From Desulfosudis oleivorans (GTDB taxonomy: Bacteria; Desulfobacterota; Desulfobacteria; Desulfobacterales; SURF-7), in the NCBI GenBank assembly GCA_020723325.1, contig DYJD01000008.1:176106-240105 (forward strand): 64,000 nucleotides of DNA, in the 5' to 3' direction. Shown here in pieces: positions 1-64,000 of this stretch. Within the stretch, counting starts at the first letter, position 1. Each line of letters begins with the position of its first letter. Made by a program: the position numbers and the translations under genes. The notes beneath the pieces are model-generated. The model saw only the letters and a list, made by a program, of their open reading frames with translations. It searched no databases and was not told the DNA's origin.

Positions 1-71
1 AGAAATGTATCCTCGGCGAACTGGTCTATTTTATTGATGAATGAGCGGTATAGTTGATTCCTTTTTGTCAT
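1..71 (-). CDS. Start of an unidentified gene, cut by the window edge
   Basis: An open frame begins with ATG at 71 on the minus strand (MTKRNQLYRSFINK...) and runs off the window after about 23 codons without a stop. It starts 17 bases downstream of the stop of the glycosyltransferase gene, so it would be the next gene of the glycan operon. There is no Shine-Dalgarno sequence; the gap is a TAT-trinucleotide run, so translation would depend on coupling or the true start may lie elsewhere. Too little protein is visible to assign a family. Confidence 0.35.
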   Translation of the reverse strand, partial: MTKRNQLYRSFINKIDQFAEDTF

Positions 72-88
72 GTGTATTATTATTATTA

Positions 89-1432
89 TTATCGTTGTGT
101 TGAAAAAAGTGATTTATAAAATATGCGGATTCTATTGAATAATTGAGACTCGTAGGCCCTAATCGTCTTTGCTTGCTCATGGATTAGTTTGAGTCGTGCA
201 GCTCTGTCTTCATTACACTTGCTAATAAAAGATAACATAAGGTGCTTTTCATAGATAGACTCGGAATGTATATCAAATGCTGCTGCCTTGTTGAAAATAT
301 CTATTAGTTCTTTGCCGAAAAGTTTCGTTCGAACCAGACTTTCATCATAGGCCTTCTGTTCAATGGTTTGATTATATTCTGAAGTTGCTGAATCTTTCCA
401 CTTTTTTGCAATAACATTTGCCAAGTCATCGGGGCTGTCTTTTGTAAAAAATATAGCTGTTGATTCACATTGCTCACGGTGAACCGGAATATCAGATACG
501 ATTAAATGTTTTCCAAAAACTCTTGATTCTTCAATTGATGTGCTCCAGCCTTCAAAAAGAGAAGGTTGAAGAACGCAATCGGAAATACGAAAAAGGTTCA
601 GTTGATCTTGTCTATCAATTTTCCCTAAAATAGTAATCAGATTTGTGAGATCATTCTGTTGAATATAGGATTCAAGCTCTTTGTAATAACCGGGAAAGCG
701 ATAATCCTGATTACTACCTGTACAGATTAATGGGATATGCAACCCCATGTCTTTTAATATTTTCCAAGCCGAAAATACTGTACGATGGTTTTTATGAACC
801 CAAAATTGATTTGGTAAGTAAATAAATCTTTTAGGAATCGAAAGTTTCTGGATAACCTCATAAGGATTGGTATTAAAATTATTTTGAGGAATAACCGCTC
901 TAAATTTAAGTATAGATGCTTTTCCGTGTAGACTAGGGTAAATCGTCTTGAAATCATCTGCTACTGTTTTACTGCTACAGATTATTCGAATGCAAATTCC
1001 GGCCAGAAAATCATAGAACATATTTCTATTCTGAATTTCTTCAGCGGCAAAAAAATGCGGTTGATGCTTGTGCTGAAAATCTGGAATCCAGCCAATCGCA
1101 GAAGCCGAGCAGATAAATGATGGAATACTGGTAAGAGGAAAAATAATGTCAAAGGATTCTTTATTAAAATATTCGTTGAAATCTTTATCGATTGAAGGTG
1201 TGTTGTCCGGAATTCGCTTCACCGTCAGCCAGTTAGTGTTTGCTGCATTTTCAGGATATATAATCTGCTGATTGAAGGACTCCGGAAGAAATATACAAAT
1301 CGGTGGTACAGTTTCAGGCGGCAATAATGACAGGGAATTTAAACAGTTTCGGATATAGTAAAAGCCGGCAACCCATCCGGCATGATCATTTAATTCAGCT
1401 TGGGTGAGAGGGATACAAATTCGATAGTTCAC
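89..1432 (-). CDS. Glycosyltransferase, GT4-like (GT-B fold)
   Basis: 447-residue cytoplasmic protein that probably adds a sugar from a nucleotide-sugar donor to a surface glycan. The C-terminal half has the GT4 layout: a donor-domain start near residues 203-220 (LPNQFWVHKNHRT), then the E-x7-E-type donor loop FEGWSTSIEES at 293-303, followed by a GKHLIVSDIPVHREQ segment. The N-terminal acceptor domain is less typical. It is the last complete gene of a tightly packed minus-strand operon headed by an ABC exporter; its first codon abuts the stop of the epimerase gene (shared base 1432). The ABC-exporter context points to O-antigen or capsule synthesis. The fold assignment is firm; donor, acceptor and linkage cannot be read from the sequence. 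Confidence 0.85.
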   Translation of the reverse strand: MNYRICIPLTQAELNDHAGWVAGFYYIRNCLNSLSLLPPETVPPICIFLPESFNQQIIYPENAANTNWLTVKRIPDNTPSIDKDFNEYFNKESFDIIFPLTSIPSFICSASAIGWIPDFQHKHQPHFFAAEEIQNRNMFYDFLAGICIRIICSSKTVADDFKTIYPSLHGKASILKFRAVIPQNNFNTNPYEVIQKLSIPKRFIYLPNQFWVHKNHRTVFSAWKILKDMGLHIPLICTGSNQDYRFPGYYKELESYIQQNDLTNLITILGKIDRQDQLNLFRISDCVLQPSLFEGWSTSIEESRVFGKHLIVSDIPVHREQCESTAIFFTKDSPDDLANVIAKKWKDSATSEYNQTIEQKAYDESLVRTKLFGKELIDIFNKAAAFDIHSESIYEKHLMLSFISKCNEDRAARLKLIHEQAKTIRAYESQLFNRIRIFYKSLFSTQR

Positions 1433-2355
1433 TAATTTGACCTTTTGAAATGGTTTATATATTTTTCAATGCCCTGTTCAATGGATGCAAAAGAATTTTG
1501 TATTCCTAATTTTTTGATTTTTGAGATATCAGCACACCAACGAATTGGATCACCAAGTCGAGGAGTGTTAGAAAAAATGAGCTGTTTTTTTATGCCAATG
1601 GTTTGCATCATTAGCTCTGCTATTGTTCGGATTTTTGTTTCACGGCCGGTTGCAACATTAAAAATGTTTAATTCAAAATTCGATTTTTCCATAATAGCTT
1701 GGACAGCCATACAAAAATCATCAATAAATATAAAATCCCTTGTCTCATTTCCATCCCCATAAAGATATATCTTTTCTTCGTACTGAACTTTTTGATAGAT
1801 ATCCCAAAAAATCTGCTTTTTCAGACCGGGTCCGAACACGGAGAAAGGTCTTAGTATCGTTATGGGTATATTGTATAATTTATGATATTTTTTGCCGATA
1901 AGCTCGGCAATTTTTTTATGAAACCCATATGGAGAAATTGGATGAAGTTGATCTGATTCCTGAATAGGAAGTTTTGCTGGGTTTCCGTAGACAGCAGCGC
2001 TTGATATTAAAATCACTTTTGATGCGGATGAATACTGCGCAACAAATTGCAATAAAGATTCTGTTAAAATAACATTCTTTGTAAAGTCATTATTTTTAAT
2101 ATCCATAGAATTGGAAACCGATGAACCTCCGGCACAATGCAGGATAAAATCAGGTTGCTCATGAGCTATGATTTCCCCAAGTCTTTCATTTGGTAGACGC
2201 AGAATATAAACCTGTTTTGCCGAAGGTTTCTCTATCAATTCAGTACTTGTGCAGGCAATTACATCGTATTGCCGACTGCTGAGGTAACGCCAGAGATTAC
2301 TGCCAATGAATCCTCCGGCACCTGTGATTAGTACATTTCTAGAATAGTTATTCAT
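1432..2355 (-). CDS. NAD-dependent epimerase/dehydratase (extended SDR)
   Basis: 307-residue extended short-chain dehydrogenase of the sugar-nucleotide type. The Rossmann glycine motif GAGGFIG is at residues 12-18, an LISSAAVYG strand supplies the catalytic serine, and SPYGFHKK contains the YxxxK pair. The C-terminal substrate domain has the typical RDFIFIDDFC segment. Family members convert UDP-, GDP- or dTDP-sugars by epimerisation, dehydration or reduction; the exact reaction is not evident. It overlaps the upstream methyltransferase gene by 8 bp and the next gene by one base, consistent with translational coupling in the glycan operon. Confidence 0.9.
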   Translation of the reverse strand: MNNYSRNVLITGAGGFIGSNLWRYLSSRQYDVIACTSTELIEKPSAKQVYILRLPNERLGEIIAHEQPDFILHCAGGSSVSNSMDIKNNDFTKNVILTESLLQFVAQYSSASKVILISSAAVYGNPAKLPIQESDQLHPISPYGFHKKIAELIGKKYHKLYNIPITILRPFSVFGPGLKKQIFWDIYQKVQYEEKIYLYGDGNETRDFIFIDDFCMAVQAIMEKSNFELNIFNVATGRETKIRTIAELMMQTIGIKKQLIFSNTPRLGDPIRWCADISKIKKLGIQNSFASIEQGIEKYINHFKRSN

Positions 2356-3100
2356 TGCGTTTCACAGCCCAAGCAACACCATAACCGATATCCGAATACA
2401 TGAAACTATCAAATGACTTATTTCTACCTATTACATTCTTCCAAACATCGGAAAGATATTTGTGTTGCGGATGAACAATATCGTCCATTACAATAACCCC
2501 TCCTAACTTTAATTTAGGCAATGTATTACGTAAATCTATCATGGCGCCTTCTTCTGAGTGATCTCCATCTATGGTAACTAAGTCAAAGTAGACTTCAGGA
2601 TTATCTTTAATAAATTTCGGGACAGTTTTTTTTGAATCGCCGGATGTAAGATTAATAAGGCCGGAATGACCCAATCTTGTAATTTCATTTGTTACAAAAT
2701 CTGGTCCGGGATTTTCCATTCCAGCGTAATTTGATAACCATAAATCAAATCCAAATATATTGACGGATGGGCATGCGGAGGATACAACGCCAAGGCTGCG
2801 TCCTCTGCGAACACCGATTTCTAGGTAATTTTCAGGCTTCAATATTTTTGCCGCCGCATACAATACAGTCAATAGATCAATATATCCCCATGAGTCAGAA
2901 AAGCGTTCAATTCCTGCTTTAAAATATCCGATTATAAAATTAAGATAATCATCTGGACTTAATTTTTCGAGCGTGGATATAACGGATTTAATAGTTTCAG
3001 CTTTTGTGCTCAATCTGAAAAGCGTATTGGCGGAAATTTGAACAGGTTCTAACCACTGGATCGGTTTTTGATGGAATGTCACATTTGAATTTTTTTTCAT
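2348..3100 (-). CDS. Class I SAM-dependent methyltransferase (Methyltransf_24 type)
   Basis: About 250 residues, likely modifying a sugar or glycan precursor. The SAM-binding motif I appears as ENYLEIGVRRGRS, followed by an acidic strand (IFGFDLW) and a catalytic-domain core with DLVTIDGDHSEEGAMIDL and GGVIVMDDI, typical of Methyltransf_24 and cephalosporin-hydroxylase-like proteins in polysaccharide clusters. The start chosen is the ATG at 3100, which has an AAAGAGG ribosome site 8 bases upstream; an in-frame ATG at 3130 exists but has no such site. It overlaps the epimerase gene by 8 bp. Confidence 0.85.
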   Translation of the reverse strand: MKKNSNVTFHQKPIQWLEPVQISANTLFRLSTKAETIKSVISTLEKLSPDDYLNFIIGYFKAGIERFSDSWGYIDLLTVLYAAAKILKPENYLEIGVRRGRSLGVVSSACPSVNIFGFDLWLSNYAGMENPGPDFVTNEITRLGHSGLINLTSGDSKKTVPKFIKDNPEVYFDLVTIDGDHSEEGAMIDLRNTLPKLKLGGVIVMDDIVHPQHKYLSDVWKNVIGRNKSFDSFMYSDIGYGVAWAVKRNE

Positions 3101-3149
3101 AAATCGAACCTCTTTCGACAGATACTGCATAAATTATTTTTAAAACAGA

Positions 3150-3842
3150 TTAATTTATATTTAGCGGTCTTATTATAGGATGGACTTTACATTGGAACAA
3201 TACACCCGGTGGGACATTTTTCGTTACAATTGAACCCGCAGCAATGACACTTCCAGCACCGATACGCACTCCTTGAAGTATTGTAACACCAAAGCTTATC
3301 CAAACATCATCTTCAATAATAATGGGTGATGAAGATATCCCAGGTAATTTTTCTCTAGGGTGGCCTTTATCGATGATATGACGGAAGTGGGTATGACGTT
3401 CATGTGGGTTCAAGGAATGAGAAGTGCCATCATTTATATTCACATCATGGGCGATTAGAACTCGATTTCCTATAGCAATAGATTCCATTGACCAAATTTC
3501 GCTACGATGCCCTACATAACACCAATCACCTATAGTTATTCTACCCCCATGTCCCCAAGTTAAAAGGTGTCCACGAATAAATGAGTGCTTACCAATATGT
3601 ATTCGATTTCTCTCCCCGAAAAAATTTTCAATTAGGGATTCAGGTGCTAAAGTTGCTGTATCCTCAATCATTGCGTTAATTGACCGGGACGGGGACATGT
3701 TTTTTGACAACTCGTTTGCAATCCAAGATATAATTTTTGTTTTAATATTTTTAGAAATATCAGAGAAATTGAATATTGGCATTGGAATATTCACATTTAT
3801 TAAAATGTCGCTAAAAAATAACTGATAACATGCAATTTCCAT
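3150..3842 (-). CDS. Hexapeptide-repeat acyltransferase
   Basis: 230-residue left-handed beta-helix acyltransferase. The coil is visible from about residue 80 in imperfect hexapeptides (RITIGD, IAIGNR, PIIIEDDVWISFGV, VRIGAGSVIAAGSIV), ending with the VPPGVLF turn typical of maltose/galactoside O-acetyltransferase relatives. It probably O-acetylates a sugar of the exported glycan using acetyl-CoA. Its 5' end overlaps the Wzt gene by 32 bp in another frame. An internal ATG at 3782 would shorten it by 20 residues; neither start has a good ribosome site, so the N-terminus is uncertain. Confidence 0.85.
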   Translation of the reverse strand: MEIACYQLFFSDILINVNIPMPIFNFSDISKNIKTKIISWIANELSKNMSPSRSINAMIEDTATLAPESLIENFFGERNRIHIGKHSFIRGHLLTWGHGGRITIGDWCYVGHRSEIWSMESIAIGNRVLIAHDVNINDGTSHSLNPHERHTHFRHIIDKGHPREKLPGISSSPIIIEDDVWISFGVTILQGVRIGAGSVIAAGSIVTKNVPPGVLFQCKVHPIIRPLNIN

Positions 3843-5196
3843 TTAAGTCCGCATAACCATAAAATGGGTAGGTTACTCCATTTCCTTTTCTTTTTTCCTC
3901 TATGATAATTTGTCCAACTTGCCTTACTCGAAGAATAGTGCTCATTAATGGGAAATAATCATTGTAGTTTGATTTGGATATTCTAGAGTAACCTTCCTCA
4001 TTGATAGTGGCTAATCCAATTTGAAATGTATATTGTCCAGGAGCTATCAATAGCTCCATTTCTTGCCGAAAGCGGATGCGACTGTGTTTGGGGGTTATTG
4101 CAGGTGCCTTAATTAAATACTGCCAAGACGTTTTCCCATGAACGTTAACATTCATCTTATCGGTAATAACGATACCGCCGAGGGGCACATCAATATCGTT
4201 TAATAATTCAAATTCATAAAAAAAACATGCTGTTTCACCGATTTTAAAAGAGCAGCGAGGCTCTCCCGCTTCATCGCATAAAGCAACCCCTGTGCACCTT
4301 GCAATATCTTCTTCGCCAATAACTACAGCCTTTGATAAGTCTAAAAATGCATCTTCGGACGGCCAGTCATCGATAATGTCCGACACGAAGGAAGCGCAGT
4401 CTGATCGGACCTTGATATCCTCAGAAGTATGCTGCGGGATTGCTTTACTTGTTCTTAATTTCGGTCTGTCCAAGGCATAATAGCGTTCAACTGCTTCGTT
4501 TGGCTGACCTTTGAATACGCATTTTCCATGATCAAGAAGTATCACTTCGGTGGTGTATTTTTCAATAGCCGACATGTCATGAGAGACAAAAATTATCGAT
4601 GTGTTGCCATCTAGTAAGGCTTGCATTCGCGTATGGCATTTTTGCTGAAAAAAGATGTCTCCAACGCTCAAGGCCTCATCAACAATCAAAACATCCGGTT
4701 TCACACAGGCTTGAACCGCGAAGGCTAATCTTACGTACATGCCGCTGGAGTAAGTTTTAACCGGTTGATCCAGGAAATCTCCGATTTCTGAAAAATCAAC
4801 TATTTCATCAAAGAGTTTGTTCATTTCATTTCTGGTAAAACCCAGAATGGCACCATTTAGATAAACATTTTCCCTGCCTGTGAACTCAGGGCTAAAGCCG
4901 GCTCCAAGTTCAAGCAAGGCTGCTATTTTGCCGTTAATTTCAATTGAACCGGAGTTTGGCCGTAAAATTCCGCAAATGATTTGAAGCAATGTTGATTTCC
5001 CACTACCATTCCGACCGATAATACCCAAGGCATTGCCTTTTTGTAGTTCCAGCGAAACATCTTCAATCGCATTGAAGGGACGATGATATTTTTTTCTCAG
5101 TGGATGAAAGATTTCTTTCACCCGGTCCATATTGCTCTCAAAAAGATTATAGGTCTTGGTAATATTTTTCAATCTGACCATTATATCTTGTTTCAT
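3811..5196 (-). CDS. wzt: Polysaccharide ABC transporter ATP-binding protein, Wzt type
   Basis: 461-residue ATPase subunit of an O-antigen/teichoic-acid type exporter. The N-terminal domain carries Walker A GRNGSGKS, the ABC signature YSSGMYVRLAFA and Walker B VLIVDEALSVGD. Residues from about 290 form an additional C-terminal domain with beta-rich sequence (FYEFELLNDIDVPLGGIVITDK..., APGQYTFQIGL) matching the Wzt carbohydrate-binding domain that checks the terminal modification of the glycan before export. The paired permease lies 17 bp upstream. Presence of Wzt_C suggests chain termination is sensed, and the methyltransferase and acyltransferase of the same operon are candidates for the capping step (inference). 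Confidence 0.93.
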   Translation of the reverse strand: MKQDIMVRLKNITKTYNLFESNMDRVKEIFHPLRKKYHRPFNAIEDVSLELQKGNALGIIGRNGSGKSTLLQIICGILRPNSGSIEINGKIAALLELGAGFSPEFTGRENVYLNGAILGFTRNEMNKLFDEIVDFSEIGDFLDQPVKTYSSGMYVRLAFAVQACVKPDVLIVDEALSVGDIFFQQKCHTRMQALLDGNTSIIFVSHDMSAIEKYTTEVILLDHGKCVFKGQPNEAVERYYALDRPKLRTSKAIPQHTSEDIKVRSDCASFVSDIIDDWPSEDAFLDLSKAVVIGEEDIARCTGVALCDEAGEPRCSFKIGETACFFYEFELLNDIDVPLGGIVITDKMNVNVHGKTSWQYLIKAPAITPKHSRIRFRQEMELLIAPGQYTFQIGLATINEEGYSRISKSNYNDYFPLMSTILRVRQVGQIIIEEKRKGNGVTYPFYGYADLNGNCMLSVIF

Positions 5197-5213
5197 GCTA
5201 AATAACCTTTAAT

Positions 5214-6026
5214 TTACAGCGCATCGGCAAAATGTGGTTTCAGTTTTTGAAACAACATCGCGCCGCAGATAAAAATTATAATAGTAACAGACCAAAAATA
5301 GATCGTAAGATAGAAGCGGTCCCAGAATGGAATGAAGTAAATGAAGGAATCTCTGTAACCTTGAACAATGTAAAACATCGGATTTAGCTTTAGAACAGTC
5401 TGGATTTTTAACGGCATGATGCTCAAATCCCAAAAAATGGGTGTGGCCCAGAATCCAAGTTGAAGCATAACACCCACAACTTGAGCAACATCCCTAATGA
5501 AAACATTTAAGGCCGAGAAAAACCATGAGAAACCGATGGCAAGTACGCACATGCAAAAACCATAATATAAGAATTGAAAAAAATAAAAACTGAAAGGCAT
5601 TTTTAAAAAGACAATAAAACCTAGCAAAACAAGTAAAAAGACCAAATGTGTTATCAGGCAGGATAGAATTTGAATTATCGGCAACACCTCGGAATGAAAA
5701 AGCGATTTTTTGACTAAATTGCTGTTTACGATGACAATATTGGCAGAACCGTTAACAATATCAACAAATACAAACCAAGCGGCAAGTCCGGCTGCCAGCC
5801 AGGCCATGAAAGGCACATCGCCCATGGGCCTGGTCTTGAGTCCTATGCTGAAAACCAGGTAGAAAATAGAAATCATGATTAAGGGATGAATAAATGTCCA
5901 AATGAATCCCAAAATAGATCCAACATACTTTCTTTTGACTTCTCTTCTAGCCATGGCGGCAATAAGTTCTCTTTGACGGGCAACTAGTGATAAAAACGCA
6001 AAAAAAATTTTAATGTTTTTTATCAT
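5214..6026 (-). CDS. wzm: Polysaccharide ABC transporter permease, Wzm type
   Basis: About 270-residue inner-membrane permease of the ABC-2 class, partner of the ATPase immediately downstream. The N-terminal amphipathic motif REVKRKYVGSILGFIWTFIHPL is the hallmark of Wzm/KpsM/TagG proteins, followed by about six hydrophobic spans and a conserved WATPIFWD segment before the last pair. The ATG at 6026 (MIKNIKIFF) is preferred; the open frame extends to a TTG at 6056 but that adds a polar leader without a ribosome site. It is the first gene of the minus-strand glycan operon, so its promoter should lie in 6030-6150. Confidence 0.92.
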   Translation of the reverse strand: MIKNIKIFFAFLSLVARQRELIAAMARREVKRKYVGSILGFIWTFIHPLIMISIFYLVFSIGLKTRPMGDVPFMAWLAAGLAAWFVFVDIVNGSANIVIVNSNLVKKSLFHSEVLPIIQILSCLITHLVFLLVLLGFIVFLKMPFSFYFFQFLYYGFCMCVLAIGFSWFFSALNVFIRDVAQVVGVMLQLGFWATPIFWDLSIMPLKIQTVLKLNPMFYIVQGYRDSFIYFIPFWDRFYLTIYFWSVTIIIFICGAMLFQKLKPHFADAL

Positions 6027-6150
6027 GCAATTTTTCCATTGGTGGGATTGGAGCAAGATTGCTTTGTTGAATTGGCTCAGCGATTAAAGCTATAATAATT
6101 ATTTTATGCGTCAATCATAATCTCTTGGGATCATCATTTTAATCCGCTGT

Positions 6151-6175
6151 AAAAATCCTGGCCCTTTGGGCCAGG
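6151..6175 (-). terminator. Hairpin with T-run reading on the minus strand
   Basis: CCTGGCCC-TTT-GGGCCAGG at 6157-6175 is a perfect 8-bp stem with a 3-nt loop. Read on the minus strand it is followed by ATTTTT, giving a standard intrinsic terminator placed between the broken AlbA-type gene and the wzm operon. It may instead belong to the left end of the neighbouring IS200-type remnant, whose family is known to carry a terminator-like stem at that end. Confidence 0.55.
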
Positions 6176-6352
6176 TCAGAGTTCATTAGGTTCTACCTTA
6201 TGAACAGCTCATTTGTTACAACCAAGACTTGAGTAGCCCCACAACTTAAGCCAAGGAGGAACAAATGAGCCGATTCAGAAAATTATCACAAACGATATGG
6301 CATTGCCAGTACCGCATAGTGTGGACGCCAAAGTATCGTTACAAGATTTTGA
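6157..6352 (+). mobile_element. IS200/IS605-family left end with truncated tnpA
   Basis: An ATG at 6265 with the ribosome site AAGGAGGA opens a frame starting MSRFRKLSQTIWHCQYRIVW and continuing TPKYRYKIL, the well-known N-terminus of IS200-type Y1 transposases. Homology stops near 6351, where the sequence joins the 3' part of the broken AlbA gene. Upstream, GTTCATTAGGT/ACCTTATGAAC (6181-6205) forms a hairpin with one mismatch, as expected of the left-end structure bound by TnpA. The catalytic HUH and tyrosine motifs are absent, so the element is dead. Confidence 0.75.
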
Positions 6353-6360
6353 CTTGCTCC

Positions 6361-6904
6361 CTAATCCATAATGGCATAGTCCCTGTGGCTGATGGCATTG
6401 ACGATGGTTTCGCGTAAGGCCAGAATCGGTATGTCCAGATCTTCCTTTCGCTGCAAATCAGAAATATCCAAAGTGCTGCCGACATACCCGCTAAGGCTTT
6501 CCAGGACTGTTTCAGGCAGGTCCAACAGACCTGTCTTGATGGATTGGGTGTGTATCAGGTCCATCAGCGCCTAGATAATATGGTTTGTTCGCACCGGCAA
6601 GTACTTTGATTCGGAAAAGCAATTTTTCCTGAACAACAAGCGTTTGAAAAAAGAAGCCTGGAATGGGGGCAATGCTGTCATAAATTTAGCTGGCCAGGCG
6701 TTCTTCCAACTCAAAAGGATCTTGCTGCAGATCAACAAGCTGTTTATCCTCAGCCACGCCGATGATGATTTCTCCGCCGGAGCCGTTGGAAAACGCCATG
6801 ATGGTTCCCAGGATTGAAGCGAGTTTCTGCGGAATTTTTTCCCGCTTGAATTCCAATGTTCGCCCTTCCTGGGACATCAAAAGTCTATTTATGTCGGAAG
6901 CCAT
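6361..6904 (-). pseudogene. Broken AlbA_2/RecG-like ATP-binding protein
   Basis: Reading begins at ATG 6904 with an AlbA_2 (Schlafen-like, DUF294-era 'divergent AAA') domain: EGRTLEFKREK then GTIMAFSNGSGGEIIIGV. A TAA interrupts it at about 6686, yet the same frame continues with recognisable family sequence (IYDSIAPIPG..., GANKPYYLGADGP). It then shifts frame and joins a segment from a later part of such proteins (SGYVGSTLDISDLQRKEDLDIPILALRETIVNAISHRDYAIMD), the GHKL-like HATPase_c_4 start with ALRETIVNAISHRDY. The remaining C-terminus is cut off at the IS200 remnant. So there is a nonsense codon, an internal deletion or frameshift, and a 3' truncation. Intact relatives are ATP-binding transcription-associated proteins, often found near toxin-antitoxin genes. 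Confidence 0.75.
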
Positions 6905-6917
6905 GAATTACAAATTT

Positions 6918-7352
6918 CTAAAAGTCTGTGAGCGGGTGCTTCCAATCAAGACCGGGAAATCGGCTATAGTCTCTGTCTGTTGTTATCCAAGTATTTCCGG
7001 ACTCGATAGCTAGTGCAGCCAAATAAGCATCTGGAACTAAATTGCCTTTCGCGTTGGTCTTACTGCAAAGGTTGATAAATATTCCCCAGTGGCGTACTCC
7101 TGGGGATACAAAGACGGCATTTGGATGTTCTATTATTGATTCCACGAATTGAATTGCGGTTTCGATTGGGGTTGGCGGATTGAAAATCTTTGGATGTGAC
7201 ACAATCCGTAAAAAACCGCTTAGGACCAAAGTGGAAACCGCAAACAAGCTATCGCTATTTAAAATATTTTCGACAAGTGACTTGAATTGTGTATGATTGG
7301 GGGAATCTTCCCGGTGCGCATAGACCCAAACGTTCACATCCAGTAAGAGCAT
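6918..7352 (-). CDS. PIN-domain ribonuclease toxin (VapC-like)
   Basis: 144-residue PIN-domain protein of the type that cleaves RNA using Mg ions. Acidic ligands appear in LLLDVNVWVYAH (Asp5), PDAYLAALAIESG and TTDRDYSRFPGLDW, the usual order of PIN motifs. The start codon overlaps the stop of the antitoxin gene (TAATG), a coupling common in toxin-antitoxin operons. Together with the ribbon-helix-helix protein upstream it forms a VapBC-type module. It lies beside the broken AlbA gene, in the variable stretch interrupting the glycan region. Confidence 0.85.
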   Translation of the reverse strand: MLLLDVNVWVYAHREDSPNHTQFKSLVENILNSDSLFAVSTLVLSGFLRIVSHPKIFNPPTPIETAIQFVESIIEHPNAVFVSPGVRHWGIFINLCSKTNAKGNLVPDAYLAALAIESGNTWITTDRDYSRFPGLDWKHPLTDF

Positions 7353-7600
7353 TAATCGTTTTCCATGACATCAAGCAATGATGCTGAATCGTCCAGATCA
7401 ACGCCTGGCTTCAATCCTCGACCGCGATAGGTTATTATTTTAACAGGTTCTCTTTTCGATTTCGGTCTGCGCTGGGACAAAAATTCCTTTATCGCAGTCT
7501 CCACAATGTCCGATAAGGTGATATTGGACGCAAGAGCCGCTTTTTTGGCCTCATTTAATATATTGTCATCAATGCGGATTGTAGTTCTCATAAACATCAT
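7352..7600 (-). CDS. Ribbon-helix-helix antitoxin (VapB-like)
   Basis: 82-residue small basic protein. The N-terminal MRTTIRIDDNILNEAKKAALASNITLSDIVETAIKEFL stretch, described here by its RHH layout of one beta strand then two helices (residues about 4-42), is typical of VapB/CopG DNA-binding antitoxins. The C-terminal 40 residues, rich in Lys/Arg then Asp, would wrap the PIN toxin. Three in-frame ATGs lie at the 5' end (7600, 7597, 7591); 7591 begins exactly at the RHH strand. It likely represses its own promoter. Confidence 0.8.
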   Translation of the reverse strand: MMFMRTTIRIDDNILNEAKKAALASNITLSDIVETAIKEFLSQRRPKSKREPVKIITYRGRGLKPGVDLDDSASLLDVMEND

Positions 7601-7687
7601 TCTATGGGCCGAGCATCAAGATGTCAATTGAAAACATCAAGTCATCTGACGTCAATATTTGACCTTGAGTCTTGTTTCGGTGATATT

Positions 7688-7707
7688 GCGGTTGGAAGCC
7701 GCTCCCA
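7688..7707 (-). repeat. REP copy 1 (GCGGTTGGAAGCCGCTCCCA)
   Basis: One-base variant of the REP core, reverse orientation, in the 168-bp gap between the antitoxin gene and the PDZ-repeat protein. Flanking bases (TTGTTTCGG... and GGCTGAAACAA) repeat the longer context seen at other copies. Confidence 0.85.
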
Positions 7708-7768
7708 TTATCGCGGACGGCTGAAACAAAGGCCACGGCTTCTATTTTATGTTTCATGTATTCCAACC

Positions 7769-10243
7769 TCAGTTGCCTGATATCTCAACCACAAATCCAT
7801 ATTCACCGGAGAGACTTTCGGATGAAATAATCCCGGGGCGGCCGGATCGATCAAGACCGTCCGTACCGCGGATGAAAAAGGAAAAGCTGTTGCCGCCGTG
7901 ATAAGCATTGGAGCCGATCTTGGCATCTGTAGGGGGCAGGTAGCGATTGTTGCCGGAGGTGTCCAGGAACAAGGCAAATCCATTATGGGCCGCGGCTCCC
8001 TGGGAAAAGAAAAGCTCCTGGGCCGAATATACATCGTTGCCGGCCTGGTCGTTTAGAACGGCGATGCTCTTGTCCCAGGCCGCGGCCTGGAGCGCGCCCA
8101 CGAGACCGGAGTAAACATCGTCCCCGCCTTCGTCGATCAGAATGCCGGCGGCCGAATGGGCGGCGCAGCCTTGGGCATAGCGGGAGCCGAGATAGAAGTC
8201 ATTATTATCACCCGAATTTTTCAGCAGGCCAAGACCATAGGCAAAGCCGCAGCCTTGGGAAAAATCTCCGGCTTCAAAGTGATCCGCACCGTCGGTGTCG
8301 ATTAGCATACCGATGCCGCCGCCGGTATCACCGCGCAAGCCGAAGCCGAATCCCTGGGAGAGGCCCTGGAAGATGCCTGGATTCTGATAACAGCTCGGGT
8401 ATTTTCCGCCGGCGTAATAGCGGTCATCACCGGCGCTGTCGAGCAACAGGCCGACACCTTTGGGGCCGCCCACCCCCTGGGAATGAAAATGGGATTCATA
8501 GCAATCGTTGCCACTGGAGTCTAAAAGCAAGCCCAGGCCCCAATATCCAAAGCCTTGGTTCAGTTCTTGGCCCTGGTAGGCATCATTGCCGCTCAAATCC
8601 ATGAGGATGCCGATTCCCATCAGACCCGCGGCCTGGGCCAAGCCCAAGCCAGTGTATTGATCATTTCCGTCCAAATCAGTTATGATTCCGATCCCGAGGA
8701 TGCCTGTTCCTTGGGCGAAATCGGCAGAAGCGGCATAGCGATCATTGCCTTCCAGATCCATCAGAATACCTATCGGATGGTCTATATCGCCGCAACCGGA
8801 AGGGCCGCCATAGAAGTCGTCACCGCCCAAATCGATCAGTACAGCGATATCATCGCGGGTATATCGGTTCGGCCCTGGGCCGCCGATCAGGATTAAGCCC
8901 GCATTGCTTTCACTGCTGTGCAGGATTTGACCGGTCACACCAGGAAGGGCCGGCGATATCAAGGGTGCCACCACACTTGCGGAACTCTTTTTAAATTGCT
9001 CCAGCCAAGTGGGATCCATCAAGGACAAAAGAATGCAGGCGGATTCGAACAATTTCGGATAATCAATTTGGTGAGCCATGGCAAGGCATTTCAATTCGTC
9101 CGCAGGCATGTGGGTGTCCTCGATTTGCCCTTGGCCGCAGGACTGTGAAATACTCCTCGCCAACTGGTGGATGTGTCGGGTCAAGAATTGCTGATCAGCT
9201 TTTGATAGGTATTGAAAGGCCTGGTCCCGTTCGGCCAGCGCCGCGGCAACGACGGCTTGGATGTACTGGATATGTGCTGAAAAATCCGTTGAAGCAGGAG
9301 CTGAAGGGAATTTTGGACCTGTCGTTTTACAGATTTGATCAAGTGGCAAATCCAGCAGGTCTACTGATTTTTCAAGCAAACTCCTTATAGAACGGTCTTT
9401 AGCCATTTCCCCGATTTCGGCGGACAACTGCAAGCCCACGGAATTCAACCGCATGGGGTTATGACGGATATATTCAATAAGTTCAAGCTTAAAACGATCA
9501 TCGTCTAATTCATCCTTGATGAGTGCGGCCTGAAAATTTTGGTATTGCTGGGCCAGATCGTGTTTGTCGATCAACTCTTGCAGTAAATCCGAAATAGGAT
9601 TCGGCGTAGCCTGATAGCTTGAAAAACGTGCTTGAATTTTTTCCATGGCAGTAGGCGGCTTCTCGGAAAAAGCGCCAAGGACCACAGAAATCTGTTGAGG
9701 CTGTAAATGCTTTTCGATTGCTACGCTCAGGTTTTCTGCATATGGATGAATGGAAAGCAAGTCAACTAGCTGATCAAGTGTTGGAATGCGGGATATGGAC
9801 TCACCGCTTTTCATTGTAATCGACGTATCAAGTCGAAGAATGTCAAGCAGGATGGTATCACCGGCCTTTTTTTCATTTCGGAGATATTGAATAAAAGGAT
9901 CGGCATTATTTGCACCCGCCTCCTTTTGCAATCGACGGCCATCAAACCGTACTATGATATCACCTGCCTGAAGTCCGGCCCGCTCGGCCGCGGATCCTGA
10001 AATGACCTGGATAATTCGCAGACCGCCAGCAGGTTTTGGGCATAAAGGGCAGTCCGATTCGGAGATGGAGCGAAAGGAAGCACCCAAAAAAGCGGGCGGC
10101 CTGTATCGGTCGTTTTGCGCAAACACTGATTGAGTCATAATGCATGCATTGAAAAGAAAGAAGCAGGGCAACAGAATTTTATAACTCTTTTTTATCATCG
10201 TTCGGCAAGAGAATTGGATCTTCTTTTTTGGTAATCGCCTCAT
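7769..10243 (-). CDS. Exported PDZ-domain protein with tandem GND-x-Y repeats
   Basis: 824 residues. A hydrophobic signal follows MIKKSYK (residue 16), ending at a FA-QND site; ATG 10198 may be the real start, though neither start has a good ribosome site. Residues about 75-145 are a PDZ domain (SGSAAERAGLQAGDIIVRFDGR). A helical middle region follows to about 440. From about 460 to 780 the protein is a chain of 10-11 repeats of roughly 30 residues with consensus GIGILxDLxGNDxYxGxxxxQGxGxxG. The regular DxxGNDxY turns resemble a calcium-binding or beta-solenoid module but do not match the RTX nonapeptide. No catalytic motif was seen. It begins 9 bp after higA in the same orientation. Probable role: periplasmic or surface scaffold; this is inference. 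Confidence 0.7.
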   Translation of the reverse strand: MRRLPKKKIQFSCRTMIKKSYKILLPCFFLFNACIMTQSVFAQNDRYRPPAFLGASFRSISESDCPLCPKPAGGLRIIQVISGSAAERAGLQAGDIIVRFDGRRLQKEAGANNADPFIQYLRNEKKAGDTILLDILRLDTSITMKSGESISRIPTLDQLVDLLSIHPYAENLSVAIEKHLQPQQISVVLGAFSEKPPTAMEKIQARFSSYQATPNPISDLLQELIDKHDLAQQYQNFQAALIKDELDDDRFKLELIEYIRHNPMRLNSVGLQLSAEIGEMAKDRSIRSLLEKSVDLLDLPLDQICKTTGPKFPSAPASTDFSAHIQYIQAVVAAALAERDQAFQYLSKADQQFLTRHIHQLARSISQSCGQGQIEDTHMPADELKCLAMAHQIDYPKLFESACILLSLMDPTWLEQFKKSSASVVAPLISPALPGVTGQILHSSESNAGLILIGGPGPNRYTRDDIAVLIDLGGDDFYGGPSGCGDIDHPIGILMDLEGNDRYAASADFAQGTGILGIGIITDLDGNDQYTGLGLAQAAGLMGIGILMDLSGNDAYQGQELNQGFGYWGLGLLLDSSGNDCYESHFHSQGVGGPKGVGLLLDSAGDDRYYAGGKYPSCYQNPGIFQGLSQGFGFGLRGDTGGGIGMLIDTDGADHFEAGDFSQGCGFAYGLGLLKNSGDNNDFYLGSRYAQGCAAHSAAGILIDEGGDDVYSGLVGALQAAAWDKSIAVLNDQAGNDVYSAQELFFSQGAAAHNGFALFLDTSGNNRYLPPTDAKIGSNAYHGGNSFSFFIRGTDGLDRSGRPGIISSESLSGEYGFVVEISGN

Positions 10244-10252
10244 TATGAAACT

Positions 10253-10534
10253 TCAACGTTGACTAATGTTTTTCAACACCGGATCTATCTTTTTGCGCAC
10301 ATGGTACAGCTCGTATACCTGTTGTAATTTCAACCAAATGTGCGGGCCGGTATCAAACCACTTTCCAAGCCGAAGGGCCGTATCGGCGGTAATAGCTCTT
10401 TTCCCGGCAATAATTTGGGAAATCCGATTAGCCGGGACCTGAATGGCTCTAGCAAGTTCCGCTGCATTCATGCCGAGCTTATCTAGTTTGTCAGCTAAAA
10501 TTTCCCCAGGATGACTTGGTGGATGTGCCATCAT
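10253..10534 (-). CDS. higA: HigA-family antitoxin/transcription regulator, apparently without HigB
   Basis: 93-residue XRE-fold protein with the HigA opening HPGEILADKLDKLGMNAAELARAIQVPANRISQIIAGKR (helix-turn-helix about residues 22-48) and the downstream ALRLGKWFDTGPHIWLKLQQVYEL segment. A ribosome site AAGGAAG precedes two ATGs. HigB toxins are normally encoded just upstream; translation of 10540-10760 in the minus-strand frames gives stops and no HigB-like sequence. It is thus an orphan or has lost its toxin. The 9-bp gap to the PDZ-repeat gene suggests co-transcription. Confidence 0.85.
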   Translation of the reverse strand: MMAHPPSHPGEILADKLDKLGMNAAELARAIQVPANRISQIIAGKRAITADTALRLGKWFDTGPHIWLKLQQVYELYHVRKKIDPVLKNISQR

Positions 10535-11065
10535 GAACTTCCTTTTGCTGAGAAATTTTATAGAAGGCCAGATACCCCAGTTTCAGGACAAACCCATGGT
10601 TACATGGTACGGATTACGTCAAATGTACAAACGAAAGAAAAAAAAGGGAACATTTTAGAATCAGACATTAAAGGCGCAAAGGGGGTTCGGTTCCAGAATA
10701 AAATTCATAATATCAATATTTTATTTTTGAATAACAAGATCAGCTTGCTATAGAGATCGTAGTATAGAAAGAAAAAAATCAAATCGTGGAAATAGGTTAA
10801 GCATTTTTAATATATAGCTCCGCTTTCTCAGTTACAATATTAAATTGAATATAACATACTAAAATAAATTAATAAAAATTAGTATTTCTATGATCCCAAA
10901 CCAAAGCTTTTAAATTCACTTGATACTCAGTTTTTCAAGCGAAACAACGTTTATAATAATCGGTGATTTTTGTCAATATGTAAGTGCCAAGGAGTCAGTC
11001 AGTAGGCAGAAGTCAGAATTCAGCGTAATATAAGGAGTGTCTATCTTCTGTATAATAAACTTAAA
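10535..11065. other. AT-rich intergenic stretch with short-repeat remnants
   Basis: No convincing gene in 530 bases. It contains an AT-rich half (10690-10960) and a run of AGTCAG-like words (AGTCAGTCAGTAGGCAGAAGTCAG, about 10994-11017) of the kind seen as degenerate intergenic repeats. A HigB gene was looked for here and not found. Confidence 0.5.
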
Positions 11066-11164
11066 TTATGGTATATTTTTTGTATATTCCATGATTTTTT
11101 GAGTTAGTAAAGCAGTAAAGGCCGAGGCGCTCTGCTGATCTAAATGTATTCCGTCGGTTGTGCG
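11066..11164 (-). pseudogene. Possible tail of an SGNH-type hydrolase
   Basis: Just after the TGA of the glycosyltransferase gene, and in the same frame, the minus strand reads TLRTTDGIHLDQQSASAFTA and continues LLTQKIMEYTKNIP before a stop at 11066. DGIHL followed by a small-residue helix is the C-terminal catalytic block (Asp-x-x-His) of SGNH/GDSL acyl-hydrolases common in glycan clusters. No upstream part of such a protein is present. This rests on one short motif and may be chance. Confidence 0.3.
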
Positions 11165-11170
11165 AAGGGT

Positions 11171-12496
11171 TCAGGGTACTATCTTTGAAAGTACGTATTG
11201 AGCTTTTTCGTAAACAGCCGTTTTGAATATTTCAATTGCAAACAGCAATAGGATGGTCATAACTATCCATGAGCAGAGATGTTCGAAAAGAAAGAATGAA
11301 AAGATCAGTTTCTTTTTCATATATTCAATATTCATTGTCTTGACCAATAATTCCATATTGCCGAGAAGCAATTCATTCCAAAGAACCACAAATAGAAAAA
11401 GGAAGAAGATATGAATCAATCTTCTTGTAAGAAGAGGGGTTTCTTTATTCTTTAGTTGTTCAAAAAAATATGGCATGGTGGGAATGAAGAAAATGCAACG
11501 ATAATCGAAATTGGTGAATGCAAAAAAGCAAAAAAGAAGACATGATGAGCCCATCATGAAAAAAACGATATCCCGGGAAGATACTTCTTTTTGAGTAATT
11601 ACATATTTGCCAGATAGGAAAAAGGATATTATGAACAGAAGCGATACGGCTGAAAAATATATAATTTTATTAGCGGGCCATTGCATGGAAAGCCAGCAGA
11701 GCAATATGGATGCACCGAATGTCCCCCTGGCGTAAGGCTGGATTACGGTTTTTTGTAAAACAACGAAATCATCATAGGTGAGCAAGAAATATATACTCCA
11801 TGCCAAGGTAACAAGGAAAACTGTCCGCCAAAACTTAGGATTTTCTTTTATGTGTCGGATAAAAATGGAAAAAGAAACCAAGGGGTAAAATTTTAAAAAA
11901 CTTGCAAATAAGATCAAGAGATATGAAAGAAAGTCAGCATAACGCATATTTATATACAAACAATGGATTGCTGAAACCAATATAATGAAAATGACCAAAT
12001 CATTATTGGCCCGCTCTACTCCCAACATTATTGCTGGAGAGAATAGAATCATTAATGCAACTAGGAATTCCTTCAAATCCCTTGGACGCAAAAGGCTGAT
12101 CGCAACTAGCAAGAAAAGGCTTACAAGCAAACCGCCAAGGAGAGTATTGTCATTTCGTGATAATCCGAAATTTCCAATCCATAGCCACATGCGCGAATAG
12201 ATGTGAACGCGATTTTGCACATCATATGGATTTTTAAGAAATACATTAAAGCCGTCTTGATGGGCATCGGACGCTGAAAGAATTGCATGCATATCTGCGA
12301 ATGTCGGTTCTATATGTGGGATGCCCCAATAATTCCAGAAGTTATGATTGAACATATTGTACAGAAAAAAGATCAACAATAATATGATAAAAATCGACCA
12401 GCGTTTAGAATAGAAACAATATAGATATTTACTTTTGTTCACATCACTAGTTTCAGGCATATTCTTTCTTTCTGTACCTTGGACAGTGGGTTTCAC
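11171..12496 (-). CDS. Membrane glycosyltransferase, GT87/DUF2029-like
   Basis: 441-residue integral membrane protein with about 10 hydrophobic spans. The pair VERANNDLVIFIILV and FLKFYPLVSFSIF matches the family signature (ERxNxD and K-x-YPL) of polyprenyl-phosphate-mannose-type GT-C enzymes of family GT87. The N-terminal region before the first span is polar and cytoplasmic. Such enzymes transfer sugars from lipid carriers on the periplasmic face. It stands alone on the minus strand, divergent from the methyltransferase operon at 12737, with a 240-bp AT-rich shared promoter region. Confidence 0.75.
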   Translation of the reverse strand: MKPTVQGTERKNMPETSDVNKSKYLYCFYSKRWSIFIILLLIFFLYNMFNHNFWNYWGIPHIEPTFADMHAILSASDAHQDGFNVFLKNPYDVQNRVHIYSRMWLWIGNFGLSRNDNTLLGGLLVSLFLLVAISLLRPRDLKEFLVALMILFSPAIMLGVERANNDLVIFIILVSAIHCLYINMRYADFLSYLLILFASFLKFYPLVSFSIFIRHIKENPKFWRTVFLVTLAWSIYFLLTYDDFVVLQKTVIQPYARGTFGASILLCWLSMQWPANKIIYFSAVSLLFIISFFLSGKYVITQKEVSSRDIVFFMMGSSCLLFCFFAFTNFDYRCIFFIPTMPYFFEQLKNKETPLLTRRLIHIFFLFLFVVLWNELLLGNMELLVKTMNIEYMKKKLIFSFFLFEHLCSWIVMTILLLFAIEIFKTAVYEKAQYVLSKIVP

Positions 12497-12736
12497 TGGA
12501 AAAATAATTGTTAGGAACGATTGTAAAACCTCTTCAGCAATGACCTAATGTCCTTTTTTTACGTGTTTATTTATTATAATTCGTTATGTCAAAAAAATAG
12601 TGAACTTGAAAACAATAATGTACATTGTCCAAATATTGAAGTACATATCAATCCTTGGTAATCTATGCAACCGAAGATGCAAGGGCTTTCCAATGTATGG
12701 TGAAACAATATTACCTGATAAGAATTGAATTGAACG

Positions 12737-13501
12737 ATGGCGAATATTTCAAAAAAATTTCAGAGAAATCACTATGATAAATTAAGTGAAGGACGGCAAA
12801 AATCAAGACTCCCCTTTTCATGCGGTTTTGATGAGCGCTATGACCCGTTTTTGCTTGTAAACAACAAGCAGGCCTATCAATATTTTTGCGATCTTTTGGC
12901 CGAAAAAATAACCGAACGTAAAATGACTGTGTTGGACTGCTGCAGCGGCTCCGGAATTTATTTGCCGGTTATTGCAAAATTTTGCGAGCTGTTGATAGGT
13001 ATTGATATATCTTATGGCTTGCTGAAAGAATCCAAAAGAATATTTGAAATTGTAGATTCATCAAAAACTTTTATCATGCAATCCGAAGCTGAGTCGATTT
13101 CAATGAAAGATGATTCGTGTGATATGATTGTAATGATTGATTCGTTTCATCATATTGAGAGCCCAAGGAATGTCTTGAAAGAATTATCAAGGATAGCAAA
13201 AAAAGATGCCGTGTTTTTATTAATAGAACCGAATATTAATAATCCATTGGTATTTATCTCACATTTGATACCCAGAGAAGAAAGAGGCGCGATTGCTCGA
13301 AACACATCGAAAAAGCTTAAACAATTACTATCACCCTATTTGTATGACATTCAAATTACCGGCATTAATTATGTTGCATCCAATAAAGCAGGTTGGATTG
13401 GAAAATTAGTGACTAAAATAACCGCGTTGTTGTTTGCTCATGTTTTTTCGTTCTGGCCTATTAGACTTTTTATTCTTGGACGTTTTAAAAAGGAGGCTTA
13501 A
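12737..13501 (+). CDS. Class I SAM-dependent methyltransferase (Methyltransf_11 type)
   Basis: 254 residues. Motif I is VLDCCSGSGIYLP, motif II the acidic strand LIGIDIS, followed by DMIVMIDSFHHIESPRNVLKELSRIAKKDAVFLLIEPN, the classical order of small-molecule methyltransferases. The C-terminus is hydrophobic (TKITALLFAHVFSFWPIRLFIL), suggesting membrane association and a lipid-linked substrate. It opens a plus-strand set of four genes; the next start (TTG 13506) lies 4 bases after its stop and the ribosome site AAGGAGG is inside its last codons. Confidence 0.85.
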   Translation: MANISKKFQRNHYDKLSEGRQKSRLPFSCGFDERYDPFLLVNNKQAYQYFCDLLAEKITERKMTVLDCCSGSGIYLPVIAKFCELLIGIDISYGLLKESKRIFEIVDSSKTFIMQSEAESISMKDDSCDMIVMIDSFHHIESPRNVLKELSRIAKKDAVFLLIEPNINNPLVFISHLIPREERGAIARNTSKKLKQLLSPYLYDIQITGINYVASNKAGWIGKLVTKITALLFAHVFSFWPIRLFILGRFKKEA

Positions 13502-13505
13502 CACA

Positions 13506-14981
13506 TTGGGCATCGTTCAACTGATTTCCCCGCCACTGATTGCGTATCAAAATGATATCTTCGGCATGATCCCTTCCCCTCCAATTGGTTTGGCGTCCAT
13601 CGCCGCTTTTTCACGTAAGAATGGCTTTGATGTGGATCTCATTGATTCCTTTGGGGCTGATCCGTTTCGCACCAAAAAATACGGCAGACAATTTGTGATC
13701 ATCGGTTTGGATATCGAAGATATTTTGAGTAACATAAAATTAAATGCGGATGTCATCGGAATTTCGGTACATTCAGCCATGGTTGCCAAATTTTGCATGG
13801 ATCTGGGATTGAAAATAAAAGAGAATTACCACAAGCCTGTCGTAGTGGGAGGTCCACACATCTCATTGAATTATGAACAATTTATTAATGCAGGGATCGA
13901 TTATGCTGTCATTGGTGAAGGCGAGTTGCCGTTTATTCAATTGGTTACGGACCTACAGGGTGGGGGAAGTGGGAAAAATATTCCCGGTGTCGCGACCTTA
14001 GGGCAAAGCCGAATTCAAAACGGTGATGTTCTTGAAATGGATGATCTGCCGATGCCGGCTTGGGATCTGATTCCACTTAAGAATTACTGGAAGACTAAAA
14101 TCAATCATAGCCCATTTCAAGGTCGATTTATTCCAATGATCAGCTCCAGGGGATGTCCATTCAAATGTTCATTTTGCACTACTCCTCTTACAAGTCGCGG
14201 TCGCTGGCGGGCATATTCGGCTGATAGAGTATTAAAAGAAATTAAATTTTTGCATGATGTCCATGGCGTTGTTGATATTGCCATTCAAGATGATAATTTT
14301 AGTGCCAATCCCAAACGTACAAAAGAAATTTGTGAGCTAATAGTAAAAGAAGGGTTGAATCTTAGATTAAGTTTACCATCCGGAGTTCGATTGGAGACCT
14401 TGAGTGAAGATTTATTAAATGCAATGAGAAAAGCCGGACTAACGTATCTTTCGTTGTCTCCGGAATCCGGATCAAAAAGAATCAGACAGCTCATGCGGAA
14501 AACCTTGGATGAAAACAAATTTTATAGAATCCAAAAACATTGTAAATTGTTGAATATTAAAATAGGGATTTGTTTCATTATCGGCAATCCGGAGGAAAGA
14601 ATGGCCGACATTTTGCAAACCGCAAAAATGATAGCCAAGACCATTTATCTAGGAGCGGATGATATCAGTATTTTTATATTTTCGCCTTTACCAGGTGCTC
14701 CTTTAGCAAAAACATTTGAGAAAAAGTTTCCAAAAGATTTGTTGGGGTTATGTTGGACCCCAAAATGGAGGGAGGACTACAAAAAGTGGGCAGTAGTTCG
14801 ATATCTGCTTTATGCCGAATATGCTATTCTAAAAATTATTTTTCAGCCATTTTCTATATGGCAACATATCAAAAATGTAGTCAAGCGCGAATTTGAGACC
14901 AAAGGTGAAATGGGTATCGCGAGGTTGCTGGCCAATCGCTTTTCATCCGCAAAGGGTTCATGGCCGGTAAAACCCAGATGA
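13506..14981 (+). CDS. B12-binding radical SAM protein
   Basis: About 491 residues from a TTG start preceded by AAGGAGG; the open frame extends upstream into the previous gene but without a ribosome site. Residues about 10-150 form a cobalamin-binding Rossmann domain (SPPIGLASIAAF, DVIGISVHSAM, PVVVGGPHISL, YAVIGEGE). The radical SAM cluster motif CxxxCxxC is in SSRGCPFKCSFC. Members of this BchE/P-methylase class methylate unactivated carbons or rearrange substrates using methylcobalamin. In a glycan context it may C-methylate a sugar or alter a lipid carrier. The cobalamin genes cobQ and cbiB are in the same window but far away. Confidence 0.88.
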   Translation: MGIVQLISPPLIAYQNDIFGMIPSPPIGLASIAAFSRKNGFDVDLIDSFGADPFRTKKYGRQFVIIGLDIEDILSNIKLNADVIGISVHSAMVAKFCMDLGLKIKENYHKPVVVGGPHISLNYEQFINAGIDYAVIGEGELPFIQLVTDLQGGGSGKNIPGVATLGQSRIQNGDVLEMDDLPMPAWDLIPLKNYWKTKINHSPFQGRFIPMISSRGCPFKCSFCTTPLTSRGRWRAYSADRVLKEIKFLHDVHGVVDIAIQDDNFSANPKRTKEICELIVKEGLNLRLSLPSGVRLETLSEDLLNAMRKAGLTYLSLSPESGSKRIRQLMRKTLDENKFYRIQKHCKLLNIKIGICFIIGNPEERMADILQTAKMIAKTIYLGADDISIFIFSPLPGAPLAKTFEKKFPKDLLGLCWTPKWREDYKKWAVVRYLLYAEYAILKIIFQPFSIWQHIKNVVKREFETKGEMGIARLLANRFSSAKGSWPVKPR

Positions 14982-15039
14982 GCGATTTTTATTGGCAAAT
15001 ATCAAACAGCTTATATCTTGAAGAATTGAGGCATTCAAA

Positions 15040-16404
15040 ATGAATATTACTATAGTCGGAGCTGGAATTGCAGGTTTGACATTGGGTTATTTGCTTTCCA
15101 AAAAGGGGATACCGGTAGTATTGATTGAAAAAGAGTCGGAAGTCGGCGGCTTGGCGAGAAGTTTTCATTATAACAATTGGAGCATTGATATCGGGCCGCA
15201 TCGATTTCATACCGATGATCCAGTAGTAAAAGCATTCCTGGATGAAATTATGTCCGGGCATTTAATGGAAATCGATAGAGACAGTAAGGTTTATTTTTGC
15301 GATACGCATTATAAATGGCCCCTGACTTTTCACGACGTTTTACAGCTTCCTTACAGTCTTATGGCAAAATCAATGTGGGATTTGATATTTCGACCCACAT
15401 CGGAGGGGGGGACCTTTGAATCATATGTCATGAGCAAATACGGCAAGACATTAACGGATTCCTTTTTTAGAGAATATACTTTAAAATTTCTAAAAATGGA
15501 TTTGAAGCAATGCCATAGGGACTGGGCGGAGACGGGGATCAACAGGGCTACTATCGATAAGGAAGTGCGGACTTCTAGTATCGTTGATCTACTATTTGGG
15601 GTTTTAAAACCAAAAAAGATACACACAAAGTTTTTATATCCCAAAAAGGGAACAATTGATTTATTTCCAAAAATTCTATCCCAAAAAATTGAGCGATTAG
15701 GCGGAAAAGTACTCACCAATAAGAATATTGAAAAAATAAATAGGGCGAAAGATGTTATCAAATCTGTTGTATTTTCAGATGGGCAGGAAATACAATCAGA
15801 TTTCCTTTTTTGGTCCGGTTCGCCAAGTACGTTGGAAATATTACTGGGTTTTGAGAAATCGCAATTGGGATTTTGTTCAACAGCCATGTGCAATTTGCTT
15901 GTGGAAGGCCCGCCGCCTGTTCCTTCACAATGGGAATATTTTGGTTCGCGCGAGATTATTTTTTGTCGACTTTCCACAAACACCTCCTTCAATCCGGCAT
16001 TGGCCCCATCTGGGTATTATGGGCTATGCGCTGAGATTGTATGTTATAATAATGATTATGTGTGGAATAATGCCGATAAACTATTAAATATTATTGTTCA
16101 AAATTTAATCAAAACAAAAGTGGTCCGCAACTTTAACTCAATCGTCGATGTCCATTTTGAAAAGATTGATCAAACATATCCTATATATAGAATTGATTAT
16201 CTTGAAAAGTTAGGTCAATATTATAACAAATTGCAGCAAGTAAAGAATGTTTTGGCATTTGGCAGAACAGGCGGGTTTTGGTACAACAATATGGATCATT
16301 CCATTCGCTTATCCATTGATTTAGCGAACTCTATTATTGATTCGGATATGTTGTCAACCCCTGAAAGGTTGCCTTATAAGGGGGTATTTCGCGGGGATTT
16401 TTAA
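15040..16404 (+). CDS. FAD-dependent amine-oxidase-like/UDP-galactopyranose mutase-like flavoprotein
   Basis: 454 residues. The N-terminus has the dinucleotide motif GAGIAGL (residues 7-13) followed by an acidic strand end (LIEKESEVGGLARS), and GPHRFHTDDP resembles the substrate loop of Glf and of protoporphyrinogen-oxidase-like proteins. A C-terminal FAD segment reads GRTGGFWYNNMDHSIRLSIDLA. Such proteins in glycan clusters are often annotated as PPO-like or Glf-like, with the true reaction unknown. It follows the radical SAM gene by 58 bp and is co-directional. Confidence 0.8.
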   Translation: MNITIVGAGIAGLTLGYLLSKKGIPVVLIEKESEVGGLARSFHYNNWSIDIGPHRFHTDDPVVKAFLDEIMSGHLMEIDRDSKVYFCDTHYKWPLTFHDVLQLPYSLMAKSMWDLIFRPTSEGGTFESYVMSKYGKTLTDSFFREYTLKFLKMDLKQCHRDWAETGINRATIDKEVRTSSIVDLLFGVLKPKKIHTKFLYPKKGTIDLFPKILSQKIERLGGKVLTNKNIEKINRAKDVIKSVVFSDGQEIQSDFLFWSGSPSTLEILLGFEKSQLGFCSTAMCNLLVEGPPPVPSQWEYFGSREIIFCRLSTNTSFNPALAPSGYYGLCAEIVCYNNDYVWNNADKLLNIIVQNLIKTKVVRNFNSIVDVHFEKIDQTYPIYRIDYLEKLGQYYNKLQQVKNVLAFGRTGGFWYNNMDHSIRLSIDLANSIIDSDMLSTPERLPYKGVFRGDF

Positions 16405-16426
16405 ATGGCCTGCATGGATATGCCAT

Positions 16427-17056
16427 ATGAATAGATATGAAGAATACAATAAATTGGATGCTGAGAATCTGACTCTTTTAGGAAGGTTTATTTATCCATG
16501 GGCGATTAGATATCGGAATCAATTGGCCTTAAAACATATACCCCAAGAGAGCAATGATCTGTTGGATTTTGGTGGCGGCTATGGGTATCTTATCAGACAC
16601 GCTCACTGTCTAAAAGCTGTCAGTATAGATGAAAAAGCCATTTTGACAATAAACAGAGATCATCAAGGTAATGTAGTTTCGGAAGAATCTGCAGAAGGTT
16701 TCTTGTTCGTTGATAAACTGCCGTTTGATGACGAGTGCTTTGATTGTATTACGGCTGTAGCAATACTTGAACATATTAAGGATATAAAGAAAATTTTACA
16801 AGAATTTAACCGGATATTGAGAAACGGCGGTACGCTGATCATTACAACGCCGACCGGCATCGTTAACCGCATCTTGCCTTTCTTGGATAAAGGCTCCAGC
16901 CAGTTGCGGGGAAAAAAAGTCACCGAAGAACATGAGCATTGTCTTGGAATAGAACAAATGCAGCAATATGTGCAAAATATTTTTCGATTGAAATTATACA
17001 AGCGGTTTCAATTCGGTATCAACCAGCTATTCATCTATGAAAAAAAAGAAAGATGA
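16427..17056 (+). CDS. Class I SAM-dependent methyltransferase
   Basis: About 209 residues from ATG 16427 (MNRYEEYNKLDAEN); an in-frame upstream ATG at 16337 lies inside the flavoprotein gene and would add a translated overlap of no family resemblance. Motif I is LLDFGGGYGYLIR, then CFDCITAVAILEHIKDIKKILQEFNRILRNGGTLIITTPTGI. The C-terminal region has GLEQMQQ-type sequence (EHCLGIEQMQQYV). It is the last gene of the plus-strand glycan block and ends 7 bp from the convergent membrane protein gene. Confidence 0.85.
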   Translation: MNRYEEYNKLDAENLTLLGRFIYPWAIRYRNQLALKHIPQESNDLLDFGGGYGYLIRHAHCLKAVSIDEKAILTINRDHQGNVVSEESAEGFLFVDKLPFDDECFDCITAVAILEHIKDIKKILQEFNRILRNGGTLIITTPTGIVNRILPFLDKGSSQLRGKKVTEEHEHCLGIEQMQQYVQNIFRLKLYKRFQFGINQLFIYEKKER

Positions 17057-17063
17057 TCCTGTT

Positions 17064-18965
17064 TTATTCCGACATGTAATATTGATAATATTTTTCAGGA
17101 ACCCGAAACATAAGAATTGTGTCGAATAATTTGTGAACCTTTTTAAAATCTTCCTTTTGCGATAAATCGTAATTTACTCCTTTAAATCGAAATGGTTCAA
17201 AATGGAATTTGGACTTGAACCCGGTAACGGTTATATTAAGATCCGGCCGCCGAAATAAAATTGGGAAAATGCCCGTATCGCTTCCCGCAATTACTAAAAC
17301 CGAAGATCCAGGAGGAATTTCATGAATAAAATGCTTCCATGATCCTTCTGAGCACAATTTCGGGTAATAGGCACGGTCTCTATTGTTAATGAGGTTGTAT
17401 AGAAGAGGAAATTGAGTGACATTATCATAAATTGCAAGATAAAAAAGGTTTAATGACGATACCAAAATCGCAATGCCGGCGAGGCCTTTAAATATTCGGC
17501 TGTGCTTTTTAGAAATCTGATCAAATATTGATCCCATGCAAAACAGACCGATAATAAATGTAACTATATAATAACGACCATTCCAGGGTGTCCAGGGCAC
17601 TTTAATACAGACGAATACAATTGAGAAGAGGGCTGTTATCGATATAATTCTTAAGAATCCTGGTCCACGGAAGAGTACAAACACAATTGATAATAAGATT
17701 GGAATTCCAAGTAATCCATACCATCCATCCACATCCGTCGGATTTAGAGAGCCGCAGACATCGACTATTAAATGCTGATCAGGAAATAAGATGCCGATAT
17801 TTTTATGCTCTCCTAAAATCAAATCGTGAATTTTATTGAGTGCACTCCCTCCAAATTCTTTTGGTAAATCCATAGATTGTAGAGAAAATCGTAGGAGGTT
17901 GGCGGCGATTTTCAGGGCATTATCATTGCGGGGAAAACTGGATATGATTTTTTCAGGACCCAATAGATTTCCGTATATTGAATAATTATGATTCAAGAAA
18001 ATAGCTAATATAATGGCACTGGCAAATGGGAGAACTAAAAGTGGAATATATTTCTGATTGATAGTTTTGATGACCGATAGAAAATGTTTTATCCCGAATT
18101 TATATAACAGATATAATCCGAAAAAAAATAGGAAGGGAAAAGCGAAAGCAGCAAAAGTCGATTTTATGGTTAAACCAAATAATAATGTGGTGCAAAGAAT
18201 ATATAAATGGATAACACATTTTGATTGCAGATAATTGATCGCCGAAATGAAAATGATAATTGCAGCGGCACCCAGAATTAGATCATTTTTCGTAGATGAG
18301 GCAGAAATAACTAGTAAAGGAAGGGCGGCGCCAATAAAGGAGATCGCTTTGCTTAATTGCACCTTCGAAAATAATTTATCAGTCAATGTATAAATTGACG
18401 AAATAATGGTGAGATAACTAATGAAACCAAATGTTGCAAGACCAAAATCAGTATAAAATCTCAAATATAAGAAATACAGAATATCATAACCGATCTGCAT
18501 GGTATCCAGGCGATAGTCGTTAAAATTTTCCAAATACAAGCGACCTTCTGCTTGCATCAGTACAATCCTGGTCAAATGGTAGGTCAGGCTGTCCCAGGTT
18601 GTTGGAGGCAGTAGGAACCCTTTAACGAAGAGACAAAGAAAAACAAAAGAGAGTACACATGTATAGATAGGATTATTTTTTACAAACAGTTTGAATATTC
18701 GGCATGAGTCAATGATGATCTGAAAATTTTTATATAAAAGCCACATTGAAACCGATACGGCAAAAATGTCAAAAAGAAAAAAGAAACTATGAATACCGAG
18801 CATGAAAAAAAAGTGAATACAAACTGAAAGTATTGATAATGCCGAAATTGTTGAATAAGAAAAAGCTTCCGGAACTGATAAGACATATCTGCGTATAATA
18901 GAGAATATCGCCAGTATTATAAGAGCAATTTCAAATGTTACAATGAGAGAGAAAAACAAATGCAT
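17064..18965 (-). CDS. Membrane glycosyltransferase, GT-C (GT39/ArnT-like)
   Basis: 633-residue integral membrane protein with about 12 hydrophobic spans. After the third span, TTWDSLTYHLTRIVLMQAEGRLYLENFNDYRLDTM is the large periplasmic loop with the acidic catalytic position (WDSLTYH) used by GT-C enzymes acting on polyprenyl-phosphate sugars. A C-terminal soluble part of about 130 residues (SVLVIAGSDTGIFPILFRRPDLNITV...) closes the protein. It is convergent with the methyltransferase gene and the last recognisable gene of the glycan region. Family is likely; donor and acceptor are unknown. Confidence 0.7.
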   Translation of the reverse strand: MHLFFSLIVTFEIALIILAIFSIIRRYVLSVPEAFSYSTISALSILSVCIHFFFMLGIHSFFFLFDIFAVSVSMWLLYKNFQIIIDSCRIFKLFVKNNPIYTCVLSFVFLCLFVKGFLLPPTTWDSLTYHLTRIVLMQAEGRLYLENFNDYRLDTMQIGYDILYFLYLRFYTDFGLATFGFISYLTIISSIYTLTDKLFSKVQLSKAISFIGAALPLLVISASSTKNDLILGAAAIIIFISAINYLQSKCVIHLYILCTTLLFGLTIKSTFAAFAFPFLFFFGLYLLYKFGIKHFLSVIKTINQKYIPLLVLPFASAIILAIFLNHNYSIYGNLLGPEKIISSFPRNDNALKIAANLLRFSLQSMDLPKEFGGSALNKIHDLILGEHKNIGILFPDQHLIVDVCGSLNPTDVDGWYGLLGIPILLSIVFVLFRGPGFLRIISITALFSIVFVCIKVPWTPWNGRYYIVTFIIGLFCMGSIFDQISKKHSRIFKGLAGIAILVSSLNLFYLAIYDNVTQFPLLYNLINNRDRAYYPKLCSEGSWKHFIHEIPPGSSVLVIAGSDTGIFPILFRRPDLNITVTGFKSKFHFEPFRFKGVNYDLSQKEDFKKVHKLFDTILMFRVPEKYYQYYMSE

Positions 18966-19050
18966 TTCGTCCTCTATTTATCAAATGTTGTTTTTAGCAG
19001 ATTCAAGATCATGTCATCAATCGGTATTTCATTCCATAATGGGAGGAACT

Positions 19051-20460
19051 TTATCCAGGACACAGCGCGGCTTTCAGGGGAATCCGCAGTTGAAATTCAA
19101 CTCCTGCACCTGGCTTGCTGCTGCATTGAATCCGGCCTTTTAATTTCTGGGTCACCAAATTATAGACGATGTGCATGCCCAAACCAGTTCCGCCATGTTG
19201 GCGGTTGGTGGTGAAAAAGGGATCGTACATTCGCTTCAGCGTGGCCGGAGCCATGCCGACACCATCATCCCGATATTTCAGAAGCAGATCGGTATTGTCA
19301 CGGTAAATGTCGAAATAAATGTTCCCCTGGGGAACGTCTTTAAAACCATGAATCAACGAATTCATGACAAGATTGGTGACAATTTGCGAAAAGGCGCCCG
19401 GGCAGCTACAGAGTTCCACCTCTTCAGGACAATTGACGTGAATTTGATGGGGTGTGCGCTTGTATTTGGGTTTGAGGCTGAGCAGAATTTCCTCTAAATA
19501 GTTCTTGACCTCAAATCGTCGGGCTTCATCCGTTGATTGATCCACGGCAACCTGCTTAAAGCTGTGGATCAGATTCGCCGCCCGGTTAAGATTACTCTGA
19601 ATTATGTCGGCTGCTTCAAAAGCAATTTTCATGTATTTTTCAAGATCAGATTTTTTCAGTTCGTTTTGTTCGAGGAGGGCTGCATACATTTTGGTGGAGT
19701 CATGTAAAAATGATGAAGCCGTGATACTGACCCCCAATGGGGTGCTGATTTCATGGGCCACTCCGGCCACAAGACTTCCCAGCGCCGCCATTTTTTCATA
19801 TTGAACCAATTGTTCTTCCGCTCTTTTTCGATCCGTGATATTCCGCGAAGCGCCCAAAAGCGCCACAGCCTTTCCGGCAGTATCTCGTAAAAATCTCACC
19901 CGTATTTCCGCCCACATGGTGGAACCGTCTTTACAGTAAAGCTCCACATCCTGGGTGCGGCTCCGCTCCGGATCAGCAGAAGCATCCTTTTCTTTTTCCA
20001 GTTCCTCCTGAAGTACCTGCAGGGCGCGGCTTAATGAATCCGGCGTCACTGCCTTATCAAGACTGATATTCATGGCCTCTTCAGGGGTGTAACCACGGCT
20101 GTGCCGTATGGAAGGACTGATATACAAGTATCGCAAAGTGGCAAGATCCATGGTCCAGATGACATCAGATGAATTTTCGGCTAAAAGTTTATATTGGGCT
20201 GCGCTTTCCTGCAAAGCCTTTTCTGTATTGGAACGGCTCTTTTCCAGTATTGCACCTTGCCAGATCAAATACAGGCAAAGCAGTCCGGCTGCACCGATGA
20301 TTCCCCCGGAAACCGGCAATAAATGAAGGTGAATGGCTGAAAGAAGAAGAGCCACAATCAGGACCACCGGTATGACGGTTCGCGCCGTTACTGCCAGGTA
20401 TTTTTTTTGAAGCAAATTCAAATTCATCTTTAAATATGTTGCCTCCACCAGCTTTTTCAT
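19051..20460 (-). CDS. PAS-domain sensor histidine kinase
   Basis: 469 residues. Two hydrophobic spans at about 27-45 and 50-68 with only a few residues between them anchor it to the membrane. One PAS domain follows (about 85-215, ending in the PAC-like LLGASRNITDRKRAEEQL). The dimerisation/phosphoacceptor box is LVAGVAHEISTPLGV (His near residue 237), then a HATPase with NLVMNSLIH (N box), DDGVGM (G1), FFTTNRQHGGTGLGM (F/G2). No receiver domain and no adjacent response regulator, so it is an orphan kinase. It is divergently arranged with the ferritin gene. Confidence 0.92.
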   Translation of the reverse strand: MKKLVEATYLKMNLNLLQKKYLAVTARTVIPVVLIVALLLSAIHLHLLPVSGGIIGAAGLLCLYLIWQGAILEKSRSNTEKALQESAAQYKLLAENSSDVIWTMDLATLRYLYISPSIRHSRGYTPEEAMNISLDKAVTPDSLSRALQVLQEELEKEKDASADPERSRTQDVELYCKDGSTMWAEIRVRFLRDTAGKAVALLGASRNITDRKRAEEQLVQYEKMAALGSLVAGVAHEISTPLGVSITASSFLHDSTKMYAALLEQNELKKSDLEKYMKIAFEAADIIQSNLNRAANLIHSFKQVAVDQSTDEARRFEVKNYLEEILLSLKPKYKRTPHQIHVNCPEEVELCSCPGAFSQIVTNLVMNSLIHGFKDVPQGNIYFDIYRDNTDLLLKYRDDGVGMAPATLKRMYDPFFTTNRQHGGTGLGMHIVYNLVTQKLKGRIQCSSKPGAGVEFQLRIPLKAALCPG

Positions 20461-20584
20461 GCAAGGATATCATCTAGAATCGGATTTGCCAATAATCTAC
20501 TTGCAAGCCTTTGTTGACATTTGGAAGGATGGTCTTATCCTCTTCCAAAGATGTTCAATTTCCGATATGAAAGGAGTAGGCATT

Positions 20585-21133
20585 ATGATAAAAGAAAAAA
20601 TGATTTCCGCTTTGAATGAGCAGGTCAACCGTGAAATGTATTCAGCCTATTTGTATATGTCCATGTCGGCCCATTGCAGCACCATCGGCCTCAAAGGCTT
20701 TGCCAATTGGTTCATGGTGCAGTATCATGAAGAAATGCTGCATGCCATGAAAATTTATGAATATATTCTCCGGCAAGGCGGCGAAGTCCGTTTGCAGTCA
20801 ATAAAGACGCCCCCGTATACATTTGAATCCCCGTTGGACATGTTTACCAAGACCCTTGCCCATGAACAATATATCACCGCCTCCATCAACGAATTGATGG
20901 AACTCGCCATTGCCGAAAAAGACCATGCCACGCAGATTTTTCTAGAGTGGTATGTCACCGAGCAAGTGGAGGAGGAAGAAAACGATAATGACATCATCCA
21001 ACAACTGAAGATCATCAAAGACAATTCCCATGCGCTTCTAATGCTGGACCGTGAGCTGGCCGGCAGAATCACAACCGTACCCACGGATTTCAGCAAGGGG
21101 ATAGAAGCCGCCATGAAGCAGAGCGGCGCTTGA
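20585..21133 (+). CDS. ftnA: Ferritin (non-heme iron storage)
   Basis: 182 residues from ATG 20585, which has an AAAGGAG ribosome site; the open frame runs 42 codons further upstream with no family match. The four-helix ferritin fold is clear, with ferroxidase ligands in EQVNREMYSAYLY (Glu17), FMVQYHEEMLHAMKIYEY (Glu-x-x-His) and the downstream EWYVTEQVEEEE helix. Typical FtnA length is 160-180. It stores iron as ferric mineral and limits oxidative damage. Next gene (EI24 protein) starts 21 bp after its stop. Confidence 0.95.
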   Translation: MIKEKMISALNEQVNREMYSAYLYMSMSAHCSTIGLKGFANWFMVQYHEEMLHAMKIYEYILRQGGEVRLQSIKTPPYTFESPLDMFTKTLAHEQYITASINELMELAIAEKDHATQIFLEWYVTEQVEEEENDNDIIQQLKIIKDNSHALLMLDRELAGRITTVPTDFSKGIEAAMKQSGA

Positions 21134-21154
21134 TCAGAAAGGGCCCTGTTCCAT

Positions 21155-21889
21155 ATGGAGTTTTTTGACGGCATTACCTATAATCTAAGAGGACTGAAGT
21201 TCGGACTCAAAACCCCGAAACTGCTGTTTTGGGGTTTGTTGCGCCTGGGGATAGTTCTGGCAATCACCGGATTGTTTGCCGGGCTGATTTTTGCATATCA
21301 TGAGGAAATCATGAGCCTGCTTTGGAGCCGTCCCCAAAGCAACTGGCTTCAGTGGGTGTGGCTGCTGTTGTCCTGGCTGCTTGTCGTCCTGCTGATGGGG
21401 TTGTCGGCAGCGGGCTCGTATCTTTTTGCCCAGATTTTTTTCAGTGTCTTGATTATGGACCTTATGTCGCAAATCACCGAGAGGATCGTCACCGGCAACA
21501 TGCAGGTGTTGCCTGAGTCCTCTTGGTGGGCCCGCCTGCTGTTTTTGATTAAGCAGGAAGTGCCGCGGGCAGTGTTGCCTATCATGATTTCATCCCTGCT
21601 CATGCTGTTGGGTTGGCTGACCCCTTTGGGGCCGGTGATTGCAATCTTTACCACGTTGGTGACAGCCATGTTCCTGGCCTGGGACAATACGGATCTGATT
21701 CCGGCGCGCATGCAGGCGCCCTTTGGGCAGCGCTTTCGGTTTTTAATCCAACATTGGGGCTTTCATCTGGGCTTTGGTCTATGGTTCCTCATTCCCCTGG
21801 TGAATATCCTGTTCCTTTCCTTTGCGCCCATCGGCGCAACCCTTTACCATATCGAGAGAAAAAAGGCAGAGCAGCAAGGGGCAGGCTGA
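21155..21889 (+). CDS. EI24-domain (CysZ-like) inner-membrane protein
   Basis: 244 residues with four to six hydrophobic segments, starting FFDGITYNLRGLKFGLKTPKLLFWGLLRLG, the usual EI24/CysZ opening, and ending FLIPLVNILFLSFAPIGATLYHIERKKAEQQ. The C-terminal PLVN-x3-x-S-FAP-x-GAT element is highly conserved in the family. CysZ proteins are sulfate permeases in enterobacteria, but many EI24 proteins have no defined substrate, so sulfate transport here is only a possibility. It is co-directional with ferritin. Confidence 0.8.
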   Translation: MEFFDGITYNLRGLKFGLKTPKLLFWGLLRLGIVLAITGLFAGLIFAYHEEIMSLLWSRPQSNWLQWVWLLLSWLLVVLLMGLSAAGSYLFAQIFFSVLIMDLMSQITERIVTGNMQVLPESSWWARLLFLIKQEVPRAVLPIMISSLLMLLGWLTPLGPVIAIFTTLVTAMFLAWDNTDLIPARMQAPFGQRFRFLIQHWGFHLGFGLWFLIPLVNILFLSFAPIGATLYHIERKKAEQQGAG

Positions 21890-21943
21890 ACACGGACTCC
21901 TTACGGCAAATCAAGCAGAAGGTCTTGATAATCTTACGACTGA

Positions 21944-21964
21944 ATCGCGGCTGGAAGCCGCTCC
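21944..21964 (-). repeat. REP copy 2
   Basis: ATCGCGGCTGGAAGCCGCTCC, reverse orientation, in the 109-bp gap between the EI24 and RmlD-like genes; the flanking GGTGTGGCCGAAATGATGATCAGG continues the wider REP context. Confidence 0.85.
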
Positions 21965-21998
21965 TATCAATAGGGTGTGGCCGAAATGATGATCAGGG

Positions 21999-22889
21999 CT
22001 AAGTCGAATGATAGTTGCTGATTGCTTGGCGCAAAGCCGGTTCCAGGTCGGTGGGGGTGTATCCCCGGGCAAAGGCTTTGCTGCTGTCCAATGAAACATC
22101 AGCCGGCCGCGGTGATAGGCTGGGCACAGCTTTGCGGGACAGTTTGCGGATAGCGGGATTTTGAATATTCATCAGTTTTTCAATCAGGCAGCCCATCTCA
22201 AAACGTGAAACACGGCTTTTCCCGCCCAGATGAACAATCTCTCCGTGAAATCTTTGGATCGCCAGCAAGAGTCCACGGGCAGCGCTTTGGGTATCCACCG
22301 GTGTGCGGAATTCATCGAAAAAAAGCGTGAGGGCTTCGCCTTTATGCGTGGCGGTGATGATCTGATCAGTGAAACTCCGGGTCGGGCCCATGGTCGTTCC
22401 AAACATGAGGGGCAGGCGGCAAATGACGGCCGGGGGATAGCACAACAAGATTTCCGATTCTGCCCGTAATTTTTGCTCGCCGTAGATATTGATCGGATAA
22501 GCCGGACTGCTTTCAGAATAGGGCGGGTTTTCCCCGTCAAATACCAGATCGGAGGAGGTGAAAACAAACGGAATGGAATTGTCGGCACACAGCCCGGCAA
22601 GGTTGACGCTAGCCGTTACATTAATTTTATAGGAAGCGTCGGGGTGCTGCTGACAGAAATCCGGCCGTGAGGCCGCGGCTGTATGAATAACGGCCTGTGG
22701 CTTAACCTGCCTGAAAAGCATCTTGAGTGCACCATAATCGGTAAGATCTAAACAAAATATACCCGCACCGCTGATGGTAACCGGATGGTGTTGGTAAAGC
22801 CCCACCACATCCCAATGGTAAAGGGCTTGCCGGCAAAGGTTCCAGCCTAGAAATCCGCTGGCGCCGGTGATGAGTAGTTTTGTTTTCAT
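21999..22889 (-). CDS. RmlD-like NAD(P)-dependent sugar nucleotide reductase
   Basis: 296-residue extended SDR of the RmlD (dTDP-4-dehydrorhamnose reductase) substrate-binding family. Rossmann motif GASGFLG is at residues 8-14; FTSSDLVFDGENPPYSESSPAYPINIYGEQKLRAE contains the RmlD-like SSDxVFDG strand and the YxxxK catalytic pair (YGEQK). Nothing in the immediate neighbourhood (kinase, EI24) indicates a pathway, and the other rml genes are absent, so a nucleotide-sugar reduction or a tRNA/MAT2B-like role cannot be separated. Confidence 0.82.
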   Translation of the reverse strand: MKTKLLITGASGFLGWNLCRQALYHWDVVGLYQHHPVTISGAGIFCLDLTDYGALKMLFRQVKPQAVIHTAAASRPDFCQQHPDASYKINVTASVNLAGLCADNSIPFVFTSSDLVFDGENPPYSESSPAYPINIYGEQKLRAESEILLCYPPAVICRLPLMFGTTMGPTRSFTDQIITATHKGEALTLFFDEFRTPVDTQSAARGLLLAIQRFHGEIVHLGGKSRVSRFEMGCLIEKLMNIQNPAIRKLSRKAVPSLSPRPADVSLDSSKAFARGYTPTDLEPALRQAISNYHST

Positions 22890-22925
22890 GGCTTGGCTGC
22901 CTTGGTTTTTCTCCCGGCGGTCGGA

Positions 22926-25379
22926 TCAAAGGGCATTTTGATTCAGCAAATTGCGAATATGCTGGGAAAGACTGCGCAGGTTGAAGGGTTTGTGGATGAA
23001 AGCACAATTGCCGTCCGTCATCATTTCAATGGCTTGTTCATTGATGCTGTATCCGCTGGATAAGAGAATTTTCATATCAGGAGCAACGGTTCTTAAGGCC
23101 TCAAACGTATCCGGCCCACTCAAGTCCGGCATGATGATATCCAGGATGATCAGATCGATTCGATTTTTTTTGTTATTCAATAAAGCAACTGCTTCCCGAC
23201 CATTTTGGGCGGTTATAACCTCATAACCGAGTTCATTCAGGATCTCCCTGCCGACTTCCCTTACATCTTCCTCATCGTCCACCAGCAGAATCGTGCCGCG
23301 GCCTTCACCGGCCATACCGGCGGTTTCCTCGTCGTTTTTTTCGGCTTTTTCAGATGCCGGCAGATAGATGAAAAAAGTCGATCCTTGGCCCTTTGTGCTT
23401 ACGGCTGATATCCGGCCTTTGTGGTTTTTAATGATGCCATAAGCAGAAGCCAGACCCAAACCAGTTCCCCTGCCCATTTCTTTGGTGGTGAAAAACGGTT
23501 CAAAAATTCTTTCCAGGGTTTCCTTTTCCATTCCGATGCCGGTGTCGCTGAGGGAGATTTCAATGTAGCGACCGGGCGGAAGTTCCCATTGCCGGGCCGT
23601 GGATTCGTCCATGGGGAAGTTTCTTGTCCGAAGACGCAGTTCGCCGCCGTTGGGCATGGCGTGGGCCGCATTCACATATAAGTTCAGCATGACTTGTTCG
23701 ATCTGGCTGCGATCCACATCCACGTTCCAGAGATTGTGTGTATAGTCCTCGTGGATGACGATGTCTTTGCGCGTGCGATTGATCATCTTTAAGCTGTTGC
23801 GCAACAATTCGTTGAGGGCTGTGGTTCTGACTTCATACTTCCCACCCATGGCAAAACCAAGCAATTGCTTGGTTAAATCGGCGCCGCTTTGCACTAGATC
23901 TTCGATGCGTCTTAATTTTTCAAAATTGGAATGGCTTGGATCTGTTCTGATTTTAATGATGGAGACATTACCCTGGATGCTTGTCAGTAGATTGTTGAAA
24001 TCATGGGCAATGCCGCCGGCCAGGGTGCCGATGGCCTCCATGCGCAGCGCCTGCTGCAGTTGTTTTTCCAGCAACTGCCTTTCTTTTTCCAATTTCAATT
24101 TCGTGGTTTTGTCCCGCGCAATTCCCCGAAAACCGATGGGTTGGCCTTTTTGATCCGTGATCAGGGAGGTGGAAAGTTCAAAGACTTTGGGTTCGCCGGC
24201 CGGCCCGATGATTTCGTACTCGGCAATCATGGCCGGTTCACGGGTGCGGAAAACCTGATTAAAAGTTTGAAACATCCTGCGGGCGGTCTCAGGAGTGGTA
24301 TATTCCCGGTTGTTCACGCCCAACAGCTTTTCCTTGCCCATGCCGGTTATCCGGCACAGGGCGTCATTGAAAAAGGTCAGGTTGCCGGCCAGATCCACTT
24401 CAAAATAGCCTTCTTCAATGGTTTCCAAAATGGTGCGATATCGATTCTCGCTTTGCACCAGGGCCTCTTTGGCCCGGGTGCTTTCGGTAATGTCAAAGGC
24501 TGTTCCAAAGATGGATTTGCCCCCTTTGTAATCCAGTACTGTTACCGCCATGTCCAGCCAAAGATCTTGGCCGTTTTTTTTTACAGCATGGATTTCATAG
24601 CGATCCGGCGGGGTTTGGCCGCCTTGCCTGGCTTCGGCACGTTCCTGGACCAGGGTTTTCATATCCGGATGAACCAGGTCGGAAAATTTCATGGCCAGCA
24701 GTTCATTTTCCGAATAGCCGCTCAACTCCTGGGTGGCCCGGTTCACATAAATGAAGCGTTCGCCCTGAATCATGAAAATGGCTGATTTGCTGCTTTCCGC
24801 ATAGGCCCTGAAACGATCTTCGCTGTTTTGCAGGGCTGTTTCCGTGTGCTTGATGTCGGTGATATCGCGGCCGGATGCGAGGACAGTGCCGACTTCGCCG
24901 GTGTCCGAACGTTCCGGCACACAAACGCAATCAACATATAGACCGTTTTGCAGCCTGAATTCCACCCGCTGGAGTTCGCCGGTATTAAACACTATTTCAA
25001 TGGTTTTCAGGCAGAATTCAGAAAAAAAAGGCGCAATGGCGGGGTGGCTGATTTTTTTGCCGATGATCTGACCGGCCGGAACGCCGAAAAATTTTTGGGT
25101 ATTGCGATTGGCGTAAATCAGCACAAGATCCCGGTCAATACGCATGATCAAGTCCTGGGAGTGTTCTGTCAGGGTCCGGAAAAGCTCTTCATTTTTACGG
25201 CTGCTCTGTTCCGCGAGTTTGCGCTGGCGGATTTCACTGGTGAGGGACTTGTTGATTCGCATCAATTCGCCGGTGCGTTTTTGCAGCTCGCGGTCCAGTT
25301 GGGCCCGGGCGTTTTCCAGGGACGATTCCAGTTCGCTGATTTTACGGGTCAGCTCGGAATAGGAAGGCATTTGTTCCAT
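22926..25379 (-). CDS. Hybrid histidine kinase: coiled coil, three PAS domains, HisKA-HATPase, receiver
   Basis: 817 residues, no membrane span. Order: coiled coil (about 1-55), PAS 1 (60-178), PAS 2 (185-300), PAS 3 (310-430), HisKA with [21 protein letters not shown] (phospho-His near 460), HATPase with [39 protein letters not shown], then a C-terminal receiver [14 protein letters not shown]...[15 protein letters not shown]...LLSSGY...HKPFN. The HDFNN variant and terminal receiver place it among cytoplasmic NtrB-like hybrid kinases abundant in Desulfobacterales. It lacks an HPt partner nearby, so the downstream target is unknown. Confidence 0.95.
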
Positions 25380-25554
25380 GGTCTTGCCTGTTTTTTCAAA
25401 CCAAAATTGTTTTCAACTTTAATTGCACTTTTCTTGCGCCTATCATCAATCGCATACTATGGAGTTTTTTTCAATTTGACAAGGCCGGGGTGAATTTTAT
25501 ATCTCAAGAAGCCTCACGACGATTGAATCCGGATCAAAGGATGGGGATAAATTT

Positions 25555-26493
25555 ATGATGAAAAAAAAACTGTACGGTATCAATGTCAAAGACCAGTTCA
25601 AGGCCGCTGCCCAGGATCGCCTGTACCATTTTGTGCTGGACTCAGGCACGATTCGCGGCGTGATTCTCAAGGCCACTAAAATGGTGTATGAGATGCAAGG
25701 CAACCATGAGCTGGGTGTTCTGGAGACCATGGCCCTGGGGCATGCCTATATCGGATCAGCCCTGATGGCGGCCCATCTGAAGGGGAACGATCGCATCCAG
25801 GTGCAGATCGATTGCTCCGGGCCCATGAAAGGACTTGTGGTGGATGCCAATGCTTTTGGAGAAGTGCGTGGATATTTAAAACAAGTTCCCATTCCGATTG
25901 AGGCCCCCCTGAAAGATTTCGATTTGTCGCCGTTTATGGGTGCCGGTTTTCTCACGGTTACCAAATATCTCACGGAAGCCAAACATCCTTATACCGGACA
26001 GGTAGTCCTGCAGTATGGAAATATTGCCCAGGATCTAGCCCATTATTTCCTGACCTCCGAGCAGGTGCCAACAGCAATGTATTTGAGTGTAGGTTTCAAT
26101 GGCGCGGGAGAAGTAATCGGTGCCGGAGGGCTCTTCCTGCAAGCATTGCCAGGGGCTTCGGACAAGGCGGTTGCGGACTTGGAGGAGGAAATCCGGAAAC
26201 TTCCATCCTTGAGTTCGGATCTTGCAAAACACAATCCGGATGAATTGGTGCTAAGGGTTTTCAAGGATTTTTCACCCAAAATTCTAGAGCATAAACGCAT
26301 CGAATTCATGTGTCATTGTACCAAGGAGAAATTGCACAATTATCTAATGCTCCTGCCCATGCAAGATATTGAGGATATCCTGCAAAATGGCCCATTTCCC
26401 TTGGAAATACGCTGCCATTCCTGCAATTCATTCTATTCTTTTTCTCGAATGGAAATCGAGGAGATTTATGGTCTGCGCCGGCCGAAAAACTAA
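25555..26493 (+). CDS. hslO: Redox-regulated chaperone Hsp33
   Basis: 312 residues. The N-terminal substrate-binding domain (FVLDSGTIRGVILKATKMV, HELGVLETMALGHAYIGSALMAAHLKG, PMKGLVVDANAFGEVRGYL) matches Hsp33. The C-terminal zinc switch has CHC (residues near 257-259) and CHSC (near 287-290), giving the CxC...CxxC quartet that binds Zn when reduced and forms disulfides on oxidative unfolding. It acts as an ATP-independent holdase during oxidative stress, plausible in an anaerobe facing oxygen. Start ATG 25555 follows AAGGATGGGG. Confidence 0.96.
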   Translation: MMKKKLYGINVKDQFKAAAQDRLYHFVLDSGTIRGVILKATKMVYEMQGNHELGVLETMALGHAYIGSALMAAHLKGNDRIQVQIDCSGPMKGLVVDANAFGEVRGYLKQVPIPIEAPLKDFDLSPFMGAGFLTVTKYLTEAKHPYTGQVVLQYGNIAQDLAHYFLTSEQVPTAMYLSVGFNGAGEVIGAGGLFLQALPGASDKAVADLEEEIRKLPSLSSDLAKHNPDELVLRVFKDFSPKILEHKRIEFMCHCTKEKLHNYLMLLPMQDIEDILQNGPFPLEIRCHSCNSFYSFSRMEIEEIYGLRRPKN

Positions 26494-26524
26494 TCCCATT
26501 CCCGGCTGATCCTATGGTAATTTG

Positions 26525-27040
26525 CTAGGCGATTTCCGAATTTGCCCTGTCCGGATCTCGATTGCTCCCGAACAAAAATGTGCCTATGGGCCCGGTGGTT
26601 TCCATTACCTGAAAGGCGGCCCCGACTTTTTTACCAGGGTTGATATTCACCACCAGGGATTCTTTTTTGATCAGGGTTTTTTCTGTATCGTTCAAATTGA
26701 ACCTGATCCAGATTTTATCGCCGATGCTGAAACCCGGTTCCATATGGGGTCTGAAGCGCAAACCGGAAAGGGACAATTCCATTACTAGAATCTGGGCTTT
26801 TTCAATTCGTTTTCCATTCAGATAACGGCTGTATACCCCCGGCAACATGATTTCTTTTCGCTGACAATTTCTTCTTTCCAGCAGGGCCGTCTGGGAAAAA
26901 CCGCAAACCGGGCATTCACAGGTTAAATTCACGGCGGTTTTGTGTTTGAGAAAATCCGCAACCATGATTGTGGTGAGTTTGCGGCAGGTGGAGCAAAAGA
27001 AGGTGGTTTTGCCTTTGTAGACATACAATTTTTGATTCAT
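26525..27040 (-). CDS. PilZ-domain protein with N-terminal zinc ribbon
   Basis: 171 residues from ATG 27040, with a GAAAGGAG ribosome site; the open frame continues upstream but as unlike-protein sequence. Residues 14-57 contain CSTCRKL and CECPVCG, two Cys pairs of a zinc ribbon. Residues from about 65 form a PilZ-like domain (RKEIMLPGVYSRYL, LVMELSLSGLRFRP, GDKIWIRFNLND). The usual c-di-GMP motif RxxxR...D/NxSxxG is present in part: ELSLSGL fits the second half, while the first half is NCQRKE, so binding is uncertain. Convergent with hslO. Confidence 0.72.
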   Translation of the reverse strand: MNQKLYVYKGKTTFFCSTCRKLTTIMVADFLKHKTAVNLTCECPVCGFSQTALLERRNCQRKEIMLPGVYSRYLNGKRIEKAQILVMELSLSGLRFRPHMEPGFSIGDKIWIRFNLNDTEKTLIKKESLVVNINPGKKVGAAFQVMETTGPIGTFLFGSNRDPDRANSEIA

Positions 27041-27344
27041 GGAGCTGCTCCTTTCAAATTGGCAAGACAAACCACGGATCTTGCCGATGGATTGAAAAAA
27101 GTACGGCCAATGATCAAGGCGCGAGCAAAGACCGCAAATCAGGGCCATGGCTAGGTAATACGTAAGTGGTGATTCAACCTGCTTTTCAAGAACGTGGGGA
27201 TAAAACCGTGGCGGGGATGACGCTGGCGAACATAATACAAGCAATGGAGGCTTGTCAAAGAATTTTTCTTTACGCTCTGTTTTCAATTGTGCTAAACAAC
27301 CGGAAGATGAATTTTTATATCACCTGTGGGTCCGGAACACCAAT
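27041..27344. other. Divergent intergenic region
   Basis: 304 bases between the PilZ-like gene (minus) and the ftsB-like gene (plus). No further gene is supported. It must hold the promoters of both; no strong -35/-10 pair stands out by eye. Confidence 0.4.
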
Positions 27345-27644
27345 ATGACTGGAAAGCAAAAAATCGCCATGGGATGTGCGCTGCTTTCATTGGCGCTGCT
27401 TTTTATGATGATTATTTGGGGCGATAGCGGCTTTTTTGATTTAATGCGGCTCAAGCAGGAAAAGGAAATAATGATGGAAAAAAGCCGGAGCACGGAGAAT
27501 GAAAATGTGGAGCTTTATCGCACCATCAAGCGCTTGAAACATGATCCAAAATATATTGAAAATATAGCCCGCAAGGAACTAGGCATGGTGGGACAGAATG
27601 AGGTGATCTTCAAATTCAAAGAGGAACGATCTGAAAATGAATGA
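27345..27644 (+). CDS. ftsB: FtsB/DivIC-type septum formation initiator
   Basis: 99 residues from ATG 27345. One membrane span (about residues 8-24) is followed by a short coiled coil (LMRLKQEKEIMMEKSRSTENENVELYRTIKRL) and the family end motif DPKYIENIARKELGMVGQNEVIFKF, where the RKELGM-x-x-x-x-E block is diagnostic. These bitopic proteins join FtsL and FtsQ in the divisome. The DivIC label and FtsB label cannot be separated by sequence alone. The stop overlaps the start of the next gene by 8 bp, linking it to the signalling cluster. Confidence 0.85.
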   Translation: MTGKQKIAMGCALLSLALLFMMIIWGDSGFFDLMRLKQEKEIMMEKSRSTENENVELYRTIKRLKHDPKYIENIARKELGMVGQNEVIFKFKEERSENE

Positions 27645-27969
27645 TGAGTACCGCTTTTACACCCCATCCATGGCAAGCGTGTATGCGGCCCAGGGACATG
27701 TAGAGCAGGCCAAGGAAATTTATCAATATCTTCTGAAACGGTCACCGGAACGGCAGGATCTGGCGGATGCCCTGGCGGTCCTGGAAAAAACCGGCAGAGC
27801 AGGCGGGCTCGGGCCTGGGACCGCTTATCAGGCAGACCCAGGGATTCAAACAAGTCGTGACCTGCGGGAATTGCTTGAAAAATGGATCCGCATATTGGTT
27901 CGATACAAGCACTTGCACAACCTGCAAAAGGGAGCAAAGGAATTTGAAAAGAATTCTGATCGCCGATGA
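27637..27969 (+). CDS. Small helical repeat (TPR-like) protein
   Basis: 110 residues. FYTPSMASVYAAQGHVEQAKEIYQYLLKRSPERQDLADALAVLEK reads as one TPR-like helix pair (consensus small/large pattern A..Y..QG....A...Y..LL...P) followed by a further helix. It overlaps ftsB by 8 bp and the REC-DUF4388 gene by 26 bp, so all three are translationally linked. It may be an adaptor for the regulators downstream; nothing catalytic is visible. Confidence 0.7.
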   Translation: MNDEYRFYTPSMASVYAAQGHVEQAKEIYQYLLKRSPERQDLADALAVLEKTGRAGGLGPGTAYQADPGIQTSRDLRELLEKWIRILVRYKHLHNLQKGAKEFEKNSDRR

Positions 27970-29191
27970 TGATTCTGTTACCCGCAGCATGTTGTCCCGG
28001 GTGCTGAAACCATTTGCCGGCAGCCTGGAGATCCTCACTGCCGGAGATGGAAAAGAAGCGACACGGATGGTGGACAATCACCGTATCGATATGATTATCG
28101 CCGATCTGCAATTGCCCACGCCGGAGGGCTTTGACCTGCCGGCCTATATCAAGCAAAAATATCCGGGTATGCCCTTGTTTTTAATGACCGCCTTTGGAAC
28201 ACCCGAGCTCAGAAATAAAATCGAAGCGTTCAGCCACACCCGATATTTTGAGAAACCTTTGAATGTGGATGTGTTGAAGGAATCCATTCTGAAGATTATG
28301 GGATCTCAAAAAACAGGACGGATCAATGCCGTCAGTCTTGGCGCTGTTTTGCAAACCGCTGCCAGGGAAGGGTGGAGCAACACCCTGCTGGTCCAGTGTC
28401 AAGGGCGCAGCGGCAAGTTATTTTTGGTGAAAGGGGAGTTGATTGCTGCTGAAACCGATACCCTTAAAGCGGAAGCCGCAGCCTTGGAAATGTTGAATTG
28501 GCGGAAAACGGTTATTGTCATGGAGAATCCCGCCGCAGAGAAAGCACGGGATATCCAAATCACAATGAGTAAAATCCTAACGGACGGTCTCAAGCTCAAG
28601 GGCGAAAAAATGCGACCGGCACCCCGCCCTTCGGTGAAAACCAAGCCCCGCAAAGGCGTCTCCTGGAAAATGAGGCCGGAAAGCCTGTTGGTTCAAAAAA
28701 AACCGCTTTCTTTACAAGTCAATGGGATCAAGGAAACCCGGTGCGACTTGGAGCAGGGCAAAGGAATAGAGTTAGGGTCCGTTCAAAATACAGATCTCCA
28801 TAAAAGCATTAAAGCAGATGAAAAAGAACAGCCCGGGCTTGCATCCACCTCCCCACCGGACTTGTTGCCGGAAGAAAGGCTTTCCCTTACGCGACTGGCG
28901 AATTTTTTGATCAAATCCCATGGAATTTTAGGCTTTCGGATCTATGATGAGCAGGATATCCTGAAAGCCAAATATGATAAAAACGGATATTGCACCAAGC
29001 TGAGGCCGGCTGTATTTTGGAATCAAGCCGATGAACTCAAAACAGAAATCGACGGTGGCATTTTGCAGTATCTTGTGATAAGTACCCAAAAAGGAATTAA
29101 ATATACTATTATCCAACATCATCGTCGGCGAATCGTGATCGCCGCGCAACCGGGTTACAAGACCAGCGATTTGGTAAAGGCTTTGGTCTGA
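27944..29191 (+). CDS. Response regulator with REC and DUF4388 (PATAN) domains
   Basis: 415 residues from a TTG at 27944; the frame is open upstream but only the TTG gives the canonical KRILIADDDSVTRSM opening. The receiver (1-120) has Asp pair in IADDD, phospho-acceptor in MIIADLQLPTPEGFD, Thr in LMTAFG and Lys in FEKPL. A DUF4388/PATAN domain follows (about 125-215: GRINAVSLGAVLQTAAREGWSNTLLVQCQGRSGKLFLVKGELIAAE). The region 215-310 is low-complexity, and the C-terminus (ARLANFLIKSHGILGFRIYDE...) resembles a Roadblock-like fold, as in the next two genes. Such proteins act in polarity or surface-motility signalling in delta-proteobacteria. Confidence 0.82.
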   Translation: MKRILIADDDSVTRSMLSRVLKPFAGSLEILTAGDGKEATRMVDNHRIDMIIADLQLPTPEGFDLPAYIKQKYPGMPLFLMTAFGTPELRNKIEAFSHTRYFEKPLNVDVLKESILKIMGSQKTGRINAVSLGAVLQTAAREGWSNTLLVQCQGRSGKLFLVKGELIAAETDTLKAEAAALEMLNWRKTVIVMENPAAEKARDIQITMSKILTDGLKLKGEKMRPAPRPSVKTKPRKGVSWKMRPESLLVQKKPLSLQVNGIKETRCDLEQGKGIELGSVQNTDLHKSIKADEKEQPGLASTSPPDLLPEERLSLTRLANFLIKSHGILGFRIYDEQDILKAKYDKNGYCTKLRPAVFWNQADELKTEIDGGILQYLVISTQKGIKYTIIQHHRRRIVIAAQPGYKTSDLVKALV

Positions 29192-29205
29192 AGCGAGAGG
29201 GTGAA

Positions 29206-29877
29206 ATGGATCAGATTCTGACTGAGTTGCAATCCGTTCCCGGGGTCATCGGCGCATTTGTTTTTCACAGTCAAAACGGCGTGAAATTAAGAGCGCTGCC
29301 GGAGGTTTTTAAAGAGGCCAAGCTTGTGAAGATGGGCAAGTCGCTTGTCAAGATTTATGCCGCAGGCTGTATGGGCGTATCAGAGCTTTCCGAGGTTTCG
29401 CTTTATTATGAAGAGTCCATCGTCATTGTCCGCCGCATCTCCACCCGTGAATTCCTGATTGTATTGCTCGACCCGGGAGCCAATTTGAATCTTGTCAGCA
29501 TGTCGTTGAATCTGACCGTAGAAGAATTGAAGACGGTTCCGGAAAAGCCGGTAGAAGTTAATGCTCCTGGTCCGCCAGTGCAAGTGGAGCCACCCCTTCC
29601 CATAACCAGAAATAACGGTTACAAGGCGGAAGAAATGCTCCAAAGCGGCCCCATGGCCGAGTCCTTGCGAAGTATGCAGTTATCCCTGGCCAAAGTAATG
29701 GGACCCATCGCCAGGGTGATTTTCAGAGATGCCCTGACCGAATGGCTGAAAAACGGGTCGCCCTCCTTTGAGAATGTTGCCGTTCTAATAGATGTTTTGG
29801 AAAAGGAAATCAATGATCCGGAAAAGTTTCAGGATTATCGCAAAAGGATTGCCGCCTATCTGGTTTCGCACAATTGA
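29206..29877 (+). CDS. Roadblock/LC7-like protein with a C-terminal helical domain
   Basis: 223 residues. Residues 1-110 follow the Roadblock/LC7 layout (QSVPGVIGAFVFHSQNGVKL ... ESIVIVRRISTREFLIVLLDPGANLNLVSMSLNLTVEEL), a beta-alpha fold used by GTPase-activating partners such as MglB. A proline-rich linker (115-140) joins it to a helical domain with VMGPIARVIFRDALTEWL, a motif shared with C-terminal domains of many regulatory proteins. Ribosome site is GAGAGGG. It sits 14 bp after the REC-DUF4388 gene. Confidence 0.7.
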   Translation: MDQILTELQSVPGVIGAFVFHSQNGVKLRALPEVFKEAKLVKMGKSLVKIYAAGCMGVSELSEVSLYYEESIVIVRRISTREFLIVLLDPGANLNLVSMSLNLTVEELKTVPEKPVEVNAPGPPVQVEPPLPITRNNGYKAEEMLQSGPMAESLRSMQLSLAKVMGPIARVIFRDALTEWLKNGSPSFENVAVLIDVLEKEINDPEKFQDYRKRIAAYLVSHN

Positions 29878-29906
29878 GGCACCTTTGATTTTGTAACAGC
29901 CTGAAG

Positions 29907-30296
29907 ATGAGAAAGGATGTTCCGGTGGCCACTGTACAGGAGAAATTCAAAAAGAAAATTTTGGGTATCGAGCATGTCAAGGAGTTCATCCTGGCCAGGG
30001 ATGATGGGCAGGTGCTGGCCCATCAGCTTTTTTCATGGCCGCCGGAGACCATTGCCGCCATGATGGTATTAAATCATATTGATTGCAGTCAAATCAAACA
30101 GACCATGGGCTTCTCTCATTTTGACCATCTCATGTTGACCCTGAAAAATAATGAGAGCCTGGTGGTCTTTCCCATCCGGAATTATCTCCTGGGCGTACTC
30201 AGCAGTGCAAATCGTTTCAATGCCAAAATGGTGGTGAATATCAAGAAATTTATCCGGGAAATCACCCGTTCCGCCGCCAAATCCATGGAGGCCTGA
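29907..30296 (+). CDS. Second Roadblock/LC7-like protein
   Basis: 129 residues: VKEFILARDDGQVLAHQLFSWPPETIAAMMVLNHIDCSQIKQTMGFSHFDHLMLTLKNNESLVVFPIRNYLLGVLSSANRF has the strand-strand-helix-strand plan of a Roadblock domain, with a short basic N-terminal extension. It lies 29 bp after the first Roadblock gene and is the last of the plus-strand run. No small GTPase of the MglA type is found in the window, so a partner would be encoded elsewhere. Confidence 0.68.
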   Translation: MRKDVPVATVQEKFKKKILGIEHVKEFILARDDGQVLAHQLFSWPPETIAAMMVLNHIDCSQIKQTMGFSHFDHLMLTLKNNESLVVFPIRNYLLGVLSSANRFNAKMVVNIKKFIREITRSAAKSMEA

Positions 30297-30317
30297 TGCA
30301 TATCAGAGCCACTATAT

Positions 30318-30725
30318 TTATTTTTTGGATTCGGTCAGTTTTGCCAGGCGCGCGGTCAGTTTTTCTCCCAGGGCAATAAGATCCTCTTCCAGCAGTTTGA
30401 GATCATTGATACGCTCCCGGATGTCGCGCAATTTCTGGGCACCGTAGGCCAGACTTTTACGGATTTGATCTGCTTCGTCCATATCAATATCCCCTAAACC
30501 GATGATTTCAGCGATTTCTTCCAGGGTATAACCGAAACGCTTGCCGCGCAGAATCATTTTCAGGCGGATGCGGTCTCTTTCAGTATAGAAACGATGATTC
30601 CCTTTGGTGCGGCCGGGAGAGATCAGGGCTTTTTCCTCATAAAAGCGAATGGAACGCGTGCTGATATCCAGCTCTTCCGCCAGTTCCGAAATCATATATT
30701 TTTTCCCCGAAGGATTGTGCGCCAT
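30318..30725 (-). CDS. MerR-family transcription regulator
   Basis: 135 residues from ATG 30725 (GAGGT ribosome site; an in-frame GTG at 30737 is less likely). The N-terminal helix-turn-helix and wing read YMISELAEELDISTRSIRFYEEKALISPGRTKGNHRFYTERD, the standard MerR sequence; residues 80-130 form the dimerisation coiled coil. No metal-binding Cys pair is present in the C-terminus, so it is not a CueR/ZntR type; it resembles the LiuR/BmrR-side of the family. A palindromic operator lies just upstream (30743-30754), suggesting autoregulation. Confidence 0.88.
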   Translation of the reverse strand: MAHNPSGKKYMISELAEELDISTRSIRFYEEKALISPGRTKGNHRFYTERDRIRLKMILRGKRFGYTLEEIAEIIGLGDIDMDEADQIRKSLAYGAQKLRDIRERINDLKLLEEDLIALGEKLTARLAKLTESKK

Positions 30726-30742
30726 GGATGACCTCACGAATA

Positions 30743-30754
30743 CTTAACGTTAAG
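30743..30754. promoter_or_regulatory. Palindrome CTTAACGTTAAG before the MerR gene
   Basis: A perfect 12-bp palindrome, with a second half-site GTTAAC two bases beyond it, 17 bases upstream of the MerR start codon. MerR proteins bind such dyads between -35 and -10, so it is a candidate self-operator. Confidence 0.5.
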
Positions 30755-30800
30755 GTTAACCTATTTTGTTGGGAGCCACTTGTCAAGGGGGAGGAATGGG

Positions 30801-31186
30801 GCAGGGGAGTCGCATGTAAACTTGGCGCGGAATGTGCAGCCATTAATTGCCAATATTTCGCCCAGCGAATACTATTGCTCGCCAAGATAAAGCGATTCGT
30901 GAGTGTTTGGGTTTTGTCTCTGCCATCCAACCTCTCGGGGTCGGGGTCGGTATCGGAATCGGTATCGAGTTTTTTCTTTTCGCCCCAAAGGCAATTCACC
31001 AACGGGACGGGGCGTCCTGTCGATGTGTGGGGGCGGTTCGCGAACCGCCCCTACGGCAAGGCCATCGTGTTGGATCTTGGGGCCGGCAGGGAATACGCCC
31101 TGGTTTTTCGGGGGCGGGGTCCCCCAAATTATTTTTTCGATACCGATAGCGACCCCGACCCCGAAAACCATAAGTGATTGTCCTGG
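30801..31186. repeat. GG-NN-TC palindromic element, copy A (enlarged)
   Basis: Left end GCAGGGGAGTCGCATGT at 30801, left hexamer arm (GGGGTC, GGGGTC, GGTATC, GGAATC, GGTATC) at 30936-30968, right arm (GATACC, GATAGC, GACCCC, GACCCC) at 31138-31164, right end GTGATTGTCCTGG at 31174-31186. The centre and left side are enlarged: 31030-31051 is a 22-bp perfect palindrome (half GGGGCGGTTCG), a different repeat type nested within it. Confidence 0.75.
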
Positions 31187-31203
31187 ATTTATTTTAAATC
31201 CAC

Positions 31204-31232
31204 TTGACTAGAATATCTTTCTAAAATATCCT
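31204..31232 (+). promoter_or_regulatory. Promoter and operator-like dyad of the TetR gene
   Basis: TTGACT (31204-31209), 17-bp spacer, TATCCT (31227-31232), seven bases before the ATG at 31239. AGAATAT (31210-31216) and ATATCCT (31226-31232) form an imperfect inverted repeat covering the spacer and the -10, as expected of a TetR self-operator. The start point would fall at or near the ATG, implying a leaderless message. Confidence 0.5.
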
Positions 31233-31238
31233 CTTTAC

Positions 31239-31868
31239 ATGAAGCAAAAAAAAGGCAGACATCCCGGAACCGAATCAAGACGCAAGACCATCATCAACGC
31301 GGCCCTGGCCTGCTTTGCCGAAATCGGTTTTTCCGAGACCAGCATGGAAGACATTCGGCGCAAATCCGGCGCCAGCACCGGCAGTATCTATCATCATTTT
31401 AAAAGCAAGGAGCAGTTGGCGGCGGAAGTATACCTTGCCGGCATTTGCAATTATCAGGAGGGCCTTATTCAGGCCTTGGAAGGGCAAACCGACATGGAGG
31501 CCGGCGTGCGCGCATTGGTGGCTTTTCATTTGCAATGGATCATGGAAAATGTGGAATGGGCCCGTTATTTGTTTCAGAAACGGCATTCCGTGTTCATGGC
31601 CGCGGCGGAAGCGAAAATTCACTCCATGAATAAAGAATTCAGCCGCAAGCTGCACCAATGGTTCATGCAGGGCGTCAATTCCGGAGCCGTCAGAATGTTG
31701 CCCGCCGATATTGTTGCCGCCCTTATCATCGGGCCTTGCATGGAGTTCACGCGCCAATACCTGGCCGGCCATAACCGCACGGACAGGGAGCAAGCCGCAA
31801 CGTTGATGGGCGATGCTGTTTGGCGCGCCCTGTCTCAAGATTGCAAGGGCAGCCGGCGGAATGTATAA
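31239..31868 (+). CDS. TetR/AcrR-family transcription regulator
   Basis: 209 residues. The helix-turn-helix is in INAALACFAEIGFSETSMEDIRRKSGASTGSIYHHFKSKEQL (about 17-60); the remainder is a helical ligand/dimer domain ending GDAVWRALSQD. The effector cannot be predicted. No ribosome site is visible before ATG 31239, and a promoter -10 lies only 7 bases upstream. Its 3' end overlaps the convergent MFS-aminopropyltransferase-like gene by 34 bp. Confidence 0.9.
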   Translation: MKQKKGRHPGTESRRKTIINAALACFAEIGFSETSMEDIRRKSGASTGSIYHHFKSKEQLAAEVYLAGICNYQEGLIQALEGQTDMEAGVRALVAFHLQWIMENVEWARYLFQKRHSVFMAAAEAKIHSMNKEFSRKLHQWFMQGVNSGAVRMLPADIVAALIIGPCMEFTRQYLAGHNRTDREQAATLMGDAVWRALSQDCKGSRRNV

Positions 31869-34060
31869 TAGGTTTTATTTTTCAAATCCAACAATCTGCG
31901 CAGCAGGTAGTATTCGTTAAAAGGCCGATCATCGGTGATACGCATATCCGGTGAAGGCGAAAGAATCTTTTCAAGCGCAGGTTTGGGATTGATGACAGGG
32001 GTGAGAGCGGTTTCCAGATTTGGCAGCGCAGACCATTCCATAAAATCCGCTTTTGCCTTTTCCGGCATTTTGGCAATCAGCTCCGCGATCGTCAATGGCG
32101 GCAGCATTTCATTGGATGCCAGAAAATGAGCGCCCCAACCCTCGACAGAGGGAAGCGCACGCACATATGGGAAGGAGTTCAACAGGGACCTGGCCGCGGC
32201 CTGAAAGGTCTGCAATTCACAAGTGGGGATCCATTGCTGCAGGATTCCGCCCTTTTTAAGTCGTTTTTTGACAAGCTCATAAAATTCATCGGAGTACAGC
32301 AAGCTTGAACCGGCGGTTTCAATGGGCGGCGGCGGATCAATGGTGATCACGTCGTAGGTTTCCGATGTCCGGGCCAGAAAACGCCGGCCGTCATCGATGA
32401 CGACTTTTCCTTTGGGATTATTGAGCAGTTCTTGAGCGTCTGTGTAATAGAATCCAAAAGCCGCCTTCACACTGGGAACAAGTTCAACCGCCGTAGTATT
32501 GATATCCCAGCTCATCATGGAACGAAAAGTGGTTCCCATTCCAAAGCAGATCACCAGGGCCGATTCTGGTTTGTTTTGGCAAAAAGCCAGCGGTAAATGG
32601 GCCATGGCCTTGGTGATTTCCGTCAGTTTGGTAATCCCGATGCCATTCACCAGGAGTTGTTTGGCAATGCCGGTACCGGCGGATACCACAGTGGCGGTAT
32701 GGTCTCTTCTGACTTCAACGCCTTTCTGGGCGGCATACTTCTCTTCAAAGCTCAAATGAACGGTCCAGGTGCGGAAAAAAACAAACAACGCCAAGGCTCC
32801 CATCAACATGGTCCACTCCTGCTTAAACAGGTTTTCCTTGTAATATAAAATGAGAAAAATCAAGAACGGAGCAGACAATAGCAAAAAGGAGGTTTTGACG
32901 CCGTAAAACGGTAGTAAAATATACGAAACAAATAAGGGGCCGAGGATGCAGCCGATGATGTTCAATGCATAGGCTTTGCCGCCCTTGCAGGGATCTCCGG
33001 CCGAATACCGGTCGATGAGTTGCGGGGTCAGATAACCCAAGGCGGCGCACACCGGAAAAATGCTGGATAATACGGTGAGCACGCCGGGTTCCAGGCGCGG
33101 ATCATTAACGGTGACCGGCAGCAAAGCAAAAACGGCGATGCTGGACATGAGTTTATCCTCTGACAGCACTTTTTTTGCCGCAAAATGTTTCCGGTAGAGA
33201 TAAGAACCGATCCAGGTGCCGAACAGATATACCGCCAGCAGCGCGGCAAAAGAATATGTGGCAGTTTTCAAGATGGGCGTAAAGGCCCTGACCCAGACAA
33301 CCTCCATGCTCAGGGAGATGAACCCGGTCATGAAAAGCACTGTGCAGATGCGCCTTTGGTCGGCTGTGCTTAAAAACGTTTGGGAGAGCGGATTGTCAAG
33401 GGGACCGGGTATGTCCTGAATCACCGGGGTGCGGTAAAATCGACTGATAGCGATGGAAATCAGGGCAATGCCGAAGTTAAGCGTGGCGGCGATCAATAAG
33501 GTCTGTTTAAAACCGAGCAGTTCGATCAACACCACGGCTGTGATCAACGTCCCCAACATGGCGCCCACCACATTGGCAAAATATAAATAGCTGAAACTGG
33601 ATGCGGCGTTTGGATGCGCTTTTTTAATAAAAGCCATCATGAAGGGGAAAGTAAACCCCATAAAAATACACCACGGCAGGATGGAAACCGATATCATCAG
33701 GGCGGAATGAAACAAATAGCCGGTGGAATTCATTTCACCGTAATTCAAGAGTACATTATTCCACATGGAAAAAAGGGTTGGAACGGCAAAGGCGCCCACG
33801 CCCAGAAAGGCTTCCGTTCCGGCATATAACAGCAAGGGGGCGCGCAGATTGGTTGCTTGTAGCTTGTTGATCCATTTGCCGCCGGCCCAGGAGCCGATGG
33901 AAAGTCCCAACATGAATACGGAAATGACCACGGACAATACCGGTGTAATCACGCCGAAGGAGGCATATGCCATTCGGACCCATACCACTTGATAGAGCAA
34001 ACCGCAAAATCCTGAAAATAGAAACAACATGAACAGAATCCGATAATGGCCGACGGGCAT
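31835..34060 (-). CDS. Membrane MFS-like protein fused to a spermidine-synthase-like domain
   Basis: About 741 residues from ATG 34060 (AAGGAGA ribosome site; GTG at 34066 possible). The N-terminal ~480 residues hold about a dozen membrane spans (LFLFSGFCGLLYQVVWVRMAYASFG is the family opening). The C-terminal ~250 residues have the SAM-like nucleotide fold of aminopropyltransferases: ALVICFGMGTTFRS, VELVPSVKAAF, VVIDDGRRFLA, YDVITIDPPPPIETAGSSLLYSDEFYELVKKRL. The polyamine-synthase motif D-[ST]-[ST]-D-P reads D-P-P-P-P here, so the second Asp that serves as catalytic base is lost. It is thus unlikely to make spermidine; substrate unknown. Confidence 0.85.
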   Translation of the reverse strand: MPVGHYRILFMLFLFSGFCGLLYQVVWVRMAYASFGVITPVLSVVISVFMLGLSIGSWAGGKWINKLQATNLRAPLLLYAGTEAFLGVGAFAVPTLFSMWNNVLLNYGEMNSTGYLFHSALMISVSILPWCIFMGFTFPFMMAFIKKAHPNAASSFSYLYFANVVGAMLGTLITAVVLIELLGFKQTLLIAATLNFGIALISIAISRFYRTPVIQDIPGPLDNPLSQTFLSTADQRRICTVLFMTGFISLSMEVVWVRAFTPILKTATYSFAALLAVYLFGTWIGSYLYRKHFAAKKVLSEDKLMSSIAVFALLPVTVNDPRLEPGVLTVLSSIFPVCAALGYLTPQLIDRYSAGDPCKGGKAYALNIIGCILGPLFVSYILLPFYGVKTSFLLLSAPFLIFLILYYKENLFKQEWTMLMGALALFVFFRTWTVHLSFEEKYAAQKGVEVRRDHTATVVSAGTGIAKQLLVNGIGITKLTEITKAMAHLPLAFCQNKPESALVICFGMGTTFRSMMSWDINTTAVELVPSVKAAFGFYYTDAQELLNNPKGKVVIDDGRRFLARTSETYDVITIDPPPPIETAGSSLLYSDEFYELVKKRLKKGGILQQWIPTCELQTFQAAARSLLNSFPYVRALPSVEGWGAHFLASNEMLPPLTIAELIAKMPEKAKADFMEWSALPNLETALTPVINPKPALEKILSPSPDMRITDDRPFNEYYLLRRLLDLKNKTYYTFRRLPLQS

Positions 34061-34282
34061 GGTCACTCTCCTTGCAAGATAAAATCAAAAAAGACAGTTT
34101 TTACAATCTTTTCAGTTAAATTATTTGATCCGAAACCGACCCTATTGTTTTTTGAATAGAATTTCAAGCAATAGTTCATCCAGGAAGTAAAATGGAACAA
34201 TTCTGTTGACAGGACAAATTTTTCAAGGGAAAAAGTAGAGTAGTCTCTGAGCCTCGATGATTGTTTCGGCCAGCCTCCATAA

Positions 34283-34334
34283 TGGGAGCGGCTTGTCGGC
34301 CAACCGCCATTGTGGGAGCGGCTTCCAGCCGCGA
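34283..34334 (+). repeat. REP copy 3, doubled
   Basis: A partial unit TGGGAGCGGCTTGTCGGCC (34283-34301) followed by a full unit at 34313-34334 in the same direction, each preceded by the same GGCCA-CC-CCAT context. They lie in the 350-base gap between the fusion protein and the lipoprotein esterase; no gene is seen in the rest of that gap. Confidence 0.85.
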
Positions 34335-34413
34335 GACGGCCGCAACAGCGACCAGGGCCTATCTTTGTTTCAGATAAGAAAAACCGGAAGGTAAAATACA
34401 TAAGGAAATGATC

Positions 34414-35376
34414 ATGCTGAAAAGACCATACTCCGCCCATTTGATACGGCTGTCGGCCCTGCTGGCGGCCTTTGCCCTTTGCGCTTGTTCCGGCATGAAA
34501 CACAGTCTGTATGAAATGGCCCTGGATCGCGAGCGCGGTAAAGCCGGCCTGGCTTTTGAACGGTTCGATGTAAACGGCAAATCCATCGCCCTCCTGGAAA
34601 GCAGACGGGAACCAGGCAAGCCCAATCTGATCCTGGTCCATGGTTTCGGCGCCAACAAAGACAACTGGGTGCGCTTCTCACGCCATTTGAGCGGGGATTA
34701 TCATGTGGTGGCAGTGGATTTACCCGGTCACGGCGAGAGTGTGAAAGATCCTCAGTTGCGCTACGACCTTGATGATCAGGTGCGCTATTTAAATGACATT
34801 TTGGAACAGATGAAAATCCGTAAATTTCATATAGCCGGAAATTCCATGGGCGGGGCCATTGCTTCCCTGTATGCGGCCAAATACCCGGAACAGGTCCAAT
34901 CCCTGGTTCTGATGGCCCCGGGAGGCATCTATCCCTATGAAAGCGAGCTGAGCCGCATGCTGGCCCAGGGGAAAAACCCGCTGATCGTTTCCAGGCCGGA
35001 GGACTTCAGCGCATTGATGGATTTTGCTTTAGAGAAAAAACCATTCATCCCCTGGCCGATTTCAAGTGTGTTGGCGGAAAAGGCGGTTGCCAATAAACCC
35101 ATCAACGATAAAATTTTTGCCGACATCCGTGGGGAGCATTCCTACAAATTTGAGGACGAGCTGAAAAAAATCACTGCTCCCACCCTGATCCTATGGGGTC
35201 GCAAGGACCGGGTCCTGAATGTGGACAATGCCCAGGTTTTTGAGCAATTGATCCCCAATTCCCAAAAAACCATTCTGGAGGAGATCGGTCATGTGCCCAT
35301 GGTGGAGGCGCCGGAGGAAACGGCCGGGATTTGCCGTGATTTCATGAACAAAAACAGCGCAAAAGGAGATTCGTAG
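34414..35376 (+). CDS. Alpha/beta hydrolase, probable lipoprotein esterase
   Basis: About 320 residues. The N-terminus is a lipoprotein signal (LIRLSALLAAFALCAC-SG, lipobox AFALCAC with Cys as first mature residue). Core motifs: LVHGFGANKDNW (oxyanion region), HVVAVDLPGHGESV, nucleophile elbow GNSMGG, acid near ILWGRKDRVLN and the His in EEIGHVPMVEAPEE. These are the alpha/beta hydrolase triad. ATG 34414 has AAGGAA at the right distance; ATG 34408 would place it too close. It precedes a zinc-ribbon gene by one base, so they are one transcript. Confidence 0.87.
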   Translation: MLKRPYSAHLIRLSALLAAFALCACSGMKHSLYEMALDRERGKAGLAFERFDVNGKSIALLESRREPGKPNLILVHGFGANKDNWVRFSRHLSGDYHVVAVDLPGHGESVKDPQLRYDLDDQVRYLNDILEQMKIRKFHIAGNSMGGAIASLYAAKYPEQVQSLVLMAPGGIYPYESELSRMLAQGKNPLIVSRPEDFSALMDFALEKKPFIPWPISSVLAEKAVANKPINDKIFADIRGEHSYKFEDELKKITAPTLILWGRKDRVLNVDNAQVFEQLIPNSQKTILEEIGHVPMVEAPEETAGICRDFMNKNSAKGDS

Positions 35377-35377
35377 A

Positions 35378-35602
35378 ATGAAGAAGATGAAATGCCCGGC
35401 CTGCGGCAGCAAATCCTTTTATGTGAAGGACCCCCATGATCAGAATACATTGTATGTTTTCACCTGCGAGGAGGGCGAGATCTGTTTTGATCCGGAAATC
35501 GTGGAAGAAGATCTACCCCAACTTCAAGATGAAACGGAAACATTTTGCAATGATTGTTCATGGCATGACAGCTTTAAAAAGGTGAAAATCGATTTCAAAT
35601 AA
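35378..35602 (+). CDS. Small double zinc-ribbon protein
   Basis: 74 residues with CPACG near the N-terminus and CNDC near the C-terminus, plus an internal FTCEEGEICF, giving candidate Zn-binding Cys pairs. It starts one base after the esterase stop with its own ribosome site (AAAAGGAG, inside the upstream gene). Function unknown; such stand-alone ribbons often assist larger partners. Confidence 0.7.
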   Translation: MKKMKCPACGSKSFYVKDPHDQNTLYVFTCEEGEICFDPEIVEEDLPQLQDETETFCNDCSWHDSFKKVKIDFK

Positions 35603-35617
35603 ATAGGTACTAGACCA

Positions 35618-36052
35618 ATGCCGGAGCGGATGAAATGGACCAAAGACTGCCGCCTGGGAATTGATCAAATCGATTCCCAACATCGCCTGTTGTTTGCCAT
35701 TGCCAATGAGCTGATCGATTTTGAGAATCCGGCTGAGGAAGCCCCTGAATTCAAATTTTTATTAAATCATCTGCGCCAGTATGTGAATGAGCATTTCAAG
35801 AACGAAGAAAAATTCATGCAGGATATTCAGTACCCGGATCTGGACGAGCACATTCAAAAACACCAGGTGATCATCGAGGAGATTAACGGCCTGTTGAAAG
35901 GCGTTAAAAGTTTGGATGAGTTAAAAGACAGACTGGAAATCCAGATGAACAAATGGATCAAGGAGCATATTCTGACTGAGGATAAGAAGCTCCAGGAATG
36001 GATCCAAATTGTAAAGAAAGATAAAGATACGGTTCAGATCACAGCCGAATAG
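35618..36052 (+). CDS. Bacteriohemerythrin
   Basis: 144-residue four-helix diiron protein. The ligand pattern H...HxxxE...HxxxH...HxxxxD is visible: DQIDSQHRLLF, VNEHFKNEEKFM, DEHIQKHQVII, WIKEHILTEDKKLQEW. The family reversibly binds O2 and is used in microaerobic sensing or oxygen protection in anaerobes. It lies 15 bp after the zinc-ribbon gene and probably shares its transcript. Confidence 0.93.
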   Translation: MPERMKWTKDCRLGIDQIDSQHRLLFAIANELIDFENPAEEAPEFKFLLNHLRQYVNEHFKNEEKFMQDIQYPDLDEHIQKHQVIIEEINGLLKGVKSLDELKDRLEIQMNKWIKEHILTEDKKLQEWIQIVKKDKDTVQITAE

Positions 36053-36061
36053 TCTCTCCGA

Positions 36062-36895
36062 CTAATCCTCCATATATTTTGTCAGGTGAAGGCCCTGGCG
36101 ATTCTCGCCCAGGTGCCCATCCAAGGGGCGCACGTCTTTTTCCACAATCTCACCGGCCGGAAGGATGGCATGGCGTTCCAAGTAATAGCGTGAAAAGAGC
36201 GGACGGGCGGACGGCCCGAGGCTGCGGAAAGTGTCCGCCATGGGATGGTTGCCGAGTTCCAAATGGGCCTCCCGTGGGGCCAGGGCCTGGCGATAAGTGG
36301 CCACCTGGGGAATGACGGTTTTGATGAGCTCGCCGTTTCGAACCGAATAGGTGACCAGGGGCTTTTTATCCTTCAGGACAAGACCGGTCCGGCCCACTTG
36401 CATGGTCAGGATCGGCTGATCCCCATCCGTCAAGCGGCAGCGCATGAACTCCGGGGTGATGTCAAAGCGCATGTCGGCGATGAATTTGGTATAGCCCCAT
36501 TCCCCGCGGCCGGCGTCCCGGGCCAGGGTATTGGTCACCGGCAAATGCAGGACCAGGGCGCCGAAGCCTGGAAAACGACTTTCCAAAACAGCAGGGAGCA
36601 GCATTACCGGCGGTTTGGGGCCGTATACCACCGGAATAATCATACCAACCTCACCATACGGCCCAATAGAAGTATCAATGTAGTTAAAGGCCACAATCCC
36701 GGCCAGGGCCTTTTTCCCGGACAGCAGAACCGGGTGGAGCTTGTCCGAAGGTAAAAGCTGTTTTGCTCTGTGAGCATCCACGGTATAAAACAAGGCAAAG
36801 GCGTCATCGCGAAAATACAGGGCCGGCAATTCGAAAGTGGCCTGTCCGCGGGTGATGATATTTCCAGGTCTGGCAGAGGCAAAAAAAGTATTCAT
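36062..36895 (-). CDS. Acetoacetate decarboxylase family protein
   Basis: 277 residues. The Schiff-base lysine lies in GEWGYTKFIADMRFD, matching the family Y-x-K-F motif of acetoacetate decarboxylase; other conserved stretches are GLVLKDKKPLV and RPLFSRYYLERH. The family also includes decarboxylases of other beta-keto acids and aldolase-like enzymes, so the substrate is not certain. It lies 12 bp after a DUF202 membrane gene, in the same direction. Confidence 0.82.
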   Translation of the reverse strand: MNTFFASARPGNIITRGQATFELPALYFRDDAFALFYTVDAHRAKQLLPSDKLHPVLLSGKKALAGIVAFNYIDTSIGPYGEVGMIIPVVYGPKPPVMLLPAVLESRFPGFGALVLHLPVTNTLARDAGRGEWGYTKFIADMRFDITPEFMRCRLTDGDQPILTMQVGRTGLVLKDKKPLVTYSVRNGELIKTVIPQVATYRQALAPREAHLELGNHPMADTFRSLGPSARPLFSRYYLERHAILPAGEIVEKDVRPLDGHLGENRQGLHLTKYMED

Positions 36896-36907
36896 GGGGC
36901 CACCTCA

Positions 36908-37240
36908 TCAATCGATAAATTCGGCAATGCTGCTGTGTTCTTTTTTGATTTTCCGGATTAAAGCGTCATGATGGCGCATCCTTGCGGCAGCTCGCAAGAT
37001 CAAATACACGCCTAAAATCACAAGCAGAAGATTAAGCATCAATAAAGGCACGATCAAGTGCACCACATGGAAAAAGTCATAGTATTTGGAAGTGGCGATC
37101 AATACGCTCAAGACCGACAGGGGCAATGCCAGCACGGCGATTCCGGTGCGCATGACCGCCAGGGAGGTTCTTTTTTCCGCCAGGATCAATTGGACCTCAT
37201 TGATGATAATGGCGTCGAATGCGGATATTTCCTCAGACAT
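36908..37240 (-). CDS. DUF202-like (YidH) small membrane protein
   Basis: 110 residues with three hydrophobic segments. The signature LAEKRTSLAVMRTGIAVLALPL is the DUF202 pattern L-x-x-E-R-T-x-L-A. Function of the family is not established. It probably shares a transcript with the acetoacetate-decarboxylase-like gene 12 bp downstream. Confidence 0.78.
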   Translation of the reverse strand: MSEEISAFDAIIINEVQLILAEKRTSLAVMRTGIAVLALPLSVLSVLIATSKYYDFFHVVHLIVPLLMLNLLLVILGVYLILRAAARMRHHDALIRKIKKEHSSIAEFID

Positions 37241-37254
37241 GCTTTTTCTCCTAA

Positions 37255-37343
37255 ATCGGAATCGGTATCGGAATCGGTATCGTGTTTTTATCGACCCCGA
37301 TGCCGATAGCGACCCTGACCCCGAAAACCAAATGCGATTGTCC
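37255..37343. repeat. GG-NN-TC palindromic element, copy B
   Basis: Left hexamers GGAATC, GGTATC, GGAATC, GGTATC (37258-37281), short loop, right hexamers GACCCC, GATGCC, GATAGC, GACCCT, GACCCC (37292-37322), then AAATGCGATTGTCCT as the right end (37329-37343). The left outer end is missing. It separates the DUF202 and M24 genes. Confidence 0.8.
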
Positions 37344-37368
37344 TAAGCCCCATTTCGTCCAAGAAAGG

Positions 37369-38604
37369 TTATATTATTTCTTCAATACCCAAAGGAAACC
37401 GCGACAAAGCCTCGCAGCCGCTGGAACCGATCACAATGGGATTTTCATAACGAAAACCGATTTTTTCATCCGGGCAGGCATACTGCATGGCGCAGATGAG
37501 CAATTCGTTTTCCTGGTACACATGCTCCGGATTGGTCCAATAGGGAAAAGGACCGTCGTTCAGGCCGATGCGCCATTCATCGCCCATCAAACCGATGCCG
37601 TGTTCAAAGCCGGGCACCATGTAATCGGAAAAGCCGCGGGAATCGGCAAAACCCATCAATTCTTCCGCCAGTTTGGAAGGGGTGATGCCGGCCCGATAGG
37701 TGGCAAGGGTCAGCTTGACCATGTCCACAAAATTTTTAGCATGCCAGTGCTGGCGATCCGTGGCCGGACCCAGGAGGTAGTTGTGGGCATGATCCCCCAG
37801 GCCCAGCATGAACATGGCATGGATATCCACCATGAGGGGCTCGCCGGCTTGGAGTTTGCGGCGGGAGGCCGGCGTACAGGCCCCGCCCATGTAACTGGTG
37901 CGGTAACCACTGGCGATTTCATTCCCTCCGGTAAACGACCATTCAAATTCACTCCCCTCCTTGCGCATGGCATAAGCAGCCAATCCGGCGACTTCGGTCT
38001 CGGTCATACCTTTATAACCGCCATTTTGCAAGGCGTTTAAGACCGCTTGATGCCCTACATCCACAATCCGGGAGGCTTCGCGAAAGCGGTTGATGGTGCC
38101 GCTATCCTTAATCAGGGCCAGCTTGTCGATGATGATATGGGCATTGACGAATTCAGCAGCGGGCAGGGCCGCCTGGAACTGGATGTATTCATAATGGGTC
38201 AACCAGCCTTCGGGCAGATAGTTGGACATGCCGCTTTCCACCCCCAGGCGTCCCTTGCGGTTTTTCAGCAAATCCTTAATGAAATCGGCGATCTGTTCGA
38301 TCTGGTCCTGACCGCCCATGGGAGCAAAACCAAAAACCTGGGATTCATCCAGCCAGGAGTCGTCGGCGATCCGCGCCGCATCGATCACAAAGGTGAAAAC
38401 CGCGGGCAGACCTTCACCGGGAATGACGATGAAGCTCCGCCAGGGACAGAAGGCGTCCGTGAGCCAGGAGAGGGTGCGCAAACGGGAGCCTAAGTAGACA
38501 TCGAGGCCTTCTCTGGCCATTTCCGCCTGCACGTCTTTTAAACGTTTGGGGAAATCGATAAAATAAGGACTGGTCGGGTCGAGCAGGGCTGCCATGATCA
38601 TCAC
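37369..38604 (-). CDS. M24-family metallopeptidase (Xaa-Pro aminopeptidase-like)
   Basis: 411 residues with the pita-bread fold: N-terminal creatinase-like domain (1-150) and catalytic domain starting VNAHIIIDKLALIKDSGTINRFREASRIVD. Metal ligands appear as MVDIHAMFMLGLGDHAHNYLLG (Asp-x11-Asp region), GFEHGIGL (His) and YQENELLICAMQY/ FRYENPIVI (Glu), the usual D-D-H-E-E set. It cleaves N-terminal residues ahead of proline or a related substrate; a creatinase-like role is possible. It is the third of a three-gene unit (TetR, SCP2, M24) with gaps of 8-10 bp. Confidence 0.85.
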   Translation of the reverse strand: MMIMAALLDPTSPYFIDFPKRLKDVQAEMAREGLDVYLGSRLRTLSWLTDAFCPWRSFIVIPGEGLPAVFTFVIDAARIADDSWLDESQVFGFAPMGGQDQIEQIADFIKDLLKNRKGRLGVESGMSNYLPEGWLTHYEYIQFQAALPAAEFVNAHIIIDKLALIKDSGTINRFREASRIVDVGHQAVLNALQNGGYKGMTETEVAGLAAYAMRKEGSEFEWSFTGGNEIASGYRTSYMGGACTPASRRKLQAGEPLMVDIHAMFMLGLGDHAHNYLLGPATDRQHWHAKNFVDMVKLTLATYRAGITPSKLAEELMGFADSRGFSDYMVPGFEHGIGLMGDEWRIGLNDGPFPYWTNPEHVYQENELLICAMQYACPDEKIGFRYENPIVIGSSGCEALSRFPLGIEEII

Positions 38605-38611
38605 CTCCTGT

Positions 38612-39013
38612 TCAAAAATTTGTGGGAATACCGGAAAGGACCTTGTTCAAGCGGTCGGCCACGGATGCCAATTTAAGGGCCTTGATCATGTTGCCTTTCA
38701 ATTTCAGCTTCAAGGTCATGAGTGCTTTCTGGGAACTGAGTTCGGCCCGGGTGATTTTGGCAAAGGTCTCATAGTCTCCGGTGATTCTGAATTCCGCGGC
38801 CGGCGGCTCGCCTTCGCCGGCCAGCAATTCTTTTAATGCGCCGTTCTCGTAATTGAAAAACAGATAGCGCGCTTTCCCGTCCGGGCAATGGGTATAGATA
38901 TTGGACATGGACGAGGTGATGTGATTCATCCTTTCCGGCGAGAGTTCGGCCTTGAGCTTGAGTTCGGCTTGGTCACGCCATTCTGGACTGAGATACTGCA
39001 GTTTTGCATCCAT
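38612..39013 (-). CDS. SCP2 sterol-carrier-like protein
   Basis: 133 residues of the SCP2 fold: a beta-strand-rich central part (ARYLFFNYENGALKELLAGEG, EFRITGDYETFAKITRAELSSQKALMTLKLKLKG) that forms a hydrophobic tunnel for lipids or acyl groups. It is 9 bp from the TetR gene and 7 bp from the M24 gene. This pairing suggests a small-molecule lipid-like ligand handled by the set. Confidence 0.8.
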   Translation of the reverse strand: MDAKLQYLSPEWRDQAELKLKAELSPERMNHITSSMSNIYTHCPDGKARYLFFNYENGALKELLAGEGEPPAAEFRITGDYETFAKITRAELSSQKALMTLKLKLKGNMIKALKLASVADRLNKVLSGIPTNF

Positions 39014-39022
39014 AATACCTCC

Positions 39023-39604
39023 TTATTCAAGAAAAAGTCCATGGGCCAGCAAATCAAAGGTTTCGGGAAAGGCCTCCTGGATCTGTTTTTCTTCGGTTTT
39101 GATATAGGTCCGGATGATCAGCATTTTGTAAATCAGGAAAATGATCTCCGCCGCCTTGTCCGGGTCCATGGGCCGAAATTGCCCCTGCTGAATTCCCTGG
39201 CTGAGAACGGACTTGATCATGAGCACGGAATTCCGGTTGATCTCGTGAAACGGGTCGGTGAGGGGAAACATGGGGAAGATGTCCGGATCATGAATCAGCA
39301 CTTGTCGGAAAGCCTTGTCCTGGGAAAGATATTCCACGGCCTTAAAACACATGACGGTGAATTTTTGCTTGGCGTCCGTTGTCTGATCCATGGCTTCCCG
39401 CACGCGCAATTGCCATCGCAAAAGCGCCCAGGCCACGGCTTTTTGATACAAATCCTTTTTATTTTCGGCATACAGATAGAGATTGCTTTTGGTCATCTGC
39501 AGCCGTTGGGCAATGTCCTCAAGGGTGGCTTTGCGGAAACCGAATTTGGCAAAAACCGCAAGAGCCGCCTCATAAATGGTTTCGATATTCTCTTTTTTCT
39601 TCAT
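39023..39604 (-). CDS. TetR-family transcription regulator
   Basis: 193 residues. HTH in AALAVFAKFGFRKATLEDIAQRLQMTKSNLYLYAENKKDL, C-terminal domain helical with DPDIFPMFPLTDPFHEINRN. First gene of the SCP2-M24 unit; the operator-like repeat at 39622-39654 is just upstream, so it probably controls its own operon. Confidence 0.9.
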   Translation of the reverse strand: MKKKENIETIYEAALAVFAKFGFRKATLEDIAQRLQMTKSNLYLYAENKKDLYQKAVAWALLRWQLRVREAMDQTTDAKQKFTVMCFKAVEYLSQDKAFRQVLIHDPDIFPMFPLTDPFHEINRNSVLMIKSVLSQGIQQGQFRPMDPDKAAEIIFLIYKMLIIRTYIKTEEKQIQEAFPETFDLLAHGLFLE

Positions 39605-39621
39605 AGCGATCTTTTAAATGA

Positions 39622-39654
39622 ATTAATGAACAAAATAATAATTTATTCATTAAT
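39622..39654. promoter_or_regulatory. Inverted repeat ATTAATGAA-N15-TTCATTAAT
   Basis: Perfect 9-bp arms (39622-39630 and 39646-39654) directly before the TetR start codon at 39604. Size and location fit a TetR operator. Confidence 0.55.
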
Positions 39655-39690
39655 ACGATCCAAATTAGTTGTCAACTATTTTTGGGGATT

Positions 39691-39900
39691 CAGCCAGGGG
39701 AGTCGCATGTGGTTTTTTCAGGGTCGGGGTCGGTATCGGTATCGGGGTCGATTGGAATCGAAAAATCAGCAAGGCATTGTAGTCCATGAGAAGAACCAAT
39801 TCATCGAATGATCTAAAAATGATAGATTCGATACCGATACCGATACCGACCCCGACCAGACCACGATGAAAGATCATTTATACATGCGATTTCCTGGCTG
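39691..39900. repeat. GG-NN-TC palindromic element, copy C
   Basis: Complete with both ends: CAGCCAGGGGAGTCGCATGT (39691-39710) and its inverted match TACATGCGATTTCCTGGCTG (39881-39900). Left hexamer arm 39720-39751, right arm 39828-39857, centre about 75 bp. This copy gives the clearest view of the whole element and shows the outer inverted repeat. Confidence 0.85.
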
Positions 39901-39911
39901 AAACAAGCAGG

Positions 39912-41237
39912 CTATTCCACAGCCCACTCAAGCACCACTTCCGCTGGAAGATAGGCGATACGCGGCAGGGGTTTGATAAAATTCTGACGCAGGCTGTAAG
40001 TGTAAGCGCCCTGGGTGGGGATCAGCAGGAGATCGTCGGGTCGGATAGCGGAACCATGGTAGGAGAAGCCCCACACATCATGGGGTGTGCACAGGGAACC
40101 GAGGACATGGCATGGGTTTTCCTTAATACCTGGCTGGGTCAGGTTGATGATGGGGAAGTAGTCGTGTTCAAAGCGTTCCCAGCCCACGGCATTGGTGCCG
40201 GCATCGGTGATGACAAGATCCGGGGCCTTGACATCCACCACGGTCATCAATAGATGCATGGCTTCATGGCAGATCCAACGGCCCGGTTCGCAGTAGAAGC
40301 GGCAGTTCAGATCCTTTGGGAATTCGCTTTTAATGGTCCGGGCGATTGCCTGGGCAAAAACCTCGATGGGAGTGCTTTCCAGGCAATGGCGTGCCATGGA
40401 ATCAATGGTTTCCGGGGCAAGCAAGTCCATCAATTGACCGTTGGGTGTTCCCTTGGCCCGCAGCCATTCGCCCTGCACCGGCCAATAGCCGCCGCCCATG
40501 TCGATAAAGCGGATGCACCGCTGCAAATCCAAAGGGAGTTCGCAAAGCTTTTTTCCCAACTGTTTAAGAAAATCCGTGTGAGCCCCAGGGGTAAGGTTCC
40601 AACTGGTATGGAATTGCAGCCCGCATAGGTCGATAAACGAGGATTTTCGGGCCTGGGAAAAGAATTCATGGAGGGATTCAAGGGGAATGCCGAACTTGCG
40701 CCAGAGGCCGTTGGGATTGGTGGTCAGGCGCACGCCGGCCTGAATCTTTTCCTTGCGCTTGCCGGCCAATTGATCCAATCGGGCCAGTTCGCCGAAACTA
40801 TCCAGTAAAACCGTGACCCGCTCGGCATGGTCAAGGGCCGCGGACAGTTCCGCATCGGTTTTGCCCGGGCCGCTGAAGATGATCCGTTGCGCTCCAACTG
40901 TGATGGCCTGTTGCAGTTCAAGGCCGCTGGAAACATCCAGGCCGAAATCCGCCTCCACCAGGATGCGGGCAACATCCGGCATGTTGTTGCTCTTCATGGC
41001 ATAGAAAATGTCGACATTCCCGATGGCTTGGCTAAAAGCCCGGCGAAACAGGACGGCTTTGGATCTGAGGCGTTTTTCATCCAAGGCATAGAGCGGCGAA
41101 CCGTGTCGCCGGGCCAAATCAAGGAAGATATCTTTATGCCTCAAACAGGAATTAATGAAAATCCCCAGGCGCTCTTCATCCATTTTTGGAGGGGTAGAAG
41201 ACAATAGCCGTTCAGCTTTAGATAGTAATTCCTGCAT
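39912..41237 (-). CDS. PLP-dependent decarboxylase, Y4yA-like (alanine-racemase fold)
   Basis: 441 residues of the fold-III (ornithine/diaminopimelate) decarboxylases. PLP lysine in VDIFYAMKSNNMPDV; GLQFHTSW for the phosphate-side His; FIDMGGGYWP; EPGRW; active-site Cys in SLCTPHDVWG; QGAYTYSLRQNF near the end. The substrate could be a diamine precursor amino acid or a peptidyl carrier-linked residue. It lies in the same direction as three metabolic genes upstream at 42084-44707 but is cut off from them by a RAYT unit. Confidence 0.87.
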   Translation of the reverse strand: MQELLSKAERLLSSTPPKMDEERLGIFINSCLRHKDIFLDLARRHGSPLYALDEKRLRSKAVLFRRAFSQAIGNVDIFYAMKSNNMPDVARILVEADFGLDVSSGLELQQAITVGAQRIIFSGPGKTDAELSAALDHAERVTVLLDSFGELARLDQLAGKRKEKIQAGVRLTTNPNGLWRKFGIPLESLHEFFSQARKSSFIDLCGLQFHTSWNLTPGAHTDFLKQLGKKLCELPLDLQRCIRFIDMGGGYWPVQGEWLRAKGTPNGQLMDLLAPETIDSMARHCLESTPIEVFAQAIARTIKSEFPKDLNCRFYCEPGRWICHEAMHLLMTVVDVKAPDLVITDAGTNAVGWERFEHDYFPIINLTQPGIKENPCHVLGSLCTPHDVWGFSYHGSAIRPDDLLLIPTQGAYTYSLRQNFIKPLPRIAYLPAEVVLEWAVE

Positions 41238-41282
41238 ATATCAGCATCCTTAAAGGTTTTTATTTTTTACCACTCGCTTCGC

Positions 41283-41398
41283 ACTACACGAAGGACACAT
41301 GGAAAACTTTTTTCACCACGAAGTACACGAAGGGCACGAAGAAAAAACTTAAGCTCAGCCGGCGTAGCCGGGAAAATTTCGTGTCCTTCGTGTACTTG
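41283..41398. repeat. CACGAAG-type inverted repeat
   Basis: CGAAGTACACGAAGGGCACG (41320-41339) is inverted by CGTGTCCTTCGTGTACTT (41380-41397). A partial copy (ACTACACGAAGGACACA) precedes it. Such ACACGAAGG words are widespread degenerate intergenic repeats in delta-proteobacteria. It is in the gap before the PLP-decarboxylase gene. Confidence 0.65.
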
Positions 41399-41488
41399 TT
41401 TATAAAACGAGTTGAAGTTTGTCCAGCTTCTTTCAAAGGCAAATGATTCTTTTTTCCTGAATTGTCATGTGAGAGCCGTTTTTTTTTG

Positions 41489-42052
41489 TGGGAGCGGCTT
41501 CCAGCCGCGATTTCCCGGCAACCCTCATCTGAAAGGCCGGAATGATATGACACCATACCCCATCAAAGGCAGTTCCCGCTTGCGGAAAAACCGGAAATCC
41601 CTTGCCGGGCATTATTATCTTTTGACTGCCGCCACCCATGAACGCCAACCGTTCTTTCAAGACCATCTGGCGGCTGAAATCGCTCTGGAAAGTCTGCAAT
41701 GGCTCCATGGCAAGGGGAGCATGGAATTGACCATGGCGGTGATCATGCCCGATCATGTTCATCTGGTGGCGCGGATGCTGGGTGATGATCTGGGGTTGGT
41801 GATGCATCGATTTAAAAGTTACACGGCAAATGAAGTCAATCGGATAATGGGTAGACAGGGCGCCTTTTGGCAGCCCCAGTATCATGATCATGCCCTTCGT
41901 GCGGACGAGGATTTAATGGAAGTGGTGCTGTATTGCCTGAACAACCCGGTTAGAAAAGGGCTTGTGAAGGATTTTCATGAATACCGGCATTGGTATTGCT
42001 GCTGGGATGTATAGGGCCTGAAGGATACAATCGCGGCTGGAAGCCGCTCCCA
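41489..42052 (+). mobile_element. RAYT transposase flanked by REPs in opposite orientation
   Basis: A REP at 41489-41511 (GGGAGCGGCTTCCAGCCGC) and its reverse complement at 42030-42052 border a 468-bp transposase gene. The arrangement (head-to-head REPs around a Y1 transposase) is that of a BIME-like unit with its transposase. It interrupts the spacing between the ATP-grasp gene and the PLP decarboxylase. Confidence 0.8.
41547..42014 (+). CDS. REP-associated tyrosine transposase (RAYT)
   Basis: 155 residues from ATG 41547; the open frame begins upstream at 41412 but that part is REP sequence read as protein (the SGFQPR string). The core matches RAYT/IS200-like Y1 enzymes: GHYYLLTAATHERQPFF, the metal motif VIMPDHVHLVARM (HVH), then YTANEVNRIMGRQGAFWQPQYHDHALR. 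The nucleophile tyrosine is likely the Tyr in FWQPQYHDH or in the C-terminal helix LMEVVLYCLNNP. These proteins move or maintain REP sequences, cutting single-stranded hairpins preceded by GGAG/GTAG. Confidence 0.82.
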   Translation: MTPYPIKGSSRLRKNRKSLAGHYYLLTAATHERQPFFQDHLAAEIALESLQWLHGKGSMELTMAVIMPDHVHLVARMLGDDLGLVMHRFKSYTANEVNRIMGRQGAFWQPQYHDHALRADEDLMEVVLYCLNNPVRKGLVKDFHEYRHWYCCWDV

Positions 42053-42083
42053 CTTTGGAAAAATTGAGGAAAAGATTTTTTAG

Positions 42084-43361
42084 TCAGGAAGCAATATCCA
42101 CATGGACGCGCCGGATCAAGCGGCGCACCTGGTCGGCGATGGGTCTTGCGTTTTCCGGCTTGAAAACGGCATAGCCCAGCAACCAGGAAGTGTAGTCCTC
42201 GGGCGGAAGTTTGATCTGATCTCCCGGTTGCCGCAGCCAGACCATGGAGCGAATCCGATCTTCAACTCCGTTCAGTTGGGGCCGGATGGCCTGCAAGCGG
42301 CCGGGCTTTTCAGCATGAAACCTCACGCCCACGAGATGTTCCCAGTGTTCCATGGGGGGAATCCGAATCCAACGGCCTTCGGCATAATCTATGGCAACCC
42401 CGATCATATCCAGGCCGCAGCTTTTTTCAATCAGGGGCGGCAGGCAATCCCCGCCGGGGCGGGGCGATATCTCTATAAAATAAGGCCGGCCGTTGCGGAC
42501 GATGAAATCAAGCATGCACAAGCCGCTGTTCAATCCCACGGCTTTGGCGGCTGCGGATAAATACCCCATAAAGACCGAAGTATTGATGATCATGGGAATC
42601 CGCACCGGGATTTCATAGGCCTGGGTTGTGCCCACAGGACCGCTGTCCGGGAAATATTTTTTGGCAATGCGCAATATGCGCGCTTCTTCACCTTCCAGAA
42701 GAATGTCACAACTGTATTCCTGTCCGTCAATGAATTCCTCACAGAGAATTGTGAGTGGATGTTCTTGATCGTCACAGCGGTACATCCTGGTCAGACTTCT
42801 TGACTGTAAACCGGCCAATATAACGGCATAGGCTTTTTCCGCTTCTGCGGCAGTATGGCAGTGAAAGATCAGTTCGCTGCCGCTGCCGGACAAGGGCTTC
42901 AGAATAATGCCGGCGGCGGTTTCCTTCATAAAAATTAAAATATCATCAAGCTGGTTGACTTCGCAAATCCGTGGGCAAGGCACGCCGAATTTTTTCCAGA
43001 GTTTTTTGCTGATATATTTATTCCGGCAATGCCGAACAGCTTCCTTGGAAGCAAAGGGCAAGGCCCAGTTTCGGGCCACTACCGCCGCCATGCTTAGGGA
43101 TTCGCAATCAAAACAAGTCACACCGCTCAGGGAGATTTTTTGATGCAGGAGAAAGGCGCTGAGTTTTTCCATGACTTCCGCTTCCTCCCGCAAGGGGCAG
43201 ACAAGTTCATCCACAGCAGGAACAAAGGCCGGCCCGCATGGGGGGCGGACATCCGGGTCCGTGATAAAAACGGCCCGCTTCGGCATTTTTTTGCGGATAT
43301 GGTCGATATAGTCCGGGGTGGTTCCCACCACCAGGACACGTTCATGGTTGTTACGCTTCAA
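42084..43361 (-). CDS. ATP-grasp ligase
   Basis: 425 residues. The ATP-grasp domain is clear in the middle: RNKYISKKLWKKFGVPCPR then IILKPLSGSGSELIFHCHTAAEAEKAY, ILCEEFIDGQEYSCDILLEG, and metal-binding GLCMLDFIVRNGRPYFIEISPRPGGD. The N-terminal Rossmann part (RVLVVGTTPDYIDHIRKKMP) and the C-terminal helical cap complete the fold. The family joins a carboxylate to an amine or thiol with ATP. Its 5' end overlaps the GNAT gene by 11 bp. In this cluster it may couple a decarboxylation product to an amino acid (inference). Confidence 0.88.
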   Translation of the reverse strand: MKRNNHERVLVVGTTPDYIDHIRKKMPKRAVFITDPDVRPPCGPAFVPAVDELVCPLREEAEVMEKLSAFLLHQKISLSGVTCFDCESLSMAAVVARNWALPFASKEAVRHCRNKYISKKLWKKFGVPCPRICEVNQLDDILIFMKETAAGIILKPLSGSGSELIFHCHTAAEAEKAYAVILAGLQSRSLTRMYRCDDQEHPLTILCEEFIDGQEYSCDILLEGEEARILRIAKKYFPDSGPVGTTQAYEIPVRIPMIINTSVFMGYLSAAAKAVGLNSGLCMLDFIVRNGRPYFIEISPRPGGDCLPPLIEKSCGLDMIGVAIDYAEGRWIRIPPMEHWEHLVGVRFHAEKPGRLQAIRPQLNGVEDRIRSMVWLRQPGDQIKLPPEDYTSWLLGYAVFKPENARPIADQVRRLIRRVHVDIAS

Positions 43362-44304
43362 CAGCCTCAGCCCTGATTCTGGTTTTCAACAAATAGGATT
43401 CGTCCGCCTTGCATGCAATATAAAGCGGACGCGCTTCAAGATGAAAGCGCGGCTTCCAACCGAAGTCGCCGCACAAAAAATCGATTTCCTGGATCTTGTT
43501 TTGACAACCCCAATCCAAATGCAACAAATTAATGGTTTTGGCAATACCCGTGAAAGCCATGTCGGTGGCGCCCCCCAGCACGGTGTATTGGTTGCGGTAG
43601 ACGGCGCCCACATCCACCGCGGCCGTCTGCCCGCCCACCCGCACGGTGACGACGCGCAGAATCCCCATTTCCCGCAGCCGGTCCAACATGGCGTTGAACC
43701 CGTTCCGGAAACGGGAATCATGGAAATAGGATTTGGGGCCGAAATTCATCAGGTTCTGCTCAAACATCCACGGGATATCATCAAATTGGTTTTCCTGATA
43801 CCGACAGCCCAAATGGTCGAACCGGCCGGCCTCGCGCTGGAGTTGTTTTTTGGATTTGCCGGAGAATTCGGCCCAATAAGCATCCATATGGCTGTTGTAC
43901 TTTAGTGGATGAAACAGATAACCGATTTCATCCATTTGCGCGTCCGCCGGACATTCTTCCGGTAAAAGATAGCGCAGGCGCGTATTGTCCGGGGCCGCCG
44001 CCCACAGCAATTGTCTGATCTCCTCTGATTCAGCCGGAATCCGGTTTTGCTCCAGCCAGGTCTTGCTGTTCCAGGTTTCACCCGGGAAGCAGCCGTAATA
44101 TCCCTCTTCTTCAATCCAACTAAGGGGCAGAAGGCCCACCTGTCGGCCAAAGGATTCAGCCACCACAAAATGGATGGGGCGCTGGAAATGCCGATGAAAG
44201 GCAAGGCGGATATCCCAGCGGTCGAACAGGCAGTTTTCCGGCCAGAGTTCGCGCCAGATTTGCTCGCATTCCTTCAAATCAGTATAAACACGGATTTTCG
44301 GCAT
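43351..44304 (-). CDS. GNAT/FemAB-like acyl- or aminoacyltransferase
   Basis: 317 residues. It has the peptidoglycan-bridge-type GNAT layout: RPIHFVVAESFGRQVGLLPLSWIEEEGYYGCFPGETW in the N-terminal half and SGKSKKQLQREAGRFDHLGC, RVVTVRVGGQTAAVDVGAVYRNQYTVLGGATDMAF in the C-terminal half. Members transfer acyl groups from CoA or aminoacyl-tRNA. It overlaps the ATP-grasp gene by 11 bp and starts 4 bp after the SpeD-like gene, so all three are co-translated. Confidence 0.75.
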   Translation of the reverse strand: MPKIRVYTDLKECEQIWRELWPENCLFDRWDIRLAFHRHFQRPIHFVVAESFGRQVGLLPLSWIEEEGYYGCFPGETWNSKTWLEQNRIPAESEEIRQLLWAAAPDNTRLRYLLPEECPADAQMDEIGYLFHPLKYNSHMDAYWAEFSGKSKKQLQREAGRFDHLGCRYQENQFDDIPWMFEQNLMNFGPKSYFHDSRFRNGFNAMLDRLREMGILRVVTVRVGGQTAAVDVGAVYRNQYTVLGGATDMAFTGIAKTINLLHLDWGCQNKIQEIDFLCGDFGWKPRFHLEARPLYIACKADESYLLKTRIRAEAVEA

Positions 44305-44308
44305 TTTT

Positions 44309-44707
44309 TTACTGCCTCAGGGTCACATGCAACACACTGCGTTTGCCCTTAAAATACTTCTCGGCAAAGTCCTTGACCACCTCCGGAACATAGGGTTTGC
44401 AACTGAAAACGTCCAGGTAAACGGTATTGGTCAGATTGGCAAAATGGGCGGAGATCAAGGAGGTTTCGATCAACTGGACCATGGAAAAACCGGCGACCTT
44501 TTCATCCTCACCGAAATGCACCACCATGGTTTCGCCGAAGCGTTTCATTTCTATCAATTCGCACAATTCAACGACAAAACGACGGATGGCTTCCGCGTCC
44601 CGAATCAGGCCCGGATCGCATTCATAGATGTCGATACTCGAAGAAATACCCCAGACGTTTAATGCAATGGCCGTTTCTCGTATGGCGCACGTGCTTTCCA
44701 ATCTCAT
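44309..44707 (-). CDS. SpeD-like pyruvoyl-dependent decarboxylase homologue
   Basis: 132 residues, the size of class 1b AdoMet decarboxylase. The key region is QLIETSLISAHFANLTNTVYLDVFSC (residues 78-103). Ser83, His88 and Cys103 have the same spacing as Ser63, His68 and Cys83 of Thermotoga SpeD (5 and 20 residues), which are the cleavage serine, the processing base and the proton donor. The Glu before the serine is replaced by Thr82. So self-cleavage may occur but the substrate may differ: bacterial SpeD homologues are known that act as ornithine or arginine decarboxylases. It leads the four-gene operon; the other polyamine genes are absent. Confidence 0.75.
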   Translation of the reverse strand: MRLESTCAIRETAIALNVWGISSSIDIYECDPGLIRDAEAIRRFVVELCELIEMKRFGETMVVHFGEDEKVAGFSMVQLIETSLISAHFANLTNTVYLDVFSCKPYVPEVVKDFAEKYFKGKRSVLHVTLRQ

Positions 44708-44787
44708 GTTTTTAATCCTTTCCGCATGATGTGTGTTGATGATCTTAGATCCTTGCCGAACTGCCGGTCAAAGGGTAAAACTTCGAA

Positions 44788-44985
44788 TTAATCCAAGTCA
44801 CCTTTCCGCCGCTTCTCGCGACGGGCTTTCCTCCGCGTGCGTTCACGATCTAATTTCTCCTTTGCTTCATACCAGTCCATTTTTCCCGACCTTTGTTTGC
44901 GTCGAACATGCCGGTCGTCCTCATCTTCGAAAGCGGTTTCATCCTCGCCATCATCGGTTTGAAAACCAGGCTCTTCTTTATCCAT
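44788..44985 (-). CDS. Small highly charged protein
   Basis: 65 residues (ATG 44985; an in-frame TTG at 44994 is possible). Acidic first half (GEDETAFEDEDD), basic second half (MDWYEAKEKLDRERTRRKARREKRRK). The MDWYEAKEKLDRE-x-RKxRR motif suggests a small conserved protein, possibly RNA- or DNA-binding. GGAG lies 11 bases before the ATG. It precedes the SpeD-like operon in the same direction. Function unknown. Confidence 0.55.
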   Translation of the reverse strand: MDKEEPGFQTDDGEDETAFEDEDDRHVRRKQRSGKMDWYEAKEKLDRERTRRKARREKRRKGDLD

Positions 44986-45172
44986 GCTGCCCAAATCTCC
45001 TGATGTTCACAATTCTGCCTCCGGCCCTGTCCTTGGTTGAACCAAAGATGTTGCCAAGGATTGCCAGACTGTGAGCAAAAAATATGCCATGGGTCTTGAT
45101 TTTGCGAATTGTAGATTAATCATTTGATATTAAATGGTTGGATAGGGGAGTGGTAGCGGGTTGCCGGGTATG

Positions 45173-45192
45173 ATCGGTAACAGAATACCGAT
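45173..45192. promoter_or_regulatory. Operator site 1: ATCGGTA-N6-TACCGAT
   Basis: Perfect 7-bp arms (45173-45179 and 45186-45192) separated by 6 bp. It is the first of three matching sites upstream of the sigma-54 regulator gene and just before the small-protein gene on the other strand. Confidence 0.65.
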
Positions 45193-45201
45193 ATTCATGG
45201 T

Positions 45202-45229
45202 TTTGCTTAAAATTCGGTAAAATTATACT
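45202..45229 (+). promoter_or_regulatory. Candidate promoter overlapping operator site 2
   Basis: TATACT (45224-45229) is a good -10; TTTGCT (45202-45207) at 16 bp is a weak -35. The -10 lies inside operator site 2, so binding there should block it. Confidence 0.4.
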
Positions 45230-45231
45230 GA
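45214..45231. promoter_or_regulatory. Operator site 2: TCGGTA-N6-TACTGA
   Basis: Same design with one mismatch in the right arm; centre 40 bp (about four helical turns) from site 1. It overlaps the candidate -10. Confidence 0.6.
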
Positions 45232-45351
45232 TTTTTGGCCCCATACCGGTCTTTTTGCGCGCTTAAGGTTCTTAAAAAAATGCTCGCCATTCTTAGCGGC
45301 AGGTGATACTCTATCATTCTGAGGAAATCAAGACATACTGGAAAAAAAATA

Positions 45352-45369
45352 TCGGTAATTCCTTACCGA
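45352..45369. promoter_or_regulatory. Operator site 3: TCGGTA-N6-TACCGA
   Basis: Perfect 6-bp arms with the same 6-bp spacing, extendable to ATAT-CGGTAA...TTACCG-AATAT. About 127 bases before the sigma-54 regulator start codon, in its probable leader. Confidence 0.65.
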
Positions 45370-45425
45370 ATATGATTGATGCCCTTGCCGACAATAAAAT
45401 GGCCTTGATCATGGTTTTGGCCGCA

Positions 45426-45447
45426 TTACGGCTGGAAGCCGCTCCCA
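45426..45447 (-). repeat. REP copy 6
   Basis: TTACGGCTGGAAGCCGCTCCCA, reverse orientation, one mismatch in the outer base pair, in the leader of the sigma-54 regulator gene. The TTTTGGCCGCATT context on the left side is shared with other copies. Confidence 0.8.
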
Positions 45448-45495
45448 CGTGGAGGATCCCGGGAAGCTGATCAATGTCGAAAAAAGGAGGCCGAC

Positions 45496-46923
45496 ATGCT
45501 GCTGCGTCTGGTGCTTGCCATAAAAAGCAAAAGCCTGGAAGCGTATCTCACCGAACGTTTTGCCCAGCCGGATGTGCGTGTGGAATCCGTGGGCCATTAC
45601 AGCAATCCCTTTCAGAAGGCGGTGAAAACCAACGGGGATATTTTTGTTTTGAACACCCGGCTCATGCCCAAACCGCCTGAATCCGCCATTGCCCTGATCA
45701 ATGACCTGCCGGAAAATCCCACCACCATCGTGCTGCACAACAGCGACTCGCCGGAAGAGCATGCCAATCTGGTGGCCTGGGGCGCTGACGTGGTCTTGTT
45801 CTCAGGACTGCCGCCCAAAACATTGGCCGAGGCCATTGAGACCACCCTGGAGTCCCGCCGGCAGTTGGTGCAGAAGTCCTGGCTGGAAAGACGGGTGGAC
45901 CCCCAGCCCAAATTGAATTCCTTTATTTCAGAATGCGCTCCCATGCAGATTTTTATGGATATGGTCAAGAAAGTCATACCCTGCAATGCGCCGGTTCTGA
46001 TTTGCGGTGAAACCGGGGTGGGCAAGGAACACCTTGCCAAGGTCATCCATGCCGAAGGCCCGCGCTCCACCGGACCCTTTACAGCCGTCAATTGCGCGGC
46101 CCTGCCGGAAGCCCTGCTGGAAAGCGAGCTTTTCGGACATGAAGAGGGGGCCTTCACCGGTGCGGTGCGCTCCCGCAGAGGGGCTTTTGAGCTGGCCCAC
46201 GGCGGCACAATTTTTCTGGATGAAATCGGGGATCTGCCCCTGCATTTGCAGGCCAAACTCCTACGGGTGCTGCAGGAATATGAAGTCCGGCCGGTGGGCA
46301 GTGAAAAAGCCACCTGGGTGGATATCCGGGTGATCGCCGCCACCAACCGCAATCTGGAAGAAGAAATCGAAAAAGGCCTGTTCCGCCGCGACCTGTACTA
46401 CCGGCTGGGCGTGATCACCCTTACGGTGCCCCCTTTGCGCACTCGGCGCGAAGACATACCCCGCATGGTGAATGAATATCTGGAACGTTTTTGCTTCAAG
46501 ATGAACCGGGAATGCAATCGCATTTCCAACGAGGCCCTGGAGAAATTGATGCAATATGAATGGCCAGGCAATGTGCGGGAGTTGATCAACGTGATCGAAC
46601 GGGCCATCATCTTGTGCCAGGGGGATACCATCACTGCCAAAGACCTGCCCCAGGGCATTCATGCCCAGAACGGCAGGAATGCCGCTTTTGATCCGCTTTC
46701 AGAACAATTTCAAGCAGAATGGCGCTATAAAACCCTGCCGGAGGTGCGGGAGGAGATGGTGAACCTGGTGGAACGATCCTATCTGAAAATGGTGCTTGCC
46801 GAAACCCAGGGCAATTTGAGCAAGACCGCCGACAAGGCCGGCATACATCCCCGTGGGCTTTATGAAAAAATGAAAAGATTCGGTTTAAGCAAAGAGGAAT
46901 TCAAGAATGGGCAGAAGAGATAG
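45496..46923 (+). CDS. Sigma-54-dependent transcription activator
   Basis: 475 residues; ribosome site AAGGAGG. The N-terminal ~130 residues are receiver-sized (LVLAIKSKSLEAYLTERF ... DIFVLNTRLMPKPPESA) but the Asp pocket is not the usual one, so it may be a pseudo-receiver. The AAA+ domain follows with GETGVGKE (Walker A), GAFTGA (sigma-54 contact loop), GGTIFLDEIGD (Walker B), VIAATNRNLEEEIEKGLFRRDLYYRL, EWPGNVRELIN. The end is a Fis-type HTH (GNLSKTADKAGIHPRGLYEKMKRFGL). It activates sigma-54 promoters; the target genes cannot be read, but the operators before it suggest autocontrol. Confidence 0.93.
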   Translation: MLLRLVLAIKSKSLEAYLTERFAQPDVRVESVGHYSNPFQKAVKTNGDIFVLNTRLMPKPPESAIALINDLPENPTTIVLHNSDSPEEHANLVAWGADVVLFSGLPPKTLAEAIETTLESRRQLVQKSWLERRVDPQPKLNSFISECAPMQIFMDMVKKVIPCNAPVLICGETGVGKEHLAKVIHAEGPRSTGPFTAVNCAALPEALLESELFGHEEGAFTGAVRSRRGAFELAHGGTIFLDEIGDLPLHLQAKLLRVLQEYEVRPVGSEKATWVDIRVIAATNRNLEEEIEKGLFRRDLYYRLGVITLTVPPLRTRREDIPRMVNEYLERFCFKMNRECNRISNEALEKLMQYEWPGNVRELINVIERAIILCQGDTITAKDLPQGIHAQNGRNAAFDPLSEQFQAEWRYKTLPEVREEMVNLVERSYLKMVLAETQGNLSKTADKAGIHPRGLYEKMKRFGLSKEEFKNGQKR

Positions 46924-46969
46924 AGGGGATATGAGATATGGGCCTTCAGTTCATTTCGGTTACTAAAAA

Positions 46970-47144
46970 AATACGGAATTCGAATATCGAAATACGAAAC
47001 AAATTCGAATCACCAAAATTCAGATAAAACGGCTAAGGCAAAAAGATTCGGCCATTGAATTGCTGCTTTTTATTTTGGTTATTTGGTAATTTAAATTTTG
47101 AATTTGTTTCGAATTTCGGATTTCGACATTCGAATTTAGTTTTA
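46970..47144. repeat. TTCGAAT-rich inverted repeat
   Basis: The left arm (about 46974-47013, GGAATTCGAATATCGAAATACG...) and the right arm (47092-47138, containing GTTTCGAATTTCGGATTTCG) are inverse copies at 75-80 percent, separated by a non-repeat spacer. It fills the gap between two convergent genes, the sigma-54 regulator and the nucleotidase-barrel protein. Confidence 0.65.
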
Positions 47145-47156
47145 TACCGCCTCCCC

Positions 47157-49307
47157 TTAAAACAGCTTGAAATCCGTGGTCACATCCAGAGCCACCAGAA
47201 AAAGAGACTCTGTATATTTCTGCTTGTATTCCATGGAATCAAAGTAGGACCATTTATGTTTGGCGGATAAGGCCAACAGGCTATTGAACTTAAAGGAAAG
47301 CGCATTGGTGATTTCCGCACGGAGCTGGCGATTTTCCATTTTCGAGCGTTGGAAACCGTAGAAGGAATCCAGGTTGAAAGTATAGTTGATATTTTGCCAG
47401 AGTTCTATCTTGGAATCCGCCAGACCTTCAAAACCGGCAAACATTTCTTTTTCCGGATCCTGGGTTTGCTTTTCAAAACCAAGACCCAATTTGCCGTTCA
47501 GATACTTGCTCTCAAACAGGGCCCCGGCGGTTTCCCGGAACATGAGCGGTCTTTTTTCCTCCACCTTCTGAACCACTGTGTCCACCTGGGATTTGTGGTA
47601 GGGCTTGAAGTTGGGGTCGATGTTGTATGTATAGACCAGGGTGCCCCTGAGCTGGTTCTGCAGATATTCATCATCCCGATCGATAACCCTCAGACTGACA
47701 AAATAGATATAGGGCGTTAGTATTAATTTGTGGTACTTGTTATAGATGGTGAAATCGATTTTGTCTTCTATCCCCCATTTGGTGTACGAGTCTGACGGCT
47801 TGCCCGGGGGAACATCTTTTTTATCACCACGGGAGACTTGGGATTGGTCGAAAAAATTCGATAGGTATACATCCACCAGCACGCCCATGCGGCGGTCCAG
47901 ATAGTCAAAGTCTTTTTGGGCAATCACCCGCTCGGTTTTCAGGTCTGAGCGGAGCTCGTCGGAAATGGACTTCCAGGTGTTTTTATATTTGATTTCCCGG
48001 CCGGACTGTTTGGTGATTCGGTCGTATACCGGTTGGGTGGAGCAGATCAGATAATCCCTTTTGTCGCTGATGGAATAGCCCTGGACCAGCTCGCCGTCGG
48101 TGCCGGCCGCCACCAGGTTTTTACGGTCGCTCATGACCTTTTTCAGTTCCGCGCCGGTGATGCGATAGGTGAATATGGGAAAATCGTCATTCACGATGGT
48201 GAGAATATCCGAGTAGGTCACGCGGCCGCTGAGGGTGCCGGGAGCAATGGCCTGTTTTTCCAGAATGACGACCTCGACCCCATAGCGGTGGCGCAGCATT
48301 TCCGCAGCCTGTTGGTTGCTCACGGATATCTGTTCCGGAATATTTTCCGCCAGGGTTTGATCCCCTTCCGAGGCAAACTGTGATTTCCAGAGGGTCAGCC
48401 TTTTAACAAAGTCCTTGTACACTTGAGTATGGACCTGGCAGGCAACAGGAGTGGTCTGTTTCAATGCGTTGACTTGCAATTGTTCGCCGGCCGAAAGCGA
48501 CAAGGTGTAGTATCCATCCGGTTGGGTCAGGGTGATCAGGGACCTGCCGGATTCAATATCCACCCGGGAAGCCTTGGAGCTGAACAATTCCCCCTGGGCG
48601 TCGCCGCCGCTGATACACAGGGCAATCGCCTTATGCTTCTCCATTAGGGCAAGGTTTTCTTCATAGGAAAGCCCGGAAAGGACCACTATGAAATCCGTTT
48701 TATCCAGCCGGAGTTTGTCCGTGGTGATGGACAGCACATTGTTGATGTCGGTGAAATTGGCGTCGAAAAGCTGCTTCTCGGCTACATCCAGGAACCCTTT
48801 TTGGGAAGTGACGCCGATAAAGGCAAATTTCTTGCCCTTGATGAAGGAGGTAAAGTAGGGCGCAAAAACAGTATGGCCGTTCTTTTCAATATTGGCGGAC
48901 AATAAAGTGGTTTTTTTATTCTGGGTCAGGAATTCAAGATTACCCAATCCGATATTCAGGTCGCTGGAAGAAACCAGGGTAGCGGCAAAGCCCAAATAAT
49001 CCAGGTAGTCCATCATCACCGAGCCGTGGGAGTACCGGGAAAGCAGGCCGGGATAGAAGGCATTGCCGAGATCGATCATGAGGTCGACGCTGCGTTTCTC
49101 CTGTTCCTTGAACAGGGCCTGGGCAAGCACTAGCATGGGATCTTCATTGTCCTGGTTCTCAATGGAAGTGGTAAAACCGCCGTTCAGATTGGCCGTGAGC
49201 AGAAGGTTTACGGTTTGATCCGTGGGCCCTGCCGCAGAAACGGCCGGCAAGATTATAATGATAGAAAAAATGCTGATTTTAATGAAATTGAGATATAATT
49301 TAGACAT
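47157..49307 (-). CDS. 5'-nucleotidase-like pseudoenzyme fused to a probable outer-membrane beta-barrel
   Basis: 716 residues with a signal peptide (first 25 residues, ending SAAG). Residues 30-270 follow the metallophosphatase domain of 5'-nucleotidases, but every metal motif is changed: TNDLHG is TANLNG, DAGD is DLGN, GNHEFD is SSSDLN, LSHxG is LSGLS, GGHTH is GGDAQ. Residues about 310-440 match the C-terminal nucleotidase domain (QAAEMLRHRYGVEVVIL ... VTYSDILTIVNDDFPIFTYRITGAELKKVM). The last 220 residues alternate hydrophobic/polar strands and end in Phe (DVTTDFKLF), the barrel signature recognised by BamA. Likely a surface-anchored binding protein, not a phosphatase. Confidence 0.78.
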   Translation of the reverse strand: MSKLYLNFIKISIFSIIIILPAVSAAGPTDQTVNLLLTANLNGGFTTSIENQDNEDPMLVLAQALFKEQEKRSVDLMIDLGNAFYPGLLSRYSHGSVMMDYLDYLGFAATLVSSSDLNIGLGNLEFLTQNKKTTLLSANIEKNGHTVFAPYFTSFIKGKKFAFIGVTSQKGFLDVAEKQLFDANFTDINNVLSITTDKLRLDKTDFIVVLSGLSYEENLALMEKHKAIALCISGGDAQGELFSSKASRVDIESGRSLITLTQPDGYYTLSLSAGEQLQVNALKQTTPVACQVHTQVYKDFVKRLTLWKSQFASEGDQTLAENIPEQISVSNQQAAEMLRHRYGVEVVILEKQAIAPGTLSGRVTYSDILTIVNDDFPIFTYRITGAELKKVMSDRKNLVAAGTDGELVQGYSISDKRDYLICSTQPVYDRITKQSGREIKYKNTWKSISDELRSDLKTERVIAQKDFDYLDRRMGVLVDVYLSNFFDQSQVSRGDKKDVPPGKPSDSYTKWGIEDKIDFTIYNKYHKLILTPYIYFVSLRVIDRDDEYLQNQLRGTLVYTYNIDPNFKPYHKSQVDTVVQKVEEKRPLMFRETAGALFESKYLNGKLGLGFEKQTQDPEKEMFAGFEGLADSKIELWQNINYTFNLDSFYGFQRSKMENRQLRAEITNALSFKFNSLLALSAKHKWSYFDSMEYKQKYTESLFLVALDVTTDFKLF

Positions 49308-49325
49308 GGTTTTATTTCCTTCGCC

Positions 49326-50246
49326 TTACGGTTTCGGCGCCTGTTCTGCTGCTTCCGCTGCCGGATCGGATTCGGCGCGGGTGTTATCCATCACGGCCTT
49401 GCCTGCATCGATTGATTTCTGCAGATTGCCTATAGTCGATTTTTGCTCATCAATGGTTTTTTCCATGGCGGCGATTGTGGCCTGACGTTCATTCAGGGCC
49501 TGCTGCAAGGCTGCAACGGCGGCCTGGTTTTCATCCATGGTTTTTTGCAGGGATTGGACGGTGGCCTGCTGTTCGTCGATGGTTTTTTGCAACCCGGCTG
49601 TTTTTGTCTGGCTCTCGGTCAAGTTCTTTTGGAGGTTTTCCATTTGGGCTTTGGCCTGGTTCAGTTCCCCGTTGCGAGTCGTGAGTGCAGCTTCTTTTTC
49701 TGTGAGTTCCTTGGTCAAAACGCTCAAACGGCTTTCATATTCCTGGGTTTTTAGGGCAAAGGCCGCTTCCAGCGAACGTTTTTCCGCTGCGGAGGCTTCT
49801 TGTTGAGCTTTCAAAGTCTTGTCAAACCGCAATGTTTCCTCGGTGAGTTTGGTTTGGGCTGCAGTATTCAGGTTGGTCAATTCCTGAATTTTGGCGTTGC
49901 TCTGTTCTTCCAGAGTTTTGAACTGGGTCTGCAGGGTTCCGTATTTTTCGTTCATCACGGCCATGTCCTGCTCGTATTTTTTGTTTAAGGCGGCAAGATC
50001 GGCTTTCAATCCTCCGACTTCTTCCTTGAGTTGCCCCACCTCGGTCTTACACATGCGGTTTTCACCCTTGACTACTTCGTTTTCACGGGTGGCAAGACTG
50101 AGATTGTTTTTCATAAGATGGTATTCGGCCTTGAGCTGTTCGTCGGTCTTGGGTTCTTCCATATTTTTCGGGGCGTTGATGCCGGACACGGGAACACAGG
50201 CCAAGGCCGCCATCCAAAGGATCGAGAGTATCCAAATTCTTTTCAT
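49326..50246 (-). CDS. Coiled-coil lipoprotein
   Basis: 306 residues from ATG 50246. The lipobox is ALAC (Cys near residue 17). Residues 30-285 are one long coiled coil, with about eight repeats of an 11-21 residue unit of the pattern LQKTIDEQQATVQ / LQKTMDENQAAVA / LQQALNERQATIA / MEKTIDEQKSTIG. The unit reads like an internally duplicated helix. It is 18 bp from the nucleotidase-barrel gene and in the same direction, so it may tether that protein or bridge the envelope (inference). Confidence 0.82.
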   Translation of the reverse strand: MKRIWILSILWMAALACVPVSGINAPKNMEEPKTDEQLKAEYHLMKNNLSLATRENEVVKGENRMCKTEVGQLKEEVGGLKADLAALNKKYEQDMAVMNEKYGTLQTQFKTLEEQSNAKIQELTNLNTAAQTKLTEETLRFDKTLKAQQEASAAEKRSLEAAFALKTQEYESRLSVLTKELTEKEAALTTRNGELNQAKAQMENLQKNLTESQTKTAGLQKTIDEQQATVQSLQKTMDENQAAVAALQQALNERQATIAAMEKTIDEQKSTIGNLQKSIDAGKAVMDNTRAESDPAAEAAEQAPKP

Positions 50247-50390
50247 CACTGACTCATTTCGCTTTTTTTCAGCATTTAAAACGTTGTTTTAATTATATTT
50301 TTATCCAGCCGGGCAGGCCCCTGGCGGATCTTGACAGCGGTGACTATGCCCAAAAAGGTATTATGTGTCAATACTCATTTCCATGGGGGA

Positions 50391-50524
50391 GGGCAGGGGG
50401 GATTGCGTATGGTTTTTTCGGGGTCGGTATCGGGGTCGGTATCGGAATCGAAAAATGAATTCGATACCGATACCGATAGCGACCCCGACCCCGAGAGTAG
50501 GATATACATGCGTTTGTCCTGGGT
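50391..50524. repeat. GG-NN-TC palindromic element, copy D
   Basis: Both ends present: left GGGCAGGGGGGATTGCGTATGG (50391-50412), right ATACATGCGTTTGTCCTGGG (50504-50523). Hexamer arms GGGGTC, GGTATC, GGGGTC, GGTATC, GGAATC (50420-50449) and GATACC, GATACC, GATAGC, GACCCC, GACCCC (50463-50492). Compact, 134 bp, before the phosphatase gene. Confidence 0.85.
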
Positions 50525-50546
50525 GGGAAGATCAAAGGATAGGAAC

Positions 50547-50993
50547 TTATGGAGGAACACCACTTTCCAGAGCCCGAATGAGCAGTGCCATCATCTTATC
50601 GATTTCCGGCAAGGCCGCTTCCGGGGATTCCACATCAATGTCATGGATATGCCAGTAGGATATCTGGTCGGCCCATTTCGGAAACAGACGCTTCATCATC
50701 AGGTGGTGTTCGGCTTCCTTCAGGGCAATGGTGACCTGGGCCTGCTCAAGATCTTTCTCTGTTAATTGCAATGGATAACGATGTTTTTTTTCCGGGTTGA
50801 CGCCCATTTTTTCCAGACGGTTCACGACCACGGAGTAAATCGGGCCTGGATTGTTGTGCAGGGATGCCAGGATTCCGCGGGAGTCGGCCCGCCAGTTGAG
50901 CCCATGCTGTTCGGCATAATGGTTGAAGAGCAGTTCGCAATAGCGGCTGCGGTAATAGTTGGCGGTACAGAGAAAAAGAAGTTTTTGTTGCAT
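50547..50993 (-). CDS. Low-molecular-weight phosphotyrosine phosphatase-like protein
   Basis: 148 residues. The phosphate-binding loop CTANYYRS (residues 9-16) is a CX5RS variant; the family Asp near the end is plausibly in HIHDIDVESPE. The family dephosphorylates phosphotyrosine or phosphoarginine, or as ArsC reduces arsenate. The gene lies 6 bp from the CDP-alcohol phosphatidyltransferase gene, in the same direction. This pairing could mean the phosphatase acts on a phospholipid-pathway intermediate such as phosphatidylglycerol phosphate, but this is speculative. Confidence 0.8.
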   Translation of the reverse strand: MQQKLLFLCTANYYRSRYCELLFNHYAEQHGLNWRADSRGILASLHNNPGPIYSVVVNRLEKMGVNPEKKHRYPLQLTEKDLEQAQVTIALKEAEHHLMMKRLFPKWADQISYWHIHDIDVESPEAALPEIDKMMALLIRALESGVPP

Positions 50994-50999
50994 GGTTGC

Positions 51000-52442
51000 C
51001 TATGTGCCGGTTTTCACTTTTGGGATAAATAAAGGGGACAGAACATACAAGAACAACTGGGCAAAAGCAAAGTACCCCAGGTAGGGGGTGAAGGCAAACA
51101 GCACGATCAAGGGCATATTGATGCGGCCGAACCAGGGGTGCCGGTCCATGAAGCGGCCCACATGGATATACTGAACTGTATACAGATTCATGACAACAGC
51201 GGCCACGATCATAATGGCCGAGCAGAAATAATACCAAAAGCACACCTCGGGCGAGCCATGGGCCGCGGCCCGGGTGTACATGATGAGGGGCGAGGTGACG
51301 AACAGGGCCGCCGCAGGCGTGGGCATGCCTTTGAAATATCCGGGAATGGGATTTTTGTCTAAAGTGAAATAGATCAAGCGGGACACGCCGAGCACAGTGT
51401 AAATAACGGCCAGCAGTCCCACGGGAAAAATAAAACCATTGCACTGGGAATTGTCGGACAAGCAGATGTAGTAGATCCAGGCCGGCGCAATGCAGAAGCT
51501 GACCGTATCGGCAATGTCGTCCATGATGCCGCCGAAGGTGATCTGGGGTTTCCCGCCCGGCGGCGGTGCCGGCGCTGTCAGGCCCAGTTTCCTGGCCATG
51601 GCGCCGTCCAGTTTATCAAAGATGGTGGCGCCGATCATGATCAGAAAGGCTTCCTTCATTTTTTCCTGATGGGCGAAAAAAACCGCCAGCATGCCCATCA
51701 TGGCATTCATCACCGTCAGGGCATTGGGAAAAGAGGCCAGGATGCGCCTGCGGAGTTGCTGGTCATCCATGCAGATTTCATCCAGGCAATAGGTGCCGTA
51801 TTTTTTACAATACCCGGCAATGGAAGCGAAATTGATGATCAGAAAGAGGATTTCACACACCAGGAAGCCCCGGATGGGGATGTTGGCCAGCCAGGAAATC
51901 CAAGAATAAACGGCGATGGCCGGGCCTTCCGGAATGTAAAACGCCCGGGCATACAACAAGGCACTCAGGGGCGCGGCCACCAGGGTGCGCAGCCTGGTGA
52001 ACTCCTTGGCTTCCGGCTCAAATCCCTGGCGGATGGCAAAACTGCGCATGAACGAGGCAAAGTGATCCCGGATCAGTACCGTGATGCATAAAAACAGCAC
52101 GAACAGGGCGTGGAGCAATTCGGTTTTTTTGCTGCCGGACGGGAAATAAATCATGCGCCACATCATGCCCACGGACAGCAGCGGAAAGATGATGGAAAAA
52201 ACGATTTTATCCATGATCCGGTCCGCCAGATCCACAAAACGGCTGTCCGGATTGAAGCGGGCCGCAAACCATCTGTCAATGACATCAAAGGACATGGAGG
52301 TGAACAGAAACAATACACCCAGCATAAAACCTAGGGCATTGCGGGTCAGCATGACATGAATGGCGCAAATCATGCCTGCGAATACGAGCGGGGGCCGGGC
52401 ATATATCAGAATGTTCGCAAAGGTTTTTTTAGAGTTCAGCAT
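51000..52442 (-). CDS. Double CDP-alcohol phosphatidyltransferase
   Basis: 480 residues from ATG 52442 (MLNSKKTFANILIYARP); the open frame extends into a REP and should not be read as coding. About a dozen membrane spans. Two CDP-OH-P regions: residues 53-78 (DVIDRWFAAR...VDLADRIMD) keep the acidic residues 53, 56, 74, 78 but have lost the glycines; residues 276-312 (DKLDGAMAR...GGIMDDIAD) keep D-x2-D-G-x2-A-R and the distal Asp pair, resembling PssA-type phosphatidylserine synthase. So domain 2 is probably active, domain 1 altered. Substrate not certain. Pairs with the phosphatase gene downstream. Confidence 0.8.
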   Translation of the reverse strand: MLNSKKTFANILIYARPPLVFAGMICAIHVMLTRNALGFMLGVLFLFTSMSFDVIDRWFAARFNPDSRFVDLADRIMDKIVFSIIFPLLSVGMMWRMIYFPSGSKKTELLHALFVLFLCITVLIRDHFASFMRSFAIRQGFEPEAKEFTRLRTLVAAPLSALLYARAFYIPEGPAIAVYSWISWLANIPIRGFLVCEILFLIINFASIAGYCKKYGTYCLDEICMDDQQLRRRILASFPNALTVMNAMMGMLAVFFAHQEKMKEAFLIMIGATIFDKLDGAMARKLGLTAPAPPPGGKPQITFGGIMDDIADTVSFCIAPAWIYYICLSDNSQCNGFIFPVGLLAVIYTVLGVSRLIYFTLDKNPIPGYFKGMPTPAAALFVTSPLIMYTRAAAHGSPEVCFWYYFCSAIMIVAAVVMNLYTVQYIHVGRFMDRHPWFGRINMPLIVLFAFTPYLGYFAFAQLFLYVLSPLFIPKVKTGT

Positions 52443-52493
52443 GTTTGTTCCCAGAACCGGGTGTTTTATGGCCTTGATTGTCGTCTCGGCGGT

Positions 52494-52515
52494 ATCGCGG
52501 CTGGAAGCCGCTCCC
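52494..52515 (-). repeat. REP copy 7
   Basis: Full reverse REP in the upstream region of the CDP-alcohol phosphatidyltransferase gene. The following GAGGGCGGATGGCCGAAACA matches the extended context of other copies. Confidence 0.85.
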
Positions 52516-52649
52516 ACGAGGGCGGATGGCCGAAACAAGGATCATGGTCCGTTTCATCAATGAGTTATATCCAAGATCTGAATCGTCTACCTGAATTATG
52601 GAATACGGCACAACTTGAACATGTCATATACCGGATTGTTTTTATCCGG

Positions 52650-53774
52650 TCAATGATCCTCATCAGAGAAAAGGGCAAGATACCGGCCATAACCTTCCTT
52701 TTCCAGATCCTCCTTGGGGATGAAACGCAGGGCCGCTGAATTGATGCAATAACGCAGGCCCGTGGGCGGCGGTCCGTCGGAAAAGACATGGCCCAGATGG
52801 GAGTCGCCGTGGCGGCTGCGCACTTCGGTGCGCGGCATCAGCAGGTTGTAATCCTTTTTCTCAATGACATTGTCCGGTTCCAGGGGCTTGAAAAAACTGG
52901 GCCAGCCGGTCTTGGAATCATATTTTGAAAGAGAACTGAAAAGCGGTTCACCGGAGGCGATGTCAACATAAATGCCGGGGGCTTTATTATCCCAATATTC
53001 ATTGCGAAAGGGCGGCTCCGTGCCTTCCCGGCGCACCACCTGGTATTGCAACGGGGTCAAGCGTTTTTGCAATTCCTCATCCGAAGGTTTGGCGTAAGAT
53101 GGCCGTCCGCCAACAGCCGGTTCCTTGCCCCAAACCTGCTGAATAAATTCTTCCCGGCCTGTGCCCCGGCGGTAGCGCTGATAATGGTCGGGATTTTTGA
53201 TATAGTAATCCTGATGGTATTGTTCGGCCGGGTAAAAGGCCGTGAGGGGCCGGATTTCAGTCACAATCGGGGCCTTGAAGCGCCCTGAATCCGCGAGGAC
53301 CTTCTTGGCCTGCTCCGCCTGGCGTTTTTGCTCCTCGCTGGCATAAAAAACAGCGCTGCGATACTGGGGGCCGCGATCCACGAACTGTCCGCCCGCATCC
53401 GTGGGATCGATATGGCGGAAGAAAAAATTCAGCAAGTCACCGTAGGTCACTTTGGCAGGATCATATTGAACCTGCACGGATTCCAGGTGTCCGGTGCGGC
53501 CGCCCCCCACATCTTCATAAGTCGGGTTGGGTTCCGGGCCGCCGGAATAGCCGGAGATCACCGCGACAACACCGGGTACTTTTTCAAAATCCGCTTCCAC
53601 ACACCAGAAACATCCGCCGGCAAAGACGGCGGTTTGAATATTTTCATGGGATTCCATTTTGTCCTCCCGGATTGGTTCGGTTTTATCCGTTGCATTGGAA
53701 TTAAGCGCGCCCAGACCTGACCAGGCCAGGGCGGCAATGGCTGCCAATATGAATAAAATGAAGATTGTTTTCAT
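52650..53774 (-). CDS. msrAB: Bifunctional methionine sulfoxide reductase MsrAB
   Basis: 374 residues from ATG 53774 (GGAGGA ribosome site). The N-terminus has a membrane anchor or signal ([20 protein letters not shown]). MsrA follows: [18 protein letters not shown] (active Cys) and PEQYHQ-like [15 protein letters not shown]. MsrB is C-terminal: [36 protein letters not shown] (catalytic Cys). MsrB Zn-cysteines are not seen. Repairs oxidised methionine, probably in the periplasm. Confidence 0.95.
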
Positions 53775-53828
53775 GGGAGTCCTCCACACATCTTTTCCCC
53801 GCTACATTGATGGAAATATATGTAGTTT

Positions 53829-53911
53829 TTTCGGGGTCGGTATCGGGGTCGGTATCGGTATCGAAAAAAAACGACCCCGATACCGATAGCGACCCCGACC
53901 CCGACAACCAA
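53829..53911. repeat. GG-NN-TC palindromic element, copy E
   Basis: Left hexamers GGGGTC, GGTATC, GGGGTC, GGTATC, GGTATC (53833-53862), AAAAAAAAC loop, right hexamers GACCCC, GATACC, GATAGC, GACCCC, GACCCC (53873-53902). Left outer bases ATGTAGTTTTTT match the family; the right end is divergent. It lies between msrAB and gspA. Confidence 0.8.
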
Positions 53912-54020
53912 ATATGGTTGGCTTGCTCACAACATAAGACCGGATTGCAAAAGGGAAAGGATAATGTTAGGAAAATGCGGGATGCGAAGATCAAACCTCA
54001 ATTGAGGCAAGTGCTGAACC

Positions 54021-55763
54021 ATGTACAACCGCTATTTCGGATTAAAGGAAAGACCATTCAAGCTGGTGCCCAATCCGGCCTATCTGTATTTGAGTCGGAG
54101 TCATGCCGAGGCCCTGGGGCATTTGAATTATGCGGTCCAGGACGGCGACGGCTTTGCGGCAATCACTGGTGAAGCCGGTACGGGCAAGACCACCATCTGC
54201 CGGATGTTTCTGGAAAACCTGGATGAGCAGGTGGAGGCCGCCTATGTTTTCAATCCCAAGCTGGATTCCCTGCAATTGCTCAAGAGCATCAACACGGAAT
54301 TCGGTTTGCCGGCGGATGCGGACAATGTCAAGGATCTCATTGATACCTTGAACAACTATCTGTTGCAAAAAAAAGCGGAAAAAAAACACGTAATCCTGCT
54401 CATCGATGAAGCCCAGAATCTCAGCAAGGATGTCTTGGAACAATTGCGGCTGCTCTCCAATCTGGAAATGAACGCTGCCAAGCTGATCCAGATCATCCTG
54501 GTGGGCCAGCCGGAGCTGGCCGACCTGCTCGACTCCTATGAACTCAGACAACTGGCCCAGCGCATTACCCTGCGCTGCAATTTGCTGCCCCTGAGTTTAA
54601 AGGAAACCCGGGAATATATCCGCCATCGTCTCGGCATTGCCTCCCATGGCACCCTGATCCGTTTCACCCGGCCGGCCTACCGGGCCATCCATGGTTTTTC
54701 CCGGGGCATTCCCAGGTTGATCAATGTCGTATGTGACCGGGCCTTGCTTTTTGCCTATTCGGAGAACAAGCGCACCATCAATCTCGGGGTGGCGCGGGCA
54801 GCGGTGGCGGAATTGCGCGGCCACGGCCGACCGGCGGCATCGGCCGGTTGGAAGTCCCCCTTTGTGCTCAGCGGCCTCGGCATCCTTGTGCTGGTAATGA
54901 TTTTGTTTTTCCAAGGTTTTTCCGGCAGCAGCTTGCGTTTTCCCTGGTTGAACCAAGACCGGCCGGCAGCGGTTGCACCGATTTCCATTTCAACTGGAAA
55001 TGAGTCTGATCTGGATACTGTGCCGGCCATCAAGGTGGCGGCCGTTCCGCCGGCCCGGGTGGTGCAGCGTGTGGAAATGGAAAGCCTGCCTGGAGAAAAC
55101 CGGTCCACGGAATTGAAAACGTTCTTGCCCACACTTGATCGCCGTGCTTCCCGGAATACAGCCCTTGCCGCCGCCGTAAGATGTTGGCACGGCTTTGTGG
55201 AGATGAACCAGCGCTTGAATGCAATGGAAAACGACTTGGAGTTTTTCCGGTTGGCTGCCGGTCGCAGTGGTTTGAAAATGGTTCGTATCGAGGCAAATCT
55301 GCCGATACTCGGCCGCATCAATCTGCCGGCGATTTTGGAATTGTATCCGGATGGCGCCCAACATCCCTGTTATCTATTGTTGACAGGGGTAAATCAACAG
55401 CACTTGACCTTTCAGGCCGGGGAAGGCCCCATTGTAACGGATGCAGAGGAATTGGGACCATGGTGGAAGGGCACGGCGGTTATCTTATATAAAGATTTCT
55501 ATAATTATGCTGGAACAATTCCCGGAACCGCACCCAAAGAAGCAGTGCTCACCCTGAAAATGCATTTGAATGAAATCGGGTTCAAACACATTGAAATGAA
55601 TCCCGTATACGACGCCGCCACCCGGCAGGTGATCACCATGCTTCAGGTCCAAAACGGTTTGCGGGCGGACGGGGTCGTGGGGCCCCTTACAACCATTATT
55701 TTATATAATGCCGTCACTAGTCTGGATATCCCTCATTTGCAGGAAGTGGGCGAACGAGGCTGA
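54021..55763 (+). CDS. gspA: ExeA/GspA-like AAA+ ATPase with peptidoglycan-binding C-terminus
   Basis: 580 residues. N-terminal opening MYNRYFGLKERPFKL is typical of ExeA. Walker A GEAGTGKTT, Walker B HVILLIDEAQNL (near 125), sensor regions to about 270. A membrane span (FVLSGLGILVLVMILFF, about 292-308) follows. The periplasmic part has a C39-peptidase-like region (LEFFRLAAGRSGLKM... HPCYLLLTGVNQQHLTF) and a C-terminal PG-binding_1 domain (LKMHLNEIGFK...ITMLQVQNGLRADGVVGPLTTIIL). ExeA with ExeB inserts the type II secretin into the outer membrane across the cell wall. Followed by GspB at 34 bp. Confidence 0.9.
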   Translation: MYNRYFGLKERPFKLVPNPAYLYLSRSHAEALGHLNYAVQDGDGFAAITGEAGTGKTTICRMFLENLDEQVEAAYVFNPKLDSLQLLKSINTEFGLPADADNVKDLIDTLNNYLLQKKAEKKHVILLIDEAQNLSKDVLEQLRLLSNLEMNAAKLIQIILVGQPELADLLDSYELRQLAQRITLRCNLLPLSLKETREYIRHRLGIASHGTLIRFTRPAYRAIHGFSRGIPRLINVVCDRALLFAYSENKRTINLGVARAAVAELRGHGRPAASAGWKSPFVLSGLGILVLVMILFFQGFSGSSLRFPWLNQDRPAAVAPISISTGNESDLDTVPAIKVAAVPPARVVQRVEMESLPGENRSTELKTFLPTLDRRASRNTALAAAVRCWHGFVEMNQRLNAMENDLEFFRLAAGRSGLKMVRIEANLPILGRINLPAILELYPDGAQHPCYLLLTGVNQQHLTFQAGEGPIVTDAEELGPWWKGTAVILYKDFYNYAGTIPGTAPKEAVLTLKMHLNEIGFKHIEMNPVYDAATRQVITMLQVQNGLRADGVVGPLTTIILYNAVTSLDIPHLQEVGERG

Positions 55764-55797
55764 GTTGTGGACGGCCAAATGAAAAGGAGCCGCAACA

Positions 55798-56532
55798 TTG
55801 AGCTCAATACTAAAGGCCCTGAAAAAGCTGGAAGAGGAAACCGAAATAAAGGAGGAGTCCGCTGGTTGGATCGACCCGGTTCAAACCAAACGGGACGCCG
55901 CCTCCTATGATCGCAAAGGGTTGAAGATCAAGCTCGCGGTTTTTATCAGCATTATTGCCGTGTGTTTCATTCTTGGTTTTCGGGAAATGCGGCGTTTATC
56001 AACCCAGCTTTCCGCAGCACCCCCACCTGCCCAGGAGTTGAATAAAAAGACGCCCCGGCATCCGGAACCAAAAGAGGAAGCGGCCCCTTTGGCAATCACT
56101 ACAGCTTCCATGGCGGCGGATGCCTTGGAGCCATCCAAGCCGGCAGTGGAATCGGTCAGTCCCGCGCCTGAGCCGATAAAACCAATACCTGAACCGGAGA
56201 AAGTTGCGAATACACTACCCATGATACCCAAGGAAAGCAACAGCCTGCCTGTTGCGGCCACGGAAACCGGGAAAAAGCCCGGCAACCAGGCCATGGTTGA
56301 GGAGCGCACCCAACCCGTCAAGACCGAGCCGGTCCAAATGGAAGATGCGCGTCTCACTCTTCAGGCCATTGTCTGGTCTGAAAAACCTTCGGATCGGTTT
56401 GCCATTGTGAATGAGCGCATTGTTCGGGAAGGGGATGCGGTTGACGGGATCAGCATTCTGCTTATTGAAAAAAGCGCAATCCGGTTCAAGGAAGGAACCA
56501 AGGAATGGAGCCAAACCTTTCGCGGCCAATGA
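55798..56532 (+). CDS. gspB: GspB-like general secretion protein
   Basis: 244 residues from a TTG start (AAAGGAG ribosome site). It begins SSILKALKKLEEE, the ExeB/GspB N-terminal signature, has one membrane span (about 40-57), a proline- and glutamate-rich periplasmic linker (75-180), and ends with the T2SSB domain LQAIVWSEKPSDRFAIVNERIVREGDAVDGISILLIEKSAIRFKEG. It probably couples GspA to the secretin. Its stop codon overlaps the HD-GYP start (ATGA). Confidence 0.88.
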   Translation: MSSILKALKKLEEETEIKEESAGWIDPVQTKRDAASYDRKGLKIKLAVFISIIAVCFILGFREMRRLSTQLSAAPPPAQELNKKTPRHPEPKEEAAPLAITTASMAADALEPSKPAVESVSPAPEPIKPIPEPEKVANTLPMIPKESNSLPVAATETGKKPGNQAMVEERTQPVKTEPVQMEDARLTLQAIVWSEKPSDRFAIVNERIVREGDAVDGISILLIEKSAIRFKEGTKEWSQTFRGQ

Positions 56533-57521
56533 AGACATTAAACAATGAGAAAACTCTCGATTCCAGCCAGGTATTGGACGCCCTGGCGGACGCGGTGATC
56601 CTGATCAACCTTGATTTTACCGTTCGTTGGGTGAACAAGGCCTTCACGATCCTTACAGGTGCTTCAAGGGAACAGGTCATTGGAAAAAAATGCCATGATG
56701 TTTTTCCCGGAACCATCTGCGGAACTTCGGAATGTCCGATGAACTCTGTAGGAATAGAGGTGGAGCAGGTTCGCTACGAAGGCGACAAGCACTACGCCTG
56801 CAATCGCAGTTCCCCCGGCATCATTACAGCCAGTGCCTTTCGCGGCACGGACGGCACCCTGCTGGGAATCATGGAGATTGTCAGTGACATGACCCCCCTT
56901 TACGCGAGTCGTGAGCGCTTCCGCAAGGCCATGGGCGGCATCATCCAGGCCATGTCCCTGACCATCGAGAAAAGGGACCCTTACACTGACTGCCACCAGC
57001 GGCGGGTGACCAAACTCTGCCGGGGAATTGCAGGTGAATTCTCCTTTTCATGGGAGCGAACCCAGGGCCTGCGCATGGCCGCCGCCATCCATGACTTGGG
57101 CAAAATTCTGGTGCCGGCCGCCATACTGAACAAGTCCGGCCAGTTGTCCGAACCGGAGATGCTCATAATCCGGGCCCATCCCCAGACCGCCTACGATATT
57201 TTGAAAGGCATTGATTTCCCGTGGCCCCTGGCGGAAACCATTTACCAGCACCATGAACGCCTGGACGGCTCCGGATATCCGCGCGGTCTAAAAGGGGAGG
57301 GGATACTGCTGGAAGCCCGCATTCTCGCCGTGGCGGATGTGTTCGACGCCATCTCCTGCTTTCGTTCCTACCGGGCGGCGGTGGGTCAGGAGGAAGCCTT
57401 CCAGGAACTGAAAATGAACCGGGGTATCCGCTATGACGCGGCCGTGGTGGATGCCTGCGAGCGGGTGATCCTCCAGGGAAAGGTGGACCTGGATTCTCCT
57501 GAACCCAAGGAAAAGCAATAG
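56529..57521 (+). CDS. PAS-HD-GYP cyclic-di-GMP phosphodiesterase-like protein
   Basis: About 330 residues from ATG 56529, which overlaps the gspB stop; an upstream ATG at 56505 is within gspB. One PAS domain (about 10-125: DALADAVILINLDFTVRWVNKAFT) is followed by the HD-GYP domain: AIHDLGKILVPAAILNKSG, ...YQHHERLDGSGYPRGLKGEGILLEARILAVADVFDAIS. The HD and HHE-x-x-DGSGYP motifs are intact, so c-di-GMP hydrolysis is expected. Coupling to gspB suggests control of secretion or pili by c-di-GMP. Confidence 0.92.
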   Translation: MKTLNNEKTLDSSQVLDALADAVILINLDFTVRWVNKAFTILTGASREQVIGKKCHDVFPGTICGTSECPMNSVGIEVEQVRYEGDKHYACNRSSPGIITASAFRGTDGTLLGIMEIVSDMTPLYASRERFRKAMGGIIQAMSLTIEKRDPYTDCHQRRVTKLCRGIAGEFSFSWERTQGLRMAAAIHDLGKILVPAAILNKSGQLSEPEMLIIRAHPQTAYDILKGIDFPWPLAETIYQHHERLDGSGYPRGLKGEGILLEARILAVADVFDAISCFRSYRAAVGQEEAFQELKMNRGIRYDAAVVDACERVILQGKVDLDSPEPKEKQ

Positions 57522-57531
57522 TCAGGTTAAT

Positions 57532-58314
57532 TTATACGGCTATTTCCCCCGTGAGATACGTTACAGCACACCCACCGATGTGAACCCGTTCGCCCTTGTC
57601 CTCACATAACAACTCACCGCCCCGTGGGGAGATCTGTCTGGCGTGGAGCTGCTTTTTAGCCAATCGTTTGGACCAGTACGGTATCAGGGTGGTGTGGGCC
57701 GAGCCGGTCACCGGATCTTCGGAAATGCCGGATTGGGGTGCAAAGAACCTGGACACAAAATCCACTTCCTGGCCGGGGGCCGTGACAATTACTCCGCGGG
57801 AAGGTACTTTGGAGATGGAAGTCATATCCGGGCGCAGGGCGGCAATGGTCGCTTCGGTTTCAAACACTGCAAGATAGTCATCCCGTCCCCGATAAATTTC
57901 CATGGGCCGGATTCCCAAGCCGTTGACCAATGCTGCGGGCGGATCAACAGCGCTGATGGCATCGGCCGGAAAATCCAGGTACAGTATTTCGCCGTCCTTT
58001 CGGACATAGAGCGCGCCGCTTTTTGAGGAAAAAGTGATGGTGCTGCCGGAATATTGTTGGTGATGGAAGAGGACATGGGCCGCTGCCAGGGTGGCGTGGC
58101 CGCATAAATCCACTTCCACCGTGGGGGTGAACCATCGAATGGAATATTCGTTGCCTTTGTTTACAACAAAGGCGGTCTCCGCCAGGTTGTTCTCCGCTGC
58201 CACGGCCTGCATGGTTCCGTCAGAAAGTTCCGATGGGCAAAGGACCACGGCGGCGGGATTGCCGGTAAACAACCGATGGGCGAAAGCATCCACTTGGTAG
58301 ATTGGAAGTTGCAC
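57532..58314 (-). CDS. PhzF-family isomerase
   Basis: 260 residues from a GTG start. Conserved PhzF features: QVDAFAHRLFTGNPAAVVL, NNLAETAFVV with the catalytic Glu, IRWFTPTVEVDLCGHATLAAAHVLF, and the second-half PVTGSAHTTLIPYW. These proteins are diaminopimelate-epimerase-fold isomerases or epimerases; most have no assigned substrate. It is convergent with the HD-GYP gene (10 bp). No link to phenazine biosynthesis is implied. Confidence 0.92.
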   Translation of the reverse strand: MQLPIYQVDAFAHRLFTGNPAAVVLCPSELSDGTMQAVAAENNLAETAFVVNKGNEYSIRWFTPTVEVDLCGHATLAAAHVLFHHQQYSGSTITFSSKSGALYVRKDGEILYLDFPADAISAVDPPAALVNGLGIRPMEIYRGRDDYLAVFETEATIAALRPDMTSISKVPSRGVIVTAPGQEVDFVSRFFAPQSGISEDPVTGSAHTTLIPYWSKRLAKKQLHARQISPRGGELLCEDKGERVHIGGCAVTYLTGEIAV

Positions 58315-58327
58315 GTTTCACCTAATA

Positions 58328-58768
58328 TTAAAATAGTTGATCCGAATTTCCATTTTTATCGCTATCAGACAAAAGCCTGGTGGTTTTGTTAAGTTCTTTA
58401 TCGAAAGAAACCAGCACGGAGCCAGGCTGGGCTGATTTCACACAGAGAATGCAATCCACAATATCGATGTTTTTTTCGGAAAAGAGCGTCAAGGCTCTGA
58501 TCAATTCCTCCTGATCGCTGTTTGCAATCCCCTTATAGTGCAGGATGTCTATCAGGCTTGCGGCCGCTATATCCCTGGGCACTTTGTATATTTTGATGAA
58601 GACGTAAATGCATTCAGCAATCACGCTTTCCAGAAGGACTGCTTTTTTCTTGCCTTCTTTTACGGCATCAAAGAATTCCTTTGCCTTGACATGAAGATTT
58701 TCATCATCCCTTGTGAGATATCGGACGAGAATATTGGTGTCAGGAAAACTTATTTCCGGTCTTTTCAT
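58328..58768 (-). CDS. PIN-domain toxin (VapC-like), second pair
   Basis: 146 residues. PIN motifs: FPDTNILVRYLTRDD (Asp), LLESVIAECIYVF (Glu), NIDIVDCILCVKS (Asp), VSFDKELNK (Asp). It overlaps the antitoxin gene by 29 bp and follows it in the same direction. Differs in sequence from the PIN protein at 6918. Confidence 0.88.
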   Translation of the reverse strand: MKRPEISFPDTNILVRYLTRDDENLHVKAKEFFDAVKEGKKKAVLLESVIAECIYVFIKIYKVPRDIAAASLIDILHYKGIANSDQEELIRALTLFSEKNIDIVDCILCVKSAQPGSVLVSFDKELNKTTRLLSDSDKNGNSDQLF

Positions 58769-58994
58769 ACACCCCTTCTTCCCAGGCTTTGTCTTTCATT
58801 TGCTTAATCGATTTGGTCGTTTTTGCATTTTGGGCATATTCACCGAGAGAGCCGGCCGCATCTTTAACCGGCCGAATCATGATATCATTGTTAACCACCT
58901 CGAAAAAAACAGCCTCGGCCTTAAGTTTGTTTCGGATTTTTTTCGGGATGGTGACTTGTCCCTTTTGAGTGATCCTTACGGATTCCGTAATCAT
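58740..58994 (-). CDS. AbrB/SpoVT-like antitoxin
   Basis: 84 residues from ATG 58994; the frame is open further upstream but GGAGG sits right for this start. The N-terminus SVRITQKGQVTIPKKIRNKL is the swapped-hairpin AbrB DNA-binding fold; the C-terminus is helical and charged (KSIKQMKDKAWEEGVY). It neutralises the PIN toxin and likely represses the operon at the inverted repeat upstream. Confidence 0.87.
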   Translation of the reverse strand: MITESVRITQKGQVTIPKKIRNKLKAEAVFFEVVNNDIMIRPVKDAAGSLGEYAQNAKTTKSIKQMKDKAWEEGVYEKTGNKFS

Positions 58995-59015
58995 AACTGG
59001 CCTCCATTTATTATT

Positions 59016-59043
59016 AGTATTACGATATCTCAAAAGTAATACT
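59016..59043. promoter_or_regulatory. Operator-like repeat AGTATTAC-N12-GTAATACT
   Basis: Perfect 8-bp arms (59016-59023 and 59036-59043) 22 bases upstream of the AbrB-type antitoxin start. Fits an autoregulatory toxin-antitoxin operator. Confidence 0.6.
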
Positions 59044-59068
59044 TTTTTGAATGGAATGTCAATCTGAA

Positions 59069-60115
59069 TCAAAGAAAAAGTTCTTTGTCAGTAGCTTTAA
59101 TATATGCGTTATTTTTTGTGATTTTGCCGTCCTGGATGAGTTTTATCAAATGCTGATCCATGGATTGCATGCCTTCTCCTTCGCTGGTCTGGATCAGGGA
59201 GTCGATCAGGGAGATTTCCCCTTCCCGGATGATACTGGCCAATGTGATTGAGTTGATCAGGATTTCATTGGCTACACAGCACCCCTTGCCGTCCTGGGTC
59301 TTGAGCAGTTGTTGGGCGATGACGGCCTTCAGAGATTCGGCGAGCATGCTGCGAACCTGGCCCTGCTGGTTTTGGGGATAGGCACTGATGATCTTGTCAA
59401 TGGCATCGGCGGCGGTGTTGGCGTTTAAAGTTCCTAAAACCATGATATCCAGTTCAGTACAGGTAAAGGCCAGGGAGATGGTCTCCTGGTCCTGCATCTC
59501 CCCCACCATGATGATATCCGGATTTTCCTGGCTGGCCGCCAGCAGGGCCTCCTCGAAATTTTTGGCATGGGTGCCGATCTCCCGTTGGCTGAACAGGCAT
59601 AGCTTGTTGGGATGAATGAATTCCAGCGGATCTTCGATGGTGATGATACGGGCCGGCCGGGTTTCGTTGATATGGTTGATCATGGCCGCAAGGGTCGTGG
59701 ATTTACCGCTGCCGGCCGGACCGGTTACCAGTATGAGACCATGCTGGTGTTCTGCGATGGTTTTTAGGATCGGCGGCAATTCCAGATCATCGATGGTCGG
59801 GATTTTGTCGGGGATGAGGCGAAAATACCCGCAGATACCGCCCGGCTTAAACAGGATGTCACAGCGGAAACGGCCAATTCCCTCCAGCACATAGGTCATC
59901 CTGAAATCTTGATTGTTTTCCACAAATTCCTGTTGCTCTGGAGAAAATATCTCAGACAGTATTTCCATGTTGGACTGGGCCGTCAAGGCCGGTTGGTCTT
60001 CCATGAGCACCAGCTTGCCGGATAGTCGCAGAAAGGGGGGGAATCTTGCCACCATGTGAAGCTCGCTGGCACCGCAGGCCTTCATTTCCGTAAGATATGC
60101 ATCAATTGTCGCCAT
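59069..60115 (-). CDS. PilT/PilU-family ATPase, divergent
   Basis: 348 residues; GGAG ribosome site. N-terminal PAS-like domain (GASELHM..., PPFLRLSGKL) and ATPase domain: Walker A GPAGSGKS (132-139), Asp box IITIEDPLEFIHPNK, Walker B DIIMVGEMQDQET (200-211). The His box of PilT (ETGHLVFGTLHT) reads ELDIMVLGTLNA, so both histidines (to Ile224 and Asn231) are lost. This box couples ATP turnover to motion in PilT. It may be a PilU-like or regulatory ATPase. No pilin or pilus genes lie beside it; a divergent promoter gap follows. Confidence 0.82.
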   Translation of the reverse strand: MATIDAYLTEMKACGASELHMVARFPPFLRLSGKLVLMEDQPALTAQSNMEILSEIFSPEQQEFVENNQDFRMTYVLEGIGRFRCDILFKPGGICGYFRLIPDKIPTIDDLELPPILKTIAEHQHGLILVTGPAGSGKSTTLAAMINHINETRPARIITIEDPLEFIHPNKLCLFSQREIGTHAKNFEEALLAASQENPDIIMVGEMQDQETISLAFTCTELDIMVLGTLNANTAADAIDKIISAYPQNQQGQVRSMLAESLKAVIAQQLLKTQDGKGCCVANEILINSITLASIIREGEISLIDSLIQTSEGEGMQSMDQHLIKLIQDGKITKNNAYIKATDKELFL

Positions 60116-60467
60116 ATCTTGGCTCTCCTTTTATCCATTATCGCTTTCAGCAATGAATTTTGCGCTAAGCCGATTGGCGTTTCGATCGATTGGAAAACAC
60201 CAGCAACAAGAAATAAACAATACTACATATTATACCACTATGTCTGATTTTATTGCAAAATAAATATACCGATTGAATTCATATTATCGAAATGTTATTT
60301 GAAACAGCGGCCTTGAACCACTTCTCGACCATCCGCCAGTGTGGGAGCGGCTTCCAGCCGCGATACGGCTGAAGTTATTATTGAGTCAGAAACAGACAAA
60401 TATTGAGGATAAGACCGAACATTCTCGCAGCAAGTTTTGCCGGAAAACACAAAGGAGAAAATTAAAT
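60116..60467. other. Intergenic region with REP, divergent promoters
   Basis: 352 bases with no gene, between the PilT-like gene (minus) and the HAD-IIA gene (plus). One REP copy is inside it at 60342-60364; the rest is AT-rich without a clear -35/-10 pair. Confidence 0.5.
60342..60364 (+). repeat. REP copy 8
   Basis: Full forward REP (GGGAGCGGCTTCCAGCCGC) preceded by ACCATCCGCCAGTG, the usual left context. It lies within an open frame that continues into the HAD-IIA gene, so its translation (WERLPAAIR) should not be counted as coding. Confidence 0.88.
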
Positions 60468-61280
60468 TTGGACAACCGCAGCTATCAGAAAGCGTTTATC
60501 TTGGATATGGACGGGGTGGTGTATACCGGCCCGCGCTTGATTCCCGGGGCCAAGGAGTTTGTGGACCGGCTCATACAAAGGAATTACAAGTTTTTGTTTT
60601 TGACCAACAATTCCTACCATACGCCCCAGGAACTGCGGGAGCGGCTGCTGAATATGGGCATTGATGTGAGTGAGGATCATTTTTATACTTCAGCCATGGC
60701 CACGGCGTGCTTTCTCAAGGTTCAAAGGCCCAATGGCTGTTCGGCCTACGTGATCGGCGGCAAAGGGGTTCTGAGCGAACTTGAAAAAGCCGGGATTGAA
60801 GTGACCAGCAAGAAGCCGGATTATGTGATCATTGCCGAGACCGAGGAATATGACTACGCCAAAATCATTGAAGCCACCCTGTTGATCCAGGAAGGGGCCA
60901 AGTTCATCGCCACCAATTCGGACATCACCGGTCCCAGCCGCCGGGGTCCGGTGCCGGCTTGCGGCGCCCTGGTGGCGCCCATTCAAAAGGTCACCGGGGT
61001 GGCTCCGTATTTTCTGGGAAAACCCAATCCGGCCATGATGTATTGGGCCCGAAAAAAATTGGGCGTGCATTCCGCCACCTGTTTCATGATCGGCGACCGC
61101 ATGGATACCGATATCGTGGGCGGCCTGGAATCCGGTATGACCACCTGCCTGGTCCTTTCCGGCGTTACCTCCCGTGACATCATGAACCGGTTCCCATATC
61201 AGCCTGATTATGTTTTCAATCATCTGGGTGAGATCGACCCGGAAGCAATCTTATCCCGGCGGGACTGGGTGGAAAAATAG
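60468..61280 (+). CDS. HAD-IIA family phosphatase (NagD-like)
   Basis: 270 residues from TTG 60468, with AAAGGAG ten bases upstream; the open frame to 60339 includes a REP and has no ribosome site. Motifs: FILDMDGVVYTG (DxDG), FLTNNSYHTPQEL (motif II), FLGKPNPAMM (Lys) and GDRMDTDIVGGLESGMTTCLVLSGVT (GDxxxTD). These enzymes dephosphorylate sugar phosphates, nucleotides or glycolytic by-products. Ends flush with the cobQ stop, so the two genes are convergent. Confidence 0.93.
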   Translation: MDNRSYQKAFILDMDGVVYTGPRLIPGAKEFVDRLIQRNYKFLFLTNNSYHTPQELRERLLNMGIDVSEDHFYTSAMATACFLKVQRPNGCSAYVIGGKGVLSELEKAGIEVTSKKPDYVIIAETEEYDYAKIIEATLLIQEGAKFIATNSDITGPSRRGPVPACGALVAPIQKVTGVAPYFLGKPNPAMMYWARKKLGVHSATCFMIGDRMDTDIVGGLESGMTTCLVLSGVTSRDIMNRFPYQPDYVFNHLGEIDPEAILSRRDWVEK

Positions 61281-62774
61281 TTATTCCATTATGTTTAAGA
61301 CACCGGCAACATCCACAAAACGTTCAAAATGGCGGGCCAGGCGGTCGTAGCTTTCCTCTTTTTCCAGCCAATAATCCCTTCCTAGGCCGGTTTTTTCCAA
61401 AGGCAGGCCTTTGCGGGCCGCAAGATGCGTCAGCAGCTTATCACGGAAAGCGGCGCTGTCGAACAGACCATGCAGATAAGTGCCTAAGACATTGCCGGTA
61501 TGGTTGCAGGCCCCTTCCGGGCCGTCGGTCAATGTCACAAATGGTTCCACGTCTCTATCTTTTGTGGTGCTGCCCATATGAATCTCATAGCCGCGCACTT
61601 CCGCGTTGAATAACCGGTCCAGGCCGGCGGCATGGCGCACGATTTTGGAATTTTCGAGCCGGGTTTCAACCTGCAGCAGACCGATCCCCTGAATTTGCTG
61701 CTGCCGGCCTTCCATGCCGTGGGGATCCCGGATCTCCCGGCCCAGCATTTGAAAGCCGCCGCAAAGGCCGATGACCATTTTCCCTGCCATGTCTGCGAAC
61801 CTTCGCACTGCGGCGCGCCAACCACTTTCCTGCAGCCAGTGCATGTCGCCCATGGTGTTTTTGCTCCCCGGCAAAATCAGCAGATCATAGTCCGCAAGGT
61901 TGGCCGGTTGTTGCTCCAGCCAGTTCAGGACCACATCCGGATCATGGGCCAGGGCCGCCAGATCGGTGAAATTGGAAACATGGGGCAGCCGGATCACGGC
62001 AATGTTGATTTTATCCATCCGTGGCGGAAGCGGTGCAATTGACAAATCCAGGGACATGCTGTCTTCCGCGTCGATGGTAAAATCGGTGAAAACCGGCACC
62101 AGACCGAAAACCGGCTTGCCGGTGCGTTGTTCGATATATTCCATACCGGCTTGGAAAAGCCGGGGATCGCCGCGGAATTTGTTGATGATGAAGCCCGCCA
62201 CCCGTTCACGTTCTTCCTTGGAAATCACTTCCAGGGTACCGATGATCTGGGCAAAGACGCCGCCGCGGTCGATGTCCGCCACGAGCACCACCGGTGCTTC
62301 GGCCATGCGAGCCATTTCAAAATTGACGATGTCATGTTCCCGCAGGTTCACTTCAGCACAGGAGCCGGCCCCTTCCAGGACTATGGCTTCATAATCCTCT
62401 TCCAGATACCGGAAGCTCTGCCGGACTGCGTCTTTGAGCCGGGATTTCAGGGCATAATAGGCGGCGGCGCTGTAATTGCCCATGGGTTTGCCGTGCAAAA
62501 CCACCTGGGCTCCCAGGTCGCTGTTGGGTTTCAGCAATATGGGATTCATATGCACAGACGGGGTCAGGCCGCATGCTTCAGCCTGGGCCACCTGGGCGCG
62601 CCCGATTTCACCGCCCTCCAGGGTCACATAGGAGTTGTTGGACATGTTCTGGGCCTTGAAAGGCGCCACCCGCCGGCCGCGCTGTTTCAGGAGCCGGCAA
62701 AAAGCCGTGGCCGTGATACTCTTGCCCACATCCGAGCCGGTACCGAGGAACATGATTTTGGAAGTCTTGGGCAT
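61281..62774 (-). CDS. cobQ: Cobyric acid synthase
   Basis: 497 residues. N-terminal P-loop FLGTGSDVGKSITATAFCRLLKQRG, then FKAQNMSNNSYVTLEGGEIGRAQ, the CobQ signature; GGVFAQIIGTLEV; LVPVF; central region PGSKNTMGDMHWL; glutaminase domain with FDxGG-type VIGLCGGFQMLG (Cys nucleophile) and GTYLHGLFD (His). It amidates the four remaining carboxyls of adenosylcobyrinic a,c-diamide with glutamine. Start ATG 62774. Follows cbiB by 17 bp; a cobalamin operon continuing outside the window is likely. Confidence 0.96.
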   Translation of the reverse strand: MPKTSKIMFLGTGSDVGKSITATAFCRLLKQRGRRVAPFKAQNMSNNSYVTLEGGEIGRAQVAQAEACGLTPSVHMNPILLKPNSDLGAQVVLHGKPMGNYSAAAYYALKSRLKDAVRQSFRYLEEDYEAIVLEGAGSCAEVNLREHDIVNFEMARMAEAPVVLVADIDRGGVFAQIIGTLEVISKEERERVAGFIINKFRGDPRLFQAGMEYIEQRTGKPVFGLVPVFTDFTIDAEDSMSLDLSIAPLPPRMDKINIAVIRLPHVSNFTDLAALAHDPDVVLNWLEQQPANLADYDLLILPGSKNTMGDMHWLQESGWRAAVRRFADMAGKMVIGLCGGFQMLGREIRDPHGMEGRQQQIQGIGLLQVETRLENSKIVRHAAGLDRLFNAEVRGYEIHMGSTTKDRDVEPFVTLTDGPEGACNHTGNVLGTYLHGLFDSAAFRDKLLTHLAARKGLPLEKTGLGRDYWLEKEESYDRLARHFERFVDVAGVLNIME

Positions 62775-62791
62775 GGGCGTACTCCGAAGTG

Positions 62792-63730
62792 TTAAAAACA
62801 GAGCCGGATCAAGGTGAAAAACAAGAGGGCCAGCAGGGCCGCGGCAAAGGAAATGTGCCAGGCGGAGCGGATATCCTCAGGGGTCACGGAATTGCCTTGG
62901 GCATTGATAAATGGTTTTTCCACCAGGATTCCATGGTAGCGGTTGGGGCCTCCCAGTTTGAGATTCAGAACAGCGGCCATGGCCGCTTCCGGATGGCCGG
63001 CATTGGGGGAGGCGTGACGTTTTCGGTCCTGCATGGTGATCCGCCAGGCTGCGGGCCGGTCCTTCACCCGCCTGGTTCCGGCCAGCAGAATGAGCAACAT
63101 GGAAAGCCGCGCCGGAATAAAGTTCAGCAGATCATCGCACTTGGCCGGAAAAAAACCGATTTTGCGATAGGCTTCGTTCTTGTAACCCACCATAGAATCC
63201 ATGGTGTTCACCGCTTTATACAGGATTACCAGCGGTGCGCCCCCCAGGAAGGCAAAAAAAAGCGGGGCGATGATGCCGTCGGACAGGTTTTCCGCCAGGG
63301 TTTCCACGCCGGCCCGGGCCACGGCTTCCGGCTCCAAGGCCTTGGTCTCCCTTCCCACCACGGCGCCCAGGCATTTCCTGGCCAGATCCAGATCATTGTC
63401 CTCCAACGCCAGACGCACTTTTTCAACATGATCATGTAGATCCCTCACCGCCAGACATGAATAGATGATGTACAGATTGAACAGAAAATACAGCACCGGC
63501 CAAGACTGCAACAGGTGATTGATCCCCAGCACCACAGCCACAGGGATGCCGGCCGTGAGCAGCAACAACACAAATCCGCCCCCATAGGTGGCCAGGCCGT
63601 ATCGTCGCAGGCGTTTTTCCATGGGTGTTATCAAACCATTGCCGATCAAACGCACCGGATGAAAGGAATAAGCGGGGTCGCCCATGAACAAATCTAATAG
63701 GAAAGCCAGACCAATAATCAAAGAAGACAT
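62792..63730 (-). CDS. cbiB: Adenosylcobinamide-phosphate synthase
   Basis: 312 residues, with five or so membrane spans. The family opening LDLFMGDPAYSFHPVRLIGNGLITPMEKRLRR is exact, as are LSDGIIAPLFFAFLGGAPLVILYKAVNTMDSMVGYKN and the C-terminal GHPEAAMAAVLNLKLGGPNRYHG. It joins aminopropanol phosphate to cobyric acid. Known also as CobD in the aerobic pathway. No cobalamin riboswitch was seen in the 270 bases upstream. Confidence 0.95.
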   Translation of the reverse strand: MSSLIIGLAFLLDLFMGDPAYSFHPVRLIGNGLITPMEKRLRRYGLATYGGGFVLLLLTAGIPVAVVLGINHLLQSWPVLYFLFNLYIIYSCLAVRDLHDHVEKVRLALEDNDLDLARKCLGAVVGRETKALEPEAVARAGVETLAENLSDGIIAPLFFAFLGGAPLVILYKAVNTMDSMVGYKNEAYRKIGFFPAKCDDLLNFIPARLSMLLILLAGTRRVKDRPAAWRITMQDRKRHASPNAGHPEAAMAAVLNLKLGGPNRYHGILVEKPFINAQGNSVTPEDIRSAWHISFAAALLALLFFTLIRLCF

Positions 63731-63798
63731 AAAAATTACAATTATGAATTACGAATTAGGAATTAGGAATCAAGGAATTCTGTCAATTTATATATAAT

Positions 63799-63868
63799 CT
63801 TTCACCTTTCACCTTTCACCTTTGAGCTTTCACCTTTGAGCTTTGAGCTTTTCGCTTTCACCTTTCAG
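63799..63868. repeat. CTTTCAC/CTTTGAG tandem heptamers
   Basis: Ten or so 7-bp units, either CTTTCAC or CTTTGAG, with one CTTTTCG variant, in the intergenic space upstream of cbiB. Directly before it is a run of AATTAGG/AATTACG words (63745-63770). Confidence 0.75.
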
Positions 63869-63945
63869 CCAACCGCCCACAGTCCTCATTTTTCAACTGG
63901 CCGGCAACATTCCATGGAAAAGGTAAAAGATCAAGGAAGAAATGA

Positions 63946-64000
63946 CCCAGGGCAATCGCATGTAGTTTTTTTTCGGGGTCGGGGTCGGTATCGGGATCGG
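63946..64000. repeat. GG-NN-TC palindromic element, copy F (cut by window end)
   Basis: CCCAGGGCAATCGCATGTAG (63946-63965), a T-run, then GGGGTC, GGGGTC, GGTATC, GGGATC up to the window edge. This is the cleanest left end of the family; the right arm lies outside. Confidence 0.75.

Follow-up and report, generated by a model that had tools for sequence, protein, structure and literature searches.

The question raised by this locus is whether the genes for an SpeD-like (SpeDC-type) pyruvoyl enzyme, a GNAT transferase, an ATP-grasp ligase and a PLP decarboxylase, found together in the 64,000-nucleotide stretch of Desulfosudis oleivorans DNA analysed here (the window), belong to one pathway and, if so, what this pathway might produce. 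The sequence-only reading had described four co-directional genes, with a 4-nt gap between the SpeD-like and GNAT genes, an 11-nt overlap between the GNAT and ATP-grasp genes and a RAYT unit between the ATP-grasp and PLP genes; this layout is correct in every respect, all four genes lying on the same strand with Pfam support for each (Table 1).

Table 1. Features of the four-gene locus in the window, by position.
Feature	Position	Strand	Evidence or remark
PLP decarboxylase, alanine-racemase fold, CTPHD loop	39912-41237	-	Orn_Arg_deC_N 84.6 bits, above cut-off
RAYT (REP-associated transposase)	41412-42014	+	NCBIfam REP_Tyr_transpos 121.8 bits, cut-off 80
ATP-grasp carboxylate-amine ligase, L-amino-acid-ligase type (putative)	42084-43361	-	ATP-grasp_4 52.5 bits, above cut-off
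GNAT transferase, FemX-like tandem (putative)	43351-44304	-	PF13480 Acetyltransf_6 57.2 bits, above Pfam cut-off
SpeD-like (SpeDC-type pyruvoyl enzyme)	44309-44707	-	PF02675 AdoMet_dc 78.9 bits, above Pfam cut-off
Small charged protein, 65 aa (acidic stretch, then basic tail)	44788-44985	-	first gene downstream of the predicted promoter
Predicted sigma54 (-24/-12) promoter TGGCATATTTTTTGCT	45074-45089	-	381 nt upstream of SpeDC
Divergent sigma54 enhancer-binding protein	45496-46923	+	Sigma54_activat 231.6 bits + HTH_8

Conservation and probable control of the operon

The SpeDC, GNAT, ATP-grasp and PLP genes form a conserved four-enzyme operon present across many bacterial phyla, which, by record titles, include Desulfobacterota, Planctomycetota, Nitrospirota, Omnitrophota and others. 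The gene order is complete in 62 of the 68 related loci having at least 4 kb of contig room, and the set is incomplete in six. A survey of 395 genomes from the phylum places the GNAT family (E up to 1e-30) and the ATP-grasp family (1e-50) in the identical 14, and the PLP family (1e-60) in 15, that is, the same 14 plus one piece at a contig end; SpeDC above 180 bits is present in 13 of the 14. Gene order in relatives and co-occurrence rule out a chance clustering, and the idea of a functional set, which would have been abandoned if the four genes were not neighbours in relatives, holds: there they behave as one unit.

Against the pathway proposed below, five of the 18 strong SpeDC genes of the phylum occur without the operon, and SpeDC without an ATP-grasp of the family (E 1e-20) was found in three of five genomes queried, those of loci L089, L051 and L094, the first of which, a chromosome record, possesses SpeDC, GNAT and PLP genes. 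The sole operon lacking SpeDC, in genome G021, retains the other three genes, with a sigma54 site recognised by eye; this genome encodes elsewhere a lysine/ornithine-type PLP decarboxylase (2plj, E 1.1e-131), as would be expected if SpeDC merely supplied putrescine.

The window is an exception among the loci in harboring a RAYT unit between genes three and four. The distance from the ATP-grasp stop to the PLP stop is 2172 nt in the window versus 1218-1510 nt in 59 measurable related loci, and a 20-nt REP sequence is present as exact copies flanking the RAYT unit in opposite orientation (41488-41507, plus strand; 42034-42053, minus strand), so that the unit looks like an insertion. A role of RAYT in the pathway was rejected, since the spacing in those 59 loci is too short to accommodate it.

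The sequence-only reading did not mention the predicted sigma54 promoter, the divergently oriented activator gene or the gene for the small charged protein. The promoter scores 20.5 of 20.5, a value reached by none of 50 shuffles. A relative of the activator lies divergently, less than 1.5 kb from SpeDC, in 45 of 80 related loci, and 43 of these 45 carry a sigma54 site scoring at least 18.0. The activator retains the GAFTGA motif, and its receiver-like N-terminus is devoid of the conserved phospho-acceptor Asp (position 53 is Ser in 41 of the 45, Asn in the window). It is likely that this activator regulates the operon, a task that a TetR-type regulator might perform in other lineages. A search of the window with Rfam at gathering thresholds matched no RNA element.

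Predicted activities of the four enzymes

Database records, where they name the first gene, call it an S-adenosylmethionine decarboxylase. However, besides the catalytic residues S83 (the pyruvoyl-forming Ser), H88 and C103, the residues Q78, T82, F89 and Y97 are invariant in all 82 copies compared (the window plus 81 ORFs from 80 loci, a small number of which lie outside operons). The latter four correspond to the Gln, Thr, Phe and Tyr given as SpeDC-diagnostic in section 7 of PMC10407285, their placement relative to its Figure 8 being our own reading. Given these published residues, the predicted substrate of the enzyme is L-ornithine, from which it would form putrescine, and not AdoMet. An AdoMet decarboxylase identity was rejected on the residues together with the NCBIfam equivalog model TIGR03330 (28.1 bits versus a cut-off of 75.65), and the spermidine-pathway naming in databases is likely wrong. 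In two relatives (L018 and L019), SpeD-SpeDC-like fusions have a C-terminal domain to which the window copy is 64-66% identical; a Desulfotignum fusion of the same architecture and length has a C-terminal domain proven to be an ornithine decarboxylase, according to PMC10407285. The earlier statement that no polyamine gene accompanies the set must therefore be corrected, the SpeD-like gene itself being a predicted one.

The GNAT protein was modelled with a pLDDT of 92 as a tandem GNAT fold over its full length. Its best PDB matches in Foldseek are FemX (E 7.8e-12) and Sbb17 (3.6e-11), along with MprF/A-PGS; CoA-dependent tandem GNATs are likewise among the matches. With FemX and Sbb17, aminoacyl-tRNA-dependent enzymes forming peptide bonds, it shares the tandem fold over the whole length, but the TM-score is merely about 0.6 and the identity 9-14%. 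Judging from the model, the protein looks like a FemX-like tandem transferase, with aminoacyl-tRNA or acyl-CoA as candidate donor. As for the kinds of enzyme, the sequence-only reading had recognized pyruvoyl and PLP decarboxylases, a ligase and a GNAT protein, and these assignments stand; what changes is the substrate of the first, predicted to be L-ornithine instead of AdoMet, the fold of the GNAT protein, FemX-like rather than that of an ordinary acetyltransferase, and the probable substrate of the PLP enzyme (see below).

The ATP-grasp profile finds its best matches in 4dim and the L-amino acid ligase 3vot (E 3.4e-28, profile positions 74-421, spanning the ligase and C-terminal lobes), with BacD at 5.3e-16; the protein thus resembles the L-amino-acid-ligase type and is putatively amide-forming. 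ATP-grasp and PLP domains are fused in 12 proteins (six ATP-grasp-PLP and six with a second ATP-grasp in front), and the distance matrices of these two families show the highest correlation of the six gene pairs (r 0.87). Anti-phage defence was discarded, as a PADLOC search of 28 ATP-grasp members, the only ones of the four proteins submitted, returned no family match.

A CTPxD loop is present in 61 of 64 copies of the PLP enzyme, the other three being unmatched by the search pattern. The loop reads LCTPHD in the window, LCTPKD in SbnH, LCTPED in BtrK, SCMQHD in FigC and ICETGD in LysA; the position beside the catalytic Cys is hence non-acidic, as in SbnH, BtrK and FigC and unlike LysA. An acidic residue there binds the side-chain amine of the substrate, and Trp309 of SbnH, with which Trp353 of the PLP enzyme aligns, is placed at the acyl group (both according to PMC7857480). 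In profile searches against the PDB, FigC is the best match (4.2e-40) and SbnH is in the best two, the separation of FigC from LysA (141 versus 127.6 bits) being modest; the top Foldseek match of the structural model is LysA. The NCBIfam LysA model TIGR01048 gives 147.9 bits against a cut-off of 297.9, a weak indication by itself, given that LysA-like proteins of genomes G021 and G000 also fall below it (277.5 and 285.7). With 82.4 bits against a cut-off of 500 for the FslC (N-citrylornithine) model, the enzyme is not filed as FslC either, and database records that name the gene call it diaminopimelate decarboxylase or alanine racemase. On the basis of these residues, it looks like an enzyme decarboxylating an acylated amino acid, and not free ornithine, lysine, arginine or diaminopimelate. 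A link to exosortase/PEP-CTERM systems was set aside, the NCBIfam matches TIGR03019 and TIGR03099 being weak and far under their cut-offs.

Possible product of the pathway and competing explanations

We suggest, with a probability of roughly one half, that the operon makes putrescine, likely couples amino acids to it through amide linkages and likely decarboxylates one of them, giving an amide-linked polyamine-like product. SpeDC would convert L-ornithine into putrescine; the ATP-grasp ligase would activate a carboxylate and form an amide; the PLP enzyme might then decarboxylate the conjugated amino acid, similarly to BtrK, acting on carrier-bound glutamate, and SbnH/FigC, acting on citryl amino acids; and the FemX-like enzyme might build a second amide from aminoacyl-tRNA or acyl-CoA. 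By this logic, the pathway would at its simplest lead to 4-aminobutyryl- or beta-alanyl-putrescine carrying a further acyl group. We can also speculate, although this is unlikely, that these are new natural amide polyamines: the ligase would attach Glu or Asp to putrescine via the side chain and the PLP enzyme would turn the residue into an amine, yielding a spermidine-like triamine without S-adenosylmethionine that would stand in for spermidine here, with two-ATP-grasp proteins making longer chains. The operon predicts a new amine metabolite that could be searched for directly in strains with the complete set, namely Desulfogranum marinum DSM 2058, Desulfobacter vibrioformis DSM 8776 and Desulfatibacillum alkenivorans DSM 16219.

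A rather doubtful alternative is that the ATP-grasp enzyme acylates a side-chain amine (e.g., of ornithine) and the PLP enzyme converts the conjugate into an acyl-diamine, SpeDC-derived putrescine being a second block of a bis-acylated, possibly metal-binding diamine. The rank of FigC in the profile search and the His at the same loop position fit this scheme, as does the use of N-citrylornithine by FigC in rhizoferrin biosynthesis, reported in PMC7857480. However, it makes SpeDC partly redundant, in spite of its retention in nearly all operon-bearing genomes of the phylum, and none of nine representatives of the recurrent neighbour families (at least four loci), judged by eye, resembled a siderophore synthetase. 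One family of ABC-transporter ATPases was seen repeatedly, in 6 of 80 loci, without a fixed position. A siderophore is a possible product.

Distinctly less probable is a plain supply of polyamines, in which SpeDC and the PLP enzyme decarboxylate free basic amino acids while the GNAT and ATP-grasp enzymes only serve to store or detoxify amines by acetylating or glutamylating them. It agrees with the putrescine-forming function of SpeDC in the cases published in PMC10407285, and with a window genome (99.5% complete) having no other PF02675 gene and no OKR_DC decarboxylase, but an acidic residue for binding a side-chain amine (PMC7857480) is missing from the PLP enzyme, which moreover forms the ligase fusions mentioned above. 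Finally, a very unlikely reading is that a putrescine-derived group is attached to the small charged protein, or assembled on it as a carrier. In its favour, the gene comes first behind the predicted promoter, both in the window and in relatives, all 12 non-seed matches of its HMM (8 seeds, including the window copy) lie directly upstream of SpeDC, the pattern of codon changes among relatives suggests purifying selection in frame, and the substrate of BtrK is a residue bound to a carrier (PMC7857480); against it, the protein occurs in just 20 of the 80 sequence sets searched (79 loci and one window stretch), so the pathway chemistry can likely run without it.

Comparison with known systems

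A description of the four-gene set was not found in the literature searched, although a 2009 amidoligase survey could contain one; a widespread operon, often with its own sigma54-type switch, appears to have gone unnoticed there. Term searches in PMC11999265, PMC2922099 and PMC4431377 gave nothing on it. PMC2922099 predicts other peptide-synthesis operons combining GNAT-fold ligases and PLP enzymes, and its main text contains neither "decarboxylase" nor "putrescine"; likewise, neither "ATP-grasp" nor "GNAT" occurs in the main text of PMC10407285. In the published SpeDC clusters, the enzyme is paired with spermidine, carboxyspermidine or homospermidine genes, whereas here it stands with GNAT, ATP-grasp and PLP decarboxylase genes. 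Pyruvoyl ornithine decarboxylases thereby gain a likely role beyond spermidine and homospermidine synthesis.

The citryl-amino-acid decarboxylases of siderophore pathways (FigC/FslC and SbnH; PMC7857480) share with the PLP enzyme the non-acidic residue beside the Cys, but their systems differ from the operon, next to which no siderophore synthetase was recognised among the nine families inspected by eye. The butirosin pair BtrJ/BtrK also associates a decarboxylase of the alanine-racemase fold with a ligase. BtrJ is an ATP-grasp ligase, and BtrK has the FSGPGK and LCTPxD motifs in common with the PLP enzyme. BtrK works with a carrier, whereas no carrier protein is known for the four-gene operon, which, unlike BtrJ/BtrK, includes a predicted putrescine-forming enzyme and a FemX-like transferase and has ligase and decarboxylase fused in some relatives.

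Gene set and its conservation

The four genes that the sequence-only reading had brought together were all confirmed at the positions it gave by gene calls, Pfam and NCBIfam; on the minus strand they run from the SpeD-like pyruvoyl enzyme (SpeDC, a predicted L-ornithine decarboxylase) through the GNAT protein and the ATP-grasp ligase to the PLP decarboxylase, the last two being separated by a REP-associated transposase (RAYT) gene. Inverted copies of GTGGGAGCGGCTTCCAGCCG flank this insertion, and eight REP sites with this sequence (7689, 21948, 34312, 41488, 42034, 45429, 52498 and 60341; six exact, two with two mismatches) occur in the window, against none in 100 shuffles.

Features of the operon region (window positions)
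Feature	Position	Strand	Location
Divergent sigma54 activator gene	45496-46923		upstream of operon
Full-consensus sigma54-type site	45074-45089		between activator gene and operon
Charged-protein gene, 65 codons	44788-44985		between activator gene and operon
SpeDC	44309-44707	minus	operon
GNAT	43351-44304	minus	operon
ATP-grasp	42084-43361	minus	operon
RAYT transposase insertion	41412-42014	opposite to operon	between ATP-grasp and PLP genes
PLP decarboxylase	39912-41237	minus	operon
743-aa protein	31835-34066	minus	

In a first comparison, four relatives carried the same four genes side by side. A scan of SpeD-like relatives, one genome per species, gave 309 encoding places, and the analysis concerns the best 80 of these 309, assigned by record title to Desulfobacterota, Planctomycetota, Sumerlaeota, Krumholzibacteriota, Omnitrophota, Nitrospirota, Deferribacterota, Lentisphaerota and others; metagenome bins predominate, and a single genome sometimes contributes a pair. 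Since the loci were retrieved via the SpeD-like gene, it is the presence of its partners that constitutes the test. The GNAT, ATP-grasp and PLP genes lie downstream of it in 62 of the 68 loci with at least 4 kb of room (the exceptions being L051, L054, L089, L093, L094 and L100), and the set first noticed at one locus holds together in relatives as well. The other 12 loci run out of contig within 4 kb, four of them nonetheless showing all three partners.

A second, independent sample comprised 395 genomes of the phylum, the window's own included. The GNAT family occurs in 14 of them (E <=1e-30), the ATP-grasp family in the identical 14 (E 1e-50), and the PLP family in these plus one contig-end piece (15; E 1e-60), while SpeDC exceeds 180 bits in 18, that is, 13 of the 14 operon genomes and five without the operon. 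The genes are neighbours on one contig in 12 of the 14, the RAYT intervening in the window's own case; in the other two they are spread over contigs. Judged by eye, an indolepyruvate-oxidoreductase-like or TrpB-like gene occurs in the vicinity of each of the five lone SpeDC genes (L111-L115), inside the sequence retrieved around it. Among 60 operons (the window's and those of 59 loci, each gene taken once), the pairwise distances within the four proteins are correlated, with r from 0.56 to 0.87 and 0 of 2000 permutations reaching these values, which adds little because common ancestry alone would also produce correlation. No description of the four-gene set was found in the open-licence literature searched, which does not mean that none has been published.

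Upstream region

The sigma54 site scores at least 18.0 of 20.5 in 43 of the 45 loci with a divergent activator (no such score being equalled by more than 2 of 50 shuffles); the two loci below 18.0 are L091 and L042. This score is also reached by eight of the 35 loci without such an activator: four have little upstream contig (L036, L058, L073, L080), three have a lower-scoring activator relative (L056, L079, L092), and the eighth is L049. In 12 loci a member of one TetR-type family (one representative Pfam-confirmed) lies directly upstream instead, and none of the 12 reaches 18.0. The activator keeps GAFTGA; since its N-terminus is devoid of a conserved phospho-acceptor, it may sense a ligand.

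With eight leader ORFs as seeds, the small ORFs of 79 loci and of a stretch of the window, 12,788 in all, were searched; L039 was excluded as a duplicate. Below E 1e-3 there were 20 matches: besides the eight seeds, 12 further ORFs, each of which immediately precedes SpeDC; two of these 12 are near-copies of a seed. Comparison of six pairs of relatives shows, in four, more synonymous than replacement change, and this in the frame of the gene alone (e.g., 0.43 vs 0.05, 0.78 vs 0.09, 0.69 vs 0.07); a fifth pair is ambiguous, since a further frame shows the same excess, and the sixth, with three changes altogether, has no synonymous one. The 42 relatives returned by a database search carry neither a Pfam domain nor a functional name. 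Being absent from most operons, the small charged protein is accessory.

Predicted putrescine supply and amide formation

SpeDC (132 aa) matches Pfam AdoMet_dc and scores far under the NCBIfam equivalog cut-off for AdoMetDC. PMC10407285 describes SpeDC proteins as SpeD relatives decarboxylating L-ornithine; in addition to the catalytic Ser, His and Cys, they have a central-region Gln, Thr, Phe and Tyr in common. By our own placement of the residues, none of these seven varies among the 82 copies compared (one from the window, and 81 ORFs from the 80 loci, a few of which, e.g., L051 and L093, stand outside a complete operon). Two relatives have SpeD-SpeDC-like fusions, with whose C-terminal half the window protein shares 64-66% identity; according to PMC10407285, this half of the Desulfotignum fusion is a proven ornithine decarboxylase.

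A genome search revealed no further PF02675 gene in the window's genome, so that the 743-aa protein encoded at 31835-34066, with a C-terminal spermidine-synthase domain (PF01564) and a first part hydrophobic by eye, has no obvious aminopropyl donor. The search of phylum genomes disclosed one (G021) with activator, GNAT, ATP-grasp and PLP genes and no SpeDC, where a sigma54 site lies, by eye, ahead of the GNAT gene. Elsewhere G021 encodes a PLP enzyme matching the Vibrio lysine/ornithine decarboxylase (E 1.1e-131), with an acid beside Cys; its genome contains no OKR_DC enzyme. The gene content of this one genome fits a role of SpeDC that would be limited to putrescine supply.

The GNAT family found nothing better than E 0.19 among PDB sequences. 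Its predicted structure (pLDDT 92) resembles, according to Foldseek, FemX, Sbb17 (a peptide synthase dependent on aminoacyl-tRNA) and MprF/A-PGS (TM-scores about 0.6), CoA-dependent tandem GNATs standing lower in the same match list. The ATP-grasp profile matches 4dim, the L-amino acid ligase 3vot and BacD. At L089, genes for a RimK-type ATP-grasp, a GCS2 ligase, an N-formylglutamate amidohydrolase and a C39-like peptidase (13250-17389; Pfam) adjoin an operon without the family ATP-grasp; the C39-like gene recurs in five of the 80 loci.

Searching with a fused Desulfamplus protein yielded 56 proteins, and the 12 longest, which were scanned, all contain both ATP-grasp and PLP modules. Six (query included, two from one genome bin) are ATP-grasp-PLP; the other six (P0127-P0132; 1231-1245 aa, about 1235) have an extra ATP-grasp ahead of the ATP-grasp and PLP modules of the operon families. 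The two of these inspected, P0127 and P0130, have CDPHD as PLP loop. One Desulfamplus bin holds two operon copies (L032 and L034), with ATP-grasp and PLP fused in both. Because the two modules occur fused, these proteins support the idea that ligase and decarboxylase act consecutively; the L089 genome, with no ATP-grasp of the operon family, counts against it. The L051 and L094 genomes, in both of which the operon is broken, also have none.

Decarboxylase and predicted pathway

The PLP profile matches, in rank order, N-citrylornithine decarboxylase (7kh2), SbnH, LysA (2p3e) and BtrK. Overall similarity cannot decide its identity, because the best match of the structure model is LysA, with FigC third. 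The active-site loop separates the candidates better: in the alignments it reads LCTPHD in the operon family, LCTPKD in SbnH, LCTPED in BtrK, SCMQHD in FigC and ICETGD in LysA, and CTPxD is found in 61 of 64 PLP copies. PMC7857480 places FigC, SbnH, AcsE, MccE and BtrK together as decarboxylases without polyamine use. The window's genome also encodes another decarboxylase (L105, contig C84) that is nearest to 7kh2 (E 1.4e-55) and might belong to a separate acyl-amino-acid pathway.

Gene identities aside, all functional claims on the operon are predicted from family membership. On this basis, the most economical reading combines putrescine formation, amide formation and decarboxylation within the conjugate: ornithine would be converted to putrescine, the ligase and the FemX-like enzyme would form amides, and an amino acid inside the conjugate would lose its carboxyl group. 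Of the rival readings, a FigC-like route via an acylated diamino acid comes nearest to it in weight.
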